Part shown: in pieces, positions 1-64,000 of the stretch | How the letters are laid out: each line of letters starts with the position of its first letter | Position numbering within the stretch: the first letter of the stretch is position 1 | Assembly: GCA_018817385.1 (NCBI GenBank) | Contig: JAHIUA010000035.1 | Location: 1-64,000, forward strand | Length of the DNA stretch: 64,000 nucleotides | Direction of reading: 5' to 3' | DNA from: Pseudomonadota bacterium | GTDB taxonomy: Bacteria > Desulfobacterota > Desulfobulbia > Desulfobulbales > Desulfocapsaceae | Notes under the pieces: model-generated | Told to the model about the DNA's origin: nothing | The model's database searches: none | Seen by the model: only the letters and a program-made list of their open reading frames with translations | Translations under genes and position numbers: made by a program

Positions 1-1
1 C

Positions 2-238
2 GGCAGATGTGATATGAGATTCGCAAAACGTTTATTAAATGATAACACTCTAACCCAAATTGGACTGACAGAATCTCCTGCTGTAGATTCAGATTTATAC
101 ACTTCAGTACAGGAACAGTTGGCTTCTCAAGAAGTTATTGATAATCAGAATTATAGCTATTCTTTGACGTGGGAATGTGGTGGATTTGGAACTTATGACA
201 ATCTTTATGCTGTAAGATTCAAATATCGCCTGCAGTGA
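2..238 (+). CDS. C-terminal part of a secreted hypothetical protein (5' end outside window)
   Basis: The frame is open from the first bases of the window, so the start probably lies upstream; an internal ATG sits at 14. No known function is recognised. The tail (an IDN-x2-Y-x-Y block, then an aromatic-rich VRFKYRL end) resembles the C-terminus of the secreted protein at 1612-2205 in order and spacing (IIDNLQYTYG, then a VTYTL end). I infer a paralogous pair. Codon use is AT-rich compared with most of the window. The stop lies directly against the truncated mscS remnant, so this gene may sit at a recombination boundary. Confidence 0.5.
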   Translation, partial: GRCDMRFAKRLLNDNTLTQIGLTESPAVDSDLYTSVQEQLASQEVIDNQNYSYSLTWECGGFGTYDNLYAVRFKYRLQ

Positions 239-239
239 A

Positions 240-595
240 GAGCGGCGGGTCGATTTGGTGTTCGGTATCGGCTACGGTGACGACATCAGCCATGCAGCCA
301 TGCCCGACACGTGCTTGCGGATGTCGTCAGCAAGCACCCTTTGGTGTTACCCCCCCCGGAACCAGTCATCCAGGTTCATGAGCTGGCGGAGTCTTCAGTA
401 AACTTTATCTGCCGTCCATGGGCGAAAAAAAATGATTACTGGGATCTGACCCGGATGGTTAAGGAACGTTTTGATGCTGAGGGCATTTCCTTTCCCTTTC
501 CACAACAGGATGTGCACTTCTTCCAGGAATCACTGCAAATGCTTTCAAAATCCTCCTCCACTGCAGAACCGCAACAAGTGCACGAGGTAACTTGA
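240..595 (+). pseudogene. mscS: Fragment of an MscS-type mechanosensitive channel gene, truncated and frameshifted
   Basis: Two frames together encode the C-terminal cytoplasmic part of a small-conductance mechanosensitive channel: RRVDLVFGIGYGDDISHA in one frame (from 243), then VLADVVSKHPLVL, SSVNFICRPWAKK, DYWDLT and ISFPFPQQDVHF in another (311-580). These are typical MscS C-terminal motifs. The frame change coincides with an 8-bp tandem duplication of AGCCATGC (288-295 and 296-303). Removing one copy restores DDISHARHVLADVV in one frame. All transmembrane and pore parts are missing, because the fragment starts right after the upstream ORF. It is therefore a 5'-deleted and frameshifted remnant. 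Confidence 0.85.
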
Positions 596-1090
596 CGGAT
601 ATCGACGACGACAATGCTGTTTAAAAAACACTAAGGGTGAAATTTGACTCGTAAAGGAATGCATTCATTCTGATGCTTCCCTTACGGGTCCCATGCCGCC
701 GTCTGTCAGGGCGGCGATGAGATCACAGCCTGTGCCATGGAATATTCGCTGAGGTCCTGATTAGTAGAGTATTGTTTCCTGCCCATGACGCCAACCTCAA
801 ACGCCAGTGAGTGGCAGAGCGAAACGCAGATAGCCCTACCCTATCTGTCGAAGTTGTGCATTTCTCCTGCCTCTTCGAGAGGAGATGCCTCCTTTGCGCC
901 TCCTCTTTCAGTCCCTTCATGAGTTAGTGCGGTCATGGAGAAAAAGATAATCAGGATTAAGGTAAATCTGTGACTTCTCCTCAATGTTTAATATTGCCAC
1001 CGGCAGCCTCTTAACGTCCTGTTCTATCACCATCTTTTTACAATGGTCATTTGTACCCATGTAAAACGTTAGGGAATTATGTTATAGTAC
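596..1090. other. Intergenic stretch without a supportable gene
   Basis: No ORF here looks like a protein gene. An imperfect stem-loop lies at 650-686 (CGTAA/TTACG with GGAA/TTCC inside), just after the mscS remnant. A GC-rich CCGCC/GGCGG hairpin follows near 700. At the right end, TATAGT (1083-1088) preceded by TG is a possible extended -10 for the structured RNA that follows. Confidence 0.4.
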
Positions 1091-1097
1091 TATTGAA

Positions 1098-1170
1098 TAA
1101 AGACAAAGCCAACACTGCCGCAAGACAGGGACGGAAAGCCACAGGTCTTCAATAGATGTACCTACTTACC
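1098..1170 (+). ncRNA. Candidate c-di-GMP-I (GEMM) riboswitch-like RNA, degenerate
   Basis: The core GGACGGAAAGCCACAGG (1129-1145) closely matches the conserved GGACGCAAAGCCACGGG signature of GEMM/c-di-GMP-I riboswitches. It is preceded by a short stem closed by a GCAA tetraloop (CTGCC-GCAA-GACAG, 1115-1128), as in GEMM P1b. A 5' CAAAGCCAAC resembles the usual GCAAACC-type strand, and a 3' CCTACTTACC resembles the GCCGGGUUACC-type end. AGGT (1142-1145) can pair with ACCT (1160-1163). A possible extended -10 (TGTTATAGT) ends about 10 bases upstream. The outer P1a pairing is not obvious and one core base differs, so it may be a decayed or variant copy. The nearest convincing downstream gene is the secreted protein at 1612. 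Confidence 0.45.
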
Positions 1171-1611
1171 CCATTTAACCCAGCCCGAATCTTGGCTTTA
1201 TTGCAATAAACAGGGGCAGAGTAAAATTAATTGCTTCAAAGTGGCTAAACCGAGTCCTAATGCTACTCTGACACCATTTATTAATCAGGCATTATCAATA
1301 AGTTGGAATGCTCCATTTAAGGCAAATATTTTAGGGATGATCGTAAGCAAGCAGATCAGGAAGACAATGATGTTAGCGGTTCTAGCCATTCCTCTTGTTG
1401 TCCTTATATCTACCAATACTATTTGACTATCTCTTTTCACTCCTATATTGTGAAAGGATAGCATCTAGTTAGATGACTAAGGTGTGTTTTCAAACTCCAA
1501 ATGTATATTTGACCGACATTGCAAAGATCTATTCGGAAAAAAGAATGACGTTTTTTACACGAATGATCTGGTATCATCTTGTAGGGTTAGATTTAATTCA
1601 AGGAGGGATTT
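1171..1611. other. Intergenic AT-rich stretch; weak 61-codon ORF only
   Basis: A GTG-started ORF at 1241-1426 encodes 61 residues with a hydrophobic tail (MLAVLAIPLVVLIS). It has no clear ribosome binding site and no recognisable family, so I do not call it a gene. A good Shine-Dalgarno for the next gene lies at about 1600-1606. Confidence 0.3.
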
Positions 1612-2205
1612 ATGAAAAAAATATTATTTTCAACTAGTTTACTAGCCATTTTGTTTTACACGTCTTTATTATATGGAGCTGAAAAGGTAGTTGTTATTCC
1701 TCTTAATGTGCAAAAAGTTGCATTTGAAAAAAAGACATTCCAGTACAATCTTCCACCTTCAGCGTTCACACGTGTCATGAAAGGCGAATCGGGTAATTTT
1801 ATATCTGGTGAGTGGTTATATTTGTATCCAGACTTGGTATTAGGTATTGCGGCTCCTCTTCACCTCGATGATGGGGCAGAAATTACTGATTTTACATGCT
1901 ATACTTATGATAATGACATTATGCAAAGTGTTCATAATAATAGTTCTTCCAAATTATGGCGGCGTTCAACTTTATCACCCGATGCAGAAACTGTTGCTTA
2001 CATAGCGACTATGGAAACAACAGGTGCCTCTACCTCACTTCAATCATTTTCTGCACCATCAATTGATTATCCCATTATTGATAATTTACAGTATACCTAT
2101 GGTGTCTACATGTTGTGTAGAATAACAAATCTTGCTATTCCAATAAATAGTATCCGATTTTATGGTTGTAGTGTAACGTATACACTCGATGTGATGACAC
2201 AATAA
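1612..2205 (+). CDS. Secreted hypothetical protein, probable beta-sandwich
   Basis: A 197-residue protein with a clear Sec signal peptide (MKKILF, a hydrophobic stretch, cleavage around YGA-EK at residue 24). The start is supported by AAGGAGGG about 6 bases upstream. The mature part is rich in alternating aromatic and polar residues, with phrases such as APLHLDDGAEITDFTCYTYD and IIDNLQYTYGVYML. This resembles a widespread class of small secreted beta-rich proteins of unknown function; that recognition is from memory and tentative. Its tail resembles the partial protein at the window's left edge. Low GC compared with the downstream efflux operon suggests acquisition. A riboswitch-like RNA lies about 440 bases upstream. 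Confidence 0.75.
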   Translation: MKKILFSTSLLAILFYTSLLYGAEKVVVIPLNVQKVAFEKKTFQYNLPPSAFTRVMKGESGNFISGEWLYLYPDLVLGIAAPLHLDDGAEITDFTCYTYDNDIMQSVHNNSSSKLWRRSTLSPDAETVAYIATMETTGASTSLQSFSAPSIDYPIIDNLQYTYGVYMLCRITNLAIPINSIRFYGCSVTYTLDVMTQ

Positions 2206-2510
2206 ATTTGTCAGCATAATGTTTCTGCAAATTGATGAGTTTATATATCGTCTGCGAGCGTGCAGGCTAGAAATATTATGATTTGTTCAAGTGTATCGAG
2301 CGATTGGTTGCAGCAGAGATTTGACCTGCCAATCCTATTCACTTTTCATATCTGCCGACAAAAGGCGTCTACTATATATGTCAAATTCAGCAACACAGTT
2401 CAATTGAACAGTAACAATACCTCCCTAACCCAATGGAGGGGGCTAAAGACCCTCTACGCATGCAATCCGAGGTGCTGGCGCATTGATGCAACTCGTAACC
2501 TTTCTCTTTA
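2206..2510. other. Intergenic region between convergent genes
   Basis: No convincing gene is present. Small inverted repeats at 2422-2440 (CCTCC/GGAGG) and 2435-2454 (GAGGG/CCCTC) could end transcription from either side, but neither is followed by a clear T-run. Confidence 0.3.
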
Positions 2511-3935
2511 TCAGTAGGTAGCTTGCCCAGAACTTTCAGCAGGTTCTTGCGGCGTGTTCGCGGCTGTCTGGTCACCTTTTAGATAGGGGATCAGGGACTC
2601 TCCGGTGGCGGTTGTCAGGCCCTGACGATTGGTGTAGAGGGCGACAAGAGCCAGAGCCAGACGAGACTGAGTCCGTACCAGATCACGTTGCACCTCGTTC
2701 AAACGGGACAACGATTCCTGCCCCGCCCTGTATCCTTCCTGAACCAGGTCCCGGGTCTGCTCCACGAGCTGCTCCGAAGCACGCTGCAGGAGGAGCTGCT
2801 GGCGGGCTTGTTCCAGCCTGGTAATGGCTTGTCGGACTTCGCTCGACACTTTATTTCTCTGTTGTTCCAGAAGTCTTGCCACCTCTCGCTTGGAGGCCCT
2901 TGCCTCGGCAATTCGGGCCTGATCGCCACCACCTCGAAAGAGGTTGCAGGAGAGGTTGAGAGAAAGGGCTGAGCCGAAATCAGCACCCTCAAAATCCACA
3001 TCATCTGCCCGGTTGCCATCTACAGAACCATTCAAGGAAACCTTGGGATACAAGGCGGCCTGGTTGACCCCGACAGTTGATTCAGCCTGCTGCAGGTTCA
3101 CTTCCTGGCCCAATAAATCTGGGCGATGACTCAGTGCCGTCTGCAACAACTGTTCTGGGGATAGTTCGTAAAACTGCTCTTCCTCCACCATCTCCACCTT
3201 GGCCAATGCCAGCCCCTCTGGCATCTGGCCACTTTTTCTTCCCAACAGGACGGCCAGGCCGGAGAAGGCCAGTTCATAGTCCCGCTCTGCGATCAGGATA
3301 TCGCTACGGGCATTGTTCATCTGGACCTGAAAGTTGAGCACCTCAGAAAGCGCTCCTGCCCCCAGCTCCATACGGATACGGGCTTCGGCCAGCTGTTGGG
3401 CATTAAATTTGAAATCGGCCTCAGCAATGGCCTTATTAGAGAGGGCCAGTTGAGCCCCGTAGTAACTTTCAGCCACGGATTGAAGGAGAAGCCGCATGCC
3501 ATCTCTTCTCGCCTGTTCGCTTTCCTGCTGCCCATAGTCAGCAATCAGGTTGGAAAACTTTCGCGAAAATCCGTCAAAAAGGAGCCAGGAGGCAGCCAGA
3601 GAAAGCTGATACGTTTCGTTGTCCCGGTCCACATCCACTCCAGACAGGAGTAACGACTGGCTGGCAGCATCGTTTTCAGACAACCTGCTGGCGGCAGCAG
3701 AGGTGCTGGCATCAATGCTTGGCCAATAGAGGGCCCGAGCCTGATCGATCCGTTGCCTGGCCGCCTCCACCCGCTCTGCAGCTGCCGCAAGTGTTGGATT
3801 GTCAGCAAGAGCAATACGCTGGGCAGTTTCCAGATCCAGAACCCGCAGTTGATCCAAGGTCTCGGCTGCCACCCTAAGGGGTGTGGCCATCATACTACTC
3901 ACTACCAGTAGAAGAAAAATTGCTTTTCCGCTCAT
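2511..3935 (-). CDS. TolC-family outer-membrane efflux channel
   Basis: Outer-membrane component of a tripartite RND efflux pump. The ATG at 3935 is preferred over the upstream in-frame ATG at 3968: it follows a GGCAGGAG ribosome binding site and begins a good signal peptide (SGKAIFLLLVVSSMMATPLRVAAE). The mature protein has the two-fold outer-membrane-factor pattern: LETAQRIALADNPTLAAAAERVEAARQRIDQARA in the first half and QQAESTVGVNQAALYPKVSLNGS in the second, with long coiled-coil helices near residues 345-440. It starts 17 bases after the RND gene stop, so it is the last gene of the marR-MFP-RND-tolC operon. The substrate cannot be told from sequence. Confidence 0.93.
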   Translation of the reverse strand: MSGKAIFLLLVVSSMMATPLRVAAETLDQLRVLDLETAQRIALADNPTLAAAAERVEAARQRIDQARALYWPSIDASTSAAASRLSENDAASQSLLLSGVDVDRDNETYQLSLAASWLLFDGFSRKFSNLIADYGQQESEQARRDGMRLLLQSVAESYYGAQLALSNKAIAEADFKFNAQQLAEARIRMELGAGALSEVLNFQVQMNNARSDILIAERDYELAFSGLAVLLGRKSGQMPEGLALAKVEMVEEEQFYELSPEQLLQTALSHRPDLLGQEVNLQQAESTVGVNQAALYPKVSLNGSVDGNRADDVDFEGADFGSALSLNLSCNLFRGGGDQARIAEARASKREVARLLEQQRNKVSSEVRQAITRLEQARQQLLLQRASEQLVEQTRDLVQEGYRAGQESLSRLNEVQRDLVRTQSRLALALVALYTNRQGLTTATGESLIPYLKGDQTAANTPQEPAESSGQATY

Positions 3936-3951
3936 GTCTCCTGCCCTCTTC

Positions 3952-6900
3952 TTATAATTCCTGTCCATCAGTCAAATGGGTCCGAGGCTCAACCGCTTCT
4001 CGCGACATCCATACTCCACTCCTTCCCTTAACTACCACCCTGCGCAGGTCATTGAGAATCACCAGCAGGCTGGGAATCAGCACCAGGGTCAGGCCCGTGG
4101 CAAAGATCACCCCTCCGGCCACTGACAGGGCCATGGGAATCAAAAACTTGGCCTGCATATCTGTCTCCATGATCAAAGGGGCCAACCCCCCGACGGTACT
4201 GATGGAAGTGAGGAAGATGGCCCGAAAGCGTCTGGCTCCACCCTGGATAATGGCATTAAAAAGAGCCATCCCCTCTTCCAGGTTCCTATTCACCCGCTCA
4301 ATGAGGACTATGGCATCATTGATCACCACCCCTGAGAGGGCCACCATGCCGAAGATAGACATCATGGACAGGTTATAGCCCATAAGGAGATGGCCGGCAA
4401 TAGCCCCGATAATCCCGAAAGGGATAGTAAAGAGAATGATAAAGGGCTGGACATAGGAACGAAACATGGTAGCGATGATGACAAAAATCCCGACCAGGGC
4501 AATGGGAAATCCGACTTTCAGGGAAGAAAAAGATTCCCGGGTATTTTTCTTGGATCCCTGCATGGAGAGGTAGAGGTCCGGGTACTTCCCTTTCAACTCC
4601 CGGAAAGTGGTTCGGGCCAGTTCTTCGAATATCTCCCCGGAATTGGCCTTGTGACTGTCCACCTCCGCTGTGACCACAATGCGGCGCATGCCGTCCGTAC
4701 GGGAAATGGTGGAATAGCCGGGGGCAAAGCTTATGTTAGCCACCGAAAGCAAGGGGATCTCCTGACCATCAGCGGTGCGAATATGCACTTTTTCAAAGTC
4801 GGACATACGACTGCGCTCAGCAGCCGGGTAACGGACCTTGACCCGGATATCATCGCTCCCCCGCTGGAGACGAAAGGCCTCCTGGCCAAAAAAACCGGCA
4901 TTAATCTGCCGAGCCAGGTCATCCACGGAAAGACCAAGGGTGGTGGCCTCGGGTTTAAGACTGAGTTGCAGTTCGTTCTTGCCCTGACTGTAATCGGAAC
5001 GGATCTGATAGACCCCCTGAAATTCGGCCAGGCTCTCCTGCAGACTCTCAGAGGCCTTGACCAGATCATCCATATTCCGGCCCTGCATCCAGACCTCTAA
5101 CTCAGCCCCGGATGGCCCAGCCGCCATTCCCTCAAAGGTCAGACTCTTCACCCCTGGGATGGTCCCCAACTCCTTTTCCCAGGCAATGAGAAGATCATTG
5201 GAATGGATACCACGATCCTCGGAGGGCAGAAGGATAATCTGGACGGAACCCAGGTTCGGTCCACTGGCCCCCATGGTACCGGACAGGACCTGCCCCACCA
5301 GTATCAGACGCTGGCGGATCAGGGGTTCTCCACTTATGGTCTCTGTCCGCTCAGCCACTCGAATGAAAGCCGCCTCGATCTCTTTCAAAGCTGCAGTGGT
5401 GAGTTCAGGCGGCGTCCCTTCTGGAAACTCCACAGTGGAGGTAACAACAAAGCCATCAAGCTTGGGAAAGACCTGAAATTTGACCAGTCCACCCTTGACC
5501 AGTCCCACACTGAGTATGAGTACGGCAACAGCAAGGGAGAGCGAGACATACCTCCAGTTGAGAACTCGTGTAATAAAGGGAACATAGCGTCTTTCGATAA
5601 AATTTTCCAGCCCCGTACTTACTCCCCTCTGCAGCCGCCCCAGGAGCTCAAAAGGTTTCCACTGCTTGCCCTGACGATTGAGATCCGGCAGATGACTGAG
5701 ATGGGCCGGAAGCAGAAAGAGGGACTCCACCAGGGAAATCAAGAGGCAGGAGACGACCACCATTGGCAGGATGGAAATAAATTTACCCATGACCCCTCCC
5801 ACATAGGAGAGAGGGATGAAGGCGACAATGGTGGTTGTGACGGCCGCAAGCACCGGCATCGCCACCTCTGAAACGCCATTGATCGCAGCCTGCAGAGGTG
5901 GCTCTCCCCGCTTTCTGTGGACATAGATTGCTTCACCCACCACAATGGCGTCATCGACTACGATACCAAGGACCATGATCAGACCGAAGAGGGAGATCAT
6001 ATTAATGGTGGCCCCGATGGACCAGAGGATAAACATGGCGCCGGCGATGGAGATAGGAATACCCAGTCCGGCCCAGAACGACAGACGCAAGTCGAGAAAG
6101 AGCCAGAGGAGGAAGAAGACCAGGCAGAGTCCGATCACGCCGTTGCGGGTAAGGAGATCAATACGGGCTCGCAGGGAATCCGTGGTGTCATAAAAGACGG
6201 TAATATGGGCTCCGGGAGGGAGCATTTTTTGTTTTGTCTCCACAAAGCGCGTAACAGCATCAGAGATTTTAATGGCATCCTCGTCCTCGGTCTTCGAGAC
6301 CTGAACAAACATGGCCGGTTTATCGTTGATGGAGGCAAAAATGGGGTCCTCGCTAAAACCATCTCTGATCTCGGCAATCCGATCCAGAGTGATTATCTCA
6401 CCGCCGGGGCGTGCCAGGACGACAATCTGGGCCAGTTCCTCTCCGGTATACTTACGACCCACCGTCCGTATCCGAATCTCCTCACCGGTAGTCCGTAGCG
6501 TACCGCCGGCCAGATTGAGGCTGGATTTGCGCACGGCAGAGGCCACCTGCTCAAAGGTCAGCCCATAGCTCCGCAAACGCTCCTCCGAGATCTCGATACC
6601 GATCTCATACTCCCTGATACCATAGGCCTCCACCTGCGAGATTTCCGGAAGCTGTTTCACCTCATCCTTGATCTGTTCCCCCCACTGTTTGAGCTGTTTT
6701 TCACTCAGATCTCCGGAAAGGGACAGAAGCATAACCACCTGTTTGCGCACAATCTCACGAATAATGGGATTTTCCGCATCAAGGGGGAAGGTGGATATGG
6801 CATTGACATGGGAGCGAACCTTGTCCAGAACCTCGGAGAGGTCATATCCCTCCTTGACCTCAATGGTGACCGAGGCCATATTTTCTGCCGATTTGGTGGT

Positions 6901-7143
6901 GTACTGCTTGATCCCCTCCACAGACTCCAGGGCCTCTTCAATCTTTTGATTCACCCCCTCCTCCACCTCTTCCGGATCTGCCCCGGGATAGGAAACCGTA
7001 ATGGAAATCATATCGATGGAAAACTCGGGAAAACTTTCACGAACCATGGAGGTGGTGGCAAGAAAGCCCATAAAGAAAATGAGAAAAAGAAGGATATTGG
7101 CAAAAACCGTATTCCGGGCAAAGGATGCAAGCAGCTTATTCAT
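3952..7143 (-). CDS. RND-family efflux transporter, inner-membrane pump
   Basis: A 1063-residue AcrB/HAE1-type proton-driven pump. The N-terminal transmembrane helix is near residues 12-32. A porter domain with typical text (SYPGADPEEVEEGVNQKIEEAL) follows. TM4 has the paired aspartates of the proton relay (GIVVDDAIVVGE). The second half repeats the layout, with ALSGVVINDAIVLIERVNRNLEEG. Length and duplication are normal for the family. The ATG at 7143 overlaps the stop of the adaptor gene (TGATG), which indicates translational coupling. The gene most likely acts with the adaptor upstream and the TolC-like channel downstream, under the MarR regulator. Confidence 0.95.
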   Translation of the reverse strand: MNKLLASFARNTVFANILLFLIFFMGFLATTSMVRESFPEFSIDMISITVSYPGADPEEVEEGVNQKIEEALESVEGIKQYTTKSAENMASVTIEVKEGYDLSEVLDKVRSHVNAISTFPLDAENPIIREIVRKQVVMLLSLSGDLSEKQLKQWGEQIKDEVKQLPEISQVEAYGIREYEIGIEISEERLRSYGLTFEQVASAVRKSSLNLAGGTLRTTGEEIRIRTVGRKYTGEELAQIVVLARPGGEIITLDRIAEIRDGFSEDPIFASINDKPAMFVQVSKTEDEDAIKISDAVTRFVETKQKMLPPGAHITVFYDTTDSLRARIDLLTRNGVIGLCLVFFLLWLFLDLRLSFWAGLGIPISIAGAMFILWSIGATINMISLFGLIMVLGIVVDDAIVVGEAIYVHRKRGEPPLQAAINGVSEVAMPVLAAVTTTIVAFIPLSYVGGVMGKFISILPMVVVSCLLISLVESLFLLPAHLSHLPDLNRQGKQWKPFELLGRLQRGVSTGLENFIERRYVPFITRVLNWRYVSLSLAVAVLILSVGLVKGGLVKFQVFPKLDGFVVTSTVEFPEGTPPELTTAALKEIEAAFIRVAERTETISGEPLIRQRLILVGQVLSGTMGASGPNLGSVQIILLPSEDRGIHSNDLLIAWEKELGTIPGVKSLTFEGMAAGPSGAELEVWMQGRNMDDLVKASESLQESLAEFQGVYQIRSDYSQGKNELQLSLKPEATTLGLSVDDLARQINAGFFGQEAFRLQRGSDDIRVKVRYPAAERSRMSDFEKVHIRTADGQEIPLLSVANISFAPGYSTISRTDGMRRIVVTAEVDSHKANSGEIFEELARTTFRELKGKYPDLYLSMQGSKKNTRESFSSLKVGFPIALVGIFVIIATMFRSYVQPFIILFTIPFGIIGAIAGHLLMGYNLSMMSIFGMVALSGVVINDAIVLIERVNRNLEEGMALFNAIIQGGARRFRAIFLTSISTVGGLAPLIMETDMQAKFLIPMALSVAGGVIFATGLTLVLIPSLLVILNDLRRVVVKGRSGVWMSREAVEPRTHLTDGQEL

Positions 7144-8363
7144 CACTTTTCTCCGTCGGATGGGTCACTGATCTCAACCAGGCTGCGCTCCAGAGGATTG
7201 ACCAGACGAGTGGTGATTACCACCTCCCCCTCCGCAAGTCCCTCACTGATATAAGCCTTGTCCGCCTGGACCCGGGCCACCTTCACCGCTCTGGTTTCCA
7301 GCCGTCCTTCCCGCACCACATAGACACTGTTCTCAAAACTTACGGCCCAGCGGGGTAAGGCTACCACCTGCGGCAATGAACGTCCGGGGATCTCAACACG
7401 GCAGAACATTCCTGCGACCAGGGGAAGTGCGGCAGGACGATCGCCAAACTGTTTCCCTTCCAGGCGCAGGATGACCTTTACAGTCCTGGTCTTTTCATCA
7501 AAGAGACTGACTCGGTCGAGGATGGCCACGGCCTGATTCTTCGGATCTTCTGTCCAGCTCACCTTGCATTGCACTGGCAACAGCCTGGAGAACCAGGCCT
7601 GATCAGCCTTGCCGACACTCTCACCATCGCCGAACTGCAACCATGCCAGGGCATCGCGGCTGTCCACCGGCACCTCCAGCTCAAGAACTGAATCGTCGGC
7701 CAGACCGAGGACAATCTTGCCCGGAGACACATACTGCCCCTTTTCTATATCTTTACTGGTGATCCTGCAGGAAAAAGGGGCAGTCACCCGACAGCGCTCC
7801 AGATTTGTGGCGGCACGGGTCATGGCCTGCCTGACCTGAGCCAGGCGATCAGCGGCTGTATTGGCTGCCTGTTCTGCCTTTTCAACCCCAGCCCTGGTTC
7901 CCACCTTGTTCTTCTCAAAAAGGGTCTGTAGCCGCTGCAGATCTTTTTGGCTCAACTCGCTGTCCCGGCTCAGGATGCCAAGACGTGTCTTATTGCTCTC
8001 ATATTCGCTCCGATAGTCCCGGTCATCGATGGCAAAGAGGAGTTCCCCTGCCGCGATCACCTCACCGGTCTGAAGTCGGGGATGAACCTCGACCACACTT
8101 CCTGCCACCTCGGCAGCAATATCCACCCTGCGGATGGAACGTAGCTCACCATGGGCCTCGATCACCACTGGGACCTCGACAAAGTAAGCAGAAACAGCCT
8201 CCACCTTGAGAGGACGTTCCACCTGCTGGGCCTGAGCTGGAATTTTTTTTCTACTTTTCAAGAAGCGAAAGCCGGCAAAGCTGATTGCCAGAATCAACAG
8301 ACAGGCAACCACCCGGATTATAACCGTTCCACGTACAGATTTTTCTTGTTGCTCACTCATCAT
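7143..8363 (-). CDS. RND efflux periplasmic adaptor (membrane-fusion protein)
   Basis: A 406-residue membrane-fusion protein linking the inner-membrane pump to the TolC-like channel. A single N-terminal membrane anchor (VIIRVVACLLILAISFAGF) is followed by a biotinyl-lipoyl-like domain split by an alpha-hairpin: RRVDIAAEVAGSVVEV before it, APFSCRITSKDIEKGQYVSPG after it. The coiled coil lies around residues 115-180, and beta-barrel and membrane-proximal domains follow. The start overlaps the end of the marR gene, and the stop overlaps the start of the RND gene. Confidence 0.94.
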   Translation of the reverse strand: MMSEQQEKSVRGTVIIRVVACLLILAISFAGFRFLKSRKKIPAQAQQVERPLKVEAVSAYFVEVPVVIEAHGELRSIRRVDIAAEVAGSVVEVHPRLQTGEVIAAGELLFAIDDRDYRSEYESNKTRLGILSRDSELSQKDLQRLQTLFEKNKVGTRAGVEKAEQAANTAADRLAQVRQAMTRAATNLERCRVTAPFSCRITSKDIEKGQYVSPGKIVLGLADDSVLELEVPVDSRDALAWLQFGDGESVGKADQAWFSRLLPVQCKVSWTEDPKNQAVAILDRVSLFDEKTRTVKVILRLEGKQFGDRPAALPLVAGMFCRVEIPGRSLPQVVALPRWAVSFENSVYVVREGRLETRAVKVARVQADKAYISEGLAEGEVVITTRLVNPLERSLVEISDPSDGEK

Positions 8364-8841
8364 CCCTCACCTTCTCCTGCTCTCCAGCTGCCAGGACCTC
8401 TTCCACTCGGGTGAACACCTCGCACCATTTCTCGGCGGTCTCAGGCCCCACCTTTTCCACCAGGTCGACAAAGGTAGCCAGCACTGCCTTTTCAATCTTC
8501 TCCATATGGGTAACTGCCTGTTCAGAGAGGCGAACCACCACCTTTCTGCGGTCCTTCCGGCTGCGTTCCCGATGAAGAAATCCCTTGTCCACCAGCCGCT
8601 CCACCATACATGAAGCCGAAGGAGAAGAAACGCCAAGGAGAACTGCCAGATTAGAGATAGTAGACTCCCCGCAACGTTGGATAGTCATCAAGGTGTGCAT
8701 TTGAGCCATGGAAAGCTCCTCCCCTTTACAGGGAGCACACTCCTCACACAACCTGGATTGGATGGCAAACATCCTGCTTTTCAGTTTTCGCCCCGCCGCG
8801 GCAATGGAGCGAGCCTGTTCTCTTGTTTTATCAGACACCAT
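8353..8841 (-). CDS. MarR-family transcriptional regulator of the efflux operon
   Basis: A 162-residue winged-helix repressor. The DNA-binding core is around residues 62-115: STISNLAVLLGVSSPSASCMVERLVDKGFLHRE, then a wing with RSRKDRRKVVVRL. An N-terminal CEECAPCKGEE cysteine cluster (C32, C35, C38) is unusual for MarR and could sense metals or oxidants; that is inference. It is the first gene of the efflux operon and overlaps the adaptor start. An inverted repeat in its promoter (8880-8894) suggests autoregulation. Confidence 0.9.
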   Translation of the reverse strand: MVSDKTREQARSIAAAGRKLKSRMFAIQSRLCEECAPCKGEELSMAQMHTLMTIQRCGESTISNLAVLLGVSSPSASCMVERLVDKGFLHRERSRKDRRKVVVRLSEQAVTHMEKIEKAVLATFVDLVEKVGPETAEKWCEVFTRVEEVLAAGEQEKVRDDE

Positions 8842-8879
8842 TCTTCCCTTACTACACTTTTCAGGTAATCATCGTTTTG

Positions 8880-8920
8880 TTTAGCATGACTAAATAAAAG
8901 CATCCCTAATCATCTGTCAA
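8880..8920 (-). promoter_or_regulatory. Promoter and operator of the marR-efflux operon
   Basis: On the minus strand a TTGACA (-35, plus 8915-8920) is followed 18 bases later by TATTTA. This -10-like box runs into a perfect inverted repeat TTTAG-N5-CTAAA (8880-8894). An operator over the -10 is the usual layout for a MarR repressor. The -10 is a weak match. Confidence 0.55.
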
Positions 8921-9087
8921 GAATATTCCACCAGGCAAATTCGCCTTTGCACTTCTCAGATTTGTATCGTCTGCTCTTTATTTCCAAGAACTGTAAAAGG
9001 ATTTAGGAAAAATTCCTCTTATCAGCTAAACTATACAGAAAGAGAAGTCGATAAGAAAAGTATGGAAAAAAATATCCATGGAGGACT

Positions 9088-9148
9088 CTTTTCAGCACGT
9101 CATTGTGCGCTGAAAAGCATTTAACTCTTTGGAGTCACGCAAAGAGTT
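9088..9148 (+). other. Tandem perfect hairpins (possible small RNA or terminator pair)
   Basis: Two neighbouring perfect 9-bp stems: CTTTTCAGC/GCTGAAAAG (9088-9096 with 9109-9117) and AACTCTTTG/CAAAGAGTT (9123-9131 with 9140-9148). A T-rich stretch (TTGCATTTTTTC) follows the second. They lie between the divergent marR promoter and a small ORF. The second stem plus T-run resembles an intrinsic terminator, which would fit a short RNA transcribed from around 9040. Confidence 0.4.
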
Positions 9149-9229
9149 CTTGCATTTTTTCTTCTTTTATCATAAACAGGAAGAAGATAGTTATAAAATG
9201 CTTAATTAGTATGCCAGGGAAGGAGAGAG

Positions 9230-9385
9230 ATGATTACCCAACAGGAAGCCATACGGGTTCTCATGTTAAGCCCGATCTACTTTAAATTGACACCCTCAGA
9301 TCGCAGACAACTGATTCAGGAATACTGCGCCCTGTTTGCCGAAGTCAGCAAGCAGTATGAAACTGAATATGATAAAAAGAAATAA
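9230..9385 (+). CDS. Small hypothetical protein, 51 residues
   Basis: A short ORF starting MITQQEAIRVLMLSPIYFKL and ending KQYETEYDKKK. The start is well supported by AAGGAGAGAG just upstream of the ATG. The composition is that of a compact, helical, soluble protein with an LSPxYFxLxPxxRxxLIxEYC pattern. I believe similar short proteins occur in related bacteria, but I cannot assign a function. It is convergent with the J-domain gene. Confidence 0.65.
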   Translation: MITQQEAIRVLMLSPIYFKLTPSDRRQLIQEYCALFAEVSKQYETEYDKKK

Positions 9386-9427
9386 CCCTTTCAGCCAAAT
9401 TCACCAGCAAATCTCCCGCCACTTTTC

Positions 9428-9742
9428 TTAATTCTTCTTCTTCTTTCCCCATAAGGGATCCTGGCCGAACCGATCCATCCACCAATCCTCCGGCTCCATT
9501 GCCTCGCTCTCTGTAGGAACCAGCGGTATCCTGAACTGATCACAATGACGGAGAATTACGTCGTAGGCCCTGGTCAACTGACGCATCATATCTCCCTTTT
9601 TCTTGTCATTCCCCACAAGATCTGGATGATACCGCCTGCATTGGTTGCGATAGCTGCGCTTGATCTCTCCCAAGGTGGCCCTGTCTCCTAGGCCGAGGAC
9701 CTCTTTGGCTGCAAAGAGGTCCTGCCATTCTGACTTGGTCAT
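9428..9742 (-). CDS. Small J-domain protein (DnaJ-like co-chaperone)
   Basis: A 104-residue protein with an N-terminal J-domain: a helix around AAKEVLGLGDRATLGEIKRSYRNQCRRYHPDLV carrying the HPD tripeptide (residues 39-41) that stimulates DnaK/Hsp70 ATPase. It lacks the Gly/Phe region, zinc fingers and C-terminal domains of true DnaJ, so it is a class C co-chaperone. A Trp-rich tail (EPEDWWMDRFGQDPLWG) follows. The start overlaps the plsY stop by ATGA. Confidence 0.85.
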   Translation of the reverse strand: MTKSEWQDLFAAKEVLGLGDRATLGEIKRSYRNQCRRYHPDLVGNDKKKGDMMRQLTRAYDVILRHCDQFRIPLVPTESEAMEPEDWWMDRFGQDPLWGKKKKN

Positions 9743-10350
9743 GATGAACTCTTCGTTCTCCAGCTTTTCTCCTCTCCCCTGATCAGCCTGCCGATATTAG
9801 AACTATGTTTGATCCAGATCAGGACAGCAATCATAGAAGCCGGGAGGAGGAGAGGGGTATTGCCGTGGAGAAGCCAGAGACAGAAAGGGATCAGCCCTGC
9901 AGCTGCAAGTGATCCAGCCGAAACAAAACCAGTGCTGGTCACCACGGCTACAAAGACGGACAGGGCAATGAGAATAGCCCAGGGGGAGAAATAGAGAAAG
10001 ACTCCCAGGGCAGTGGCCACCCCCTTCCCTCCTTTAAAACCAAGATAAACAGAAAACATATGGCCTATCACTGTGGCCAGTCCGCAGAATCCAATGAAGA
10101 GTTCCCGATTCTCTCCCTGAGGGAGAAAGATGGAAACGAGAAAAACAGGAAGAAATCCCTTGCCCACATCGCAGAGCAGGGTCATGATGCCAAGTTTCTT
10201 GCCCAGGACCCGGTTGACATTAGTGGCCCCGATATTGCCGCTCCCTTCCCGACGCACATCTTTCCCTACTGCCCGACTGAAAAGGAGGCCAAAGGGAATA
10301 GCCCCGCTTAGATAACTCAAAATTAATACTGCTACCAACGATAGTGTCAT
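9739..10350 (-). CDS. plsY: Glycerol-3-phosphate acyltransferase PlsY
   Basis: Integral-membrane acyl-phosphate:glycerol-3-phosphate acyltransferase, first step of phospholipid synthesis. Diagnostic motifs are SGAIPFGLLFSR, REGSGNIGATNVNRVLG and GFKGGKGVATALG, with several hydrophobic helices. The ATG at 10350 is preferred, giving 203 residues, because GGGAG lies 5 bases upstream; an in-frame TTG at 10377 has badly spaced signals. It is translationally coupled to the downstream J-domain gene. Confidence 0.93.
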   Translation of the reverse strand: MTLSLVAVLILSYLSGAIPFGLLFSRAVGKDVRREGSGNIGATNVNRVLGKKLGIMTLLCDVGKGFLPVFLVSIFLPQGENRELFIGFCGLATVIGHMFSVYLGFKGGKGVATALGVFLYFSPWAILIALSVFVAVVTSTGFVSAGSLAAAGLIPFCLWLLHGNTPLLLPASMIAVLIWIKHSSNIGRLIRGEEKSWRTKSSS

Positions 10351-10509
10351 GCCTGCTCCCAAAGGATTTTTTTTCAATCCCCCTGCATATGTTAACAGAT
10401 GATGCTACCTCTCAAGAATTCTTCTGCTTTCATGCCTGTTATCATACCAGAAAAGAAGGATATAGATAAGGCAGTCAACTCACTGCAGGGTGTTGACAGG
10501 GGGTAAATA

Positions 10510-10538
10510 TTGACTGTGCCAACATTACTGCATATTAT
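10510..10538 (+). promoter_or_regulatory. Sigma-70-type promoter of the def-fmt-larC-pgpA operon
   Basis: TTGACT (10510-10515), a 17-base spacer and TATTAT (10533-10538) make a strong housekeeping promoter about 145 bases before def. The leader carries a perfect 6-bp hairpin, TTCACC-N7-GGTGAA, at about 10569-10587. Confidence 0.6.
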
Positions 10539-10682
10539 TTGGAAAAACAACGGAGCAGAAGAAGAGTTTTCACCGGGTTATGGTGAAATTTAACTTTAAT
10601 GGCGGAAAGGATGTGCCTGTGGTACATTCCTGCAAATAATTGACCAGCCATTTTCCATTACCCATAGACCTGATTATTGCCC

Positions 10683-11195
10683 ATGAGCTTGCGTACCATC
10701 CATACATTTCCCGACCCGGTCCTTCGTCAGAAGGCAAGAAAAATAACAGAGTTTGACGAAACCCTGCAACCCCTGATCTCTGACATGGTGGAAACCATGT
10801 ACGATGCCCCGGGAATTGGTCTGGCAGCGCCCCAGATAGGGGAATCTGTGCAACTGATAGTATTAGACGTCTCCAAAGAGAAAGAAGACCAAAAATTTAT
10901 GGTCATGATCAACCCGGAGATCACTGAGCACGAAGGCAATCAGATTGATGAAGAAGGCTGTCTCTCTGTACTTGACCTCACCGCTTCGGTGAAAAGGAGC
11001 CGGAAAATCACGGTCACCTATCTGGACATCTCTGGTAAAGAGCAAAAACTGACCACCGAAGAACGGTTTGCCGTGGTACTCCAGCATGAAATCGACCACC
11101 TCAACGGCATCCTCTTTATCGACCATCTCAGTTCCTTGAAGAGGGCACTGTATAAGAAAAAGATGAAAAAGATGTTGGCCTCAAAAAAGAGATAA
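10683..11195 (+). CDS. def: Peptide deformylase
   Basis: Removes the formyl group from the N-terminal methionine of new proteins. All three family motifs are present: GIGLAAPQIG, EGCLSV (metal-binding Cys) and QHEIDHLNG (HExxH). At 170 residues it has normal length. The ATG at 10683 was chosen over the TTG two codons earlier. The lysine-rich tail (KKKMKKMLASKKR) is common in the family. It lies 3 bases before fmt, the usual def-fmt pair. Confidence 0.97.
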   Translation: MSLRTIHTFPDPVLRQKARKITEFDETLQPLISDMVETMYDAPGIGLAAPQIGESVQLIVLDVSKEKEDQKFMVMINPEITEHEGNQIDEEGCLSVLDLTASVKRSRKITVTYLDISGKEQKLTTEERFAVVLQHEIDHLNGILFIDHLSSLKRALYKKKMKKMLASKKR

Positions 11196-11198
11196 CCC

Positions 11199-12146
11199 AT
11201 GCCAGAAAAATTATTCCGCATCATCTTCATGGGCACCCCCGATTTTTCCGTCCCTGCCCTCCAGGCCCTGCTCAACAGCGTGGATCAGGTGGTGGCTGTG
11301 ATCACCCAGCCGGACCGCCCCAAAGGCAGAGGGAAGAAACTGGCCCAGCCGCCAGTCAAGGTCCTGGCAGAATCTGCTGGAATTCCTGTGCTCCAACCGA
11401 CAAAGATTCGGACTGCGGAATTTGCAGACCAGTTGCGCTCTTACCGACCTGACCTGATCGTGGTCGCCGCCTATGGCCGCATACTGCCGCCGAGCATCCT
11501 CGACCTCCCCCCTTTAGGATGCATCAATATCCACGGATCACTGCTGCCCCGACATCGGGGCGCCGCGCCCATCCAATGGGCGGTTATCAAAGGAGACCAG
11601 GAAGCGGGGGTCACCATCATGCAGATGGACGTAGGCATGGATACCGGGGCCATGCTCCTGCCGGCATCTATCCCGGTAGCCAAAGACGAGACCGCAGGCA
11701 GCCTCTTCACCAAGCTTTCCAAGCTGGGTGGCACAGCCCTCCTTCAGGCCCTTGACCTTCTGCGCCAAGGCAAATTGATTCCCATTGAGCAGAACCACAG
11801 CCTGGCCACCGAAGCCCCTCCCCTGAAGAAAGAAGACGGCTGCATCGACTGGAGCAAATCTGGCCAAGAAATTCATTGTCTCATCCGCGGCCTCGACCCC
11901 TGGCCCACCGCATACAGCTTCCTGGATGGTGTCCGATTTCGTTTCTTCTCCCCTGAATTAAGAGAGTGTAACTCGTCCCAGAAACCAGGGACCGTTATCA
12001 GTGCTGACCGCAATGGACTCCTTCTGGCCACAGGCAGTGGAGAAATTCTGATCCGGGAAATCCAGCCGGAAGGGAAAAAACGCATGCGTGTAGAGGCTTA
12101 TCTCTGTGGTCATCCCCTCCAGCCGGGACAGATTTTTACCAATTAA
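11199..12146 (+). CDS. fmt: Methionyl-tRNA formyltransferase
   Basis: Formylates initiator Met-tRNA with 10-formyl-tetrahydrofolate. The N-terminal Rossmann domain opens with FRIIFMGTPDFSVPALQALL. The signature HGSLLPRHRGAAPIQWAV contains the SLLP loop and catalytic region, and DVGMDTGAML is also typical. The C-terminal tRNA-binding domain starts near residue 205. At 315 residues it has normal length, directly after def. Confidence 0.97.
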   Translation: MPEKLFRIIFMGTPDFSVPALQALLNSVDQVVAVITQPDRPKGRGKKLAQPPVKVLAESAGIPVLQPTKIRTAEFADQLRSYRPDLIVVAAYGRILPPSILDLPPLGCINIHGSLLPRHRGAAPIQWAVIKGDQEAGVTIMQMDVGMDTGAMLLPASIPVAKDETAGSLFTKLSKLGGTALLQALDLLRQGKLIPIEQNHSLATEAPPLKKEDGCIDWSKSGQEIHCLIRGLDPWPTAYSFLDGVRFRFFSPELRECNSSQKPGTVISADRNGLLLATGSGEILIREIQPEGKKRMRVEAYLCGHPLQPGQIFTN

Positions 12147-12162
12147 TAATGGAGAGGCGAAA

Positions 12163-13368
12163 GTGAAAAGGTGTGTTGAGGCAATGAATCCCTTTGCCAA
12201 AATTGCCTATCTCGACTGCTTTTCAGGGATCAGCGGCGACATGTTCCTGGGGGCCCTTCTTCATGCTGGCCTGGACCTGGAACTTCTTGAGAAGGAGCTC
12301 GCTCGCCTCGAAGGAGTTGATTTCCTCCTCACCGTCAGCAATGAACTCCGCTGTGGAATCGGCTGCAAACAGGTTACGATCACTTCACCTTCCGACCAGC
12401 AGTTTCGCCACCTGGACGATATCCTGACACTTCTTGACAGGAGCCGCCTCGCTCCGGAAATCATCCACAGGGCGAGACAGGTCTTTACCCTTTTGGCAGA
12501 GGCAGAGGCCAAGATCCACAATGTGGCTCTGCAAAAGATCCACTTCCATGAAGTCGGGGCAGTGGATACCATTGTCGACATTGTCGGCACCCTCATCGGC
12601 CTGCATCATCTGGGAATCAGTAAACTGGTGTGCTCTCCCCTGCCCATGGGTCGTGGTTTTGTCCGCTGTGCCCACGGGACCCTTCCTCTGCCGGCGCCTG
12701 CAGTTTGCGAATTGGTCACCGGGATACCGGTATACGGCGTCGAACAGGAACTGGAGCTGGTCACACCCACCGGCGCCGCTCTGGTCGCCGGCCTGGCCGA
12801 TGATTTCGGTCCCATGCCCTTCATGACCGTACAGAGTTGCGGCTACGGTGCCGGCAACCACCACCTGAGCAAAGAGCAGCCGAACCTCCTCCGTCTCCTT
12901 ATTGGCCAGCCAAAGGCAGGAAAAGAGTGCCAACAGGTCGAGATCATTGAGACACACCTTGACGACTGGAACAGCGAAGGTTTTCCCTACCTCTGCAATC
13001 TCCTCTTCAGCCAGGGGGCCCTGGATGTCTCCCTTTCCCCCCTGATCATGAAAAAGGGGCGCCCAGGTCAGCTCTTGCGAGTCATTGCCGCCCCTGCCCA
13101 CACCCTTGAACTGAAGCAGACTATCCTCTCTGAGACCACGGCCATTGGCCTCCGTTTTCGCCGGGAAGAACGGATGACCCTGGAAAGGGAAGCCGTCATG
13201 ATCCTCACGCCCTGGGGAGAGATTGCGGCAAAAAAGGTGCAGACCCCGAGAGGCCCTGTCATTTCTCCGGAATATGAAGCCTGCAGAAAGGTCGCTGCAA
13301 CAAACAACGTCCCCCTCTCCAGGGTTTACCAGGCTGTCTCCTGTGGAGAAGAGAACAAGGAGCAATAA
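12163..13368 (+). CDS. larC: LarC-family nickel-insertion protein (nickel-pincer cofactor synthesis)
   Basis: LarC inserts nickel into pyridinium-3,5-bisthiocarboxylic acid mononucleotide to form the nickel-pincer cofactor of lactate racemase (LarA) and relatives. The family opening AYLDCFSGISGDMFLGALLHAGLD and the blocks HFHEVGAVDTIVDIVG and TPTGAALVAGLAD are visible. The GTG at 12163 is chosen because GGAGAGG lies 5 bases upstream; an ATG at 12184 is the alternative. No larA, larB or larE is in the window, although the organism carries lactate dehydrogenases of both stereospecificities 18 kb away, where a racemase would be useful. The gene is coupled to pgpA by TAATG. Confidence 0.88.
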   Translation: MKRCVEAMNPFAKIAYLDCFSGISGDMFLGALLHAGLDLELLEKELARLEGVDFLLTVSNELRCGIGCKQVTITSPSDQQFRHLDDILTLLDRSRLAPEIIHRARQVFTLLAEAEAKIHNVALQKIHFHEVGAVDTIVDIVGTLIGLHHLGISKLVCSPLPMGRGFVRCAHGTLPLPAPAVCELVTGIPVYGVEQELELVTPTGAALVAGLADDFGPMPFMTVQSCGYGAGNHHLSKEQPNLLRLLIGQPKAGKECQQVEIIETHLDDWNSEGFPYLCNLLFSQGALDVSLSPLIMKKGRPGQLLRVIAAPAHTLELKQTILSETTAIGLRFRREERMTLEREAVMILTPWGEIAAKKVQTPRGPVISPEYEACRKVAATNNVPLSRVYQAVSCGEENKEQ

Positions 13369-13832
13369 TGGACCGCCTCATCATGTTTCTGGCCACAGGC
13401 TTCTACAGCGGCAAAATCCCCAAATGCCCTGGAACCTGGGGTTCTCTCGCAGCCCTTGTCCCCTGGTACTTCCTCCGCCACCTGCCGCTTCCTTCTTACC
13501 TGGCCATGATGACCCTGGTCTTTGTGGCAGGATTTTTTCTCGCCGGTTCTGCGGAAAAAATCCTTGATCTGGCCGATGCCGGGCCCATAGTCATCGATGA
13601 GTTCCTCGGCATGTTCATCACCCTGACCGCAGCCCCCAATCATCCGGCAGCCTGGCTCCTCGGTTTTCTCCTCTTCCGTCTCTTTGATATCCTCAAGCCC
13701 TTTCCGGTCTCCTGGTTTGACCAGCATATCCACGGCGGAATCGGGATCATGATGGATGATGTCGTTGCCGGGCTCTATGCCCTCATCAGCCTCCAGATCT
13801 TTTGGGCTCTGGGCTCACGTTTCACAGGATAA
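13368..13832 (+). CDS. pgpA: Phosphatidylglycerophosphatase A
   Basis: A 154-residue integral-membrane phosphatase making phosphatidylglycerol. Recognised by the family opening (TGFYSGKIPKCPGTWGSLAA), the metal-binding region GPIVIDEFLGMFITL, and FDILKPFPVSWFD near the end, with four hydrophobic segments. The start shares a base with the larC stop, so it ends the def-fmt-larC-pgpA operon. Confidence 0.93.
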   Translation: MDRLIMFLATGFYSGKIPKCPGTWGSLAALVPWYFLRHLPLPSYLAMMTLVFVAGFFLAGSAEKILDLADAGPIVIDEFLGMFITLTAAPNHPAAWLLGFLLFRLFDILKPFPVSWFDQHIHGGIGIMMDDVVAGLYALISLQIFWALGSRFTG

Positions 13833-14273
13833 ACACCTTCTGTCATAGGCATAGACCATGCCCCGAAACCGCTCCAGTTCCAGGATCGGTGCCAACTACC
13901 TCCTGGTAGCCATGCGTGTAGCGCAACGGCCTCCTCTCCCTTTGCACAGCTCAAAGAACTGTTCCGCATCAATCCCTGTTCGCCGATAAATCCACTCCTG
14001 CAGGAAAGGCAAAGTTTCTTTTCCTCTCTTCCCGCAAGCTGCCCTGCCGCCCGGTTAGGGAACCAGTAACCAGCAAACCCGAAAGGTGGCCTGAAAATCA
14101 AGCTGCCAGTCTCATCCGGCACAGCCTCAAGGAGAACAGACGCCACCCATTTCAGCACCCACTTTCAGACAGGACATTGAGATAATAACCTAATATCATA
14201 GTATTTTATTATTCTCATCAATAACTATTAGTTGCTATTGTCTTATTGTTTCAGATACACTTACAGGTAGCTT
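13833..14273. other. Intergenic region, possibly with a decayed minus-strand gene
   Basis: No intact gene is recognised. On the minus strand, one frame reads protein-like text (ETLPFLQEWIYRRTG, then a TAG stop, then LAPILELERFRGMVYAYD and RRCLSCET) over about 14020-13830. A second frame is open through 14158. This looks like a gene broken by a frameshift and a stop, but I cannot name the family. The right part (14180-14240) is very AT-rich and includes the palindrome AACTA-T-TAGTT (14223-14233), which may belong to the promoter of the next gene. Confidence 0.3.
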
Positions 14274-15695
14274 ATGGGTTCACTCATTAATGAAAAATAT
14301 TCAAGATCCTGTCTTGAAGCGCTGTATAAAAACCTGCTGATGCGTACGCTTGCCGGTGACAGGGATTCTTTCGGAGAAGCGGCAGAGCTGATAAGCCCTC
14401 AACTCCTGCGGCGAGCCCTGGCCATTCTTGACTGCACCGCTTCGGCTCAGGATGCTGTACAGGAAGCACTCCTGATCGCCTACCAACAACTTTCAACCCT
14501 TCGTGATCTCAGTAAATTTTCTTCCTGGATGAATTCCATTGTCGAGTCGCAATGTTTTCGGATCATCAGACAACGAAAAAAAGAGATCCACCTCCCGACT
14601 TTCCTCGAAGAAAGGCTCCTTGCTCCCAAAAGACAAAACCCGGAAAATGCCTATGAGCACCTCTGCTTCAACGCCGCTTTTGACCAAGCCCTTACAAAAC
14701 TGTCCCCTGCTCAGCAGCTGACCTCTAACCTTTACTATCGAGAAGGATATTCAATTGCTGAGATTGCAGATCGCCTGGGGCTTCATAGCGGTACGGTGAA
14801 AAAAAGAATCCATGATGCCAAACCAATGTTGGCAAAAACCTTAAACGGATTTGCAGGGAAGAAGGTACTAAAAGTCGGTTTCCTGCCAATCTCCGACCAT
14901 CTCCTGGGCATGATGGCCCAACGCCTCCACACGAGCAGTAAGTCACAGGTCCAGATCCAGCGTTTCCTCTCCTGGCAGGCCTTGACCGAGTCGTTACGGC
15001 ACGGCCATATAGATGCTGCCTTTATAATGGCTCCCCTGGCGATTCGCCTGCTTCTCTCCGGGACCCCGCTTTTTTACATCCTAGACGCACATCACGACGG
15101 CAGCTCCCTGGCAACATCCAGCAAGAGCCTTCAAGGGAAAAAAATTGGTATCCCGGATCATTTTTCCACTCACAAGGCCTTGCTCCATCCACTGGCCAAA
15201 CAATTTAATCTGGTACCTGGAGATATTAACACCATCAATATCAACCCTTCCTATGTCATTCGTTCCATGCACAACCATTTGATCGACGGCTTCTTTTGTG
15301 CTGAGCCATGGGGGACGAAATGCGAAAACGAAGGAAGCGCAAAAATCATTATCCGCTCAAACAGTATCTCACCCGGTCATCCCTGTTGTATCCTCGTCGT
15401 TCGACAGGAATTTGCAGTTGAACACGGTGCACTTGTCAAAACCTTTGTGCAGACTCTTCTCAAAGCGCGGGATCGACTTATCACAGACCCGCAATTTGGT
15501 GCTGAAGCTCAGGCCCATTACACTGGCATTGACCCACAACTGGCTCTCAAGGTCATTGAAGAGGGTCATATCACCTTTAACGACCTCAACCCTGACAGCA
15601 ACCGCCTGCTCGACTTTATGACACTGACCATGAACAGCGGTGTCTTCCCCTCTGATTGCGATCTGCAAAAATTTGTCTGTTCAGATTACTGCTGA
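14274..15695 (+). CDS. ECF sigma factor fused to an NrtA/NasS-like substrate-binding domain
   Basis: A 473-residue fusion. Residues ~15-200 are an ECF sigma-70: region 2 around DSFGEAAELISPQLLRRALAIL, then AQDAVQEALLIAYQQLS; region 4 around LSPAQQLTSNLYYREGYSIAEIADRLGLHSGTVKKRIHDAK. From residue ~202 a periplasmic-binding-protein fold of the NrtA/NasS/SsuA/NMT1 type follows: VLKVGFLPISDHLLGMMAQ, HGHIDAAFIMAPLAIRLL, SLQGKKIGIPDHFSTHKALL and GFFCAEPWGTK. There is no signal peptide, so the ligand domain is cytoplasmic, like the nitrate sensor NasS. I infer a one-component, ligand-gated sigma factor controlling the molybdoenzyme genes just downstream on the same strand. The ligand is unknown; nitrate, nitrite or a small sulfonate or aromatic are possible. 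Confidence 0.88.
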   Translation: MGSLINEKYSRSCLEALYKNLLMRTLAGDRDSFGEAAELISPQLLRRALAILDCTASAQDAVQEALLIAYQQLSTLRDLSKFSSWMNSIVESQCFRIIRQRKKEIHLPTFLEERLLAPKRQNPENAYEHLCFNAAFDQALTKLSPAQQLTSNLYYREGYSIAEIADRLGLHSGTVKKRIHDAKPMLAKTLNGFAGKKVLKVGFLPISDHLLGMMAQRLHTSSKSQVQIQRFLSWQALTESLRHGHIDAAFIMAPLAIRLLLSGTPLFYILDAHHDGSSLATSSKSLQGKKIGIPDHFSTHKALLHPLAKQFNLVPGDINTININPSYVIRSMHNHLIDGFFCAEPWGTKCENEGSAKIIIRSNSISPGHPCCILVVRQEFAVEHGALVKTFVQTLLKARDRLITDPQFGAEAQAHYTGIDPQLALKVIEEGHITFNDLNPDSNRLLDFMTLTMNSGVFPSDCDLQKFVCSDYC

Positions 15696-15999
15696 CCTTT
15701 CTCACGTCCCCTCACAGTTCTCTTTCAAGGTGGCCTCAAATCAAAGCCCCTCCCCGCGTCAAAACAAGGCGGCAAAGCCACGCTCCCTACATAATAAAGA
15801 TGAGCGATTAATTTTTTTTCTTTTCCAGGTAACTTTTTTCCGACCTGCCGCCTCATAACTCATGAAAGTAACACATTGAGACAGAATTAATACCGTAACC
15901 AAATGGTCCTGTCTAATGAGCAAGATCAGGAAGAATAAATAAGGCTGCATCCTGAATCTCAGTGAATGATGCAAGGCAATTTAACAGTGGGAGAATACT
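15696..15999 (+). other. Intergenic leader before the molybdoenzyme genes
   Basis: About 300 bases with no gene. It should contain the promoter of the molybdopterin oxidoreductase operon, possibly one read by the sigma fusion upstream. I could not pick a convincing -35/-10 pair. GGGAG lies 6 bases before the ATG at 16000. Confidence 0.4.
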
Positions 16000-18135
16000 A
16001 TGTACGAAGATGGATGGATTCCAACCGTTTGTTATCAATGTAAGGCTGAGTGCAGTATCTTAGCCCTTGTCAAAAATGGGATTGTCCAAGAGGTGAAAGG
16101 AAATCCGCGGGCACGCGGCAAAATGTGCGTCAAGGGCATGGCTGGTATTACCTCCCTCTATTCAAAAGAACGTCTTACCCATCCCATGAAACGCGTTGGC
16201 GAACGGGGTGAAGGAAAATTCGAACGGATCAGCTGGGATGAGGCCATGGAAATGATGGAGACAAAGCTGCGAGCACTCCATGAAAAAGGTGAAGGACATA
16301 AATTCACCTACTCAATGTTCCCACACTCCGCATCTGATCCCAAATGGCGTTTTGTCAATGCCTATGGCGGATTCATATCCACCGGCCTGCCGCACTGCGA
16401 TTCGGGAAAGATCATGGCCCACCTCCACACCTTCGGTTGTTTCCCCAATCACCATATCGCCCCCATGTATTTTTCGGTCCCCAAAGGCGGCCTGATGATT
16501 CTCTCCGGCAGACACCCCTTCGGCTGTATGGATGATGCCTGTGTGGCCAAAGATATTCTCGATGCCAAGGAGAGAGGTGCCAAGCTCATCGTTATCGATC
16601 CCATCTTCAGGCCCGAGGCTGCCAAGGCCGATTGGTGGATTCCGATCAAGCCGGGCGGCGACGCCGCCTTCTTTCTCGGGGTGTGCAATTACCTGCTGCT
16701 TAACAATCTCCATAACAAAGAATTCTGCGACAAATGGGTCCGTGAAGGCGATATGGAAAAATTGCTGGACTACATCGCCGACAAGAGTCCGGAAAAGATG
16801 AGTGCTATCTGCGAAGTTCCGGCAGCTGACATAATCAAGCTTGCCAAGATGGTGGCAGAGGCACCATCAGCCTGCATTGACGCCTTCAAGTCCATTATGT
16901 ATGGAAACGCCATGGACTGGGGACAGGTCTGGTCCATCTTTCTGGTGATTACCGGAAACCTCGATAATCCCGGTGGTCAACCCTTGCCCGAGCTGACCCC
17001 CATGGCCCCGGTCAATCCGGTACCGACCCCACCAAATCTGAAAGAACTCGGCTATCATCGAACCGGGCCAAACAGGGAAAAATTTGACCATTACAATTTT
17101 ATTCTCGAGCCAACCTGGTATGCTGCCCAGGCCATAAAGGAAGGAAATCTGAAAATTTTCTTTGCCACAGAATGCAACCCTGCCTTGAGTGAAATGGGGG
17201 CTGCGGCCTGGCGAGAGGCCGTTTCCATGAAAGACGATGACGGCAATTACATGCTCGATTTCTTCATGGTTTCGGAAATTCTACCATCGGAAACCATGAA
17301 GTGGGCCGACCTGGTGCTGCCGGATCAGACCAATTACGAGAGATGGGAACTACTCTATATGCCCTGGTGGTACAATTACAGTCATGGCGCCTCACTCTGT
17401 CGGCCGGTGGTAAAACCTGTGGGAGAAGCCAGACATACTAACAATGTGATAATAGAACTCGGCAAACGCATGTTCCCTGAATTTTTCGCCTTTAAGGATG
17501 ATGTCGAATACTACGACATCGAACTTGGCGGAGTCGGTATGTCTATAGACAAACTCATGGAAAACGGTGGCTTGTGGTCCCCTGGGACTGTTGGTTTTTA
17601 TAAGTATAAGGATAAGAAAAAGTTTGATACGCCATCCGGGAAAATTGAGCTTGACTGGAATATGTATGCAGACATTAACCAGCAGTGGCCAAGCCCGGAA
17701 CTGCCGCTGGAATACAGAAAAGAGGAAGATAACTTCCCGTTTATTCTTATCAATTTTCGTACCATATTCCTGAACAATACCGGGGCATGGTCCCATAACA
17801 ATGCCCAGCTTCGGGATCCTGTCTCAGGTCTTGATTCCAACCCGATCATGATCAATCCGATAGATGCCAGCAGGCTCGACATTAATGAAGGGGATACCGT
17901 TTTCCTGGAATCAACGACTGGCAAAGTAAGCTCCATTGTGCAGCTCACTGAAAAGATTAAACCTGGTTGCATCGGCATCATCCATGGCTTCGGCCAGACG
18001 GTGGGTCAGGTTGCAACAATGGTTTCCTGCTTCAATGACAATGAACTCATAGCAGACGCCGGATCGCATTTGGACGAGCAGGATCTGCGTGGCGGCGAAG
18101 CTCATGTATCTACACGGGTTACCATATACAAGTAA
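16000..18135 (+). CDS. Cytoplasmic molybdopterin oxidoreductase, DMSO-reductase superfamily catalytic subunit
   Basis: A 711-residue bis-MGD enzyme. The N-terminal cluster motif C-x2-C-x3-C-x24-C (C11, C14, C18, C43) binds a [4Fe-4S]. Cys133 in GLPHCDSGKIM is a plausible Mo/W ligand. Later blocks include LIVIDPIFRPEAAKADWWIPIKPGGD and, at the C-terminus, the molydopterin-dinucleotide-binding domain (LRDPVSGLDSNPIMINPIDASRL). No Tat signal precedes the first cysteine, so the enzyme is cytoplasmic, unlike most thiosulfate, polysulfide or DMSO reductases. No NrfD-type membrane anchor is encoded nearby. The next gene, 12 bases on, is its probable electron-transfer subunit. The substrate is unknown; the acetylene hydratase/transhydroxylase/PhsA-PsrA side of the family is the nearest resemblance I can suggest. 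Confidence 0.9.
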   Translation: MYEDGWIPTVCYQCKAECSILALVKNGIVQEVKGNPRARGKMCVKGMAGITSLYSKERLTHPMKRVGERGEGKFERISWDEAMEMMETKLRALHEKGEGHKFTYSMFPHSASDPKWRFVNAYGGFISTGLPHCDSGKIMAHLHTFGCFPNHHIAPMYFSVPKGGLMILSGRHPFGCMDDACVAKDILDAKERGAKLIVIDPIFRPEAAKADWWIPIKPGGDAAFFLGVCNYLLLNNLHNKEFCDKWVREGDMEKLLDYIADKSPEKMSAICEVPAADIIKLAKMVAEAPSACIDAFKSIMYGNAMDWGQVWSIFLVITGNLDNPGGQPLPELTPMAPVNPVPTPPNLKELGYHRTGPNREKFDHYNFILEPTWYAAQAIKEGNLKIFFATECNPALSEMGAAAWREAVSMKDDDGNYMLDFFMVSEILPSETMKWADLVLPDQTNYERWELLYMPWWYNYSHGASLCRPVVKPVGEARHTNNVIIELGKRMFPEFFAFKDDVEYYDIELGGVGMSIDKLMENGGLWSPGTVGFYKYKDKKKFDTPSGKIELDWNMYADINQQWPSPELPLEYRKEEDNFPFILINFRTIFLNNTGAWSHNNAQLRDPVSGLDSNPIMINPIDASRLDINEGDTVFLESTTGKVSSIVQLTEKIKPGCIGIIHGFGQTVGQVATMVSCFNDNELIADAGSHLDEQDLRGGEAHVSTRVTIYK

Positions 18136-18147
18136 AAGGAGTTCATA

Positions 18148-18705
18148 ATGAAACAACTAAGCATCATGGTAGATATGGATCGTTGTATCGGCTGTAAGAC
18201 CTGTGTGGTCGCCTGTCGAAATCATCATAACCTGGTCAATCATCGCTCTCACATGCCTGGAGAAATTCCTTTTTACATCAAGGTGGAATCGCAGGCAGAA
18301 GGAACCTTTCCGCACCTGAAAGAGGATTTCTGGGTATCGCCCTGTAAACATTGCAAGACAGCACCCTGTGCCACAGCATGTGAGTCAGGAGCTATCCGCA
18401 AAGACGCGCAGACCGGTATTGTCCTGATTGACAAGGACAAATGCACGGGAGCAAAAAAATGTATAGAAAAATGCCCCTATAACGTCATCCAATTCAATGC
18501 TGAAAAGAATTACGCCCACAAGTGCAACATGTGCTATGACAGGGTGGTCCATGGTGAAGAACCTGTCTGCGTCGAGATCTGTTTGACCAATGCCTTGAGT
18601 TTCGGTGAAAAAGAGATCCTCAAAATGCAGGCCCAGGCCAACGGTAAGGAGATCATAAAGGCCATGAGCAGCCAATCGATTATTTATGTTAAATCGTCCA
18701 GCTAG
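18148..18705 (+). CDS. Four-cluster ferredoxin-type subunit (DmsB/PsrB-like)
   Basis: A 185-residue electron-transfer subunit for the preceding molybdoenzyme, with AAGGAG 6 bases before its ATG. Four cysteine groups are visible: CIGCKTCVVAC, CKHCKTAPCATAC, CTGAKKCIEKC and CNMC-x11-CVEIC. In the third group the second cysteine is replaced by alanine, so that cluster is probably [3Fe-4S] or has another ligand, comparable with the substituted cluster in NarH. There is no signal peptide, in keeping with a cytoplasmic complex. Confidence 0.9.
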   Translation: MKQLSIMVDMDRCIGCKTCVVACRNHHNLVNHRSHMPGEIPFYIKVESQAEGTFPHLKEDFWVSPCKHCKTAPCATACESGAIRKDAQTGIVLIDKDKCTGAKKCIEKCPYNVIQFNAEKNYAHKCNMCYDRVVHGEEPVCVEICLTNALSFGEKEILKMQAQANGKEIIKAMSSQSIIYVKSSS

Positions 18706-18881
18706 CTGAACATTACTTCAAATCTTCCATTCACAGAGTGATCATAAACCCAAAAAGGTGGCAAGAAGACTTTCCGGATTTTCCCTGTCCAGTAAATCTC
18801 TTGCCGCCTTCATCATTCAGCCACGGTAAGAATTGCCGGTAGATGTGAATATGGCCTCATCCATCAGGAAACCCATGACGT

Positions 18882-19670
18882 ATGCATAAAAAACTCAATT
18901 CAGTACATATACGGATCGGCGCCATCAATAAGAGAGAATTTGAGCGGGACGTCTATCGTCCCGGCGTTATTTCCTTGTCACGCATCATCTGGGGCTCGCT
19001 CGGTGGTGGACTATTGCTGACCATCATTGGCATCCTATCCATATCTACAGGAATTGCAGTGCTTTATCCACCTCTGGCCGCCACCTGTTTTATCAATTCT
19101 ACCTGCGTATACTTGCGTGTCGCACGCCCCAAACCCGTCATCGTCGGCCATTTTGTCGCCTCAATAGGTGGGCTGGCAGGAGTCTGGGCAGGCGAATTCC
19201 TGGCTGGCGGAACGGAACTCGCCGTTCCACTGAAACTCGGTCTGGCCGTTCTTTTTGCTGCTATACTGATGCAGGTCTTTGACGCCGATCATCCTCCGGC
19301 TGCGGCCACCGCCGCCATCCCCGCAATCTTGCCATTACCTATGCCTGTACATCTGTTTCCAGTGTACATGGCCTGGGGCGCAACTATCACAGTGCTTTTC
19401 GCTTTTGCTTGGAACAGGGTCTGGTTTGAGTTTCCGGCAAAAGATGACGATCATCGCATCAAACATGCCGGACTGTTTATGGATAGATCGCAGATTTTAG
19501 GCTTGGGGTTTTGTGTACTGAGCTTTGTGTTGATGTCTTGCAAGGAGATTGCACCGTCGCTTCATTCCATTGGCATTTGGCTTATGACACTTGGTGTTCT
19601 CGTCTTAGGATTACATCATTTGTATGATTTTTTTAGTGCTGACAGGGTCATCATACCTAAAGTGACGTAA
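18882..19670 (+). CDS. HPP-family integral membrane protein
   Basis: A 262-residue membrane protein with the family signature DADHPPAAATA (residues ~134-144). About five to six hydrophobic helices are visible (for example LGGGLLLTIIGILSISTGIAVLYPP and VFLMSCKEIAP-flanking segments). HPP proteins of plants and cyanobacteria have been reported as nitrite transporters. That would fit a cluster controlled by an NrtA/NasS-like sensor, but the substrate here is inferred. An AGGAA lies about 13 bases before the ATG, so translation may be weak. It probably ends the sigma-molybdoenzyme cluster. Confidence 0.85.
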   Translation: MHKKLNSVHIRIGAINKREFERDVYRPGVISLSRIIWGSLGGGLLLTIIGILSISTGIAVLYPPLAATCFINSTCVYLRVARPKPVIVGHFVASIGGLAGVWAGEFLAGGTELAVPLKLGLAVLFAAILMQVFDADHPPAAATAAIPAILPLPMPVHLFPVYMAWGATITVLFAFAWNRVWFEFPAKDDDHRIKHAGLFMDRSQILGLGFCVLSFVLMSCKEIAPSLHSIGIWLMTLGVLVLGLHHLYDFFSADRVIIPKVT

Positions 19671-19833
19671 GGCGACATAGGACATACAGGCTGTTGTTCA
19701 AGAAGAGTGAAAATTTCGGAAACCATTATTGGCAGGATCAGCTAGAAGAGAGAAGGCTTCCTCCTGAATCTGAGTCGATTGACTCTGACCTGCCCTCAAA
19801 GAACAGGTTTCTCCTTTTCCAACAAAAACAAAA

Positions 19834-19860
19834 GGCCTGATATCAATACGATATCAGGCC
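19834..19860 (-). terminator. Intrinsic terminator of the secreted-protein gene
   Basis: Perfect 11-bp stem GGCCTGATATC/GATATCAGGCC with a 5-base loop. On the minus strand it is followed by TTTTGTTTTTG. It lies about 40 bases after the stop of the minus-strand gene at 19903. Confidence 0.85.
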
Positions 19861-19902
19861 ACTACAATCAAGATTGGGGGATTCCCTTGTCTCTCCGTTC
19901 CC

Positions 19903-20955
19903 TTATTCCTCTATGTGTTCACCGCTTATATTAATATCCACGTACACCTTGGTGGAATCCACCAACTGTGGTTGATACACTCCTCCTCTATCTGTCCAAT
20001 GAAGCTCTTGCAACAGGGCAGTATTACAGGGGACTGTGTATGTAGTCTGCTGCATCTTGCCCTCGAAGGTGGTGTAATTCGCCTCCTGATCGAGACTGAA
20101 AGTCAACCGATACCATCCTGTTCGGTCTTCCTCCCCACCCTTCTGTTTCCAGGCCAGATTCCAATTATAGAGATAGACGATCTTGCCCGCACCATCAATC
20201 GTGGCAGAGTACCAAGTCGGCCTGGCATGTATACCGAAACCCTCATAGACCGCACTATCGAAAAGAGTATCTCCAACCGGGGTACCTCCTTGCCCAGTAA
20301 GTTTCTGAATGGTAAGCCGGGCGCAGACGCTATAGACGGTAGCTGTACTGGATGCATAGGTCGCATCCTCGTTTGTTCCCCAGATCTCATCTAGCTCTTC
20401 ACTCTCTTCCTCCGAACTCATGAATAAGGAAAAATCCTCACCTTCAGGGAGGGGATAACAGAGCGGAGGCGTAACGGAAAACGATGTCATATCATATCCC
20501 TGCATGCCCCCCGTTGGTAGTTGATCCGTGGAAAGAGTAACACCTATGGGGATGACTGACATGTCGTTCCATTCTTTATTAATAATATCCTCAGACCAAT
20601 CCACCGTCACCTCCACAACTTGAGGATCGAGATTATTCAAGGCATCAGCACTCCACTCTGCCTGCCAGTTGCTGGTGGCATCCTGCTGCAAAAAATACTC
20701 CGTGGAGTCATAGCAATATGCTGTTCCCCAAGTAGAAGAGGTACTGCTGCCTGGTAAACCTGATCCTTTATCGCTATTCGCCGGTAACCCTCCCAGACCA
20801 TACCCTTCTGCAAAAATGGCCGGAACGGAAAGATTATTAGACAACTCCTCTTCCTCTCCTGGTTCAGCCACTGCATTGAATGAGGTGGCCGACAGGAAGA
20901 GAAGACCAGTGCAAGCAAATGCCCAGGCAGATGGTATCAATGGATGTTTTTTCAT
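19903..20955 (-). CDS. Secreted protein of unknown function
   Basis: A 350-residue protein with a Sec signal peptide (KKHPLIPSAWAFACTGLLFLSATSFNAVAEP). The ATG at 20955 has AAGGAG 8 bases upstream; the preceding TTG is less likely. The mature part is acidic and rich in Ser, Thr, Trp and Tyr, with an LSVPAIFAEGYGLGGLP block near the start, a Cys-containing WGTAYCYDSTEYFLQQDATS region, and a beta-rich second half ending VYVDINISGEH. I do not recognise the domain. It is preceded by a tiny ORF in the same orientation and followed by a strong terminator. Confidence 0.8.
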   Translation of the reverse strand: MKKHPLIPSAWAFACTGLLFLSATSFNAVAEPGEEEELSNNLSVPAIFAEGYGLGGLPANSDKGSGLPGSSTSSTWGTAYCYDSTEYFLQQDATSNWQAEWSADALNNLDPQVVEVTVDWSEDIINKEWNDMSVIPIGVTLSTDQLPTGGMQGYDMTSFSVTPPLCYPLPEGEDFSLFMSSEEESEELDEIWGTNEDATYASSTATVYSVCARLTIQKLTGQGGTPVGDTLFDSAVYEGFGIHARPTWYSATIDGAGKIVYLYNWNLAWKQKGGEEDRTGWYRLTFSLDQEANYTTFEGKMQQTTYTVPCNTALLQELHWTDRGGVYQPQLVDSTKVYVDINISGEHIEE

Positions 20956-21054
20956 CAATCATTCTCCTTTGTCTCTGCAGAATTTGTCTTGTCTGACAGA
21001 CTGTAACTGTCAGACCTCCTTTGTTTCATTCCCTCTCTCTTTCCAGGCAACGAC

Positions 21055-21195
21055 TTACTGCACAATAAAGGCACCTGGCCAAACAGGGGCTGCATCCCTG
21101 TCAGGAGCGTAGAACTGAACAGTCCAAACCTCCTGCTCGAAAAGGGCACGCGACAGAACCCAGCCTAGCAGCTCCTCTGTCTTTGTCGCACTCAT
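21055..21195 (-). CDS. Possible tiny protein, 46 residues, upstream of the secreted protein
   Basis: A short ORF, MSATKTEELLGWVLSRALFE followed by VWTVQFYAPDRDAAPVWPGAFIVQ. AAAGGAAAAAG lies just upstream of its ATG. It reads in the same direction as the secreted protein 97 bases downstream, and its codon use looks protein-like. No family is recognised. It could be a small co-expressed protein or a regulatory leader peptide. Confidence 0.45.
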   Translation of the reverse strand: MSATKTEELLGWVLSRALFEQEVWTVQFYAPDRDAAPVWPGAFIVQ

Positions 21196-21353
21196 TCTTT
21201 TTCCTTTTCTTGTCCTTGGCAAAAAGTATCTTCCTCATCCAGTATGTTGGCAAAATAATTTGGTTACCGGACTGCTGTCAGCTCCAGACAAGCAATCAGA
21301 AAAGATCGACAGACAAGCAAAGTCCTTCTTATTATAAAGAGTACAGCAACAGA

Positions 21354-21381
21354 GGTAACAAAAAGGCAACAAAGAGGTAAC
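21354..21381 (-). promoter_or_regulatory. Three direct repeats with exact 11-bp period (activator site candidate)
   Basis: GGTAAC at 21354, GGCAAC at 21365 and GGTAAC at 21376 are each separated by 5 bases of A-rich sequence. An 11-bp period is typical of OmpR/PhoB-type response regulators or SARP-like activators binding one DNA face. The site lies about 160 bases upstream of the tiny ORF and secreted-protein gene on minus. No response regulator is encoded nearby. Confidence 0.5.
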
Positions 21382-21606
21382 GAATTGTAATTTATATCAA
21401 ATAACAGATTTAAAACGAATGAGGGGAGAGACAAACGAGTAAGGAATTGCTTTTACAGACAGCCTCCCAAAAAGGAAAAATGGGACGTTCATGGCTGATC
21501 GGATGTCGCCTGCGGCGACTCTTTTTTACTTCCTCTCCTCCCTGAGCTCAAGGTTTCACTTCTCTGCTCTTATCCCAAAAAAAACTTCCTGGAAGGAGGG
21601 CTCTTT

Positions 21607-22482
21607 CTATTCCAATGCCAATTCTACCGGCCGGCTGAGAGGAGAAAAAAGGGCCTCAGCCCGATAGCTGCTACGAACCAGAGGGCCGGCTTCAACCTGC
21701 AGAAATCCCATGGCCAGTGCTTCGCTCTCTAATTGCTGGAACGTCTCTGGCTGCACATAGCTGATCACCGGATAATGGTCTTTCCCCGGGCTGAGATATT
21801 GTCCCAACGTCACTATCTGGCAACCAATCTCTCTGAGGTCTGTGAGGACCATCCTGATTTCGTCTCTGGATTCTCCCATTCCCAGCATCAGTCCGGATTT
21901 TATCAACATGCCCCTGGTGCCGGTCGCTGCCCTCTGCAGGAGATCGAGGCTTTGCCGGTAGTTGGCGCCAGGACAGATCCGCAGATAGAGGCGCGGTACT
22001 GTTTCCAGATTATGGCCTATCACCTCTGGCCTGGCCTGGAGGATCAGCTGGAGGGATTCTCTGTTACCCTTAAAATCGGGAATAAGCACTTCAATGGTAC
22101 AGGCAGGAGCAAGGGTCCTGATCTCCTCCACGGTCTCGACAAAGAAAGAGGCCCCGCCATCCACGAGATCATCACGAGTGACCGAGGTAATAACTGCGTG
22201 TCTCAGACCCAGCGCAGAAACAGCTTGGCCGACGCGTCGAGGCTCTTCTCTATCTGGCGGAGTGGGGCATCCCGTTTGAATGGCACAAAAGCGGCAGTTC
22301 CGGGTACAGATTTCTCCGAGAATGAGAAAGGTAGCTGTCCCATTTGACCAGCACTCACAGATATTCGGACACCTGGCCTTGTCGCAGACGGTGTTGATGT
22401 GTTTTTCCCGGATCAGGGCTCGCAGTTTTTGATAGGTGGGGCCATGGGGAAGTGAAACTCGAAGCCAGGGTGGTTTTTTCAT
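21607..22482 (-). CDS. lipA: Lipoyl synthase
   Basis: Radical SAM enzyme that inserts two sulfurs into octanoyl groups on lipoyl domains. Both cluster motifs are present: auxiliary CDKARCPNICECW (C-x4-C-x5-C) and radical-SAM CTRNCRFC (C-x3-C-x2-C). RSSYRAEALF near the end is also characteristic. The ATG at 22482 (MKKPPWLRVSLP) is chosen because AGGAGA precedes it and it avoids the long overlap with lipB; this gives 291 residues, normal for the family. Last gene of the pyruvate dehydrogenase operon. Confidence 0.96.
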   Translation of the reverse strand: MKKPPWLRVSLPHGPTYQKLRALIREKHINTVCDKARCPNICECWSNGTATFLILGEICTRNCRFCAIQTGCPTPPDREEPRRVGQAVSALGLRHAVITSVTRDDLVDGGASFFVETVEEIRTLAPACTIEVLIPDFKGNRESLQLILQARPEVIGHNLETVPRLYLRICPGANYRQSLDLLQRAATGTRGMLIKSGLMLGMGESRDEIRMVLTDLREIGCQIVTLGQYLSPGKDHYPVISYVQPETFQQLESEALAMGFLQVEAGPLVRSSYRAEALFSPLSRPVELALE

Positions 22483-22498
22483 CTCTGCAGGTCTCCTT

Positions 22499-23203
22499 TC
22501 AGGTCGGCTCGACTGCAAATACTCTTTGAAAGGCCCATTCGACCCTATCCATAACCTCTTCCATGACAATCTCCCGCTCAAGGATACGAGAGAGTGAGGT
22601 CACATTTCTATCCTTGATTCCACACGCTATAATTTTATTAAAGTAGGAAAGATCGGTATGGACGTTGAGGGCAAAACCATGTTGAGTCACTTGATTGGCA
22701 TCGACCTTGATGCCAATGGCCGCCACTTTTTCCCCTCCCACCCACACCCCTGTGTAAAATCCATGCCCGGAAGGTTTTTTAAGCCTTGTTCCTCTAAGCC
22801 CCCAACACTGCAGGACACTGATAAGTACTTTTTCCAGCCTGCGTATATAAAGAACCGCCTCCCGCGGACCTTTTGCCAACTGGATGACCGGGTAGCCAAT
22901 GAGTTGTCCCGGGCCATGAAAGGTCACATCGCCACCGCGATCCACCTTGTAAACAGCAATATTATTCTCTTTGATCCACTGCTTGGAGGCCAACACATTG
23001 TCGCTGTTGCTGTTGTATCCCAGGGTATAGGTGGGAGGATGTTCCAGCAAGAGCAGGGTATCCGGCGCCTGACTCGAACTGCGGGCTCCGGCAAGGTTTT
23101 GCTGCAACGCCCGGGCGCTCATGTATTCGACAGTTCCAAGCCGTCGAAATTGGCAGCATCCTGAGGCAAGGGTATTCACAGTTTGATCGAATAGGATGGA
23201 CAT
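22499..23203 (-). CDS. lipB: Octanoyltransferase LipB
   Basis: Transfers octanoyl from acyl carrier protein to lipoyl domains, giving the LipA substrate. Family motifs: RGGDVTFHGPGQLIGYPV, the catalytic lysine in KVAAIGIKVD, HGFALNV, and the catalytic cysteine in IIACGIKD. The ATG at 23203 (MSILFDQ) or a GTG at 23245 could be the start; neither has a strong ribosome binding site. It lies between lpd and lipA, so the operon brings its own lipoylation enzymes. Confidence 0.95.
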   Translation of the reverse strand: MSILFDQTVNTLASGCCQFRRLGTVEYMSARALQQNLAGARSSSQAPDTLLLLEHPPTYTLGYNSNSDNVLASKQWIKENNIAVYKVDRGGDVTFHGPGQLIGYPVIQLAKGPREAVLYIRRLEKVLISVLQCWGLRGTRLKKPSGHGFYTGVWVGGEKVAAIGIKVDANQVTQHGFALNVHTDLSYFNKIIACGIKDRNVTSLSRILEREIVMEEVMDRVEWAFQRVFAVEPT

Positions 23204-23286
23204 CTCTTTCTGGTACACGATGCTCAGCCACTGTCCACGTTTCACGACAAGATTGAGTTGTGCTCACCGGACAGCTTGTTTGCAAG

Positions 23287-24705
23287 CTACTTATTGATAA
23301 AATGGGTGGCACTGCCGAGAAAAATATCAGCGGCTTCTCCTTGAGTCTCAGAGAGGGTGGGATGGGGATGGATAGAGAGGGCGATGTCCTCTGCCAGGGC
23401 TCCCATCTCTATGGCCAGAACACTTTCGGCAATCAGTGTCTCTGCGTTGCGTCCGACGACTCCAGCTCCAAGAAGACGACCTGTATCAGGTTCAAGAATC
23501 AACTTGGTCAGTCCATCCGGACTGGCCATGGTTGCTGCACGTCCTGATGCACTCCACGGAAAACGGCTTATCTTTACCTCAACATGGTTCTGGCGGGCTT
23601 CTCCTTCAGTGAGACCGCACCAGGCCACTTGCGGATCGGTATACACCACGGCCGGGATCGCCCTGTTATCAAAGGCAGAAGGCAATCCAGCGATAACTTC
23701 CGCAGCCACCTTTCCCTGACGAAGGGCACGATGGGCAAGCATGGGACCTCTTGTCACATCACCTACCGCATAGATATTGGGAACCATGGTCTGCTGTTTT
23801 TCGTTCACTGTCAGGAATCCTTTTTCATCTCTCTCGATGCCAGCTTTTTCAAGCCCCAGATCGGCAGTGTTAGGGGTTCTGCCCACAGCCACCAGAACCT
23901 TGGCAAAGCGCTCCTCCGTCTTCACCCCTGTTGAGGAGGTGAGTACCACGTCTACCCCATCTTCCCTTTCCTGCAACGACGAGAGTGTTGTCTGCTCATA
24001 CACCCGGGCACAGATCTCTTTCATTCTTCTCTGCAGGGGAAGAACCAGGTCCCGGTCTACCTTGCGCAGCATCTCACTGCGCACAACCAGGCTTACTCGG
24101 CTCCCCAGAGAGGCATAGACCTGGCCCAGTTCAAGACCGATATAGCCGCCACCGATCACCAATAATGATTCGGGGAGCTCATTCAGCTCGAGGGCCATTG
24201 TTGAATCGATGATGTTGCCACCCGCTTTAACTTGGACCGGGGGAGGCAGAAACGGAGAGGAACCGGTGGCAATGATAGCATTTTTAAAGCGTATATGGGC
24301 CACATCACTGCCAAAGAGTCTTACTGTATCGGGACCTTCAAATACGGCCTGAGCTTTAAGCCACTGGATATCGCGTTTTTTGCTGAGGTCTGTCAACCCC
24401 TTTGCCAGCCGTGTGGTGATGCTTTCTTTCCAGCTCTTGATAGCCGCAAAATCGATTTTTGGCTGGGCAAAGAAGAGCCCCATATCCTTGGCTCTGGCGG
24501 CATCGTAGATCAGTTCAGAGAGGAAGAGAAGGGCCTTGGAAGGGATACAGCCTGTAAAGAGACAGACGCCGCCTGGCTGGGCCCTTATATCCACCATGGT
24601 AACATCAAGACCCAGATCTGCAGCCCGAAATGCCGCTGCATAGCCCCCCGGACCTCCACCAATGATCAGCAGGTCTGTTCGTTGGCTCATTTCTCCTACA
24701 ACCAT
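23287..24705 (-). CDS. lpd: Dihydrolipoyl dehydrogenase (E3)
   Basis: FAD disulfide reductase that reoxidises dihydrolipoamide of the pyruvate dehydrogenase complex. FAD-binding GGGPGGYAAAFRAADLG, redox disulfide in CLFTGCIPSK, NAD-binding VIGGGYIGLELGQVYASLG, and C-terminal catalytic HPHPTLSE are all present. The ATG at 24705 is preferred, with GAGGAG 9 bases upstream inside the end of pdhC; an ATG at 24690 is the alternative. At about 472 residues it has normal length. Confidence 0.96.
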   Translation of the reverse strand: MVVGEMSQRTDLLIIGGGPGGYAAAFRAADLGLDVTMVDIRAQPGGVCLFTGCIPSKALLFLSELIYDAARAKDMGLFFAQPKIDFAAIKSWKESITTRLAKGLTDLSKKRDIQWLKAQAVFEGPDTVRLFGSDVAHIRFKNAIIATGSSPFLPPPVQVKAGGNIIDSTMALELNELPESLLVIGGGYIGLELGQVYASLGSRVSLVVRSEMLRKVDRDLVLPLQRRMKEICARVYEQTTLSSLQEREDGVDVVLTSSTGVKTEERFAKVLVAVGRTPNTADLGLEKAGIERDEKGFLTVNEKQQTMVPNIYAVGDVTRGPMLAHRALRQGKVAAEVIAGLPSAFDNRAIPAVVYTDPQVAWCGLTEGEARQNHVEVKISRFPWSASGRAATMASPDGLTKLILEPDTGRLLGAGVVGRNAETLIAESVLAIEMGALAEDIALSIHPHPTLSETQGEAADIFLGSATHFINK

Positions 24706-24709
24706 GGGG

Positions 24710-25975
24710 CTACTCCTCTTCCTGAAACAGGATTGCCAGCGGATCTTCAAGGACCTTGCGGACAATATTGAGAAAGCGTGCGGCCTGGGAACCATCATTG
24801 ACCCGATGATCAAAGGCCAGAACCAGAGGAAGAATCAGTCGCGGTACAATGGTACGGTTTTTCTCCTCGTCTTCCACCACGACCGGTTTCCAGCGCGCCT
24901 GTCCCAGGCCAAGAATGGCGGTTTCAGGAAAATTAATAATCGGGGTAAAGGATGTGCCGCCAAGGGCACCAATGTTGGTCAGGGTAAATGTGCCTCCCTT
25001 GAGCTGTTGAACGGTCAATTTTGCCTCGCGGGCCAGACGACTCAAGCTGGGCAGTTCAACAGCCAGCTCAGCCAGGGACTTTTTATCGACATCATTGATG
25101 ACCGGCACAAGAAGACCACGCTCCGTATCAGTAGCCACGCCAATATTATAAGAATGGTTGAGGATTATTTCCTGACGTTCAAGGTCCAGGCGACCATTAA
25201 AGGCAGGGTAGGCCTTGAGGGCCATGACCGCAGCCTTGAGGGCGAAGGTGGTCAGAGTTAAGGCGCCACCGTGCTCCGCTACCTGCTTTTTATATTTTTT
25301 TCGTTCTCCTTCCAGATGGGTAATATCGGCTTCATCCATGTGCGAGACATGGGGAATCTGCTGCCAGGAAAGGGCCATCTGACGGGCGATGACACGACGA
25401 ACCGAGTGCAGGGGAACCCGTTCCTCACGCCCCACCGCCGGGCCGGCCTGTGGAGGCTGTGCCTGCGGTGCAACCTGTTCTGGATGTTCTTCGACACTGG
25501 TGCGGACGTCTTCGGAAGTAACCAGCCCCCCAGGTCCTGTGCCTTTGACCTCTGCAAGGGTCACACCGAGCTCCCTGGCCAGACGGCGGGTGGCCGGTGA
25601 GGCCGGAACAATCCGACCTTGCGCTTGTGGCAAGGAAACAGATTTTGCCGTCGATGGCGGTGGCAGAGTTTCCTCAACATGAGGAGTCGGGGTACTCGTT
25701 TCATTTTCTTCCTCTCCCCCTGCATCCTCCTCGCCTTCTCTGGAAAATTCCATCATGCTGTCCCCCACCTGGACGATATCGTGGGCCTTTACATGAATGG
25801 CCACAATCCTTCCCGTAAATGGAGAGGGGATTTCCACGGCAGCTTTATCGGTCTCAACGATAAGAATAGGTTGGCCTTCAATGATACTGTCACCGAGAGC
25901 AACCTGGACCTCGATTATTTCCCCCTCATGGATGCCTTCGCCGAGATCTGGGAGCTTAAATACGCGCATATGCAT
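24710..25975 (-). CDS. pdhC: Pyruvate dehydrogenase E2, dihydrolipoamide acetyltransferase
   Basis: A 421-residue E2 with one lipoyl domain (residues 1-80; lipoylated Lys in VETDKAAVEIPSP), an Ala/Pro-rich and acidic linker, a peripheral-subunit-binding domain (ASPATRRLARELGVTLAEVKGTGPGG, residues ~130-165) and a catalytic CoA-acyltransferase domain ending with the DHRVNDG active-site motif. The E1 partner genes lie immediately upstream and E3 downstream. A branched-chain 2-oxoacid specificity cannot be excluded. Confidence 0.93.
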   Translation of the reverse strand: MHMRVFKLPDLGEGIHEGEIIEVQVALGDSIIEGQPILIVETDKAAVEIPSPFTGRIVAIHVKAHDIVQVGDSMMEFSREGEEDAGGEEENETSTPTPHVEETLPPPSTAKSVSLPQAQGRIVPASPATRRLARELGVTLAEVKGTGPGGLVTSEDVRTSVEEHPEQVAPQAQPPQAGPAVGREERVPLHSVRRVIARQMALSWQQIPHVSHMDEADITHLEGERKKYKKQVAEHGGALTLTTFALKAAVMALKAYPAFNGRLDLERQEIILNHSYNIGVATDTERGLLVPVINDVDKKSLAELAVELPSLSRLAREAKLTVQQLKGGTFTLTNIGALGGTSFTPIINFPETAILGLGQARWKPVVVEDEEKNRTIVPRLILPLVLAFDHRVNDGSQAARFLNIVRKVLEDPLAILFQEEE

Positions 25976-26018
25976 TCTCTTCGTCAGTTAAGTTAGTAAA
26001 TACCATTGCCGACAACGG

Positions 26019-26999
26019 TCAGGAGGCCAATGTTTCTCGAACCGCTCGAACAATTCGCATCGCATTGGGCATATATGCCTTCTCCCTGGCAAAAAGGGGA
26101 TAAACGATATCATACCCGGTTACTCTCTTTACCGGTGCTTCAAGGTAAAAAAAGGCTTCCTCCATCAGGCGGGCCATGATCTCCGCCCCTGGACCGAAAC
26201 TGCGATGGGCCTCATGGACGACAACCGCATGTCCTGTTTTACGGACCGACTCGGTGATAAGGGTATCATCAAGCGGTGAAAGAGTTAACAGGTCAAAGAC
26301 CTCTACTTCTATGCCATGCTTTGCCTTGAGCACTTCTGCCGCATCAAGGGAGAGCGGGATCATCGCCCCATAGGCAACAAGAGTAACATCGCCTCCTTCT
26401 CGAACCTTTACAGGCACACCCAGGGGAAGCGTTTCCTCTTCTTCCGGCACCTCTTCCCTGAAGGCCCGATACAGTGCTTTGGGCTCAAAGAATATTACCG
26501 GGTCAGGGTCACGAATAGCACTGACCATCAGTGCACGACTATTTCTCGGCCCTGACGGGATGACCATTTTCAGACCGGGTGTGTGGGCATAATAGACCTC
26601 TCGACTTTCCGAATGATGTTCCAAGGCGCGAACGCCACCGCCATAGGGAGCGCGTAATACCATCGGCACATGATATTTCCCCTGCGAGCGATGGCGCAGA
26701 CGGGCCGCATGGGATTCCAGCTGATGAAAATTGAAATAGGTGAAGCCGGAAAACTGAATTTCACATACCGGGCGCAATCCATAGACAGCCATCCCAATGG
26801 CAGCACCAACAATGCCAGATTCAGCAAGGGGGGTATCAATCACACGTTCAGCACCAAATATATCTATCAGCCCGTCGGTTACTCGGAAAACTCCGCCATC
26901 AACGCCCACATCTTCGCCAAGGAGCATGACCCGATCATCTTTTTCCATCTCCTGTCGCAGGGCCAGATTCAAGGCCTGAACCATTGTCAATTTAGCCAT
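26019..26999 (-). CDS. pdhB: Pyruvate dehydrogenase E1 component, beta subunit
   Basis: A 326-residue transketolase-like beta subunit: AKLTMVQALNLALRQEMEKD, MLLGEDVGVDGGVFRVTDGL, TPLAESGIVGAAIGMAVYGLRPVCEIQF and DLLTLSPLD. AAGGAGG 7 bases before the ATG at 26999 fixes the start, overlapping the pdhA stop. It forms the alpha2beta2 E1 with pdhA and decarboxylates pyruvate (or a branched 2-oxoacid) onto E2. Confidence 0.94.
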   Translation of the reverse strand: MAKLTMVQALNLALRQEMEKDDRVMLLGEDVGVDGGVFRVTDGLIDIFGAERVIDTPLAESGIVGAAIGMAVYGLRPVCEIQFSGFTYFNFHQLESHAARLRHRSQGKYHVPMVLRAPYGGGVRALEHHSESREVYYAHTPGLKMVIPSGPRNSRALMVSAIRDPDPVIFFEPKALYRAFREEVPEEEETLPLGVPVKVREGGDVTLVAYGAMIPLSLDAAEVLKAKHGIEVEVFDLLTLSPLDDTLITESVRKTGHAVVVHEAHRSFGPGAEIMARLMEEAFFYLEAPVKRVTGYDIVYPLFAREKAYMPNAMRIVRAVRETLAS

Positions 27000-28098
27000 T
27001 TTTTTCCTCCTTCTGGTCAAGTCTCCACTGCTCAAGCATCTCTTCACGCTGACGCAGAAGGTGGGGCGAAAGCTCAGCATACTGATGAGCAAACATATCT
27101 TCAGGGGCACCCAGTTCATTCATCAATTTTTCTGAACGTTCCACTCCCCCCTGGATCTCGGCCTTGATTTCTTCTTCATACTGTTGTGTCTTTTCCTCCG
27201 CAAGAACCCCTTTGTTGAGAAGATAGGTCTGGAAACGACGAATGGGATCACGAGATTCCCACACTTTTACATCTTCATTGTTTCGATATTTAGTCGGATC
27301 ATCGGCGGTGGTATGCAGCCCCATACGATAGGTAAGACATTCAATAAGGGTCGGACCTTCTCCGGAACGCGCTCGTTCAATGGCCTGTGCACTTGCTGAG
27401 TAAACGGCAAGAATATCATTGCCATCGACTTGAACACCTGGAAAGCCATAGCCGATTGCCTTTTGGGCAATCGTTTCAGATCGCGTCTGTTTGGAAAGCG
27501 GCGTTGAAATCGCCCATTGGTTATTTTGACAGACAAAAATAACCGGCGCCTGAAAAACACCGGCAAAATTTAAGGCCTCATGAAAATCACCCTCAGACGT
27601 CGCCCCATCTCCAAAAAAAGTCATGGCCACATCCGGCGTCTGGCGATATTTCATTGCCATTGCAATGCCGACTGCATGAAGGGTCTGGGAAGATACAGGA
27701 ATTGCCAGGGGCAGATCATTGCGATCTTCTTCAACAGCCCCTCCCTCATCATATCCGGCATAATAGAGGATGGTATTTTCCATGGACTTTCCCCGCCAGA
27801 TCTCCGCCAGACCTTCTCGAAACGCCGGCGCCATCCAATCAGAAGGTTTCAAGGCGGCAGCAGCTCCCAGTTGAGAGGCCTCCTGACCGGTCAGGGGGGG
27901 AAAGGTGCCAATCCTTCCCTGGCGCTGGAGATTCAACATCCGTTCGTCAAAGCGTCGTCCGAAAAGCATATAGCGGTAAAGTTTCAACAAAAAGTCTTCC
28001 GGCAGCTCAGGTTCGAGTGTTTGATCGACATTGCCATTCTCATCGAGTATGGACAGGTATTCCAGTTGATGGGTAAAAAGAAGGGGTTTTTTGGGCAT
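26992..28098 (-). CDS. pdhA: Pyruvate dehydrogenase E1 component, alpha subunit
   Basis: A 368-residue thiamine-diphosphate subunit with GDGATSEGDFHEALNFAGVFQAPVIFVCQNNQWAIS (the GDG-x~25-NN cofactor motif) and YRMGLHTTADDPTKYR. The ATG at 28098 has AAGGAG 6 bases upstream. First gene of pdhA-pdhB-pdhC-lpd-lipB-lipA. An oxygen-tolerant-type PDH beside a probable anaerobic lactate metabolism is notable, since many sulfate reducers use pyruvate:ferredoxin oxidoreductase. Confidence 0.95.
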   Translation of the reverse strand: MPKKPLLFTHQLEYLSILDENGNVDQTLEPELPEDFLLKLYRYMLFGRRFDERMLNLQRQGRIGTFPPLTGQEASQLGAAAALKPSDWMAPAFREGLAEIWRGKSMENTILYYAGYDEGGAVEEDRNDLPLAIPVSSQTLHAVGIAMAMKYRQTPDVAMTFFGDGATSEGDFHEALNFAGVFQAPVIFVCQNNQWAISTPLSKQTRSETIAQKAIGYGFPGVQVDGNDILAVYSASAQAIERARSGEGPTLIECLTYRMGLHTTADDPTKYRNNEDVKVWESRDPIRRFQTYLLNKGVLAEEKTQQYEEEIKAEIQGGVERSEKLMNELGAPEDMFAHQYAELSPHLLRQREEMLEQWRLDQKEEKNG

Positions 28099-28390
28099 CT
28101 TCAACTCCTTTATCTATTGTTCACGATACAAAGAGGGAGTGCAAACGTTGCCACCGCCATAAAGGCGTGCTGTAACTCTTCTGCTGTACTCTGCAAAAGC
28201 AGCCATCCGTATGATTCGGTCAGAGAGAACCAGCCTTGCACCACTACGGAAGAGTACCGCCCTTTTTCTCTATTACACTCAGTGAGAGACCAATAACCGT
28301 CTGTTCTCCTGAATAACTACTCCTTCACTCCTGCTGGCAGTTGACAAAAAAAGAGGAGTAAATGAAAACGCACTACCAATCCATCGCCTC

Positions 28391-28573
28391 TTATTCTTGA
28401 ATGACTCCGGTCCCATTACAGGTTGGGCAGGGCAAATCTGGACTGCATTGGCAGTCGTTCCAATCATCATCGACTTGATTTCCTCGCCACTCACTGTTAC
28501 AGACACAGGTCCCTGTTATAATCTTTTCGCCACAACATTCAGGACATTCTTTTTCGCTCTTCTTCTCGGTCAT
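28391..28573 (-). CDS. Small zinc-ribbon-like protein, 60 residues
   Basis: Cysteine-rich protein with CPECCGEK, CVCNSEWRG, CQCSPDLPC and CPTCNGTG motifs; the last resembles one arm of the DnaJ zinc finger. GGAGG lies 6 bases before the ATG, a strong start signal. It probably binds one or two zinc ions. Function is unknown. It is separated from pdhA by about 290 bases of sequence with no gene. Confidence 0.7.
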   Translation of the reverse strand: MTEKKSEKECPECCGEKIITGTCVCNSEWRGNQVDDDWNDCQCSPDLPCPTCNGTGVIQE

Positions 28574-28945
28574 GATCTACCTCCAATAGAAAAATGGTTC
28601 CTCTCTCCAGGTACCGTTACCTGGAAGGTTCCACAATGGTATTCATTCTCGGCCTCTGAATACACATACCTGAAACTTTAGTAACTGCATCCATTTGTTG
28701 GCAGCCAATTCACTGCAGATTGAAAAAATCCACAAAAATTGATTATGTTGTGCCACGGTAAGGGATAAGGCCTGATTGTGTTTCCCAATTATTTTTTGTT
28801 TTCATGGTCGAATCTCCCATTTTGTTGCGCAGTGAAAAGGACAATTGCCTTGCACTACCTGACAATGCTCTCTTTTTTTACATAAACGAAAAGCTCTCCC
28901 CATTCATTGGAAATCCAAGCCTATCCTTCTTCACTCCCATAACGG

Positions 28946-28991
28946 ACAAAGGCCTATGCCGGAATATAAAAATTCCCGGAAAGGCCTTTGT
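28946..28991. repeat. Strong inverted repeat / hairpin
   Basis: Outer arms ACAAAGGCCT and AGGCCTTTGT pair perfectly over 10 bp. Inside, CCGGAA pairs with TTCCCGG with one bulge. No T-run follows on either strand, so it is not a standard terminator. Confidence 0.6.
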
Positions 28992-29306
28992 GCTGTCAGC
29001 TGCCAAATGCTGTCATCCATTTCAAGTCCTGTGCGGTAGAGGAGAGAATGAAAAACGCTTATTTCAATATGTCAGACTGTATATCCATACTACATTGTAG
29101 GACAGGAACATCCTTTTTACAATAGGACTTATTCCTGACCCGGAACAAATCGAATACCAAAGAAACCACAACCAGCAGCAATAAGCCAGCAGAAGACGAT
29201 AATTTTGTCCTCCAATATTGAGCAAAGACCCTGCTTTCTATACGTTCAAACAATAAATACTGCCAGGAGCATTCCAGTCACCTGGTCAAAATAAAAATAG
29301 ATTGTT

Positions 29307-29340
29307 CTGAGGGCCATTTTTCCCAAAAATGGCCCCTCAG
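29307..29340. terminator. Long hairpin with triloop, possible bidirectional terminator
   Basis: CTGAGGGCCATTTTT and AAAAATGGCCCCTCAG pair over 15 bp with a single bulge and a CCC loop. The A/T tract at the top of the stem and a T-rich run about 10 bases further on minus allow, but do not prove, a terminator role. Confidence 0.45.
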
Positions 29341-29801
29341 CAAAAGAAGACTGCCGTAGCGAGTCAAAATGTGAAGAAAAGAGAGAAGCTGATGAGTGGA
29401 GAACGAGCAAAAGCGTATCACCTCCATTGAGGCGGGTAACCGCAGATCCAATCAAAGATAATTTTGATACTATCGTATCCCCTTGGCCTGTGAAGGAATT
29501 TGTCTGTAAGTATAGGACCGACGGTGAAATTTATCAACCCCTTTGTCAAGGAGACGACTTTTTGTCCCCAAGGCTACTGCCCGGCTTCTCCCCCCGCTAC
29601 AAATGTCAAAAGGACAAGGGTCTCCCAGCAATGCGCTGCACGAGTTGAAGACATTGCCTGGCAATAAAGGAGAGTAACAGAAAAGAGGAGCGCAGGGAAT
29701 ATTGGTCATGGGCGGCAAAAGGGAGGGCCATGAGATTTCCTGGCTTTAATCCAGCAGAAACGCCTAACCATCTCCTTGATGTCCCCGCTTCGCGGGAACA
29801 T

Positions 29802-29913
29802 CACCCCGGATGAGTAACGCTTTTATCACGATCTAATATCAAGGTAAATCGGACCATGCGGGACATCAAATGGATCGAGGTAGACGCAGACGGCGCGCTA
29901 CTCATCCGGGGTG
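29802..29913. mobile_element. MITE-like element, 112 bp, perfect 15-bp terminal inverted repeats
   Basis: CACCCCGGATGAGTA (29802-29816) is the exact reverse complement of 29899-29913. There is no room for a gene inside. A separate hairpin (GATGTCCCCGC-TTC-GCGGGAACATC, 29778-29802) abuts the left end, and GCGGGACATCA recurs inside the element. No target-site duplication is evident. Confidence 0.5.
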
Positions 29914-29922
29914 TTATTTACA

Positions 29923-29950
29923 TTGACAATTATCGTTTTATTACTAGATT
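29923..29950 (+). promoter_or_regulatory. Promoter-like sequence upstream of the DsrC-family gene
   Basis: TTGACA (29923-29928), 16 bases, TAGATT (29945-29950). It begins 10 bases from the right end of the MITE-like element and lies about 310 bases before the next plus-strand gene. Confidence 0.45.
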
Positions 29951-30257
29951 TTTAATAGTACCACTGTGTGGTGTCTCAAGAACAATAACAGCGATAAGAA
30001 ATCGCTTTTAAAAAATATTATGTGGAGGATCGAAACGAAGTGTTCTCTATGACAGTTGCTGGCGTAAAGACTATTGTCTTTCAAGAGAGATCCGGCTCCA
30101 TCCAATAGTTGGATTTTTCCAAGGAGATAGCAAAGAGAACCGAGACCCGTATTTCCCCCCCAAAAGAGGGAGATGTTACAAAGAGACAAAATGAAGTGGT
30201 TGATTCGTTTCTGACGTCTCCTTGTTGGTAACTATTTCTTCAACTGAGAGGTGCAAC

Positions 30258-30614
30258 ATGTCTGCTATTGAATGTGCTGGAAAAACAATTCAAATTGATG
30301 AGCACGGATTTCTTGCTGACCTTAATGATTGGAATGAGGACGTCGCTCAAGTGCTGGCAACACGAGAAGGGGTTGAGACCCTGTCGCGAGAACAGATGGA
30401 AATAATATCTTTTATGCGCAAATATTATCTAAGAAACAAGGTGTTTCCCATCCTCAATCAATTATGTAAAGTTGTGCATCAATCAAAAGAATGTGTCAAT
30501 GAACAATTCATCAACCCCGAAAAAGCGTGGAAGATAGCAGGACTGCCCAAGCTAGACGGCATTCATTTTATTACCATGGATGGGATAAATTACAAAATGG
30601 AAGAATGCTGTTAA
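30258..30614 (+). CDS. DsrC/TusE-family protein lacking both conserved cysteines
   Basis: A 118-residue homologue of DsrC, the sulfur-carrier partner of dissimilatory sulfite reductase. Family text: GKTIQIDEHGFLADLNDWNEDVAQVLA, LSREQMEIISFMRKYYLRNKVFPIL and KAWKIAGLPK. In canonical DsrC the end reads roughly GACKMAGLPKPTGCV with two redox cysteines. Here they are replaced by Trp (KAWK) and Ile (LDGIHF), and an extra tail ends in ECC. It therefore cannot form the usual trisulfide and is probably a regulatory or scaffold-type DsrC homologue. The ATG at 30258 is preferred, with GAGAGGTG just upstream. Confidence 0.85.
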   Translation: MSAIECAGKTIQIDEHGFLADLNDWNEDVAQVLATREGVETLSREQMEIISFMRKYYLRNKVFPILNQLCKVVHQSKECVNEQFINPEKAWKIAGLPKLDGIHFITMDGINYKMEECC

Positions 30615-30762
30615 CTGCAAAGGAATATCCCGTCCGCAATCTGCCTGGAGAGAAAGTCTTGGTCGAGATTCGTGAGGGGCTGAAAACAGATGGCCTCTCC
30701 CTTCAACTCCGCTGCAACCATCATCAAGCCGACAAGCGTTCAGCCTGTCAGCTTGATGGATG

Positions 30763-30786
30763 GACCGGCCACGCTGGTGGCCGGTC
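30763..30786. terminator. GC-rich hairpin between convergent genes
   Basis: Perfect 10-bp stem GACCGGCCAC/GTGGCCGGTC with loop GCTG, between the DsrC-family gene and the end of the lactate operon. A second imperfect stem (CATCAAGC...GCTTGATG, 30722-30757) precedes it. There is no T-run, so termination efficiency is uncertain. Confidence 0.5.
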
Positions 30787-30808
30787 TACATAGCCAACGG
30801 TGTAGATA

Positions 30809-32968
30809 TTACTTCTTCCGCTCCGCCAGGGCCTCGGCTATGTGCCGGACTCGCAACCCGTCTTTACGCATTTCAGCCCCACCCCGCAGTTGCATAACGC
30901 AGCCCGGGCAATCGCTGACCAGCTCGCCTGCGCCGCTGGCCTTGACGTTATCGAGCTTCTTATGAAGGAGCTCCCGGGACTCCGCCGGAAATTTCATGGA
31001 AAAGGTACCACCAAAACCGCAGCACACATCTTCCTCAGCCGATGGAGCATAGTTCAGACCTGACTGCCTGAGCAACTCCCGCGGCGCCTCTGTCACTCCC
31101 AAGCCCCGGCAAAGATGGCAGGGGGAGTGATAGGCCGTTTTGCCCTGGCCGCCCTCCTCCTTGAAATCGTCCTTGCCAACTCCAAGCACATCATAGACAA
31201 ACGAACTGAAATCGATGACCTTTTCGGAAAAAACACGCGCCTTCTCAGCCAGCTCCGGATCATCCCCCAACATCCTGGGATAGGTGTGTTTGAGGTGGGA
31301 GGCACAGGAGGCACAGAGGGTAATAATGTAGTCGAATTTGCTTGGGTCCATGGCCTTGACGTTCTGCTCAGCCACATCACGGGCCGGCCCACTTTCACCC
31401 ATCATCACCAATGGCAGGCCACAGCAGGATTGCCCCATGGGATACTCCATAGCCACCCCGTGTCCATCCATCACCCGAACCCCGGCCTTCATCTGCTCCG
31501 GATAAACGAAATCCTGTACGCAGCCTGAAAACAGGGCCACTCGATACCTGGGATTGTCGACCTGGGGCCTGATCTCCGGCCACTCGTCGCGGAAGGCCTT
31601 ATCGGCCACCCCGGGCAGGGCCCGAAAGTCCTGGCCCTTGCCGAAAATCATAGGCAGATGGCGAAGATACCCCGTGCTGCCGTCCTTGATGGGTTTCTGT
31701 CCCCACTTGGCAGTTTTCAGCAGGGTATGAAACAGCTTGCGGTTGCTCATCACCTTTCCCAGCAACACACTGGGCAGGGCATGGCCTTCCTCGTCTTGAA
31801 TACGGGCATGAACCTTCTTGATCAGTCTAGGCAGATCAATGCCGGCAACACAGGCCTCTTTGCAGGCCCCACAGTTGATGCAGTTCTGGACCAGATTTTT
31901 GGCCTTGTCGCGGCCGTGGAAGAAATAGGTCAGGAGCAGACCGATGGCACCGATATAAATGTGGCCCATACGATGGCCACCCACCATCCGATACACCGGA
32001 CAGACATTGGCACAGGCTCCGCAGCGCACGCAACGCAGGATCTGTCTGAAATCCGGATCCTGGGCCATGGCCAAACGACCATTGTCCAGGAAGACGATAT
32101 GATACTCCTTTTTGCCCTGCGGACCGGTGGCGCAGGCGTTGGCACCGGTTATCCAGGTCACATACGAGGTAATTGCCTGGCCGGTGGCGTTTCGCGGCAG
32201 GGCCTTGATGATACGCAGAGCGTCATGCAGGGTAGGCGTCAGCTTATCCACGCCGCACAGTGCAACATGGACCCTGGGCAGAGTTGTCACCAGACGGGCA
32301 TTACCCTCATTGGTAACAAGGCCGATAGCACCAGTCTCGACAACGGCGAAGTTGGCACCGGAAATACCCATATCCGCCTCGATGTACTTGGCGCGCAGTT
32401 CGCGACGGGCGACCTTGACCAGCTTTTCTATGTCCGAATCCTGTTCCTTTTTGGTCACATCGGTGAACAAATCGGCCACCTGATAGCGTGACAGATGAAT
32501 GGCGGGCATGACCATATGAGAAGGTCCTTCATGACGGAGCTGAATGATCCACTCGCCAAGATCGGTCTCGGTGACCTCCAGACCATCGGCCTCCAGCCGG
32601 TGATTGAGCAGCGTCTCCTCAGCGGTCATAGACTTGGATTTGACAATCTTTTGACAGCCGTTGTCCTTGGCGATTTGGCAGATGATCTCGTTGGCCTCGG
32701 CCGCAGTCTTGGCCAGATGGACATGCACCCCGGCCTGTTCGGCCTTGGCCCGGAACTCTTCATACAGTTCAGGCAGACGGACGATAGCCGCGTCTTTAGC
32801 CCCTGCTATCTCGGCAATCAGGGCCTTTTCATTCATTCCGGCAAAGGCCTTGACCCGGTTGGTGCGATAGGCCTTGGCAAAGGAATCCATGGCCTTGCGC
32901 AAAAACTCATCATCAATGGCCTCCTGGCACTGGTCTCTGTATTCTTTAAGGGTAGTCGCGTCCTGCAT
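30809..32968 (-). CDS. L-lactate dehydrogenase iron-sulfur protein, LutB-LutA fusion
   Basis: A 719-residue fusion. The N-terminal LUD domain (~1-300; GISGANFAVVETGAIGLVTNEGNARL) is LutB-like. Two ferredoxin-type clusters follow, CVRCGACANVCPVYR and CINCGACKEACVAGI. The C-terminal half is LutA-like with two CCG domains (GQSCCGLPLVMMG; DVCCGFGGTFSMKF). The equivalent fused protein in Desulfovibrio vulgaris (DVU3033 type) works with LutC-like DVU3032 as L-lactate dehydrogenase. It is the last gene of the lactate operon, 2 bases after the lutC stop. It oxidises L-lactate to pyruvate and passes electrons to the membrane pool. Confidence 0.93.
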   Translation of the reverse strand: MQDATTLKEYRDQCQEAIDDEFLRKAMDSFAKAYRTNRVKAFAGMNEKALIAEIAGAKDAAIVRLPELYEEFRAKAEQAGVHVHLAKTAAEANEIICQIAKDNGCQKIVKSKSMTAEETLLNHRLEADGLEVTETDLGEWIIQLRHEGPSHMVMPAIHLSRYQVADLFTDVTKKEQDSDIEKLVKVARRELRAKYIEADMGISGANFAVVETGAIGLVTNEGNARLVTTLPRVHVALCGVDKLTPTLHDALRIIKALPRNATGQAITSYVTWITGANACATGPQGKKEYHIVFLDNGRLAMAQDPDFRQILRCVRCGACANVCPVYRMVGGHRMGHIYIGAIGLLLTYFFHGRDKAKNLVQNCINCGACKEACVAGIDLPRLIKKVHARIQDEEGHALPSVLLGKVMSNRKLFHTLLKTAKWGQKPIKDGSTGYLRHLPMIFGKGQDFRALPGVADKAFRDEWPEIRPQVDNPRYRVALFSGCVQDFVYPEQMKAGVRVMDGHGVAMEYPMGQSCCGLPLVMMGESGPARDVAEQNVKAMDPSKFDYIITLCASCASHLKHTYPRMLGDDPELAEKARVFSEKVIDFSSFVYDVLGVGKDDFKEEGGQGKTAYHSPCHLCRGLGVTEAPRELLRQSGLNYAPSAEEDVCCGFGGTFSMKFPAESRELLHKKLDNVKASGAGELVSDCPGCVMQLRGGAEMRKDGLRVRHIAEALAERKK

Positions 32969-32970
32969 AA

Positions 32971-33600
32971 TTATTTATCCTCCCATAACAAAATATGAAG
33001 CTCCAACGGTCCATGTACCCCAAGGGCCAATACCCGTTCAATGTCTGCAGTGCGGGATGCGCCGGTGATAAAAGAAAGATAGTTGGGGGTGCTGGCCATA
33101 AATTCCAGCAATTCCGGCTCGGCATCAAATGAGGTCGCCCGCAGTTTTGATTGAGGCAGTACCGCCACATGGGTTTCACAGACCATGGTAGCCAGACGCA
33201 CTTCTTCACTGGAGGAGTCCAACACCAGGGTGCCGGTTTCGGCAATGCCGAGATCACAGACGGTAAAACCAATATCCAGTCCCCCCAGGTGCCGGCGCAG
33301 ACCATGGTCAATCAGTTCAAGCCCCTTACCTTCACACAGGGCCCGCAACGATGCAGTCCCTTCCGTATCCAGACCCGGTGCGGCAACGATCTTGCCGGTT
33401 TTTTCCCTGCACAGCTGCATGGAGGGCTCGGAGAGGTTCAGCTCGCAGCCGGAAACCAGCAACGGGCACATCTCCTTACCGTCACACAATGCTACGGTAT
33501 AGGCAAAGGCCTCTTCCAGGGTCTTGACCCGGGACACCTTTGCGGATACCAGTTCCGCCTTGTCAATAAACGTATCCATCATATCCTGGATTGTCTGCAT
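32971..33600 (-). CDS. lutC: LUD-domain lactate-utilisation protein (LutC/LldG type)
   Basis: A 209-residue LUD-domain protein partnering the fused LutB/LutA protein. Typical text includes DIGFTVCDLGIAETGTLVLDSSSEEVRLATMVCETHVAVLP and FITGASRTADIERVLALGVHGP. The ATG follows GGGAGGGTGGT. It lies between ackA and the LutB/LutA fusion, the order known from Desulfovibrio. Confidence 0.93.
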   Translation of the reverse strand: MQTIQDMMDTFIDKAELVSAKVSRVKTLEEAFAYTVALCDGKEMCPLLVSGCELNLSEPSMQLCREKTGKIVAAPGLDTEGTASLRALCEGKGLELIDHGLRRHLGGLDIGFTVCDLGIAETGTLVLDSSSEEVRLATMVCETHVAVLPQSKLRATSFDAEPELLEFMASTPNYLSFITGASRTADIERVLALGVHGPLELHILLWEDK

Positions 33601-33617
33601 ACCACCCTCCCTTTATT

Positions 33618-34886
33618 TTATGAAACCATGCCGGACTGCAACGTTGCTGCCCAGAACGGGCTTTCCCTAACAAGCTCCTGGCTGAGTACTTCAACGGCCT
33701 GCCGACCGATTTCAAGCTCCTCGTTGGTCCGTATCACCAGCACCTCCACCCTGCTCTCCGGGGCATTGATACGCATCCAGGCATCGGGGCACCGGTCGTT
33801 GGCAACCTTGTCCAGAGTGATCCCCAGACCCTGCAAGCCCGACAAAACACTTTCGCGGACCTCGCTGTCATTTTCGCCGATACCGGCAGTGAAGATTACG
33901 GCATCCACCCGGCCCAGCACTGCGAAATACATACCGATATATTTTTTGATGCGATAAACAAACATATCAAAGGCCAGCTGGGCCATTTCGTCGCCTTTCT
34001 GACGAGCAGCGTGAATATCGCGCATGTCGTTCAAGCCGCATACTCCCTTGAGACCTGATTCTCTATTGAGCATGGTATCAATGGCTTCTATGTCCATGCC
34101 CCTATTCCGGTGGAGAATGGCGTGAAGGGCCGGATCGACATCACCGCAGCGCGTTCCCATAACCGGGCCTTCCAGAGGTGTGATGCCCAGAGAGGTGTCC
34201 ACACTGCAACCATTTTTCACCGCAGTCACGGAACAGCCGTTGCCGAGATGCAGAGTGATGAGGTTGCACTCCTGCACAGGTTTATCCAGAATTCTGGCGC
34301 ACTCCCCGGCAACAAACTTGTTTGAAGTCCCGTGAAAACCATAACGGCGGATGCGGTCTTTTTCGTAAAGTTCATATGGCAGTGCGTAAAGAAAGGCATA
34401 TGGCGGAATTGTCTGGTGAAAGACTGTGTCAAAGACTGCCACCTGCTCCACATCAGGAAAAAGCTCCATGGCCACCCGGATACCTTCCAGATTAGCAGAA
34501 TTATGGAGGGGGGCCAGGACCACGTTGGCGGTAATGGCCTCAATGACTTTTTCAGTGACAAGCACCGGCTGCCGGAAAGACTCTCCTCCGTGCACGATCC
34601 GGTGCGCCACGGCATGGATCTCCGAAATGTCGCCAACCACTGGACCGTCCTGGCCATGGATGAGTTGCTCGATAACCAGCCTCATACCGCTGTTGTGATC
34701 GGGTATTGTTGGTGACCGCTGGATAAGCCTCTCGTTCTTGGTTCCCGGGTTGGTCCTGTTGGTCAAGCCACCGTGGACTTCACCGATACGCTCCACCAGT
34801 CCTGTAACCAGGACACGTTCCCTGTCCATATCCAGGAGCTGATATTTTATGGACGAACTCCCCGAATTAATAACCAGAATATTCAT
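33618..34886 (-). CDS. ackA: Acetate kinase
   Basis: A 422-residue acetate kinase, opening MNILVINSGSSSIKYQLLD (adenosine/phosphate motif), with VAHRIVHGGE, NLITLHLGNGCSV and FTAGIGENDSEVRE. It makes ATP and acetate from acetyl phosphate, giving substrate-level phosphorylation during lactate oxidation to acetate. It follows pta by 1 base. Confidence 0.97.
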   Translation of the reverse strand: MNILVINSGSSSIKYQLLDMDRERVLVTGLVERIGEVHGGLTNRTNPGTKNERLIQRSPTIPDHNSGMRLVIEQLIHGQDGPVVGDISEIHAVAHRIVHGGESFRQPVLVTEKVIEAITANVVLAPLHNSANLEGIRVAMELFPDVEQVAVFDTVFHQTIPPYAFLYALPYELYEKDRIRRYGFHGTSNKFVAGECARILDKPVQECNLITLHLGNGCSVTAVKNGCSVDTSLGITPLEGPVMGTRCGDVDPALHAILHRNRGMDIEAIDTMLNRESGLKGVCGLNDMRDIHAARQKGDEMAQLAFDMFVYRIKKYIGMYFAVLGRVDAVIFTAGIGENDSEVRESVLSGLQGLGITLDKVANDRCPDAWMRINAPESRVEVLVIRTNEELEIGRQAVEVLSQELVRESPFWAATLQSGMVS

Positions 34887-34887
34887 A

Positions 34888-37005
34888 CTACAATCCCCTT
34901 TCCGCCTGAGCCTGGATGGCTGTTATAGCCACGGTATTGACGATATCGGGCACGGTACAGCCGCGGGACAGATCGTTGACCGGTTTTTTCAACCCCTGCA
35001 ATACAGGACCTATGGCCACACCGTTGGAGGCGCGCTGCACTGCCTTGTAAGTGTTATTGCCGGTATTCAGATCTGGAAAGATAAAGACGGTGGCATGACC
35101 GGCCACATCGGAACCAGGCATCTTGGTTGCCGCCACCTTTGGGTCGATGGCAGCATCGTACTGCAGCGGCCCGGCAATTGGGAGCTGGAGGCCACGTTCG
35201 GCAATGAGCTTTCTGGCCATGGCAGTAGCCTCGATTACCTTATCCACGTCTTCTCCCTTGCCGGAATCACCAGTGGAATAACTGAGCATGGCCACTCGCG
35301 GTTCGATCCCGAAGATGCGGGCCGTCTCCGCCGAACTGATGGCAATCTCGGCCAACCCACGGGCATCGGGGTTCGTGTTTACGGCACAGTCAGCAAAGAC
35401 CAGGACAGAGTTCTTGAGACACATGAGAAAGACCGAGGAGACGATTGATGACCCCGGTTTGGTCTTGATAAACTCGAAGGCCGGCCGGATGGTTTGAGCA
35501 GTTGTGGTCACCGAACCGGAAACCATACCGTCAGCCAGCCCCTTATAGACCATCATGGTCGCAAAATAGGTGGGGTCCGACATGCGGTCACGGGCGATAT
35601 CCTCAAGCATCCCCTTGTGCCTGCGCAGCTCGACATACCTTGCCACAAATTCATCAAGATGCTCTGATTCACTGGGGTTGACAACCTCTGCCTCCTTGAT
35701 ATTGAGGCCGAAATTGGAAGCCCTGGTACGGATGTCCTCTTCTCGACCAAGCAAGACGAGATCAGCCACACCCCGGCGCAGCAGGATATCGGCGGCACGG
35801 AGAATGCGCTCTTCTGATCCTTCTGGCAAAACAATGCGTTGTCGATATCGAGCCGCTCTCTCCACCAGGGAATACTCAAACATCTTGGGTGTGACCTTGG
35901 ATGAACGCCGGGTCACCACGCGCTGCCGCAGTTCAGAGACATTGACATGTCTGGCGAAGCAGCCCAGGGCAGTGGCAATACGCTGGCTGTCCTCAACCTC
36001 TATACGACCGTACAACTTGTTCAACAGCTGGATGGTCTGGTAGGTGTGGCCTGGAACCGAGATCACCGGAACAGGAACTCCGGTCCACCCTTCGATGAGC
36101 CGGTGCTCACTCTCGCCCGGCTGCAGACCACCGGTCAGGACAATGCCGGCTATGTCCGGATACAGACTGGAGAGCCGGGAGGAAAGACTGGCCAGTACGA
36201 TGTCTGAGCGATCACCGGGAGTGATGATCAGACTGCCAGCCTTGATATAATTGAGAAAATTGCTGACCTGCATGGCCGCGATCACATAGTTGTCCACCAC
36301 TGCACTCAATCCACTGTGTCCATAGAGTACCTGGCCATTGAGCCAGCGTTTAACGTCGTTAATCGTCGGCTTACCCAGGGTTTCATTCTCAGGAATACTA
36401 TAGAACTGAATGAGCTGTTTGCATTGCACCTTGTCCTGGATATGACTGAGCATCTCCTCGGTAAAGCCTGCCGGCGCCCGGTTGATCACACAGGCCACCA
36501 GGTCCACCCCCTTTTCCTCCAGGGTGTCAATGCTCAACTGGGTGAAACTGGCCACCTCTTGTGGGGTCTTTTCCCGACCAGAGGACACCAGCAGCACCGG
36601 CGCTCCCAGGTTTGCCGCAATATCGGCATTGATGTTGAACTCAAAGGCCCCCTCCTTCCCCTTGAAATCTGTACCTTCACAGAAGACAAAATCATACTTG
36701 GCTTCAAGCTGCTTGTACCTGTTCAGGATAGTTTCATGGAGAAAGGCCTGCTGGCCTGAATTGATCAATTCCCGGGCCTGGGTCAAGGTATAGGCATAGG
36801 TATCCGCGTAGGGGACATCAAGGCGAAAATGACTGAGGACCAGATCGATATCGTGATCCCTTTCTCCGTCACACGGGTCATTGATGATCGGCCGGAAGAT
36901 GGCCACCTTATTGAGCTCGCCCAAGATCATCTGCATGATCCCGAGCACCACTGCGGACTTGCCGCTCAGTTCTTCTGTTGCCGTTATATAGAGATTCTTG
37001 GCCAT
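34888..37005 (-). CDS. pta: Phosphate acetyltransferase, long form
   Basis: A 705-residue three-domain Pta: N-terminal P-loop/BioD-like domain (AKNLYITATEELSGKSAVVLGIMQMI), central DRTGG domain (~residues 215-330) and C-terminal catalytic domain from ~385 (ARYRQRIVLPEGSEERILRAADILL, then DGMVSGSVTTTAQTIRPAFEFIKTKPG). It converts acetyl-CoA and phosphate to acetyl phosphate for AckA. It lies in the middle of the lactate operon. Confidence 0.96.
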   Translation of the reverse strand: MAKNLYITATEELSGKSAVVLGIMQMILGELNKVAIFRPIINDPCDGERDHDIDLVLSHFRLDVPYADTYAYTLTQARELINSGQQAFLHETILNRYKQLEAKYDFVFCEGTDFKGKEGAFEFNINADIAANLGAPVLLVSSGREKTPQEVASFTQLSIDTLEEKGVDLVACVINRAPAGFTEEMLSHIQDKVQCKQLIQFYSIPENETLGKPTINDVKRWLNGQVLYGHSGLSAVVDNYVIAAMQVSNFLNYIKAGSLIITPGDRSDIVLASLSSRLSSLYPDIAGIVLTGGLQPGESEHRLIEGWTGVPVPVISVPGHTYQTIQLLNKLYGRIEVEDSQRIATALGCFARHVNVSELRQRVVTRRSSKVTPKMFEYSLVERAARYRQRIVLPEGSEERILRAADILLRRGVADLVLLGREEDIRTRASNFGLNIKEAEVVNPSESEHLDEFVARYVELRRHKGMLEDIARDRMSDPTYFATMMVYKGLADGMVSGSVTTTAQTIRPAFEFIKTKPGSSIVSSVFLMCLKNSVLVFADCAVNTNPDARGLAEIAISSAETARIFGIEPRVAMLSYSTGDSGKGEDVDKVIEATAMARKLIAERGLQLPIAGPLQYDAAIDPKVAATKMPGSDVAGHATVFIFPDLNTGNNTYKAVQRASNGVAIGPVLQGLKKPVNDLSRGCTVPDIVNTVAITAIQAQAERGL

Positions 37006-37026
37006 GGCGTTTTCCTCGTGAGACTG

Positions 37027-38319
37027 TTACCCCTCATTTTTTATGGAGTCAGCATAGAGCTCAATGACATGTTTCACCTCAATACCTGCATTTTTACGGG
37101 AAAGCATATCCGTAATATGGAGCATGCAGGCCGGGCAACTGGTGGCCAGGGTATCCATGCCGGAATTAATGATATTTTCAGCCTTACGGGTACCAATCTT
37201 TTTCGACAGATCGTAATGGGCGACATTAAAGCTGCCGCCGCAGCCACAGCAGCTGCCCGCTTCCCGCATTTCCTGGAAGGTACACCCCGCAGCCTTGATC
37301 ATGGTACGGGGCTGAACGGTTATGGCCAGGGAATTCTTGAGATGGCAGGGGTCATGATAGGTAACCTTTTTACCGTTGGCCACCTCTGCTTCCTGCACGC
37401 CCAGGATATCGACCAGAAACTGACTGATATCCATTGTTTTGTCGGCCAGCTCTTTAATCTCCGCCCTGAGTGCAGGATCGCCTTTGAACATTTGCGGCCA
37501 AAGCTCCTTGATAGTCGAGGTACAGGTGGCGCAAGTGGTGAGCAGATAATCAAATTCGCCACTCATAAAACGGTGCATGTTCATGGCCACCAGCTTATCA
37601 AAGGTTGTGCCATCCCCACTGGACAGGGCCGGTATCCCACAACAGGCCTGCTTGGAGGGAAGAAATACTCCCACCCCCTTCTCCTTCAGCACCTTCAGCG
37701 CTGCCTCGCCCACATGGGGGAAGATCTTGTCAATAACGCAGCCGGTAAAAAAGGCAACCCTGAGGCCGCTTGCCCCGGCCGGAGTATCGAGCTGGGGCAC
37801 AATCCGGTGCAGAGGAGTGGCGGCCAGAGTATTAAAATGACGGTCAGCCACCAGCGGCGCGTTGAAGCGGGCGCAGGAAGAACCGAGCATGTCATCCACT
37901 TTTTTGGTGAACAGGCCCTGGAAGGTAGCACCCATTCCCGTCAAGGCATTAAAAAGCCTGGGGTTCGCCAGCATACCGCGGAAGATCACCTGTTTCGTCT
38001 TTGACAGGCCGAAATAACCGGTCATGATGGCGCGGGCCTTGAGAAAGATATCCATGATCCTGACGCCACTCGGGCAGTTGGACTGGCAGGTACCGCAGAG
38101 CAGGCAGCGATTCAATTTTTCGTTGACACCGTCCGGATCGGCGAGCATCTCACGGGCCAGACCATCGAGGAGGGCCAGTTTGCCGCGGGTGACATCGGCT
38201 TCGCGTCCAGTCTGGGCAAATACTGGACACACGGCCTGACACATCCCGCAGCGCATACAGCTCACCAGCTGGTCATCCAGCTCTTTAAACATCTGAGCAA
38301 GTTGTTGTAAATTAGCCAT
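37027..38319 (-). CDS. D-lactate dehydrogenase iron-sulfur subunit (GlcF-like)
   Basis: A 430-residue protein with two N-terminal ferredoxin motifs, CMRCGMCQAVCPVFA and CLLCGTCQSNCPSGV, and two CCG cysteine-rich domains (KQACCGIPALSSG; AGSCCGCGGSFNVAHYD). It acts as the electron-transfer subunit of the FAD protein encoded 10 bases upstream, equivalent to the Desulfovibrio DVU3028 type. Glycolate as alternative substrate cannot be excluded. Confidence 0.92.
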   Translation of the reverse strand: MANLQQLAQMFKELDDQLVSCMRCGMCQAVCPVFAQTGREADVTRGKLALLDGLAREMLADPDGVNEKLNRCLLCGTCQSNCPSGVRIMDIFLKARAIMTGYFGLSKTKQVIFRGMLANPRLFNALTGMGATFQGLFTKKVDDMLGSSCARFNAPLVADRHFNTLAATPLHRIVPQLDTPAGASGLRVAFFTGCVIDKIFPHVGEAALKVLKEKGVGVFLPSKQACCGIPALSSGDGTTFDKLVAMNMHRFMSGEFDYLLTTCATCTSTIKELWPQMFKGDPALRAEIKELADKTMDISQFLVDILGVQEAEVANGKKVTYHDPCHLKNSLAITVQPRTMIKAAGCTFQEMREAGSCCGCGGSFNVAHYDLSKKIGTRKAENIINSGMDTLATSCPACMLHITDMLSRKNAGIEVKHVIELYADSIKNEG

Positions 38320-38328
38320 GGAGACCTC

Positions 38329-39705
38329 CTAGCCTATGATTTTGCCGGGATTGAGAATACCTTTAGGATCGAGAACGGATTTCATACGGCGACAGTAATC
38401 CAGAGTGCCACTGTTCGTCTCAAGGACCATATACTTGGCCTTGGCCAGACCGATACCATGTTCACCGGAGAGGGTGCCACCAAGCTCCAGGGCACGGTTG
38501 AAGATCTCATCAATGGCCTTTTCAACCCGCTGCCACTCCTTGTGATCACGTTTGTCTGTCAAGATGGTCGGATGGAGGTTGCCGTCTCCGGCGTGACCGA
38601 AGGTACCGATGGTCAATGCAAATTTCTGGCTGATCTCATCCAGGGCCTGAATCATGGCCGGAATCTTTGAGCGCGGCACGGTGGCGTCTTCAAGGACACA
38701 GGTGGGTTTAAGTTTTGCCAGAGCGGGCAGGGCATCGCGCCTGGCCTGCCAGACTGCATTGCGTTCCGCTGCATCACTGGCAACTTTAAGTTTGCTGGCA
38801 CCATGCTCTCTGCATATCTGCTCAACTCTGACAGCATCCTCCTCTACCTGGCCCGGATGGCCGTCCACTTCAATAAGGAGGAGGGCCGCTGCCTCGGTGG
38901 GCAGTCCGGCGTGACGAAAGTTTTCCACAGCACGGATGGTAAAATTGTCCATAATTTCCAGAGTTGCAGGTACGATCTTGGCAGCGATAATGGCAGACAC
39001 CGTCTCGGAAGCACTCTTCATGGAGCTGAAAATAGCCATCATGGATCTGGAGGTCTTGGGAGGTGGAATAAGCTTGAGGATAAGCTTGTCGAAGACACCC
39101 AGCGTTCCTTCCGAACCGACCATCAACCCTGCCAGATTATAGCCAGAGGCGCACTTGACAGTGCGCGAGCCGGTCTTGACCAGATTACCATTCACATCCC
39201 AGAAATCGACGCCCATGACGTAATCTTTGGTCACCCCATATTTGAGACCGCGCAGTCCACCGGCATTTTCCGCCACATTGCCACCCAAGGTGGATACAGC
39301 CTGACTCCCTGGATCCGGCGGGTAAAAAAGACCACAGGCTGCCGCCTCCGTCGCTAGACTGGTAGTAACAACCCCGGGTTCCACCACGGCGTACATGTCT
39401 TCTTCATTGAGTTCCAGAATGCGGTTCAAACCGTTGGTGAGCACCACCACCCCGCCAGGATGGGGAATGGTCCCACCGGAAAGGTTGGTTCCAGCCCCAC
39501 GCACAGTCAGCGGCAGACCATTATCGTTACAGAGTTTGACAGTTTTACCGAGAGCTTCACTATTCTCCGGGCGAACAACCAGAGACGGCATCTCCGAATC
39601 AAGCACAGCCGCATCATACGAATAGGTATGGCGGTCAACTTCACTGGCCATGACGTTCGTCTCTCCAACTATCGCCTCAAATTCTTTACTTATCGCAGTC
39701 TTCAT
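38329..39705 (-). CDS. FAD-binding D-lactate dehydrogenase (GlcD family)
   Basis: A 458-residue FAD-linked oxidase: LPLTVRGAGTNLSGGTIPHPGGVVV (FAD-binding PP-loop), DPGSQAVSTLGGNVAENAGGLRGLKYGVTKDYV, then an FAD-oxidase C-terminal domain ending GTLSGEHGIGLAKAKYM. It pairs with the iron-sulfur protein downstream and lies directly after lctP. Assigned to D-lactate by operon context and by the known Desulfovibrio pair. Confidence 0.92.
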   Translation of the reverse strand: MKTAISKEFEAIVGETNVMASEVDRHTYSYDAAVLDSEMPSLVVRPENSEALGKTVKLCNDNGLPLTVRGAGTNLSGGTIPHPGGVVVLTNGLNRILELNEEDMYAVVEPGVVTTSLATEAAACGLFYPPDPGSQAVSTLGGNVAENAGGLRGLKYGVTKDYVMGVDFWDVNGNLVKTGSRTVKCASGYNLAGLMVGSEGTLGVFDKLILKLIPPPKTSRSMMAIFSSMKSASETVSAIIAAKIVPATLEIMDNFTIRAVENFRHAGLPTEAAALLLIEVDGHPGQVEEDAVRVEQICREHGASKLKVASDAAERNAVWQARRDALPALAKLKPTCVLEDATVPRSKIPAMIQALDEISQKFALTIGTFGHAGDGNLHPTILTDKRDHKEWQRVEKAIDEIFNRALELGGTLSGEHGIGLAKAKYMVLETNSGTLDYCRRMKSVLDPKGILNPGKIIG

Positions 39706-39777
39706 TGCTGTATTTCCTTGTATTGTTTTAACTGGTCAGGCGGCAGGACGTATCCCACCACCTCACCTTGAGCCAAC

Positions 39778-41487
39778 TTAAAAGAGGGTCGGGAAAAAGA
39801 CAAAACACATCATGGTTGCTACAAGTCCCACCACTATTCCATAGAGGATGAAGGGCCAGACCGTTCTCTTGAGGATTGTCCCTTCCATACCGGAAAGACC
39901 AACAACGGCACAGACCGCAACGATATTATGAATACAGACCATATTCCCCATGGCACCACCGACTACCTGGGCTGCCACAATAATCTGACGAGGGAGCTCA
40001 AGTTGAGCGGCCACTCCCCACTGGAATTCGGCAAACAAGAGGTCGGATACGGTGTTGGAACCGGTAATAAAGGAGCCGAGACCACCCACAAATGAGGCCA
40101 CCATTGGCCAGCCATTGCCGGCAATGGCAGCAACACTTTTGGCCATCGCCAAAGGCATTGAGGGATAGGTATTGGGATTAAGCAGACCATCGACAATACC
40201 TGAGCCGCGAAAGATGGAAACAAGTCCCACCGCAAAAAAGAGGGCGATGGTCGGATTTTTCATCTTGGCAAATGATTCACTCCATGCCTTCTTCACCGCC
40301 TCACCTTTCATCCCATGCAGGAAGATGGTGAGCAGGGCAACCAGGGTGAAGGGAATGGTACCGGGCAGGTACAGGTAATCAATGGAGGCATTGACATGCT
40401 CGTAGCCAAGAATTCCCTGCCAGGCGATTTTTTGTCCGGCCAGAAGGCCCTTGAGACCCAGCTCAGGAATGCGGGTGATGACGAGAATCAAACCGATAAG
40501 AATATAGGGAAGCCAGGCACGAAACTGACTCATGTGGCATTTGAATTCATCGGAGTTAGAACTGGAGATGTCACCGGTCCATTCCGGCTCCCATTTGCTC
40601 TCATCCCCGAAATCCCAGCTATCATTCGGTACACAGAAACCCTTTTTGGCCCCATAGATAAGAACACCGAGACCAAGGAGACCACCGATGAGCGACGGAA
40701 ACTCAGGACCAACGAACCAGGCAAATCCCAGGTAGGGCACTGAAAAAGACACGGCAGCAAAGACACAGAACTTCCAGGCGCGGAACCCATCACTCCACCT
40801 GCGCTCAGGGCCAAAGAAACGGGTGATGAACCCGAGCATGAAGATGGGGAGGATGAAGACCATGCCGATATGCATAACGGTGGCCCACTGACCGATAACG
40901 AGATTAAACTGTTCAACGCTTGTATAGTTCAACCCGGGAACGTCGGTAACGGCCTGATTGACGAGGGGATGGAGAAACTTGAGGCCGAGAATAATGGGAG
41001 TTCCGACCGCCCCGAAGGTAACGGGAAAGGAATTAAAGACCAGACAGAGCACAGCAGCTGCCAGGGGGGGGAAACCCAAGGACAGGAGCAAGGGAGCGGC
41101 CAGGGCAGCCGGGGTGCCGAAACCTGCAGCCCCTTCGATAAAGGCGGCAAACATATAACCAATAATGATGGCCTGCACCCGACGATCACGGGATATGTTC
41201 TGCATACCGTGTTGAATTGTCTCCATGCCACCACTGTATTTCAGCGTATAGAGAATAATGATGGCGCCAAAGACAATGATCAGAATACCGATTGCCGTTA
41301 CAAACCCCTGCAGGGTCAGGGCGGCGACATAGGACAGGGGGAGCCCCCAGACGGAAACCGCGGCAGCAGCAGCGGTAAGCCAGGCCAGCGGCATAGCTTT
41401 GGTTGCAGGCCAGCGCAGGCCGACCATGAGAACAAGAGCCACCAGAATCGGTAGCATTGCGACTAATGCAAGCAATTCTAAAGACAT
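39778..41487 (-). CDS. lctP: L-lactate permease LctP family
   Basis: A 569-residue permease with about a dozen hydrophobic helices. Family text: [85 protein letters not shown] precedes the ATG. It is the first enzyme-coding gene of the operon and imports lactate. An ORF in the leader overlaps its first codons, and a GntR-type operator lies about 360 bases upstream. Confidence 0.95.
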
Positions 41488-41765
41488 ATTATTACCTCCC
41501 TCGATTTTTTTGAGAAATGAACTTCATTCCGCCTCATCCCCAAAAAAATCTTATGCCACTGAGGCAACCCGGCAGAATATCCTTTCTTTGCACAATGTTT
41601 TTCCAGCCACCAGTCCGACAAGAACAGAAGATCTGATTCTTGCCTATTGCAAGCCTCCATTTTTTGCTGCCACATCGCTGAAAGTAACACCAGCAACACT
41701 GCCGGTCCCCACCCATCCGCAACCAACGGACTCAGGATTGTGACAAGATATCCCCCGCAAATCAT
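41478..41765 (-). CDS. Possible small membrane protein in the lctP leader
   Basis: This ORF of 95 codons has two hydrophobic segments ([13 protein letters not shown] and [13 protein letters not shown]) followed by a polar tail. Its stop overlaps the start of lctP by 10 bases, which would couple translation. The frame also continues upstream to a GTG at 41858, but that lies at the predicted transcription start, so the ATG at 41765 is more likely. The ribosome binding site is weak and no family is recognised. It may be just the permissive leader of lctP. Confidence 0.3.
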
Positions 41766-41846
41766 AAAGATCCAGGTCCAAGCTATTCGAACTCGCCTGC
41801 TTGAGCCAAAACGTGGGGATTTGGTAACCGCCACCCCACATGCAGA

Positions 41847-41906
41847 TGGTCTTACCACTCCCCTTACTCCTACTATGTATTATCTTGATAACCATTGTCA
41901 AGATAA
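41847..41906 (-). promoter_or_regulatory. Promoter region of the lactate operon with GntR operator
   Basis: On minus, TTGACA (plus 41896-41901), an 18-base spacer and CATAGT (plus 41872-41877) make a promoter whose transcript would start near 41865. The palindrome TGGT-CTT-ACCA (41847-41857), of the FadR/LldR TGGT-N3-ACCA type, lies just inside the transcribed region as a roadblock. A second, perfect inverted repeat TTATCTTGA-N9-TCAAGATAA (41880-41906) covers the -35 and could bind an activator or another regulator. The transcript would have a leader of about 375 bases. Confidence 0.6.
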
Positions 41907-42111
41907 TTTTTAGCAAAAACAAGGTTATTTTTCAGTTAGGAATCAGAAGCACAGCAACCAGACCCTTAGCCTGCCCAGGGAATTAAAGCACGAAATAACA
42001 ATCCTATCTATTGATATTAAAAGACAAACAAGAACGAGTTACAGAGAGGACAAGAAGGTTAAGAGGAGGGCATCACCAGGTTATGGCCAATTACCTTATG
42101 GCAAAACATTA

Positions 42112-42128
42112 TAATGGTCTTACCATTA
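42112..42128. promoter_or_regulatory. GntR/FadR-type operator
   Basis: Perfect palindrome TAATGGT-CTT-ACCATTA, sharing its core with the operator at 41847. It lies between the GntR gene and the lactate operon promoter, where it could loop with the other sites or serve a second promoter. Confidence 0.6.
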
Positions 42129-42346
42129 ACGTGGATACACTAAACGATTGGGATGGAAATAACGAGCGTTCCACGCCTCCAGTGTGCGACAAAGAAAGGA
42201 AGGCAAAAAAACAAGTATCCTCAGGCCTCGTGGTTTAGATGCTCTGTTACCAGCCGAGTGAATGTTAACGGGAAGTGCTGATAGGAAAAGAATTTGAGAG
42301 AAGACGTGCTGGCTACGGAGCCAGAGGGCCTTGGCCAGACTTTTGG

Positions 42347-43054
42347 TTACGAAAGACGAGGCAAGGTTGCCTGCACCCATTCAAGATGGGCGCTCATGGC
42401 CTGACGTGCCCCTTCACCGTCCCTGGCAGCAATGGCTTGATAAATGGCCTGATGCTGGCCCAGCAGAACTTCGATAAACTGTGGCTGACTATAGAGTTTG
42501 GTCAGGGCCACCTCGATGGTGGCCAGAAAGAGACCATGGATCGTATTCAGGACATGCAGCTGCATGGTGTTATGGGTTGCCATGGTAATGGCATAATGAA
42601 ATCGGGAATCCACATCTGAGCTCCAACCGCCGCTCACCGCCTGGAGAGCCATCTCCTCGACACTGTCTCCGATTTTTTTGATCTCCTCATCCGTAGCACG
42701 GGTTGCTGCCAGATAAGCAGACCAGCACTCCAGTCCCATACGAACCTCCAACAACTCTTCCAGCAACTGTGGGTTGTCTTCAAGCATGGCGGCCAGTGGT
42801 GCCAGGGTCCCATCAGTGAGAGAACGGACGTAGGTACCGCCACCATGGCTGGATTCCAATAACCCCATGGTTTCAAGGACCATAATGGCTTCCCGCACCG
42901 AAGGACGGCTGACCCCGAGAAGTGCGGCCAGTTCTCGCTCTGAAGGAATTTTTTCACCCGGTTTCAGTTCCCCGTCACTGATGAGCGTTTTGATCTGTTC
43001 GACAATTTCTTCAGACAGCTTTTTGAGACGAATGGGTTTAAACAAAGTGGTCAT
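42347..43054 (-). CDS. GntR-family (FadR/LldR type) regulator of lactate use
   Basis: A 235-residue regulator: winged helix at residues ~10-75 (LSEEIVEQIKTLISDGELKPGEKIPSERELAALLGVSRPSVREAIMVLETMGLLESSHGGGTYV) and an all-helical FCD ligand-binding domain after ~90. The ATG at 43054 has GGAG 7 bases upstream. It lies directly upstream of the lactate operon. TGGT-N3-ACCA sites before its own start and before lctP imply that it controls both, probably released by lactate or pyruvate; the ligand is inference. Confidence 0.9.
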   Translation of the reverse strand: MTTLFKPIRLKKLSEEIVEQIKTLISDGELKPGEKIPSERELAALLGVSRPSVREAIMVLETMGLLESSHGGGTYVRSLTDGTLAPLAAMLEDNPQLLEELLEVRMGLECWSAYLAATRATDEEIKKIGDSVEEMALQAVSGGWSSDVDSRFHYAITMATHNTMQLHVLNTIHGLFLATIEVALTKLYSQPQFIEVLLGQHQAIYQAIAARDGEGARQAMSAHLEWVQATLPRLS

Positions 43055-43076
43055 GCCATTACTCCATAGTTCGAAT

Positions 43077-43087
43077 TGGTATGACCA
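43077..43087 (-). promoter_or_regulatory. GntR/FadR-type operator at the regulator's own promoter
   Basis: TGGT-ATG-ACCA lies 23 bases upstream of the regulator's ATG, with a related half-conserved site (TGGT-CAT-GCCA) at 43047-43057 over the start codon. This suggests autoregulation. Confidence 0.55.
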
Positions 43088-43099
43088 TATTCCTACCAT

Positions 43100-43415
43100 T
43101 CTCCGAACATGATGTCAAGCAGCTGAACGACAACGGAAATTGGCAAAGCCAAAGACTGCCCCCGCTTCAAAACAAGCCTGATTGAGACAAAGAGGGACGT
43201 CAGTCCTGCTGAGGTATCAGTCATAGGTCATAGGCTTACAAAGGCAACTCCAACCCAACCTTTGATAACGAAGCTCGCTCCAAAGATCATTGCAGAGGAT
43301 ACTTGAAGAAAAAGGGGTCAGCCCCCTGACCAATACTTTCTGTCAATACCTCACCGATTATGCTTTAATACAGGAAAACCATTATCTTCTTCAATCGCAA
43401 AGGAGAGCCTGCCAG
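43100..43415. other. Intergenic region between divergent genes
   Basis: Separates the GntR gene (minus) from the CopA-like oxidase (plus). It holds a small hairpin GGTCAG-CCCC-CTGACC (43316-43331). An in-frame extension of the oxidase ORF back to 43290 is not credible as coding, because it would precede the signal peptide. I see no copper-box repeat. Confidence 0.4.
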
Positions 43416-45785
43416 ATGATCTATTTCAAATTTTCCCTCACCACTTTTTTCCTTTTTTCCCTTTTTGTCCCCTCTTCCTTCCTCCAGGCCGCCACCGTTG
43501 AATACCATCTGACCATAGCCCAAGAAGAGGTCAATTTTACTGGAAAAACGGTGAGTGCCATGACCATCAATGGGGCTATACCCGGTCCCGTTCTCTCTTT
43601 CAGGGAAGGGGACCTCGCCAGAATCCACGTCCACAATAAAATGGCAGTGGAAACCTCCATCCACTGGCATGGCCTCCTGGTGCCACCGGAAATGGACGGA
43701 GTTCCCAATATCAGTTTTCCTCCCATTGCCAGCGGTACGACCTTTACCTACGAATTCCCCATCCGCCAGAACGGCACCTACTGGTACCACTCCCACACAA
43801 ATCTCCAGGAACAAAGAGGGGTCTATGGGGCCATTGTCATAGAACCACAGGCCCCACACATCATCGCAGACAGAGAGCATGTCGTACTGCTCTCTGACTG
43901 GACTGATGAAAATCCCCACACGGTATTGCGCACCCTGAAACGAGGCAGCGAATGGTACAGCCTGGAAAAAGGAAGCGGCCAAAGTATCTTTGGGGCCGCA
44001 AAAATTGGAAAAGTCAGAGACTATTTCAGCAGAGAACTCCAGCGCATGCCGCCCATGGATATTGCCGATGTTGCCTATGACTGCTTTCTGGCCAACGGTC
44101 AGGCCGAAAGTTTTTTGCCAGCGAGCCCAGGAGAAACCGTACGCTTACGGATCATTGATGGCTCAGCCACCACCTATTTCCACCTGGAATTCAGTGGCGG
44201 TCCCCTGAACATCATCGCAGCAGACGGCCAAGGGGTGGTACCGGTGGCCAAGGAACGTTTTCTCATCGCTGTTGCCGAGACCTATGATGTCCTTGTTACG
44301 ATACCGGAACATGGCGCCTATGAACTGCGGGCCACTGCCCACGATGGTTCCGGCTATTCCTCTCTCTGGCTTGGAACAGGGCCCAGACACTATGCGACCA
44401 ATCTCCCTAAACCCAATCTCTACCAGGGGATGGGCCATTTCAATCTGGCAGATGTCTTTTCTCTTACCCCGGCAGGGGCCATGGGCATGGCAGAGGACAA
44501 GGTTAAACGAGGAGAGTTGGACATACCGGGCATGGCTGGAATGGCTCCCATGCAGGGCATGAAACATGGTCGGCACAGGCCTGATTCGTCCTTGCTTGAC
44601 ATGGGGAGTCATCAAAGCAAGGCAGATCACTTATTACAGCAGCAGATGCCCTCTTCCCACCAAGGCCATGGCGTTCTCCAGGCACCCCCTGCGGAAATGT
44701 CCGACAGCCAGACCGCACTTCCCGAACGGTCTGGCAAACGTTTCGGGAGCACCTTTCATTTCCTGGGAACAGATATCTCTTCGGCAGGCGATCTGGCAAT
44801 TGATGGTATGGATCCACGCCGGCCCCTCACGCCTTACAAAGAGCTTCGAGCCTTTTCCAAGACCACCTTTCATAGCGACAAACCAAGGCGTGAGATCCGT
44901 CTCACCCTTGATGGTGACATGGAGCGCTATATCTGGACCCTCAACAACAAAACGCTCTCGGAAGATGACTCCATTCGCATCCGGGAAGGAGAAGAGGTCC
45001 GCTTTATTATGATCAACCGAACCATGATGCATCACCCCATGCACCTGCATGGGCATTTTTTCCGAGTGATCAATGGCCAGGGAGCCTTCGCCCCTCTTAA
45101 ACACACGGTGGACGTAGCACCCATGACGACCACCGTCATCGAATTTAAGGCCAACGAGGTTGGTGACTGGTTTTTCCACTGTCACCTTCTCTACCACATG
45201 AAAAGTGGCATGGCCCGGGTGGTAGAGTATGATACCTTCACCCCAGACCCTGCAGTTATGGCTCTACGACCCAAGCTCTACACCGACCCCTGGTACTTCT
45301 GGGGAGAAGCTGATCTACTCAGCCATATGAGCGAGGGCTCTCTACAGGCCAGCAATACCCGTCACATCATCTCTGTCCAATGGGAGGCTGGCTGGCAGGA
45401 TGTGGAGACAAACGAATGGGAAGGCACCCTGCGCTGGGATTACTCCCTCAACCGCTTTACCACACTCTTTATCGGCCAGTATCTTGAAGGAGATGAAGAG
45501 GATGAATTCGAAAAAATCAGGGGCATTGCCGGCCTGACCTATCTCTTACCCCTATCCATCGAATCAACCCTGTGGATTGACAACGAAGGAGAGGCCCGCA
45601 TAGATCTGGGAAAGAGTTTTACCCTGACCCCTCGCCTCTCCCTCTATGGCGAGCTGGAATATGACACCCTGAAGGATTGGCAGGGCAGCAGCGGCTTACG
45701 TTATATGGTAAACAAAAATCTCTCCCTGATCGGCAGCTACCACTCCGAATTTGGTTTTGGGGCCGGTCTCCAGTTGCGCTTTTAA
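43416..45785 (+). CDS. CopA-like multicopper oxidase with C-terminal beta-barrel-like domain
   Basis: A 789-residue secreted copper oxidase. The signal peptide (residues 1-25, MIYFKFSLTTFFLFSLF) is Sec-type with no twin arginine. All four copper motifs are complete: HWHG, WYHSH, HHPMHLHGHFF and HCHLLYHMKSGM, giving type 1, 2 and 3 sites. A Met/His-rich insert (PGMAGMAPMQGMKHGRH, ~365-430) should bind extra Cu(I). The last ~180 residues depart from CopA: alternating beta-strands (WEGTLRWDYSLNRFTTLFIGQYL, LYGELEYDTL) ending LQLRF with a terminal Phe, as in outer-membrane barrels such as CopB. I infer a CopA-barrel fusion held at or in the outer membrane. The ATG at 43416 has AAGGAG 10 bases upstream. 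Confidence 0.88.
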   Translation: MIYFKFSLTTFFLFSLFVPSSFLQAATVEYHLTIAQEEVNFTGKTVSAMTINGAIPGPVLSFREGDLARIHVHNKMAVETSIHWHGLLVPPEMDGVPNISFPPIASGTTFTYEFPIRQNGTYWYHSHTNLQEQRGVYGAIVIEPQAPHIIADREHVVLLSDWTDENPHTVLRTLKRGSEWYSLEKGSGQSIFGAAKIGKVRDYFSRELQRMPPMDIADVAYDCFLANGQAESFLPASPGETVRLRIIDGSATTYFHLEFSGGPLNIIAADGQGVVPVAKERFLIAVAETYDVLVTIPEHGAYELRATAHDGSGYSSLWLGTGPRHYATNLPKPNLYQGMGHFNLADVFSLTPAGAMGMAEDKVKRGELDIPGMAGMAPMQGMKHGRHRPDSSLLDMGSHQSKADHLLQQQMPSSHQGHGVLQAPPAEMSDSQTALPERSGKRFGSTFHFLGTDISSAGDLAIDGMDPRRPLTPYKELRAFSKTTFHSDKPRREIRLTLDGDMERYIWTLNNKTLSEDDSIRIREGEEVRFIMINRTMMHHPMHLHGHFFRVINGQGAFAPLKHTVDVAPMTTTVIEFKANEVGDWFFHCHLLYHMKSGMARVVEYDTFTPDPAVMALRPKLYTDPWYFWGEADLLSHMSEGSLQASNTRHIISVQWEAGWQDVETNEWEGTLRWDYSLNRFTTLFIGQYLEGDEEDEFEKIRGIAGLTYLLPLSIESTLWIDNEGEARIDLGKSFTLTPRLSLYGELEYDTLKDWQGSSGLRYMVNKNLSLIGSYHSEFGFGAGLQLRF

Positions 45786-46096
45786 GACCTTCCGCAACGA
45801 GTTCCAGAACCTTTGGATTTTTCAGTCATTTCAAGAGAGAGATCTGCATGAAAAATACTTGAGGGCAGGCCAGGGATCAAAAAGATAACCGTTTTGGCCA
45901 GGTTAGGTGAGGGAACCCGCCTGCTTTCTATCCCAGGAGCCTGTCGGACTTAGACATAAATCTGCTGCAAATTTGACAAATCGGCCCAGATCTCCGTGGT
46001 TTTTCGTTAAATAGGCCTGCTATTCGCCTCAAATCCATTAAAATCTGGTCTCGATTTCTCTAATTTTCGCTACGATTCTCTAAATCCGACAGACTC
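45786..46096. other. Intergenic region between convergent genes, half of it a MITE-like element
   Basis: Bases 45786-45936 hold nothing recognisable. The remainder is the 160-bp inverted-repeat element described separately. Confidence 0.4.
45937..46096. mobile_element. MITE-like element, 160 bp, 18-bp terminal inverted repeats
   Basis: GAGCCTGTCGGACTTAGA (45937-45954) matches the reverse complement of 46079-46096 (GAGTCTGTCGGATTTAGA) at 16 of 18 positions. No coding capacity. The right end directly abuts the stop codon of the propeller-protein gene. Similar ends would be expected on a full-length insertion sequence elsewhere in the genome. Confidence 0.6.
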
Positions 46097-47641
46097 TTAA
46101 GGTCGTGAGTTATTTATTATGGCCGGCAGGAACATTGGCCACGGGAAGATATCAGGTCCAGCCAGCTTGCTGATAAAAATATCTTCAAACCCGGCACTAA
46201 CAAGATTAACCACCCCATCTCCGGGATCGAAGTCGGCACTACCCTGAAAAAAACCAATACTGTAAACATTACCCGCAGAATCGACGGAGACACCATAGCC
46301 ATAATCGTCTGACGTCCCGCCCATGGCCCTGGCCCAGAGGAAATCACCGCGACTGTTCAGCTTGCTGACATAAATATCGGCATTGCCGACACTGGTGCGC
46401 TCGAAAACCTGCCCCCCCCCCAGGCCGGGGTCAAAGTCGGCAATGCCCTGAAAGAAACCGGTGCTGTAAACGTTACCGGACGAATCGACGGAGATCCCAT
46501 ATCCAACATCGGAAAAAGCCCCTCCCATGCCTTTGGCCCAGACAAATTTGCCACCGCTGTCGAGCTTGCTGATATAAATATCACCACTGCCAGCGCTGGT
46601 CAGGTTGAACATTCCAGTATCCCCTGGGTCAAAATCAACCGTGCCATTAAACCAGCCGGTGCTGTAAACATTGCCGGCAGCATCTACGGAAACGGCCTGA
46701 CCAACGTCTTCTGAAGACCCGCCCATAGCTCTGGCCCAGACAAAATTTCCGTTGCTGTCGAGTTTACTGATATAGATATCATAAGTTCCGTTGCTGCTGG
46801 TCAGCTCAAAAATTTCTCCAGGCCCAGTTCCTGGATCAAAATCGACCGTACCCTGAAACCAGCCGGTGGTATAAATGTGACCTGAAGAATAGAGGGATAT
46901 GCCTAAGCCAACATCTGCTGCTGCCCCACCCATTGCCTTTACCCAGACAAAGTTCCCACTGTTGTCCTGTTTGCTGATAAAAATATCCTCTACACCCTCA
47001 CTGGTAAGAAAAAAGCTGCCTCCACCCGGATCAAAGTCAACCGTGTTCTTAAAATAGCCGGTGGTATAGATATTACCGCCGGAATCCACCAAAACTCCAT
47101 TGCCATAATCGTCCGTAGTCCCGCCCATGGCCCAGGCCCCGACAAAGTTTCCCCTGCTGTCCAGCTTGCTGATAAAGACATCGCTACTCCCTACGCTGGT
47201 CAGCTCAAAAACAGCTGCTCCGGGATCAAAGTCGACCGTACCTCCGAAGGAGCCGGTGGTGTAAACATTGCCTGCAGAATCTACAAAGATGCCAACTCCG
47301 ACATCATCATAAAGACTTCCCAGTCCTCTGGCCCAGACAAGGTTACCGGTGCTGTCCAACTTGCTGATAAAGATATCATTATTGCCGGCGCTGCTCAGGG
47401 TTGTCATGCCAGCACCCGGATCAAAATCGACCGTACCCTGAAAATAGCCGGTGCTGTACACATTACCGACAGAATCAACGACAATACCGTAGCCAATATC
47501 ATCTAAGGTCTGCCCCATGCGTTTGGCCCAGACAAAATCGCCATCTGCAGCCTGAACGAGAGTGGCAGATGGCATCATCAGGAAACTGGAAAAAAGGATT
47601 AACGACAGAATGAATCTGGAAAAGAAGGTATATATTTTCAT
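46097..47641 (-). CDS. Secreted seven-repeat beta-propeller (SBBP-type) protein
   Basis: A 514-residue protein with a signal peptide (MKIYTFFSRFILSLILFSSFLMMPSATLVQA) and seven tandem repeats of about 65 residues of the form FVWAxxMGG-x3-DxGxGIxVDSxGNVYxTGxFxGTVDFDPG, ending DIFISKLDSxGN. This is the SBBP repeat, and seven copies fit one closed seven-bladed propeller. DFDPG loops may bind calcium. The C-terminal tail IFPWPMFLPAIINNSRP is outside the repeats and is shared with two neighbours. GAGGA precedes the ATG. Likely a surface-located binding or structural protein of the copper-oxidase island. Confidence 0.88.
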   Translation of the reverse strand: MKIYTFFSRFILSLILFSSFLMMPSATLVQAADGDFVWAKRMGQTLDDIGYGIVVDSVGNVYSTGYFQGTVDFDPGAGMTTLSSAGNNDIFISKLDSTGNLVWARGLGSLYDDVGVGIFVDSAGNVYTTGSFGGTVDFDPGAAVFELTSVGSSDVFISKLDSRGNFVGAWAMGGTTDDYGNGVLVDSGGNIYTTGYFKNTVDFDPGGGSFFLTSEGVEDIFISKQDNSGNFVWVKAMGGAAADVGLGISLYSSGHIYTTGWFQGTVDFDPGTGPGEIFELTSSNGTYDIYISKLDSNGNFVWARAMGGSSEDVGQAVSVDAAGNVYSTGWFNGTVDFDPGDTGMFNLTSAGSGDIYISKLDSGGKFVWAKGMGGAFSDVGYGISVDSSGNVYSTGFFQGIADFDPGLGGGQVFERTSVGNADIYVSKLNSRGDFLWARAMGGTSDDYGYGVSVDSAGNVYSIGFFQGSADFDPGDGVVNLVSAGFEDIFISKLAGPDIFPWPMFLPAIINNSRP

Positions 47642-47839
47642 AGTTCCTCACTTACAGGGCATAAAAAAAAACGAACTGGATCTGACGCTGAGACAGGACT
47701 CCTGGTATCTTTCATATGACTATGTCTTTCAATTCTGGTGGAGAGCAGGTCGGTTATTCGTTTTCCACCACAAGGTTGCCCACTTCGTCACAATCGGAAG
47801 TAGGGATAACGGAGCAGCTGCAGGTCTGTTACGACACCA

Positions 47840-49489
47840 TCAGGGTTGCTTGCTCTTAATTGGCACAAAGAGACTCCACGGGAAAGAATAAAAACTGGCC
47901 GAAACATTTTTCACCTGATTCATAGTCACCTGGCACAAGAGTTCCATCCCGGTACAGTCACCTGACCAGCCAGCAAACCGACTGTTGGATGCTGGAACGG
48001 CGGTCAAGGTCACAAGTCGGCCCTCAACATATTCTCCCTGGCAGTCAACTGGACAGCTTATCCCGTGAGGGTCACTGACAACACTGCTGTCACCTCCTCC
48101 GCTTACATTGACATTCAACGAGTAAGTGGTAAACAAATCATAAGAAGCTGCAAGGTTGAGCAGCCCATAGCCATAGACATTATCAGCACCGAAGTCCCCG
48201 AGATCGGTAGCTGACTGCATAAGTACAGTTTCCAGTTCTGCGACAGTAAGCTCGGGATTTACGCTGATCAGCAGCGCCATGGCTCCAGCGATATGGGGGC
48301 CGGCAATGGAGGTTCCGGAAACAAAGGCGTAGGAATCGAGATAGGTTCCAGCCGAGGTGAGATCGGCAGTCCTGATGGTAACCCCAGGTGAGACAAGTTC
48401 GGGAAAAATAGTCCCGTCACATGCTGAAGGACCACGGCTGCTGGTACTGGTAACCTGAAGCAGTTCGTCAACACTTCCAACTGCAAAGCTTTCCGGATAG
48501 TTTGCCAGGCTAACACTTGTGGAAGGGTTGGGTCCAGCATTCCCTGCCGAAAAAACAACTGCCACACCTGCACTCTTCAGGGCTTGAATGTCTGGCCGGA
48601 ACTCCAGTTCTTCGAAGCACTGATCAACAGCCCCATCAAAGCCCCAGGAATTGTTTACCACATCAGGAAGATCGTCCGTATCCGGATCACCATCTGGATC
48701 AAGAAGCCACTGAAACCCCTGATGAATAGCACTGTACGAAGTAAATCCATCATTATTAAACAGCTTCACCGCAATCCACCTGGCATCGGGGGCAACTCCA
48801 ATGGCTGAGCCACCTGCATCACCTCCGACCATGACCCCCATGGTTTGGGTCCCGTGACCTGACGTATCATAGGGTGTGGAATATTCTCCGTTGGGATCGA
48901 ACCAGCTATTACTGCCGCCCCGCCATCGGGGAGCCAGATCAGGGTGAGCAGCGTCCACCCCGGTATCCATACTGGCAACGACAACCCCGGTCCCTGTGTA
49001 TCCAAGAGCCCAAAGAGCAGGGGCATTTATTGCCTCGAGATTCCATTCAGGGACACCGCTCAAGGCGGGAGAGGGCAGAGGCAGACTCAGGATAGCATCA
49101 AGACTCAGGCTCTGGACATCCGTTCTCCTTGCCAGTTCGGCCACCTGGTCGGCCCGAAGGGTCACAGCCATTCCGTTAACGATCCACAATGGCGTAACTT
49201 TTGCTACCTTGTTTTTCCTTAAAAACTCACGAAGGGATTTTTGCGTCTTCCCGGCCTTATCCCGCAAGGCCCTGTTAATTTTTGACCTGCGTACCTTTTT
49301 ATCCTTGTCTGTGAATTGGCTCAGATTCTCCTGGTCACTCAAGGTAACAATGACCGAAATCTCTTCTTCAGGGCTCATGTCCTTGAGAGTTAGAAGGAGA
49401 TCTGGGTGAATACTGCCTGCCTGTGAAGATGAGACAGCCCATTGAATACACACAAGGCCAATAAACAGTATCTGGCTTCTTTTCATCAT
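47840..49489 (-). CDS. Secreted subtilisin-like (S8) serine protease
   Basis: A 549-residue protease with a signal peptide (cleavage near SSSQAGS), an inhibitor-like prodomain (~25-130, ISVIVTLSDQENLSQF), and an S8 catalytic domain with Asp (VASMDTGVDAAHPDL), His (DTSGHGTQTMGVM) and Ser (VSGTSIAGPHIAGAM). After ~445 comes an InlB/bacterial-repeat-type beta domain with paired cysteines (ISCPVDCQGEYVEGRLVTLTA; GWSGDCTGMELLC). The end is FPWSLFVPIKSKQP, a tail shared with neighbours. It could process co-encoded surface proteins. Confidence 0.93.
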   Translation of the reverse strand: MMKRSQILFIGLVCIQWAVSSSQAGSIHPDLLLTLKDMSPEEEISVIVTLSDQENLSQFTDKDKKVRRSKINRALRDKAGKTQKSLREFLRKNKVAKVTPLWIVNGMAVTLRADQVAELARRTDVQSLSLDAILSLPLPSPALSGVPEWNLEAINAPALWALGYTGTGVVVASMDTGVDAAHPDLAPRWRGGSNSWFDPNGEYSTPYDTSGHGTQTMGVMVGGDAGGSAIGVAPDARWIAVKLFNNDGFTSYSAIHQGFQWLLDPDGDPDTDDLPDVVNNSWGFDGAVDQCFEELEFRPDIQALKSAGVAVVFSAGNAGPNPSTSVSLANYPESFAVGSVDELLQVTSTSSRGPSACDGTIFPELVSPGVTIRTADLTSAGTYLDSYAFVSGTSIAGPHIAGAMALLISVNPELTVAELETVLMQSATDLGDFGADNVYGYGLLNLAASYDLFTTYSLNVNVSGGGDSSVVSDPHGISCPVDCQGEYVEGRLVTLTAVPASNSRFAGWSGDCTGMELLCQVTMNQVKNVSASFYSFPWSLFVPIKSKQP

Positions 49490-49565
49490 CCTGTAATACC
49501 TGCTGCTTTCCCATCGTCACGGCCAGAAACGATATATCACGACCCGGATAAGACAATGACCAGGG

Positions 49566-49692
49566 GCTTGTCCGAGAATAGGCATTTTATCCACAATCGA
49601 GGCATTTCTAAAAAATACAACCAACCAGCTATTTCGAGCATTATTGGTTGAGATAACGAAGAGTTTGGGAAAAAGGACATTCTCGGACAGGC
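49566..49692. mobile_element. MITE-like element, 127 bp
   Basis: GCTTGTCCGAGAAT (49566-49579) matches the reverse complement of 49679-49692 (GCCTGTCCGAGAAT) at 13 of 14 positions. An internal CAACCA/TGGTTG pair adds a second stem. No coding capacity. It lies between the protease gene and the lipoprotein gene. Confidence 0.55.
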
Positions 49693-49744
49693 TACTGGCA
49701 GAGATGTCCTCTTGGGCACAAGGTAACTCAATGCAGCCAACAGA

Positions 49745-50185
49745 CTACTGAACGAGTAGATTCTCCACTCGAAAATCGCCTATAACCACCGTCACCTTAT
49801 CCCCTGCCCGAACTAAGCCTCCTGAATTACCAAAGAACATCCAGTAAATACGACCCTCCTGGGGTTTATTCGATGTCCGCAAAGGCCCAACTTTACCCAT
49901 GCTCGGTACCGCCAAGACCTTTGTACTCTTCTGATCAATGAGATAAGGCTTGTTGGCACGAACAAAAAGGGTTTCGGCCTTTTTTGAATCCAGTACGCGA
50001 TAGCGAAAATCAAGCATATGACCGGCCGCTGACAAGCGTAAGCTGGTAATTTCTATGCCCCATTTTTCTTGTATTTCATTTGCGACCCGTTGCTCACCTG
50101 GAACAACGGCAACACAGGCTGTCATGAAAAAAAACACCCCCAGCAACCACGCGCCAAGAATCGAGCTTGAAACAAACCTTTTCAT
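49745..50185 (-). CDS. Probable lipoprotein of unknown function
   Basis: A 146-residue protein. The ATG at 50185 (MKRFVSSSILGAWLLGVFFFMTAC) gives a lipoprotein signal peptide with an MTAC lipobox at the end of the hydrophobic core. The remainder is a small mixed domain (IEITSLRLSAAGHMLDFRYRVLDSKKAETLF, then RIYWMFFGNSGGLVRAGDKVTVVIGDFRVENLLVQ). No family is recognised. It lies within the multicopper-oxidase operon and may serve as a membrane-attached accessory. Confidence 0.75.
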   Translation of the reverse strand: MKRFVSSSILGAWLLGVFFFMTACVAVVPGEQRVANEIQEKWGIEITSLRLSAAGHMLDFRYRVLDSKKAETLFVRANKPYLIDQKSTKVLAVPSMGKVGPLRTSNKPQEGRIYWMFFGNSGGLVRAGDKVTVVIGDFRVENLLVQ

Positions 50186-50251
50186 ATTATCCTGTACATA
50201 CAATAAATCATTCCCGACAACGCATACAGTTGTCTTTCTACAATCCTAACT

Positions 50252-51268
50252 CTACAATCCTAACCTTATTCTGCCACTTGTAATGGCCGGAACGAACATC
50301 ATCCACGGAAATGGTTTGATATCCGCCCTGAAATACACCAGCATCCCTCCTCCTGGAGCACCGTTGCTGCTCAGGGACAGGCTGCGATCATAAAGAGCGT
50401 AGGTTCCCGTTTCAAGCGGACGCCATCGTGCGTCAAGCGTTTTACCTGCCGCAAGTAAAACAGAATATTGCTCCCTTGCATAGGGATAAGGATTGCCGTC
50501 CTCGGCAATAATCTTCATATGTGGTCCCTGCAAGACTGGGACATGCGACATAAGGCCGGCATTTACAAACCGGAGAAGCAGGTCTTTTTTATCAGTAGCT
50601 CCTCCAAAGACAACCGGTACCGGTTGAGCGGCGGTATAGGCCTTACCATTAACCAGAAAATATTTGGGCTTATACGTAAGCGGAGTTGCAGCTGATAGCG
50701 TTCCATGTAAGGCTGGATCGATTTCACTGAAAAGAACCAGAACATCCCCTATGACCTGGCTATAACTTCCCACCGTTAGAGCGCCGAACAACCCCATATG
50801 AATCTGCTTGGCAGGGTTACTTCCACTCTGATACAGGAAGGTTCCGGATTTGAGATTACTCCAGGTATAGCTTGCTGTCCCTCCGGCTGCAGCGGCCTCA
50901 TGGGTAAAGGCGGTAACCCTGTCTCTCCCCTGCAGATCAGTCATTATTACAGGATTCAGCACTGCATTCTGTCCCGGGATCACCAGGGAAACAGGCTCAC
51001 TGAGACAATTGCGAAGTAATATGGTCAGATTGCCGCCAGGAGCTACGACCTGTAAGGGGCCGACATCCCAGACAACCGGTCCCATGGGACATGATCCCGG
51101 ATCAGGGATAAACCCCCACATTGGAATCGGGGTGGGCGAATCTGGAGGAGTCCATTCACCTTCCACGGCAGCGAGGTTCAACGCCGAGGCAGATGTAGCT
51201 CCAAGGAAAAACACAAGCAATAGAATTACCGGCGTTCGCAGGGTTATCAATAATGTCGTTATCTTCAT
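50252..51268 (-). CDS. Two-domain cupredoxin-fold protein without copper-ligand motifs (multicopper oxidase-like C)
   Basis: A 338-residue secreted protein (signal peptide ending SASALN) with two cupredoxin-like domains. They align in outline with the next protein: the segment SGTFLYQSGSNPAKQIHMGLFGAL stands where multicopper oxidases have the HxH/HCH motif, and SHVPVLQGPHMKIIAEDG stands where the neighbour has HPFHHHG-SHSRVIARDG. Nearly all copper histidines are absent, so it is probably a structural partner. The C-terminal tail KPFPWMMFVPAITSG matches two other proteins of the locus. AGAGGG precedes its ATG, and it lies 19 bases after the gene for protein B. Confidence 0.8.
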   Translation of the reverse strand: MKITTLLITLRTPVILLLVFFLGATSASALNLAAVEGEWTPPDSPTPIPMWGFIPDPGSCPMGPVVWDVGPLQVVAPGGNLTILLRNCLSEPVSLVIPGQNAVLNPVIMTDLQGRDRVTAFTHEAAAAGGTASYTWSNLKSGTFLYQSGSNPAKQIHMGLFGALTVGSYSQVIGDVLVLFSEIDPALHGTLSAATPLTYKPKYFLVNGKAYTAAQPVPVVFGGATDKKDLLLRFVNAGLMSHVPVLQGPHMKIIAEDGNPYPYAREQYSVLLAAGKTLDARWRPLETGTYALYDRSLSLSSNGAPGGGMLVYFRADIKPFPWMMFVPAITSGRIRLGL

Positions 51269-51286
51269 ATCTATTCCCTCTGTCCG

Positions 51287-52624
51287 TTAAGGTATCGGGA
51301 CACCTGGCGCTTCGATAACTAACATTGTCATCATCCCGCCAGGAAAAATATCATAATTGGTCATCTCTTTTTCAGTGTGAGAATGCCACATGTAGGTATA
51401 TCCCCCATTGGGATTCAACCCTCCCTCACCCGGCGGCAGAGAACCAAGTAATCCAAGAAAAGGACTGCCACTGTAAAATCCACCAAAAGTCAGTTCTTGT
51501 GTTATAGGCAGCTGTACAGGAATGGGCTGGTAGTGATCTGGACAATATTCAAATGTCGTGTCGTCAAAATCATCTCCATCATTGGTGGTACAGGTATGGA
51601 CGAATTCAGGGCCTTCTGCGGGCGTTCCGTATATATCCCAGCCCAGTCCCTTGCCAGTCCACTCAAATATTGTATCTATGGTGCTCCCAGGTTGCGACTG
51701 GACGGTAAAAACCTCATGGCTGAGATCAGGTCCCCTGCCTGGAGCGCTTTGCAGAAGTCGTCCATCACGGGCGATCACACGGGAATGACTTCCATGATGA
51801 TGGAAAGGATGGAGATCTCGTCCACCACCAACGATTCTCATCAACAACTTCTCCCCCGGATGCATTCGAGGCATGGAATTATATGGCTGATTGGGAAGCC
51901 AGGGAACTCCTGCATCAGACATGGTATCAGGAGCTGCCCGGCCGTTGATGAACCAGAGCACCGGGAAAAAGTTTGCCAGATAATCAGTTGCGGCCATTGA
52001 TTCCGGGCCAAATTGTTCCACCCTCTGGTGAACCCGGGGGTCCATTTCACTGAGAAGAAAGAGATACTCTTGCTCAAAGCGTGTATCCTGATGATTATAG
52101 GCAAAATTGCTTCCGGAAGAGGGACGGACTATGATCGCTCCGAACAACCCCATTTCAAGCTGGAGAGCGGAATCTGTGCCGCTGTAATAGGTATAGGTTC
52201 CCGGGTTGGTGGCTTTAAACTGATAGCTCACTGTTCCTCCCGGTATTGCTTCCCTGGTCAGAACTCCTGGAACCCCTGAGTTACCGGGAAGAACCTTGGC
52301 CTGATGACCAGGAAAAACTATAGAAACATTAGGGGCGACTCCCGTACCTGCAACGGTCAAACTGTTTGTCAGTTTCACCGTTACCAGAGCACCTTGATTG
52401 ACAACCAGTGTCGGGCCTGGATACTGAGCCAGACCGGCACCATTGGCGTACCCCCAGATCAAATAACTTCCGCCGTCCGGAGTTGAAACATGTCCGGTCG
52501 TTGCTGTCAGATTAAAGGTTGTTCCGCTGATACCATTGATCCCTGCTCCTGCACTGACTGTCAACAGGATCATGAACACGGCACCGAGAACAGTAACCTG
52601 AATTACCGTTTTAATTATTCTCAT
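51287..52624 (-). CDS. Two-domain multicopper oxidase-like protein B (half of the trinuclear copper site)
   Basis: A 445-residue secreted protein (signal peptide ending VSAGAGI). The first cupredoxin domain has lost the ligands (SIVFPGHQAKVLPG; GTYTYYSGTDSALQLEMGL). The second keeps DLHPFHHHGSHSRV (H-x2-H-x-H-G) and MWHSHTEKEM (H-x-H), without the type-1 cysteine. These are the ligand sets normally found in the first domain of laccases. It therefore offers half of a type 2/3 trinuclear cluster but no type-1 site. A partner must supply the rest; protein A is encoded 14 bases upstream. The ATG at 52624 has AAGGAG 6 bases before it. Confidence 0.85.
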   Translation of the reverse strand: MRIIKTVIQVTVLGAVFMILLTVSAGAGINGISGTTFNLTATTGHVSTPDGGSYLIWGYANGAGLAQYPGPTLVVNQGALVTVKLTNSLTVAGTGVAPNVSIVFPGHQAKVLPGNSGVPGVLTREAIPGGTVSYQFKATNPGTYTYYSGTDSALQLEMGLFGAIIVRPSSGSNFAYNHQDTRFEQEYLFLLSEMDPRVHQRVEQFGPESMAATDYLANFFPVLWFINGRAAPDTMSDAGVPWLPNQPYNSMPRMHPGEKLLMRIVGGGRDLHPFHHHGSHSRVIARDGRLLQSAPGRGPDLSHEVFTVQSQPGSTIDTIFEWTGKGLGWDIYGTPAEGPEFVHTCTTNDGDDFDDTTFEYCPDHYQPIPVQLPITQELTFGGFYSGSPFLGLLGSLPPGEGGLNPNGGYTYMWHSHTEKEMTNYDIFPGGMMTMLVIEAPGVPIP

Positions 52625-52638
52625 CTCCATCTCCTTTT

Positions 52639-53877
52639 TCAAATGCTGACAACGATTTCTGTCATCATGCCGCCGTACGCTTCCGTTCCATTGGCTAAAT
52701 AATTCAGGTTGGTGGTATAAAGAAAGTACCTCGTCCCCGGGGCTGCATCTGCAGGGATGTCAATGATGGCATCTACAGATTCCCCCCCGCCGAGGGTGAC
52801 TGAGTTTGTCTTGTAATACATATTCTTACCATCCGGTCCCCGTAACAGTTTCGCATCCATCCCAACCACTGTCATGGACACGCCCATAGATGCCAAGGTA
52901 AAGAAGCGCGTCACATCCAGGCTTGAAATACGCAACAATATCCTCTCTCCCGCTGCACCGGTAATCAGGGAACTCTCAGGCTGAGAAACCTTCCCCCCAT
53001 TTTCGGCAGGCGCAGAAAGCGGGTCAGGGTTGATCGTATCGGGATACCCCCTCCCATTCAGCATAGGATAATCATCAAGCATGAGAGCAAAGGGCAGTGG
53101 CTGAACACTTGCACTCGCATTATGAAATTCCGAGTCAAACGAGCCGATCTGTATCGGGTACTCCTGGTCATAACCGGTTGAACCATCACCGTCATTATAG
53201 ACAAACTTGTCGTAGGTCTTTGATTTGTAGACATACGGAGTTCCGTTTTGGACAGGTCTTACATAGAGGTTTCCAAGCATACCCATTTGCATGTGTTCGG
53301 CAGCCTCGACATGACAATGATACATATAGGTTCCCGGATCATTTACCTTATAATAATAAGTCAGACTGGAACCCATATTGATAGAAATCGAGGCATCGGG
53401 CACACCATCAAAGATTGGTGCCGCCTGAGGAAACCCGTGATAATGAACGGTATGAGGATCAAAAAGATCAGGACGTATCGCCATACCGACATTGGTCAGG
53501 GTCAGATAGAACTCGTCACCTTCATCAAGCACAATAAGAGGTGCGGGAAACGTTGCCGCCAACATACCCTCTTCCATAACCGTAACCGGATCGGCCGGGT
53601 TCACCGGATTAGTTGGAATACCTGTGAGATCCGAAAACCCAAAGATATATTGGGACAAACCATCGGCCATGGTGACGAAACCATCTCCTGCACCAAGGTG
53701 CAGGCATTTGATGTTCGGAGAGGGTTGCACTTCCCCCATCGTATCCCACTTTGCATCTCCATCGATATCACCGGGACATTGCACAGAGATCCCGGCATTC
53801 GCTGAACGCACCGTCAGCATGGACATAAAACCGCCGAGAAACACTGCTATGATTGTATACTTAAGCTTAGTTGTCAT
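52639..53877 (-). CDS. Two-domain multicopper oxidase-like protein A (type-1 site plus other half of trinuclear site)
   Basis: A 412-residue secreted protein (signal peptide ending ANAGI). The first cupredoxin domain carries PHTVHYHGFP (H-x2-H-x-H-G) and YMYHCHVEAAEHMQMGM (HCH with downstream His and Met), giving a full type-1 copper site and half of the trinuclear site. The second cupredoxin domain has no ligand motifs (FFTLASMGVSMTVVGMDAK). This complements protein B encoded immediately downstream. GAGGTG precedes the ATG. The N-terminus has a CPGDIDGD calcium-loop-like segment. Confidence 0.87.
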   Translation of the reverse strand: MTTKLKYTIIAVFLGGFMSMLTVRSANAGISVQCPGDIDGDAKWDTMGEVQPSPNIKCLHLGAGDGFVTMADGLSQYIFGFSDLTGIPTNPVNPADPVTVMEEGMLAATFPAPLIVLDEGDEFYLTLTNVGMAIRPDLFDPHTVHYHGFPQAAPIFDGVPDASISINMGSSLTYYYKVNDPGTYMYHCHVEAAEHMQMGMLGNLYVRPVQNGTPYVYKSKTYDKFVYNDGDGSTGYDQEYPIQIGSFDSEFHNASASVQPLPFALMLDDYPMLNGRGYPDTINPDPLSAPAENGGKVSQPESSLITGAAGERILLRISSLDVTRFFTLASMGVSMTVVGMDAKLLRGPDGKNMYYKTNSVTLGGGESVDAIIDIPADAAPGTRYFLYTTNLNYLANGTEAYGGMMTEIVVSI

Positions 53878-53891
53878 ATATCACCTCTCCT

Positions 53892-56800
53892 CTACTGTTC
53901 CCGCCTTCCCTTTATCCCTGGCATGCGACCCCAGAAGAAGACAAAAGCCAGGCCAGCCAGTATCAGCCCAACCAACGAATACCTGAATATAGTGCTGTTC
54001 GCTTCACCTTGTTGTCGGGTGCCAGTCAGTCCTGTTCTTGACTGATCAACCTTTGCCTCCGAAAGGACGCGTTCCGAGCCATACTCAGAGAGGGAGGTTT
54101 CGCCCTGTCCCGAATTCGTCATGGCTGGCATACTTTTTTTCTCTTCCGCAAGCGACAAGGAACTATCTGGCACCACATCCTGCCCTTCATCCTCCAGAAT
54201 CACCCCCATGACCAGAGACTCACTTTCCTCAAGCGAGAGATCCTCCTCGTCAGAGTATTCCGTGGCATTCCTGGTTATTGGCAGCAGGCCGCCCTTTTCT
54301 GTGTTTTCCTTTTCACGAAGGGTTGACTCGCTTGGCCCAGGAATAATACTCTCCAAAACCCCGGCCAGTTTTTCTCTCACCCTGACAATCAGGGTCTCAG
54401 CTTCCGACATCGAATCGATCGGCATGCTTGCCACCCCTTGCGAGACAAGAGACGGTGTTGTCAATACCGAGTCGACCTGCACGCTTTTCTTCTCTACGCT
54501 TGCAAGATCTTCCGTTGCCGACCTTGAGTCAAGCAGCGCACTCGCCACACCAGCTGAGACAAGAGCAGACGTTGCCGGTATCACCTCCACCGGCACAGGG
54601 CTTACCGCCCCAAGGCCTGCAAGCTGAAGAGGGGTCCCTATCTTGACCGCACCCAGACTTAAGACGACTGCCTGAGCTGCCTGTATCTCGTCAGCGCCGA
54701 TATCCGATGGAGCTGTAAGATCAACAAACGGACGGGTCTCTCCATCAAAATCGGAGACGAGTTCAGGGAAATCCGCCAGATATCCATCCGTACCAGTGTT
54801 CCAGGCCTGGCCCATGCCAATGTGATAATCGCTTCCCACCATCGTAATGGGGGTAAAGCGGATATTAATGGCATTGCCACCTTCATCCACAACTGTGGTT
54901 GACTCGATGAAGTTAAAATATGCCCCTAGGAATCCTGGAGGACCCTGGTTGTTTGTCATATCCGTTCCGCCCAAGGTATAGTCGAACCCAGTGGCAGGAT
55001 TGGTGAGGCTTGTCAGGATACTGTAGTCCGGGTTCATATGGAGATCTGTGTTGGAGAGCGATCCCAATACATGAATGTCCCAATACTGACCAGCTGGATT
55101 CAGAGCCAGGCCTCCGGCTCCGCTATTCAATGACGCATCATTAAAGAAAGAGCGATTCTGCCAGATGATATTATTCACCAGCAGGGGGTCGGAGTAGATC
55201 GGCTCAGAAAGTCCGAACAAGCCTTGCAGGATGCTGCTATGGATAGCGGCCACGATTCCTGCAGGTTGTGGTGTAGAGTCCGCCTGTCCGGCCTGAAATG
55301 AGAGCGCGCTCGTGGCGGTGCTGTCGTTGTGAGCAATGGTATTGTTTACAATATTTACCCTGGCAACATCCTGGAGGGAAATGCCTCCTCCCGAATTGCC
55401 GGCCACGTTATTGACAATCATGTTATTAAAAATGTTCAACCTGTACCAATTGGTGTCATCGGCAGGTGCAATCCTCACGTCCTCAGCATTTATGGCAAAG
55501 GCTCGAATGCCGCCGCCGTTTCCGGCACCACTTATATTCCCCTGAATCAGGTTACCATCAATGGTCACCGAACCTGACCCCGTTCCGCCAGCCACATCGC
55601 CGCCGATAAAGATGCCGCCGCCGTCACCGGCGATTGCCAAGAGAGCACCGAAGAAGACCTCGTTGAAAAGGATCCGATTCTTTTGAATAACATTGTCACC
55701 AAGACTCAAGCCCCGGTGCTGGATACCGCCACCGTTAAAGCGACCGAAGTTCCCAGTAATGATGTTTCCATCCACCAAATAACCTTCGCTGCCCTCATTC
55801 AATGAGATACCACCGCCACCCTGGATACCGCCGTTTTTGTGAATCTTGTTATGGCGGATAACAATAGTGTCGTTATTTGCATCAACTCCGGTGGCGGATG
55901 TGCCGATGGCGATGCCACCGGCAAAATTGCCTTGGTTGCCGGTAATATTGTTGTTGCTGATTTCCAGGCCAATGGCACCACTGACAGCGAAGATACCGCC
56001 CCCGGCTTTGGATCCGGAGATGGTGAAGCCGTCAATAGCAGCCTGCCCGGGAACAGAAAAAGGATTACCAGGGTTAAGGGTTTGCGTTGGCAACTCTGGA
56101 GGAAATTCTGTTTCTCCGATGACGAGAACACCAGGAGCTTCACCTGCCGAGAAAGGATTTCGGCCGAGGAAAGCCACATATTCCTGAGCACCCAAGGCAT
56201 CTACCCGGGTGTGCCAGGCAGCCAAACGATCAATCGGGATGGGGTTAGCGTTGATGAACGAACCTGCTCCGACACCCTGTAAGCGCACGGGCCTGTCCAT
56301 GATAACGTTTTCATTAAACTGGCCTGTGCCAACAAGGATAATATCGCCAGCGACTGCACTATCGACAGCGCCCTGAATGGATCCTCCACTGGCAACAGAA
56401 TGAACAGTTATGGCACTACAGTCCAAGATGTTCAAGGTCACGCCAAGTTCTGAATGCAGGCCATTGTCCCTGGTCACCACGATCTGTCCCGTGCTGCTGC
56501 CCGGTGGCACAGTGGCCACAATCTGCAAGCTGGTCCAGGTGACCACGTTGAGCGGATTGCCATTTAAGGTTACCGTACCAGTCCCCTGGCCAACCCCAAA
56601 ATCTACCAGCCGGGTAATGACTGGTTCCGTGCTTAATGACGGATAGAGAGGATTCCGAATCGTGATGCTTCCTCCTGGAGGGGCATCAATGGTAAGAGTT
56701 TGAGGCAGTGCTGCTGTGTCCGTACAAACGAGGGGGCCTGGTTGAGACCCGGTCGTCACCGAGTAGATCACCGGGGTACCATTGGCAGGACCAGTATCAA

Positions 56801-59800
56801 TCCGCACCTCATTGGCAGTAAAAGCCGCAACCGGCACAATGGGCGTGTCCAGATAAGAGGTAGCCCCAGGCATATAATTAAACGTCCAGGGGGTTACAGC
56901 GTAATCCGGGTCATAAAATGGGTCCGGGGTCACACCATCGGCCAGAAAAGGATCATTAATGGTCAAGGTGAGCATACTGGGAGACACCCCGGTGGGTGAT
57001 GCCACGTTGACTGTATAGGTTGAAGGAAGCATGGCGTTAAAACCACCGAACTCATCGGTGTACACTCGAGCCAGTTCGTTCCCTGCCCAATCACTGAAAG
57101 ACACGGGAAGCCAGGCTGCTGCCAGCTTTTCGCCAAAAACAGGGCTGGCCTGATTGAACTCGGCACCCAAGTCATTGTTCACAAAGCCAACGGCCCTTGC
57201 CGCCTTGGGAACTTGAGTAAAAAAGAAAAAATCAGCCGCAGCATTCTGCCCTGTACTCAGAGTAACCTGCTTCTTGTCGCAATACGGTCGAGAAGCCCCA
57301 GCAAAAGGTGCTGGAGTGACCCCGTCAAATGACATGACGGCAGGCACGGCGTGGAGATCCCCCACACAAACTGGCGGAAGAAGAAGCGTACTTGGGACAT
57401 AGGTGTCACCAAAGTCTACGTTCTTATCCTCCTCCTTAAGCAATTCATAGCCATATGGCGTAACCGCTTCGACAATATAGTTTCCGCCCGGAAGGGCAAG
57501 TACTTCAGTGCTTCCCGAATCAATTCCACCGGGAAAGTAGGAGTTAAAGGCATAACCACCATCAAAGAGGCCGGGCCGGACCTGATTCCAGGTTCCGAAA
57601 CCGTCGGCGCACTCATTAATCGGACCGAGGCCAGCCAACTCTGGCAGATCCTGGATACAGCCACTGGGCTTGTTATCATCCCAGCTGTCCGTGGTGGTGA
57701 TTTGAATAGCGTCGCCAGAATTAAAATCGCCAGGGGTCTGCCCCGGATAATTGAGATCAGAGTCTTCCAGACCAGGGAAGCCCGTATAAATCGGGTTTAC
57801 GGTGATACCATCGTCGAGAAATGCATACATGGGAGCCCACTGAAACGGGTAGTTATCCACGTCTGCCAAGGTAACAATGCCATCACTGTTGAGATCGTCA
57901 ATGCCCCCATCACTGCCGGGAAGGAGAGTTATGTTATCAACCTTATCTTCATAGAGATTCACCTGTACCCGCGGGATACCAGGTTCCCAACCCTCACCCA
58001 CAGCGTATCGCGGATCATTCTCGGCGCGGGTCACGGCATAGAAAACAATACCGGAAACACCACCATTTTCCCCAACACCATAACTGCTCTTCCCCCATTC
58101 GATCAAATTGGTCTGGCCGAGAAAAAGGTGCATGGCCTGGGTGAGAACCGGACCGGTCTCAGAACGATAATCCAAGGTACTGTACTCGTTGAAAGGATCT
58201 GCTGGATCCTGCGGCTGTGGATTCTTGTTCCCGTCTGCAGGCCAGGCCGGCCCCGGGATAAGACCGCCATCATCAACTGCCGTGGTCATGCCTGTGGCCT
58301 TGAACCGGGCATAGTCGACCTCCACTACCAGCCATTTGAAGAAAGGAAAGACCTCATCAAAAGGCACAAAGCCGTCAATATCAGTGGGAAAGGCCTGATA
58401 AATGGTACCATCCCGAAATCTAAGGTTCACATTCTGCTCCGGAATACCAGGTTCTCCGGGATCCCGAAAGCCGTCTTCATCTGCATCAAAAAACACGTAA
58501 TTTTGCAGTGTGCCGAACCAACGAAAAGTCAAAACGTCTCCAAGAACCACAGCTTCACCTGTCCCACTTGGGCCCGGTGGAATGGTAACGGTGTAGAAGC
58601 CAAAGAGGGTATCCAAATATGTGTCCCAGGTAACCAGCTGGTAGGTCCCGGGAGGAACGTTTTCAATAAGAAAAGAACCGTCTTCGTTACAGGGCGCCGC
58701 ATACTTTCCTGCTTCACCGAGCAAGGCCCCAGGCAGAATCAGCAGATCGTTGATGCCAACCCACCCCCCTGTCACAGGTACCCCGGGAAAGAACCCCTGG
58801 AGTGTAGGAGGCCTGGAAAAGTGGTTCATCCTCAGGGTTCCGCTAATGGTTCCGGTTGCCGCAGGAGGGGTCTGATTCCACTCCAGGGTATTGAACGTCT
58901 GGCCTTTAAAGTTGGAAGTGGCTGGGCTGACCTTTACAAAGCCGTAAAAGACGTGGTTGAATCCGGTGCCAAATCCCTCTACAAAAAGCTTGGGTTCGTT
59001 TGCCTTCACCCATGCATCCACCGTGGGCGTCCCCTCTATTGTCGAGGTCTGGGACCATGTCATGGCAGAGCCACTATCGTCAAACCCCGGGGGAACCAGT
59101 TTGAGGCCATATTTTCCAGGAACCAGATATTTGATCAGGGCTTCACCGACCTTCAGGTTATATGGATTGGCAGCACCACCCAGATCAAACTTTTCCTGGG
59201 TCATGGTGACGATGGCGCCCGTTCCCATTACAGCAACCGAGGGGCTGCCGTCGGTCTCAAATAGAGGCGCTCCGGTTCCATCAAAAGCATATTGCGTCCC
59301 TAAGGGGTTACCAAAGGCATCCTGAGAAACCTGACCTCCGTTATCGGACAGGATCACATGCGCACCTCCGAGACCTTGATCATGCTCATCAAAAATATTA
59401 TTGATGGGGTTGTGATCCACAAAGGCAAAAATCGAAATCTGGGCTGTAGGCAGGGGCAAGGGGTTCACCGTGACGCTAACGGTGGCTGGATTTGGCGCAA
59501 CCACCGTCGTACCACTGATTGAATAGCCTGAATCAGGAAGCACTGTAATAAAGTACCGCCTGTTTGGGTCCAACGGGTTTCCAGCGGCATCAAAGTCAAT
59601 GGTTACACTACTGACACCAACTTCCTGTCCTTCAGCCACGACTGGGGCATGGCTGTTATGAATGTCCGTACTGATACTGACACGCACCGGGATACCAGGA
59701 ATGGTGACGTTGGTGTTGTCTTCCTCCAACAACCAACGAAAACCGCCACTAATGGGAGCCCCATCAGGATCCACCACATTGACTGTAACTGCCTGGACGT

Positions 59801-59885
59801 TCACAGCAAACATGGTACTGGCGACCAGAGCAAAAAGAATGAGTGGCCAGATTCCGACTCGTTTATTATTCAGTTTCTCTTTCAT
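53892..59885 (-). CDS. Giant surface protein with SdrD B/Cna-B-like domains, beta-helix and C-terminal membrane anchor
   Basis: About 1997 residues. The ATG at 59885 has GGAGG 7 bases upstream and starts a signal peptide (residues 1-35). Residues ~40-900 contain SdrD B/Cna-B-like beta modules with calcium-loop motifs (FVDHNPINNIFDEHDQG ~153, FFDADEDGFRDPGEPGIP ~468, a dockerin-like DLNSDGIVTLADVD ~667). Residues ~1165-1730 form a right-handed parallel beta-helix with many NxI-x-N-x-A/G-GGG turns. A Ser/Glu-rich linker (~1740-1960) contains a duplicated ~24-residue block (LVSAGVASALLDSRSATEDL and LVSQGVASMPIDSMSEAETL). The end is one membrane helix (YSLVGLILAGLAFVFFW) plus basic residues. Probably an envelope-anchored scaffold for the oxidase proteins encoded just downstream. 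Confidence 0.88.
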   Translation of the reverse strand: MKEKLNNKRVGIWPLILFALVASTMFAVNVQAVTVNVVDPDGAPISGGFRWLLEEDNTNVTIPGIPVRVSISTDIHNSHAPVVAEGQEVGVSSVTIDFDAAGNPLDPNRRYFITVLPDSGYSISGTTVVAPNPATVSVTVNPLPLPTAQISIFAFVDHNPINNIFDEHDQGLGGAHVILSDNGGQVSQDAFGNPLGTQYAFDGTGAPLFETDGSPSVAVMGTGAIVTMTQEKFDLGGAANPYNLKVGEALIKYLVPGKYGLKLVPPGFDDSGSAMTWSQTSTIEGTPTVDAWVKANEPKLFVEGFGTGFNHVFYGFVKVSPATSNFKGQTFNTLEWNQTPPAATGTISGTLRMNHFSRPPTLQGFFPGVPVTGGWVGINDLLILPGALLGEAGKYAAPCNEDGSFLIENVPPGTYQLVTWDTYLDTLFGFYTVTIPPGPSGTGEAVVLGDVLTFRWFGTLQNYVFFDADEDGFRDPGEPGIPEQNVNLRFRDGTIYQAFPTDIDGFVPFDEVFPFFKWLVVEVDYARFKATGMTTAVDDGGLIPGPAWPADGNKNPQPQDPADPFNEYSTLDYRSETGPVLTQAMHLFLGQTNLIEWGKSSYGVGENGGVSGIVFYAVTRAENDPRYAVGEGWEPGIPRVQVNLYEDKVDNITLLPGSDGGIDDLNSDGIVTLADVDNYPFQWAPMYAFLDDGITVNPIYTGFPGLEDSDLNYPGQTPGDFNSGDAIQITTTDSWDDNKPSGCIQDLPELAGLGPINECADGFGTWNQVRPGLFDGGYAFNSYFPGGIDSGSTEVLALPGGNYIVEAVTPYGYELLKEEDKNVDFGDTYVPSTLLLPPVCVGDLHAVPAVMSFDGVTPAPFAGASRPYCDKKQVTLSTGQNAAADFFFFTQVPKAARAVGFVNNDLGAEFNQASPVFGEKLAAAWLPVSFSDWAGNELARVYTDEFGGFNAMLPSTYTVNVASPTGVSPSMLTLTINDPFLADGVTPDPFYDPDYAVTPWTFNYMPGATSYLDTPIVPVAAFTANEVRIDTGPANGTPVIYSVTTGSQPGPLVCTDTAALPQTLTIDAPPGGSITIRNPLYPSLSTEPVITRLVDFGVGQGTGTVTLNGNPLNVVTWTSLQIVATVPPGSSTGQIVVTRDNGLHSELGVTLNILDCSAITVHSVASGGSIQGAVDSAVAGDIILVGTGQFNENVIMDRPVRLQGVGAGSFINANPIPIDRLAAWHTRVDALGAQEYVAFLGRNPFSAGEAPGVLVIGETEFPPELPTQTLNPGNPFSVPGQAAIDGFTISGSKAGGGIFAVSGAIGLEISNNNITGNQGNFAGGIAIGTSATGVDANNDTIVIRHNKIHKNGGIQGGGGISLNEGSEGYLVDGNIITGNFGRFNGGGIQHRGLSLGDNVIQKNRILFNEVFFGALLAIAGDGGGIFIGGDVAGGTGSGSVTIDGNLIQGNISGAGNGGGIRAFAINAEDVRIAPADDTNWYRLNIFNNMIVNNVAGNSGGGISLQDVARVNIVNNTIAHNDSTATSALSFQAGQADSTPQPAGIVAAIHSSILQGLFGLSEPIYSDPLLVNNIIWQNRSFFNDASLNSGAGGLALNPAGQYWDIHVLGSLSNTDLHMNPDYSILTSLTNPATGFDYTLGGTDMTNNQGPPGFLGAYFNFIESTTVVDEGGNAINIRFTPITMVGSDYHIGMGQAWNTGTDGYLADFPELVSDFDGETRPFVDLTAPSDIGADEIQAAQAVVLSLGAVKIGTPLQLAGLGAVSPVPVEVIPATSALVSAGVASALLDSRSATEDLASVEKKSVQVDSVLTTPSLVSQGVASMPIDSMSEAETLIVRVREKLAGVLESIIPGPSESTLREKENTEKGGLLPITRNATEYSDEEDLSLEESESLVMGVILEDEGQDVVPDSSLSLAEEKKSMPAMTNSGQGETSLSEYGSERVLSEAKVDQSRTGLTGTRQQGEANSTIFRYSLVGLILAGLAFVFFWGRMPGIKGRREQ

Positions 59886-60178
59886 AGACTGTCCTCCATA
59901 TATCTTTGGATCGGAGATAACACATAGTTTCCAGCACAATGAATCGGAACAGAAAGAACTCCCTGGTGCGAAAATTCTTTACAATATCCCAAACCTCTCC
60001 GCGGCAAACAGAAAAGCGATCTGCCTCTAACTCTATCCAATGCGATCACTGCTCGTATTGGCTTGTTAATGAACAGCAGGACAAGAACCCGGGTCGTCGC
60101 AATCACAGAGACAATCAGGTATAACAACTGATTATCTCTCATAATTCGCTTTCTTTTATTACGAAGGGATTCACTCAT
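59882..60178 (-). CDS. Small putative membrane protein
   Basis: About 98 residues: a basic start (MSESLRNKRKRIMRDNQ), then one hydrophobic helix (LLYLIVSVIATTRVLVLLFI) and a basic tail ending QRYMEDSL. GGTGGAG precedes a run of three ATG codons (60184-60176); the last has the best spacing. The stop overlaps the ATG of the giant surface protein as ATGA, with the GGAGG for that gene inside its last codons. That coupling is the main support that it is real. No family is recognised. Confidence 0.5.
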   Translation of the reverse strand: MSESLRNKRKRIMRDNQLLYLIVSVIATTRVLVLLFINKPIRAVIALDRVRGRSLFCLPRRGLGYCKEFSHQGVLSVPIHCAGNYVLSPIQRYMEDSL

Positions 60179-60204
60179 CATCATGCTCCACCTATTTAAT
60201 AAGT

Positions 60205-60528
60205 TCAATGAACCTGACCAGTTTCCTTGTCACCACAACTATACGAAGAATCCTTGACCAGTATTGTCACCTCAGGCGCCTCAACCAAAATAGTCTTTAC
60301 TCCGAGCAATACAGCGTATAATTTGGAGTGCAAATACTCATCCATGTCCTGCTTCGTCCGCCATACTTCAACAAGACAAAAGGTATTCTCGTCATTGATG
60401 TCTTGATAACTGTGAGCACTCATACACCCTTTTTTACGTCTCACTTGCTCAGAAATCCCATTCAGCGTCTGCAGAATCTCTTTACGCTTTTCGGCGCGAC
60501 CTTTCATTATGACAGAAGAAGTAAACAT
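60205..60528 (-). CDS. Antibiotic-biosynthesis-monooxygenase (ABM) domain protein
   Basis: About 107 residues with a ferredoxin-like ABM fold: SSVIMKGRAEKRKEILQTLNGISEQVRRKKGCMSAHSYQDINDENTFCLVEVWRTKQDMDEYLHS. Such proteins act as small quinol monooxygenases or heme/quinone-handling enzymes. The CGD-containing tail is not diagnostic. It is the first gene after a sigma-54 promoter and heads the surface/oxidase operon, so a redox role beside the copper oxidases is possible. Confidence 0.8.
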   Translation of the reverse strand: MFTSSVIMKGRAEKRKEILQTLNGISEQVRRKKGCMSAHSYQDINDENTFCLVEVWRTKQDMDEYLHSKLYAVLLGVKTILVEAPEVTILVKDSSYSCGDKETGQVH

Positions 60529-60588
60529 TCCGGGCTGCATCCTCCATTCAGGATCTAGAAACCTCCATCATGCATTTCTTAATATCAT

Positions 60589-60604
60589 ACCAAGAATCAT
60601 GCCA
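60589..60604 (-). promoter_or_regulatory. Sigma-54 (-24/-12) promoter of the surface/copper-oxidase operon
   Basis: On minus: TGGCATG-ATTC-TTGGT. This matches the TGGCACG-N4-TTGCW consensus with the correct spacing and with the key GG and TTG intact; two positions differ. The transcript would start about 50 bases before the ABM gene. A palindrome CCACA-T-TGTGG overlaps its upstream edge (60602-60612). A sigma-54 activator is encoded directly upstream. Confidence 0.68.
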
Positions 60605-60710
60605 CATTGTGGGACACGCTGGACGACCGACTCAACTTGCTAATATAGAGTAAAGATCAAGAAAAACAGTTGGGACTGAGAGCGACAAAGACAGGTAAGG
60701 AAATGGTCAA

Positions 60711-60730
60711 ATACCACCTTTTGGTGATAT
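60711..60730 (-). promoter_or_regulatory. Possible upstream activator site for the sigma-54 regulator
   Basis: Inverted repeat ATAC-CACC-TTTT-GGTG-ATAT (one mismatch in the 8-bp arms), about 110 bases upstream of the -24/-12 promoter, a usual distance for an enhancer-binding protein. Confidence 0.45.
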
Positions 60731-61143
60731 ACAACCAAAAAAGAGATCGCATCGACTGCCCTCTCTTTTTACAGAAAAATATACTAGACTTGTGAAATGA
60801 ACACTGAAACGCACCTGCGGCCAGCTTTACTGAACCCGGCGTACTTTACGGCAACGGAATATCAATAGGGATGAGGTCGACACAGGGTGCCGTCATGCAC
60901 CTCAGGGGCTTTTGTAGATGAAGTTTGGCTGATAGTTGCAAGTCATGCGCCATGGTTACCGAAGTCTTCAAGGAAAACAGATATCATCTATGATGATACA
61001 ATAAAAGAGACTGTCAAGAACAATTTTTTGACCTTCCTTTGCGGGAGGCAAATAGACAAGACTCCAAAAAACATAACCGGAAACAACCAACCAGGTGATC
61101 CAGAAACAAGAAGGAACCGAAAACGAAAGACTCCTTTTTACTG
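60731..61143. other. Intergenic region after the sigma-54 activator gene
   Basis: No convincing gene. A hairpin GGTGC-CGTCAT-GCACC (about 60885-60900), nested in a longer TGAGGT...ACCTCA pairing and followed by GGGGCTTTT, could be a plus-strand terminator or leader structure. Confidence 0.35.
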
Positions 61144-62985
61144 TTATGGTTTTGAAATACCGAGCTTGTTCATCCGGGAGCGCAGGGTACTTCGATCAAG
61201 CTCGAGAATTTCCGCGGCACTGCATTTTCCACTGACTTTCCACTTTACTTTTTCGAGCACTTCAAGAATATAATCCCGTTCCATGGCATTCAAGGATTTG
61301 AAGACTTTCACCTCTTTCTCTTGAGAAGGACGCAGATTGTCCGCCAAACGCAGTTTTCCATTTGAAGTATTTATCACTGCCCGTTCTATAACATTTTCCA
61401 GTTCTCTAATATTACCGGGCCATTCATACTGGGTCAGTTTTGCGATGACACCTGTCGGTATTGAAGTGATCTCCTTCCCTTGTTTCTTGGCAAATTTTTC
61501 AACAAAAAAATGGACAAGAGGCGGAATGTCGTCAAGTCTCTCCCTCAGTGGTGGGGCTGTTATGGGGAAAACATTGAGTCGATACCAGAGATCCTCACGA
61601 AAGCGTCCTTTACGGACATCCTCTTCCAGATTACGATTGGTCGCTGCGATAACACGGACATCAACCTTCATCGTTCGGGAGCTGCCAAGTCGCTCAAACT
61701 CACCATCTTGAAGAATCCTCAGCAGTTTGGCTTGAAGCTCGAGCGGCAAGTCACCTATTTCATCAAGAAAAATCGTCGCACCGTTCGCGACCTCAAACCG
61801 TCCCAATTGTTTTGAATCTGCGTTGGTATAGGCCCCTTTTTCATGGCCAAACAACTCACTTTCGATAAGGTTGGCAGGCAAAGCAGCACAATTAATTTTT
61901 ACCAAGGGACGTTCACTGCGCAGGCTCGTACTGTGAATAGCCCGAGCTATTAATTCTTTGCCGGTTCCGGTTTCACCAAGAATAAGAACAGACGTATCTG
62001 TTGATGCAATCTGCTCTACTTTAAAAAAAACATACTGGAGGGCATTACTGCTGCCAACAATATTACTAAAATTATGTTCAAGGTTAATTTCTTCACGAAG
62101 ACAAAAACTTTCAGCTTCAACCTGTTCTTTTAATTCATTTATTTCTTCAAGGGCACGGCGCAGCTCATTCTCAACTTTCTTGCGTTGCGTTATGTCCCGA
62201 TTACTGGCCCGAAAACCTAACAACTCACCATTTTCCCCAATCACAGGTTGACAGGCATGTTCAATCCAGCAAACCTCGCCATCACGTCTTTCAATGCGGA
62301 ATTGCAATTCTCGTAAGCTATGCGTTGTTCGAGAGTCAGAGCAATGTTTGTCCCAAAGCCCCTTGTCTTCGGCAACAACCACCTTCCGCAGCAGGCCGGG
62401 ATTCTCAAAGAATTGGTACGGCGCATAACCGGTGAGCCGTTCACAGGAAGGAGAGACGTAGCGAAAAGTACCATCAGGACGTATCCAGTATTCCCAATCA
62501 TAGGTACAGTTGGCAACAGTACGGTAGTTCTGCTCCACTTCTTTCAGTTTGTCATTTTCCTTCTTCAAGTCGCTTATGTCTCGCATCAAGCCGAGAAAAC
62601 CAATCACCGTTCCCTGCTCATCTTTGACTGCTGTTGCGACCGTTTCCGAAAGGAAAGTTTCGTTGTTCTTCTTGCGATAATCTATCTTATAGGGCTCAAT
62701 TTTTCCTTTAGCAGTCAAATTGAACCTGGTCCTTCCTTGTTCCTCATAACTCTCTTTGCTGGTATAAATTACTTCGGTGCTCTGACCAATTATTTCTTCC
62801 TGTTTGTAGCCAAAAACCTTTTCCACCGCAGGATTGGACATGACGATACGACGTTCTGTATCTGTAAAAATTGTAGCCTCTGGAATTACATTGAAAATGC
62901 ATTGAAAATGAGCCGCTATCCGTTTGTATTTTGCCAACTCTTCTTTCAACGTCCTGATTTGTTCCTTATTTTTTTCATTGGACAT
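61144..62985 (-). CDS. PAS-domain sigma-54-dependent transcriptional activator
   Basis: A 613-residue enhancer-binding protein. A first PAS domain (~25-130, VIPEATIFTDTERRIVMSNPAVEKVFGY) and a second (~140-260, WEYWIRPDGTFRYVSPSCERLTGY) precede a coiled coil and an AAA+ domain (~305-530) with Walker A GETGTGKE and Walker B IFLDEIGDL. A Fis-type HTH ends the protein (KCSAAEILELDRSTLRSRMNKLGI). The sigma-54 contact loop reads GAYTNA rather than GAFTGA. The ATG at 62985 follows AGGGT. No receiver domain: it senses directly through PAS (redox, heme or small ligand, unknown). Probable target is the sigma-54 promoter at 60589-60604. Confidence 0.92.
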   Translation of the reverse strand: MSNEKNKEQIRTLKEELAKYKRIAAHFQCIFNVIPEATIFTDTERRIVMSNPAVEKVFGYKQEEIIGQSTEVIYTSKESYEEQGRTRFNLTAKGKIEPYKIDYRKKNNETFLSETVATAVKDEQGTVIGFLGLMRDISDLKKENDKLKEVEQNYRTVANCTYDWEYWIRPDGTFRYVSPSCERLTGYAPYQFFENPGLLRKVVVAEDKGLWDKHCSDSRTTHSLRELQFRIERRDGEVCWIEHACQPVIGENGELLGFRASNRDITQRKKVENELRRALEEINELKEQVEAESFCLREEINLEHNFSNIVGSSNALQYVFFKVEQIASTDTSVLILGETGTGKELIARAIHSTSLRSERPLVKINCAALPANLIESELFGHEKGAYTNADSKQLGRFEVANGATIFLDEIGDLPLELQAKLLRILQDGEFERLGSSRTMKVDVRVIAATNRNLEEDVRKGRFREDLWYRLNVFPITAPPLRERLDDIPPLVHFFVEKFAKKQGKEITSIPTGVIAKLTQYEWPGNIRELENVIERAVINTSNGKLRLADNLRPSQEKEVKVFKSLNAMERDYILEVLEKVKWKVSGKCSAAEILELDRSTLRSRMNKLGISKP

Positions 62986-63000
62986 TTGAATACCCTTCAA

Positions 63001-63541
63001 ACCTTACACTACAAAATACTTAGAGAAGAAACAGAAAATAATGAACGCGGCGCCCCTTCCGCTGCAAGCAGCTTCAGTGTCACAAAATTAATTATAGAGT
63101 ATCATGCCAGCTGGAGTCAATCAATGGAAAACCGAGGGCGAGAAACCAACAACAACGAGTGGCTAGGACAGGAGCACTCTCAAGGGCCAAGACACCAAAA
63201 GTCGGCTGGAAGTTGCCCAGAGTAAATGGGTTGCCTCTTGAATAATCTCATCGAGCTGAGATTGTTAGCGCAACCGCTTTTCCACACCCTTTATCGACCA
63301 ATATCTTGAAAATCGTGGAGAAGATCCTTGCGAAAAAATAAGGACTGTTTTGGACCCGCTCTGCCTGTCCCCCCTTCATAACAGGCCAAGCGGATGATTT
63401 GACAACGAATATAAAAATGAACAGGCGTGCCCCCCTGTCTCTCGCCACTCGCTCCCGGGCAAATTGGCGTCTCAGCAAAAGTGAAACACCGAGGTGGGAG
63501 ACACCGGACGAGTGACAGGGGAACACCGCTACTCTATCGGA
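63001..63541. other. Intergenic region between thiC and the sigma-54 activator
   Basis: No gene is recognised. It contains an inverted-repeat element at 63428-63526, described separately. The rest, 63001-63427, shows nothing I can support. Confidence 0.4.
63428..63526. mobile_element. MITE-like inverted-repeat element, 99 bp
   Basis: The left end GTGCCCCCCTGTC-TCTCGCC-ACTCGC (63428-63453) and the reverse complement of the right end, GTGTTCCCCTGTCACTCGTC (63507-63526), agree apart from a 7-base insertion and three substitutions. Non-coding, lying 16 bases after the thiC stop. Confidence 0.45.

Positions 63542-64000
<459 letters not shown>

Follow-up and report, generated by a model that had tools for sequence, protein, structure and literature searches.

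In many distantly related bacteria a laccase-like enzyme appears to have its copper active site divided between two adjoining proteins, here called A and B, which would be functional only in combination. The two genes lie in a stretch of 64,000 nucleotides (the window), where W, A, B, C, D and a subtilase of family S8, named here in order of transcription, form a series on one strand (Table 1). We consider it probable that a two-domain multicopper oxidase of type C was the common ancestor of A, B and C, and that the three form a ring with a single oxidase site, between domain 1 of A and domain 2 of B (A1:B2). With clearly less assurance we lean towards the wider reading, that this is an undescribed and widespread obligate heterotrimeric oxidase, made of three paralogues with one two-chain site and carried on a giant surface protein. 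The central claim, that on A and B, is sharp, conserved and directly testable.

The gene cluster and its copper ligands

Table 1. Genes of the cluster and its surroundings, and copper-ligand motifs of A and B (nucleotide positions in the window)
Feature	Position	Strand	Remarks
PAS/sigma-54 activator	61144..63000	-	candidate regulator
Protein W	53892..59885	-	1997 aa; SdrD_B-like domain and repetitive C-terminal half
Protein A	52639..53877	-	412 aa; hydrophobic leader and two cupredoxin domains
A H142-x2-H145-x-H147	53437..53454	-	H142-TV-H145-Y-H147-G; type-1 His and two trinuclear His
A H187-C188-H189-(5)-H195-(4)-M200	53278..53319	-	type-1 Cys, His and Met and two trinuclear His
Protein B	51287..52624	-	445 aa; hydrophobic leader and two cupredoxin domains
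B H272-P-F-H275-H-H277-G	51794..51811	-	two trinuclear His and remnant of type-1 His (H272)
B H414-S415-H416	51377..51385	-	two trinuclear His; S415 where the type-1 Cys would be
Protein C	50252..51268	-	338 aa; two degenerate cupredoxin domains, without copper ligand set
Protein D	49745..50185	-	146 aa; after C; lipoprotein by eye (MTAC)
Subtilase (S8)	47840..49489	-	after D; with InlB-type repeat
CopA/PcoA-type three-domain oxidase	43290-45785		near the cluster

Each half of A has a Pfam multicopper oxidase domain (Cu-oxidase_3 at 107-207 and Cu-oxidase at 300-387), as does each half of B (67-169 and 254-290), and the match in C is weak. The hydrophobic leaders of A, B and C were judged by eye. 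The likely start of B is the ATG at 52624, and a TTG at 52642 is open as well. The C-terminal half of W has a weak NosD-type match, and a Pfam search with D gave no match. W, which in some relatives is fused to A or C, did not figure in the first-pass annotation of the window. The PAS/sigma-54 activator has counterparts upstream of W, 54.7% identical in locus L017 and 40% in L016, and promoter-like and terminator-like matches were no more numerous than in shuffled sequence. SCO1/SenC, NosL and cytochrome-like genes adjoin some of the loci, a hint of copper supply.

Each histidine was assigned to the type-1 or the trinuclear site from an alignment with the single-chain oxidase 3g5w and general knowledge of the family. 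The ligands of A are all in domain 1, which holds the type-1 site (H142, C188, H195 and M200) and four trinuclear histidines; domain 2 of B has the other four (H275, H277, H414 and H416), and its type-1 site is absent. B272 was left out of the trinuclear count because it aligns with the type-1 histidine that is kept in the second domain of 3g5w. The first-pass annotation had listed the H-x2-H-x-H-G motif of B among the trinuclear ligands, and the motif is indeed there, but its first histidine is a remnant of the type-1 site.

Conservation was read from 81 rows, the window and the best 80 of 230 relatives from one genome scan. Positions 142, 145, 147, 187, 188, 189, 195 and 200 of A are invariant in all 81. 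In B, positions 272, 275 and 277 are histidine in 79/79 rows, two contigs stopping earlier, and 414 and 416 are histidine and 415 serine in all 77 readable rows. Four rows are without B414: the contig ends in L022, L048 and L089, and in L026 a stop interrupts B, beside an intact A, shortly before a WHSH in the same frame, so that this B is either a broken gene or the product of an assembly error. Chance or a frame artefact as the source of the motifs is ruled out by the invariance of the ligands over the 81 rows. It had been proposed from the window alone that A carries the type-1 site and half of the trinuclear site in its first domain, that B carries the other half in its second domain only and without a type-1 site, and that each is incomplete alone and complements the other; the conservation bears this out on all three counts.

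A full ligand set is found in no aligned row in domain 2 of A, domain 1 of B or either domain of C. C had been described as free of ligands, and this holds for the set as a whole, with lone histidines remaining at C147 (22/77 rows), C151 (66/77) and C242 (56/77). Elsewhere A326 is histidine in 5/81 rows, and B147, which aligns with A187, is histidine in 45/80 rows and tyrosine in the window. Neither histidine nor cysteine occurs at the neighbouring B148 and B149 in any aligned row. The HCH motif is present once per A in 81/81 rows and absent from all 78 C rows; of the 81 B rows only L067 has it, in a loop outside the copper site.

Acidic residues beside the site are also conserved, D157 and E191 of A in 81/81 rows and E418 and E420 of B in 77/77. 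The two positions in A presumably correspond to the acids of Fet3p that aid O2 reduction. The acid at E191 is not universal, since the Cupriavidus and Paraburkholderia copies described below have threonine there (motif HCHITPPEH).

Partnership and distribution

The locus set comprises the best 80 of 230 A-encoding stretches from one genome scan. B follows A on the same strand in all 80, with a median gap of 13 bases, and 491 at the largest, from the stop of A to the longest open frame of B; negative values arise from open frames that extend upstream, as in L049. C is present in 77/80 loci, the three other contigs ending inside B, and W-like sequence in 78/80, the two other contigs beginning at or inside A. 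D is found in 60/80 loci and the S8 subtilase in 43/80; some of the misses are contig ends and others are not (for D, L052 and L079 are examples). W is fused to A in 6/80 loci, with only a short and weakly matching W part in L095, and C to W in 5/80, and there is no fusion of A with B or of B with C in the 80 loci. The W-A and C-W fusions suggest that W is part of the same assembly.

Outside this set, A was found (E <= 1e-20) in 17 of 395 sampled genomes of the phylum, and B, at 292 bits or more, in the same 17, four of which are also among the 80 loci. The only further matches to the B profile in the 395 genomes, G147 (78 bits) and G304 (87.5 bits), are not cases of B without A: each is a two-domain oxidase on a single chain with copper motifs in either domain, and one of the two matches 2zwn (E 2.1e-59, residues 66-343). 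Among 96 closer relatives six match A at 1e-10. One of these, in G020, was rejected as another oxidase (39% over one domain, in a 596-aa frame), and in the remaining five, among them the genome of the window itself, B comes next after A, with B cut by a contig end in G026. The close relatives G002, G073 and G026 are L025, L041 and L089 of the 80 loci. The first-pass annotation had asked for co-occurrence of the three proteins across genomes, and for A and B this is what we find in the loci and genomes examined, with the one broken B of L026; C is likewise present in 77/77 loci whose contig extends beyond B.

A plasmid search gave eight large Cupriavidus and Paraburkholderia replicons with A-like proteins (39-42% identity, at least 80% coverage), and the two that were examined, from Cupriavidus metallidurans CH34 and Paraburkholderia caribensis, encode A and B, both with their ligand motifs, together with D and a C fused to W. 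No copy was confirmed in viral contigs.

The 81 A rows carry nine phylum labels, taken from the submitters' titles, and lone rows from metagenome-assembled genomes (MAGs) may be misbinned: Pseudomonadota 33, Thermodesulfobacteriota 15, Myxococcota 11, Nitrospirota 6, Acidobacteriota 5, Planctomycetota 2, a single row under each of three further labels, and six ungrouped rows, of which three are Hydrogenedentes and one is the window. A quick tree served for labels and spread only; the nearest relatives of A are from Desulfobulbaceae. Most carriers are MAGs, and the isolates include Thiomicrorhabdus chilensis DSM 12352, Amphritea pacifica and Desulfopila sp. IMCC35006. The names of the carriers include sulfur oxidisers, sulfate reducers and groundwater bacteria, which suggests an unrecognised extracellular oxidase.

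Mirror-tree correlations are r = 0.71 for A-B, 0.63 for A-C, 0.70 for A-S8 and 0.74 for C-S8. These values show a shared history of the cluster, and the A-B pair is not singled out by them.

Ancestry, structure models and other explanations

Profile comparison relates A to B (E 4.4e-26 over 266 columns), and hhalign relates B to C (E 2.7e-48 over 250 columns). The best PDB sequence matches of A domain 1 are 3g5w and 2zwn, ahead of any nitrite reductase, and B domain 2 aligns with the second-domain histidines of 3g5w. From profile similarity alone we infer a common ancestry by duplication, in which one gene for a type C two-domain multicopper oxidase would have passed through two duplications and complementary loss to give A, B and C. 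The ancestral homotrimer would have had a trinuclear site at each of its three domain 1:domain 2 interfaces between subunits. A, B and C would now make a pseudo-threefold ring of six cupredoxin domains in which A1:B2 is the sole remaining site, the B1:C2 and C1:A2 interfaces being without ligands. As only A1:B2 keeps its ligands, there could be at most one active site per ring, and C, being a relative of B over those 250 columns without the ligand set, would be the structural third subunit.

The substrate, at a guess an extracellular metal ion or a phenol, would give single electrons to the type-1 copper in A1, and these would pass via C188 and the flanking H187 and H189 to a trinuclear site made of four A1 and four B2 histidines, where O2 would be reduced to water. 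A, B and C would be exported, with W keeping the ring in place on the cell surface or within the matrix. The ligands, their conservation, the gene order, the co-occurrence and the fusions are observed; the shared A1:B2 site is deduced from homology and a structure model, and the place of C and the reduction of O2 are deductions as well.

The AlphaFold model of A+B was made from L019, in which A and B are in the same frame, as a single chain with the intervening stop read as glycine; the chain runs through the stop codon and the leader of B, and such joining can favour contact between A and B. Its alignment (A4, 78 rows) had joined rows for 19 of the 23 in-frame loci and, from every second locus, 30 single rows for A and 29 for B; L026, L080, L081 and L098 were excluded because B was short, an end was cut or there were additional stops. 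Mean pLDDT is 87.4 and pTM 0.86, and pLDDT falls below 50 only in the linker (384-416) and one loop (121-129). By VIA the B part best matches 2zwn (Z 30.5) and 3g5w (Z 30.2), and the best among the listed matches of the A part are copper nitrite reductases (Z 26.6); each part matches two-domain enzymes over about 250-280 residues.

The A+B model also matches the three-domain oxidase 6vow (379/409 residues, 2.8 A, Z 25.3, model residues 24-829), in one of 50 listed VIA rows, which gives the first and last aligned residues only. Because the two-domain matches in the same list cover at most 281 residues, an alignment of this length must draw on both chains; it starts in domain 1 of A and finishes in domain 2 of B. 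In three-domain oxidases the trinuclear site is held by the domain-1/domain-3 pair, and the match suggests that A domain 1 and B domain 2 may stand to each other in this way. The first-pass annotation had proposed a co-folding of A and B with copper; in the single-chain model this one match would agree with the expected relation, which other alignments do not show. Foldseek superposes A+B on 6vow at 14.2 A rmsd, with about 13-17 A for three-domain oxidases overall, and gives about 16 A (A+B) and about 34 A (A+B+C) for ceruloplasmin. The poor fit to ceruloplasmin is uninformative, since three-domain oxidases align as poorly, and the Foldseek alignments neither back nor contradict the A1:B2 arrangement. 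Ceruloplasmin is absent among the 50 VIA matches listed per model, which excludes nothing.

The A+B+C model, from an alignment (A6) of 3 A+B+C, 16 A+B and 13 B+C rows, is weaker (pLDDT 73.4, pTM 0.75). One VIA match, to the three-domain oxidase 2xu9, spans B and C (368 residues, 3.1 A, model 421-1151; by Foldseek TM 0.67 by target, rmsd 12.6 A), and other rows span A and C (26..957 and 21..1033). A model this weak, with rows of this last kind, falls short of proving the ring. Covariation does not set A1:B2 apart from the other domain pairs: corrected mutual information over 78 rows gives an enrichment of 1.98 for A2:B2 against 1.36 for A1:B2 in the top 50 pairs, the highest-scoring single pairs are A2:C2 and B2:C2, and A1:B2 comes first only when the top 200 or more pairs are counted (1.64, 1.74).

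The ring is the part of the proposal with the most serious competitor, namely that C stands outside it, the working unit being A:B or A2B2 and C serving with W or in export or anchoring. We think this rather unlikely, and there are observations that it would explain: domain 2 of C is the least conserved of the domains (mean column majority 0.58), and the C-W fusions would suit a partnership of C with W. However C is a relative of B by profile, it is never missing where the contig extends past B, and the A+B+C model, weak as it is, pairs C with B in a three-domain-like manner.

It is improbable, in our view, that A and B work apart, with A as a trimer having the type-1 site only, acting as electron carrier or copper binder, and B as a trimer with half-sites for copper storage or as a chaperone. 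PMC13151041 describes the two-domain relatives as homotrimers, which would favour such an arrangement, but it leaves the four trinuclear-type histidines of A1 and the four of B2 without partners and yet invariant, and gives no account of why the two genes remain together in every locus and in the same sampled genomes; the 6vow match also sets A1 and B2, in the model, as in a complete oxidase. More doubtful still is a site that A and B do form together and that serves nitrite reduction, for example, or holds fewer coppers. Copper nitrite reductases share the fold and head the listed VIA matches of the A part, and the names of several carriers mark them as sulfate reducers or denitrifiers. All eight trinuclear histidines are kept nevertheless, including both that flank the type-1 cysteine in HCH, and domain 1 of A has 3g5w and 2zwn as sequence matches before any nitrite reductase. 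A single O2-reducing site at A1:B2 is our preferred reading.

Comparison with known multicopper oxidases

Multicopper oxidases have their copper sites on one chain, or repeated in a homotrimer. In the open-licence literature we found no report of a split or heterotrimeric one. If the proposal is right, this is a clear case of paralogues that share one metal cluster, with complementary remnants on two chains, and the duplicate-then-lose route to six-domain oxidases becomes testable on living enzymes. The layout would show how large oxidases like ceruloplasmin could arise from small ones. On the wider reading it would be a separate parallel to the six-domain oxidases, unfused and with the type-1 copper placed as in type C, in which the triplicated intermediate assumed by models of ceruloplasmin evolution still survives. 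It would also mean that many proteins (230 A-like stretches in one scan) are half-enzymes that would seem dead if expressed alone.

The copper nitrite reductase NirK has a type-1 site in domain 1 and a mononuclear type-2 site, with HCA and no HCH. A is not a NirK, as HCH and the eight trinuclear-type histidines are invariant; its score against NCBIfam TIGR02376 is 37.9 bits, with a cut-off of 296.3.

The closest known kind is the type C two-domain multicopper oxidases, to which we take 3g5w (Nitrosomonas europaea) and 2zwn (a metagenome laccase) to belong. As in type C, A and B are two-domain chains with Pfam Cu-oxidase in both halves, the type-1 site is in the N-terminal domain of A (81/81 rows) and absent from B, and H-x2-H-x-H-G and HCH...H...M are in domain 1 with a trinuclear half in domain 2. 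The difference is that a type C chain carries both halves, and here they are on separate chains, the first on A and the second on B. According to PMC13151041, two-domain oxidases are trimers whose trinuclear site draws residues from two protomers, and the location of the type-1 site distinguishes types A, B and C; by that account the sites of a two-domain trimer are equal, whereas the A/B/C ring would have at most one. A/B would work in the manner of type C and yet is not a member of it, as the ligands of both halves are not on the same chain.

Three-domain laccases and CopA/PcoA have the same summed ligand set, and one match of the A+B model is to an oxidase of three domains, but they carry all their ligands on one chain. 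The Mnx complex (MnxE3F3G) is likewise a multicopper oxidase of several proteins with adjoining genes. However, by PMC5622069 the multicopper oxidase is MnxG by itself, and MnxE and MnxF are proteins of about 12 kDa unlike characterised ones, whereas here no single chain has the whole ligand set.

With regard to the six-domain oxidases, the first-pass annotation had likened A, B and C to ceruloplasmin, and the likeness is sound as to six cupredoxin domains on three chains but fails in the position of the type-1 site and the order of the domains. PMC3600357 assigns the type-1 sites of six-domain oxidases to even domains, with the trinuclear site at the junction of domains 1 and 6 or of 2 and 3, and presents ceruloplasmin and MnxG as six cupredoxin domains with one trinuclear site surviving after losses, as would be the case here. 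The six domains are on one chain there and on three here, and the type-1 site, in even domains by that account, is here in the first, an odd one. An A1:B2 site also needs the cyclic order B-A-C and not the gene order A-B-C, unlike the order 1-6 of ceruloplasmin. Ceruloplasmin cut in three is excluded by these differences in type-1 position and order, and the nearest relation is to the type C enzymes.

Fusions of the giant protein and variation in the cluster

The side on which W, the giant protein proposed as scaffold or anchor, is fused varies by locus, being ahead of A in L052, L053, L063, L064, L092 and L095, and behind C in L075, L083, L087, L094, L097, L118 and L119.

In L026 the B gene has an in-frame stop a little upstream of its WHSH motif, and the adjoining A gene is intact; this is either a broken gene or an assembly error. 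Genome G244 has two A-B-C clusters (L124 and L125) on the same contig in opposite orientation, and in one of them the B motif reads HPFHPHS in place of the usual HPxHxHG, with the histidines retained.

With regard to neighbouring genes, one protein family is found close to the cluster in 17 of the 81 loci (L045 and 16 more), and the member tested gave both cytochrome c-like and periplasmic-binding-protein-like matches. A second family is present in 12 loci, the member tested being SCO1/SenC.

A shared C-terminal motif

A motif, FPW-x2-[FYLI]-[VLIF]-P, recurs within the final 25 or so residues of several proteins, among them C, the subtilase and a protein with beta-propeller repeats. The pattern has 14 matches, 13 of which terminate long sense ORFs (those in L015 and L025 being one gene counted twice), and the other is in a 60-aa ORF in L063. 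Outside the window the tagged C-termini are in L015 (the same as L025), L019, L020, L023, L024 and L074. The tag may serve in Desulfobulbales as an uncharacterised signal for sorting or anchoring.

Features discussed, with their coordinates
Locus	Positions	Strand	Feature
Window	43290-45785	+	CopA-like oxidase
Window	46097-47641		ORF, FPW tag
Window	47840-49489	-	Subtilase, FPW tag
Window	50252-51268	-	C, FPW tag
L026	9147-10268		B with in-frame stop
L045	9185-10828		Member of 17-locus family
L074	14325-16766		Relative of CopA-like oxidase
L120	8260-9159		Two-domain oxidase
L121	7554-8654		Two-domain oxidase

Other multicopper oxidases

Close to the split oxidase in the window is a CopA-like three-domain multicopper oxidase, which scores 457 bits against TIGR01480, below the cut-off of 479. 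It has a strong relative (1078 bits) past the cluster in L074. L120 and L121 encode two-domain oxidases on a single chain with copper motifs in each domain, HCH being present in domains 1 and 2 alike in the L121 protein, and these two are useful outgroups for the split family.
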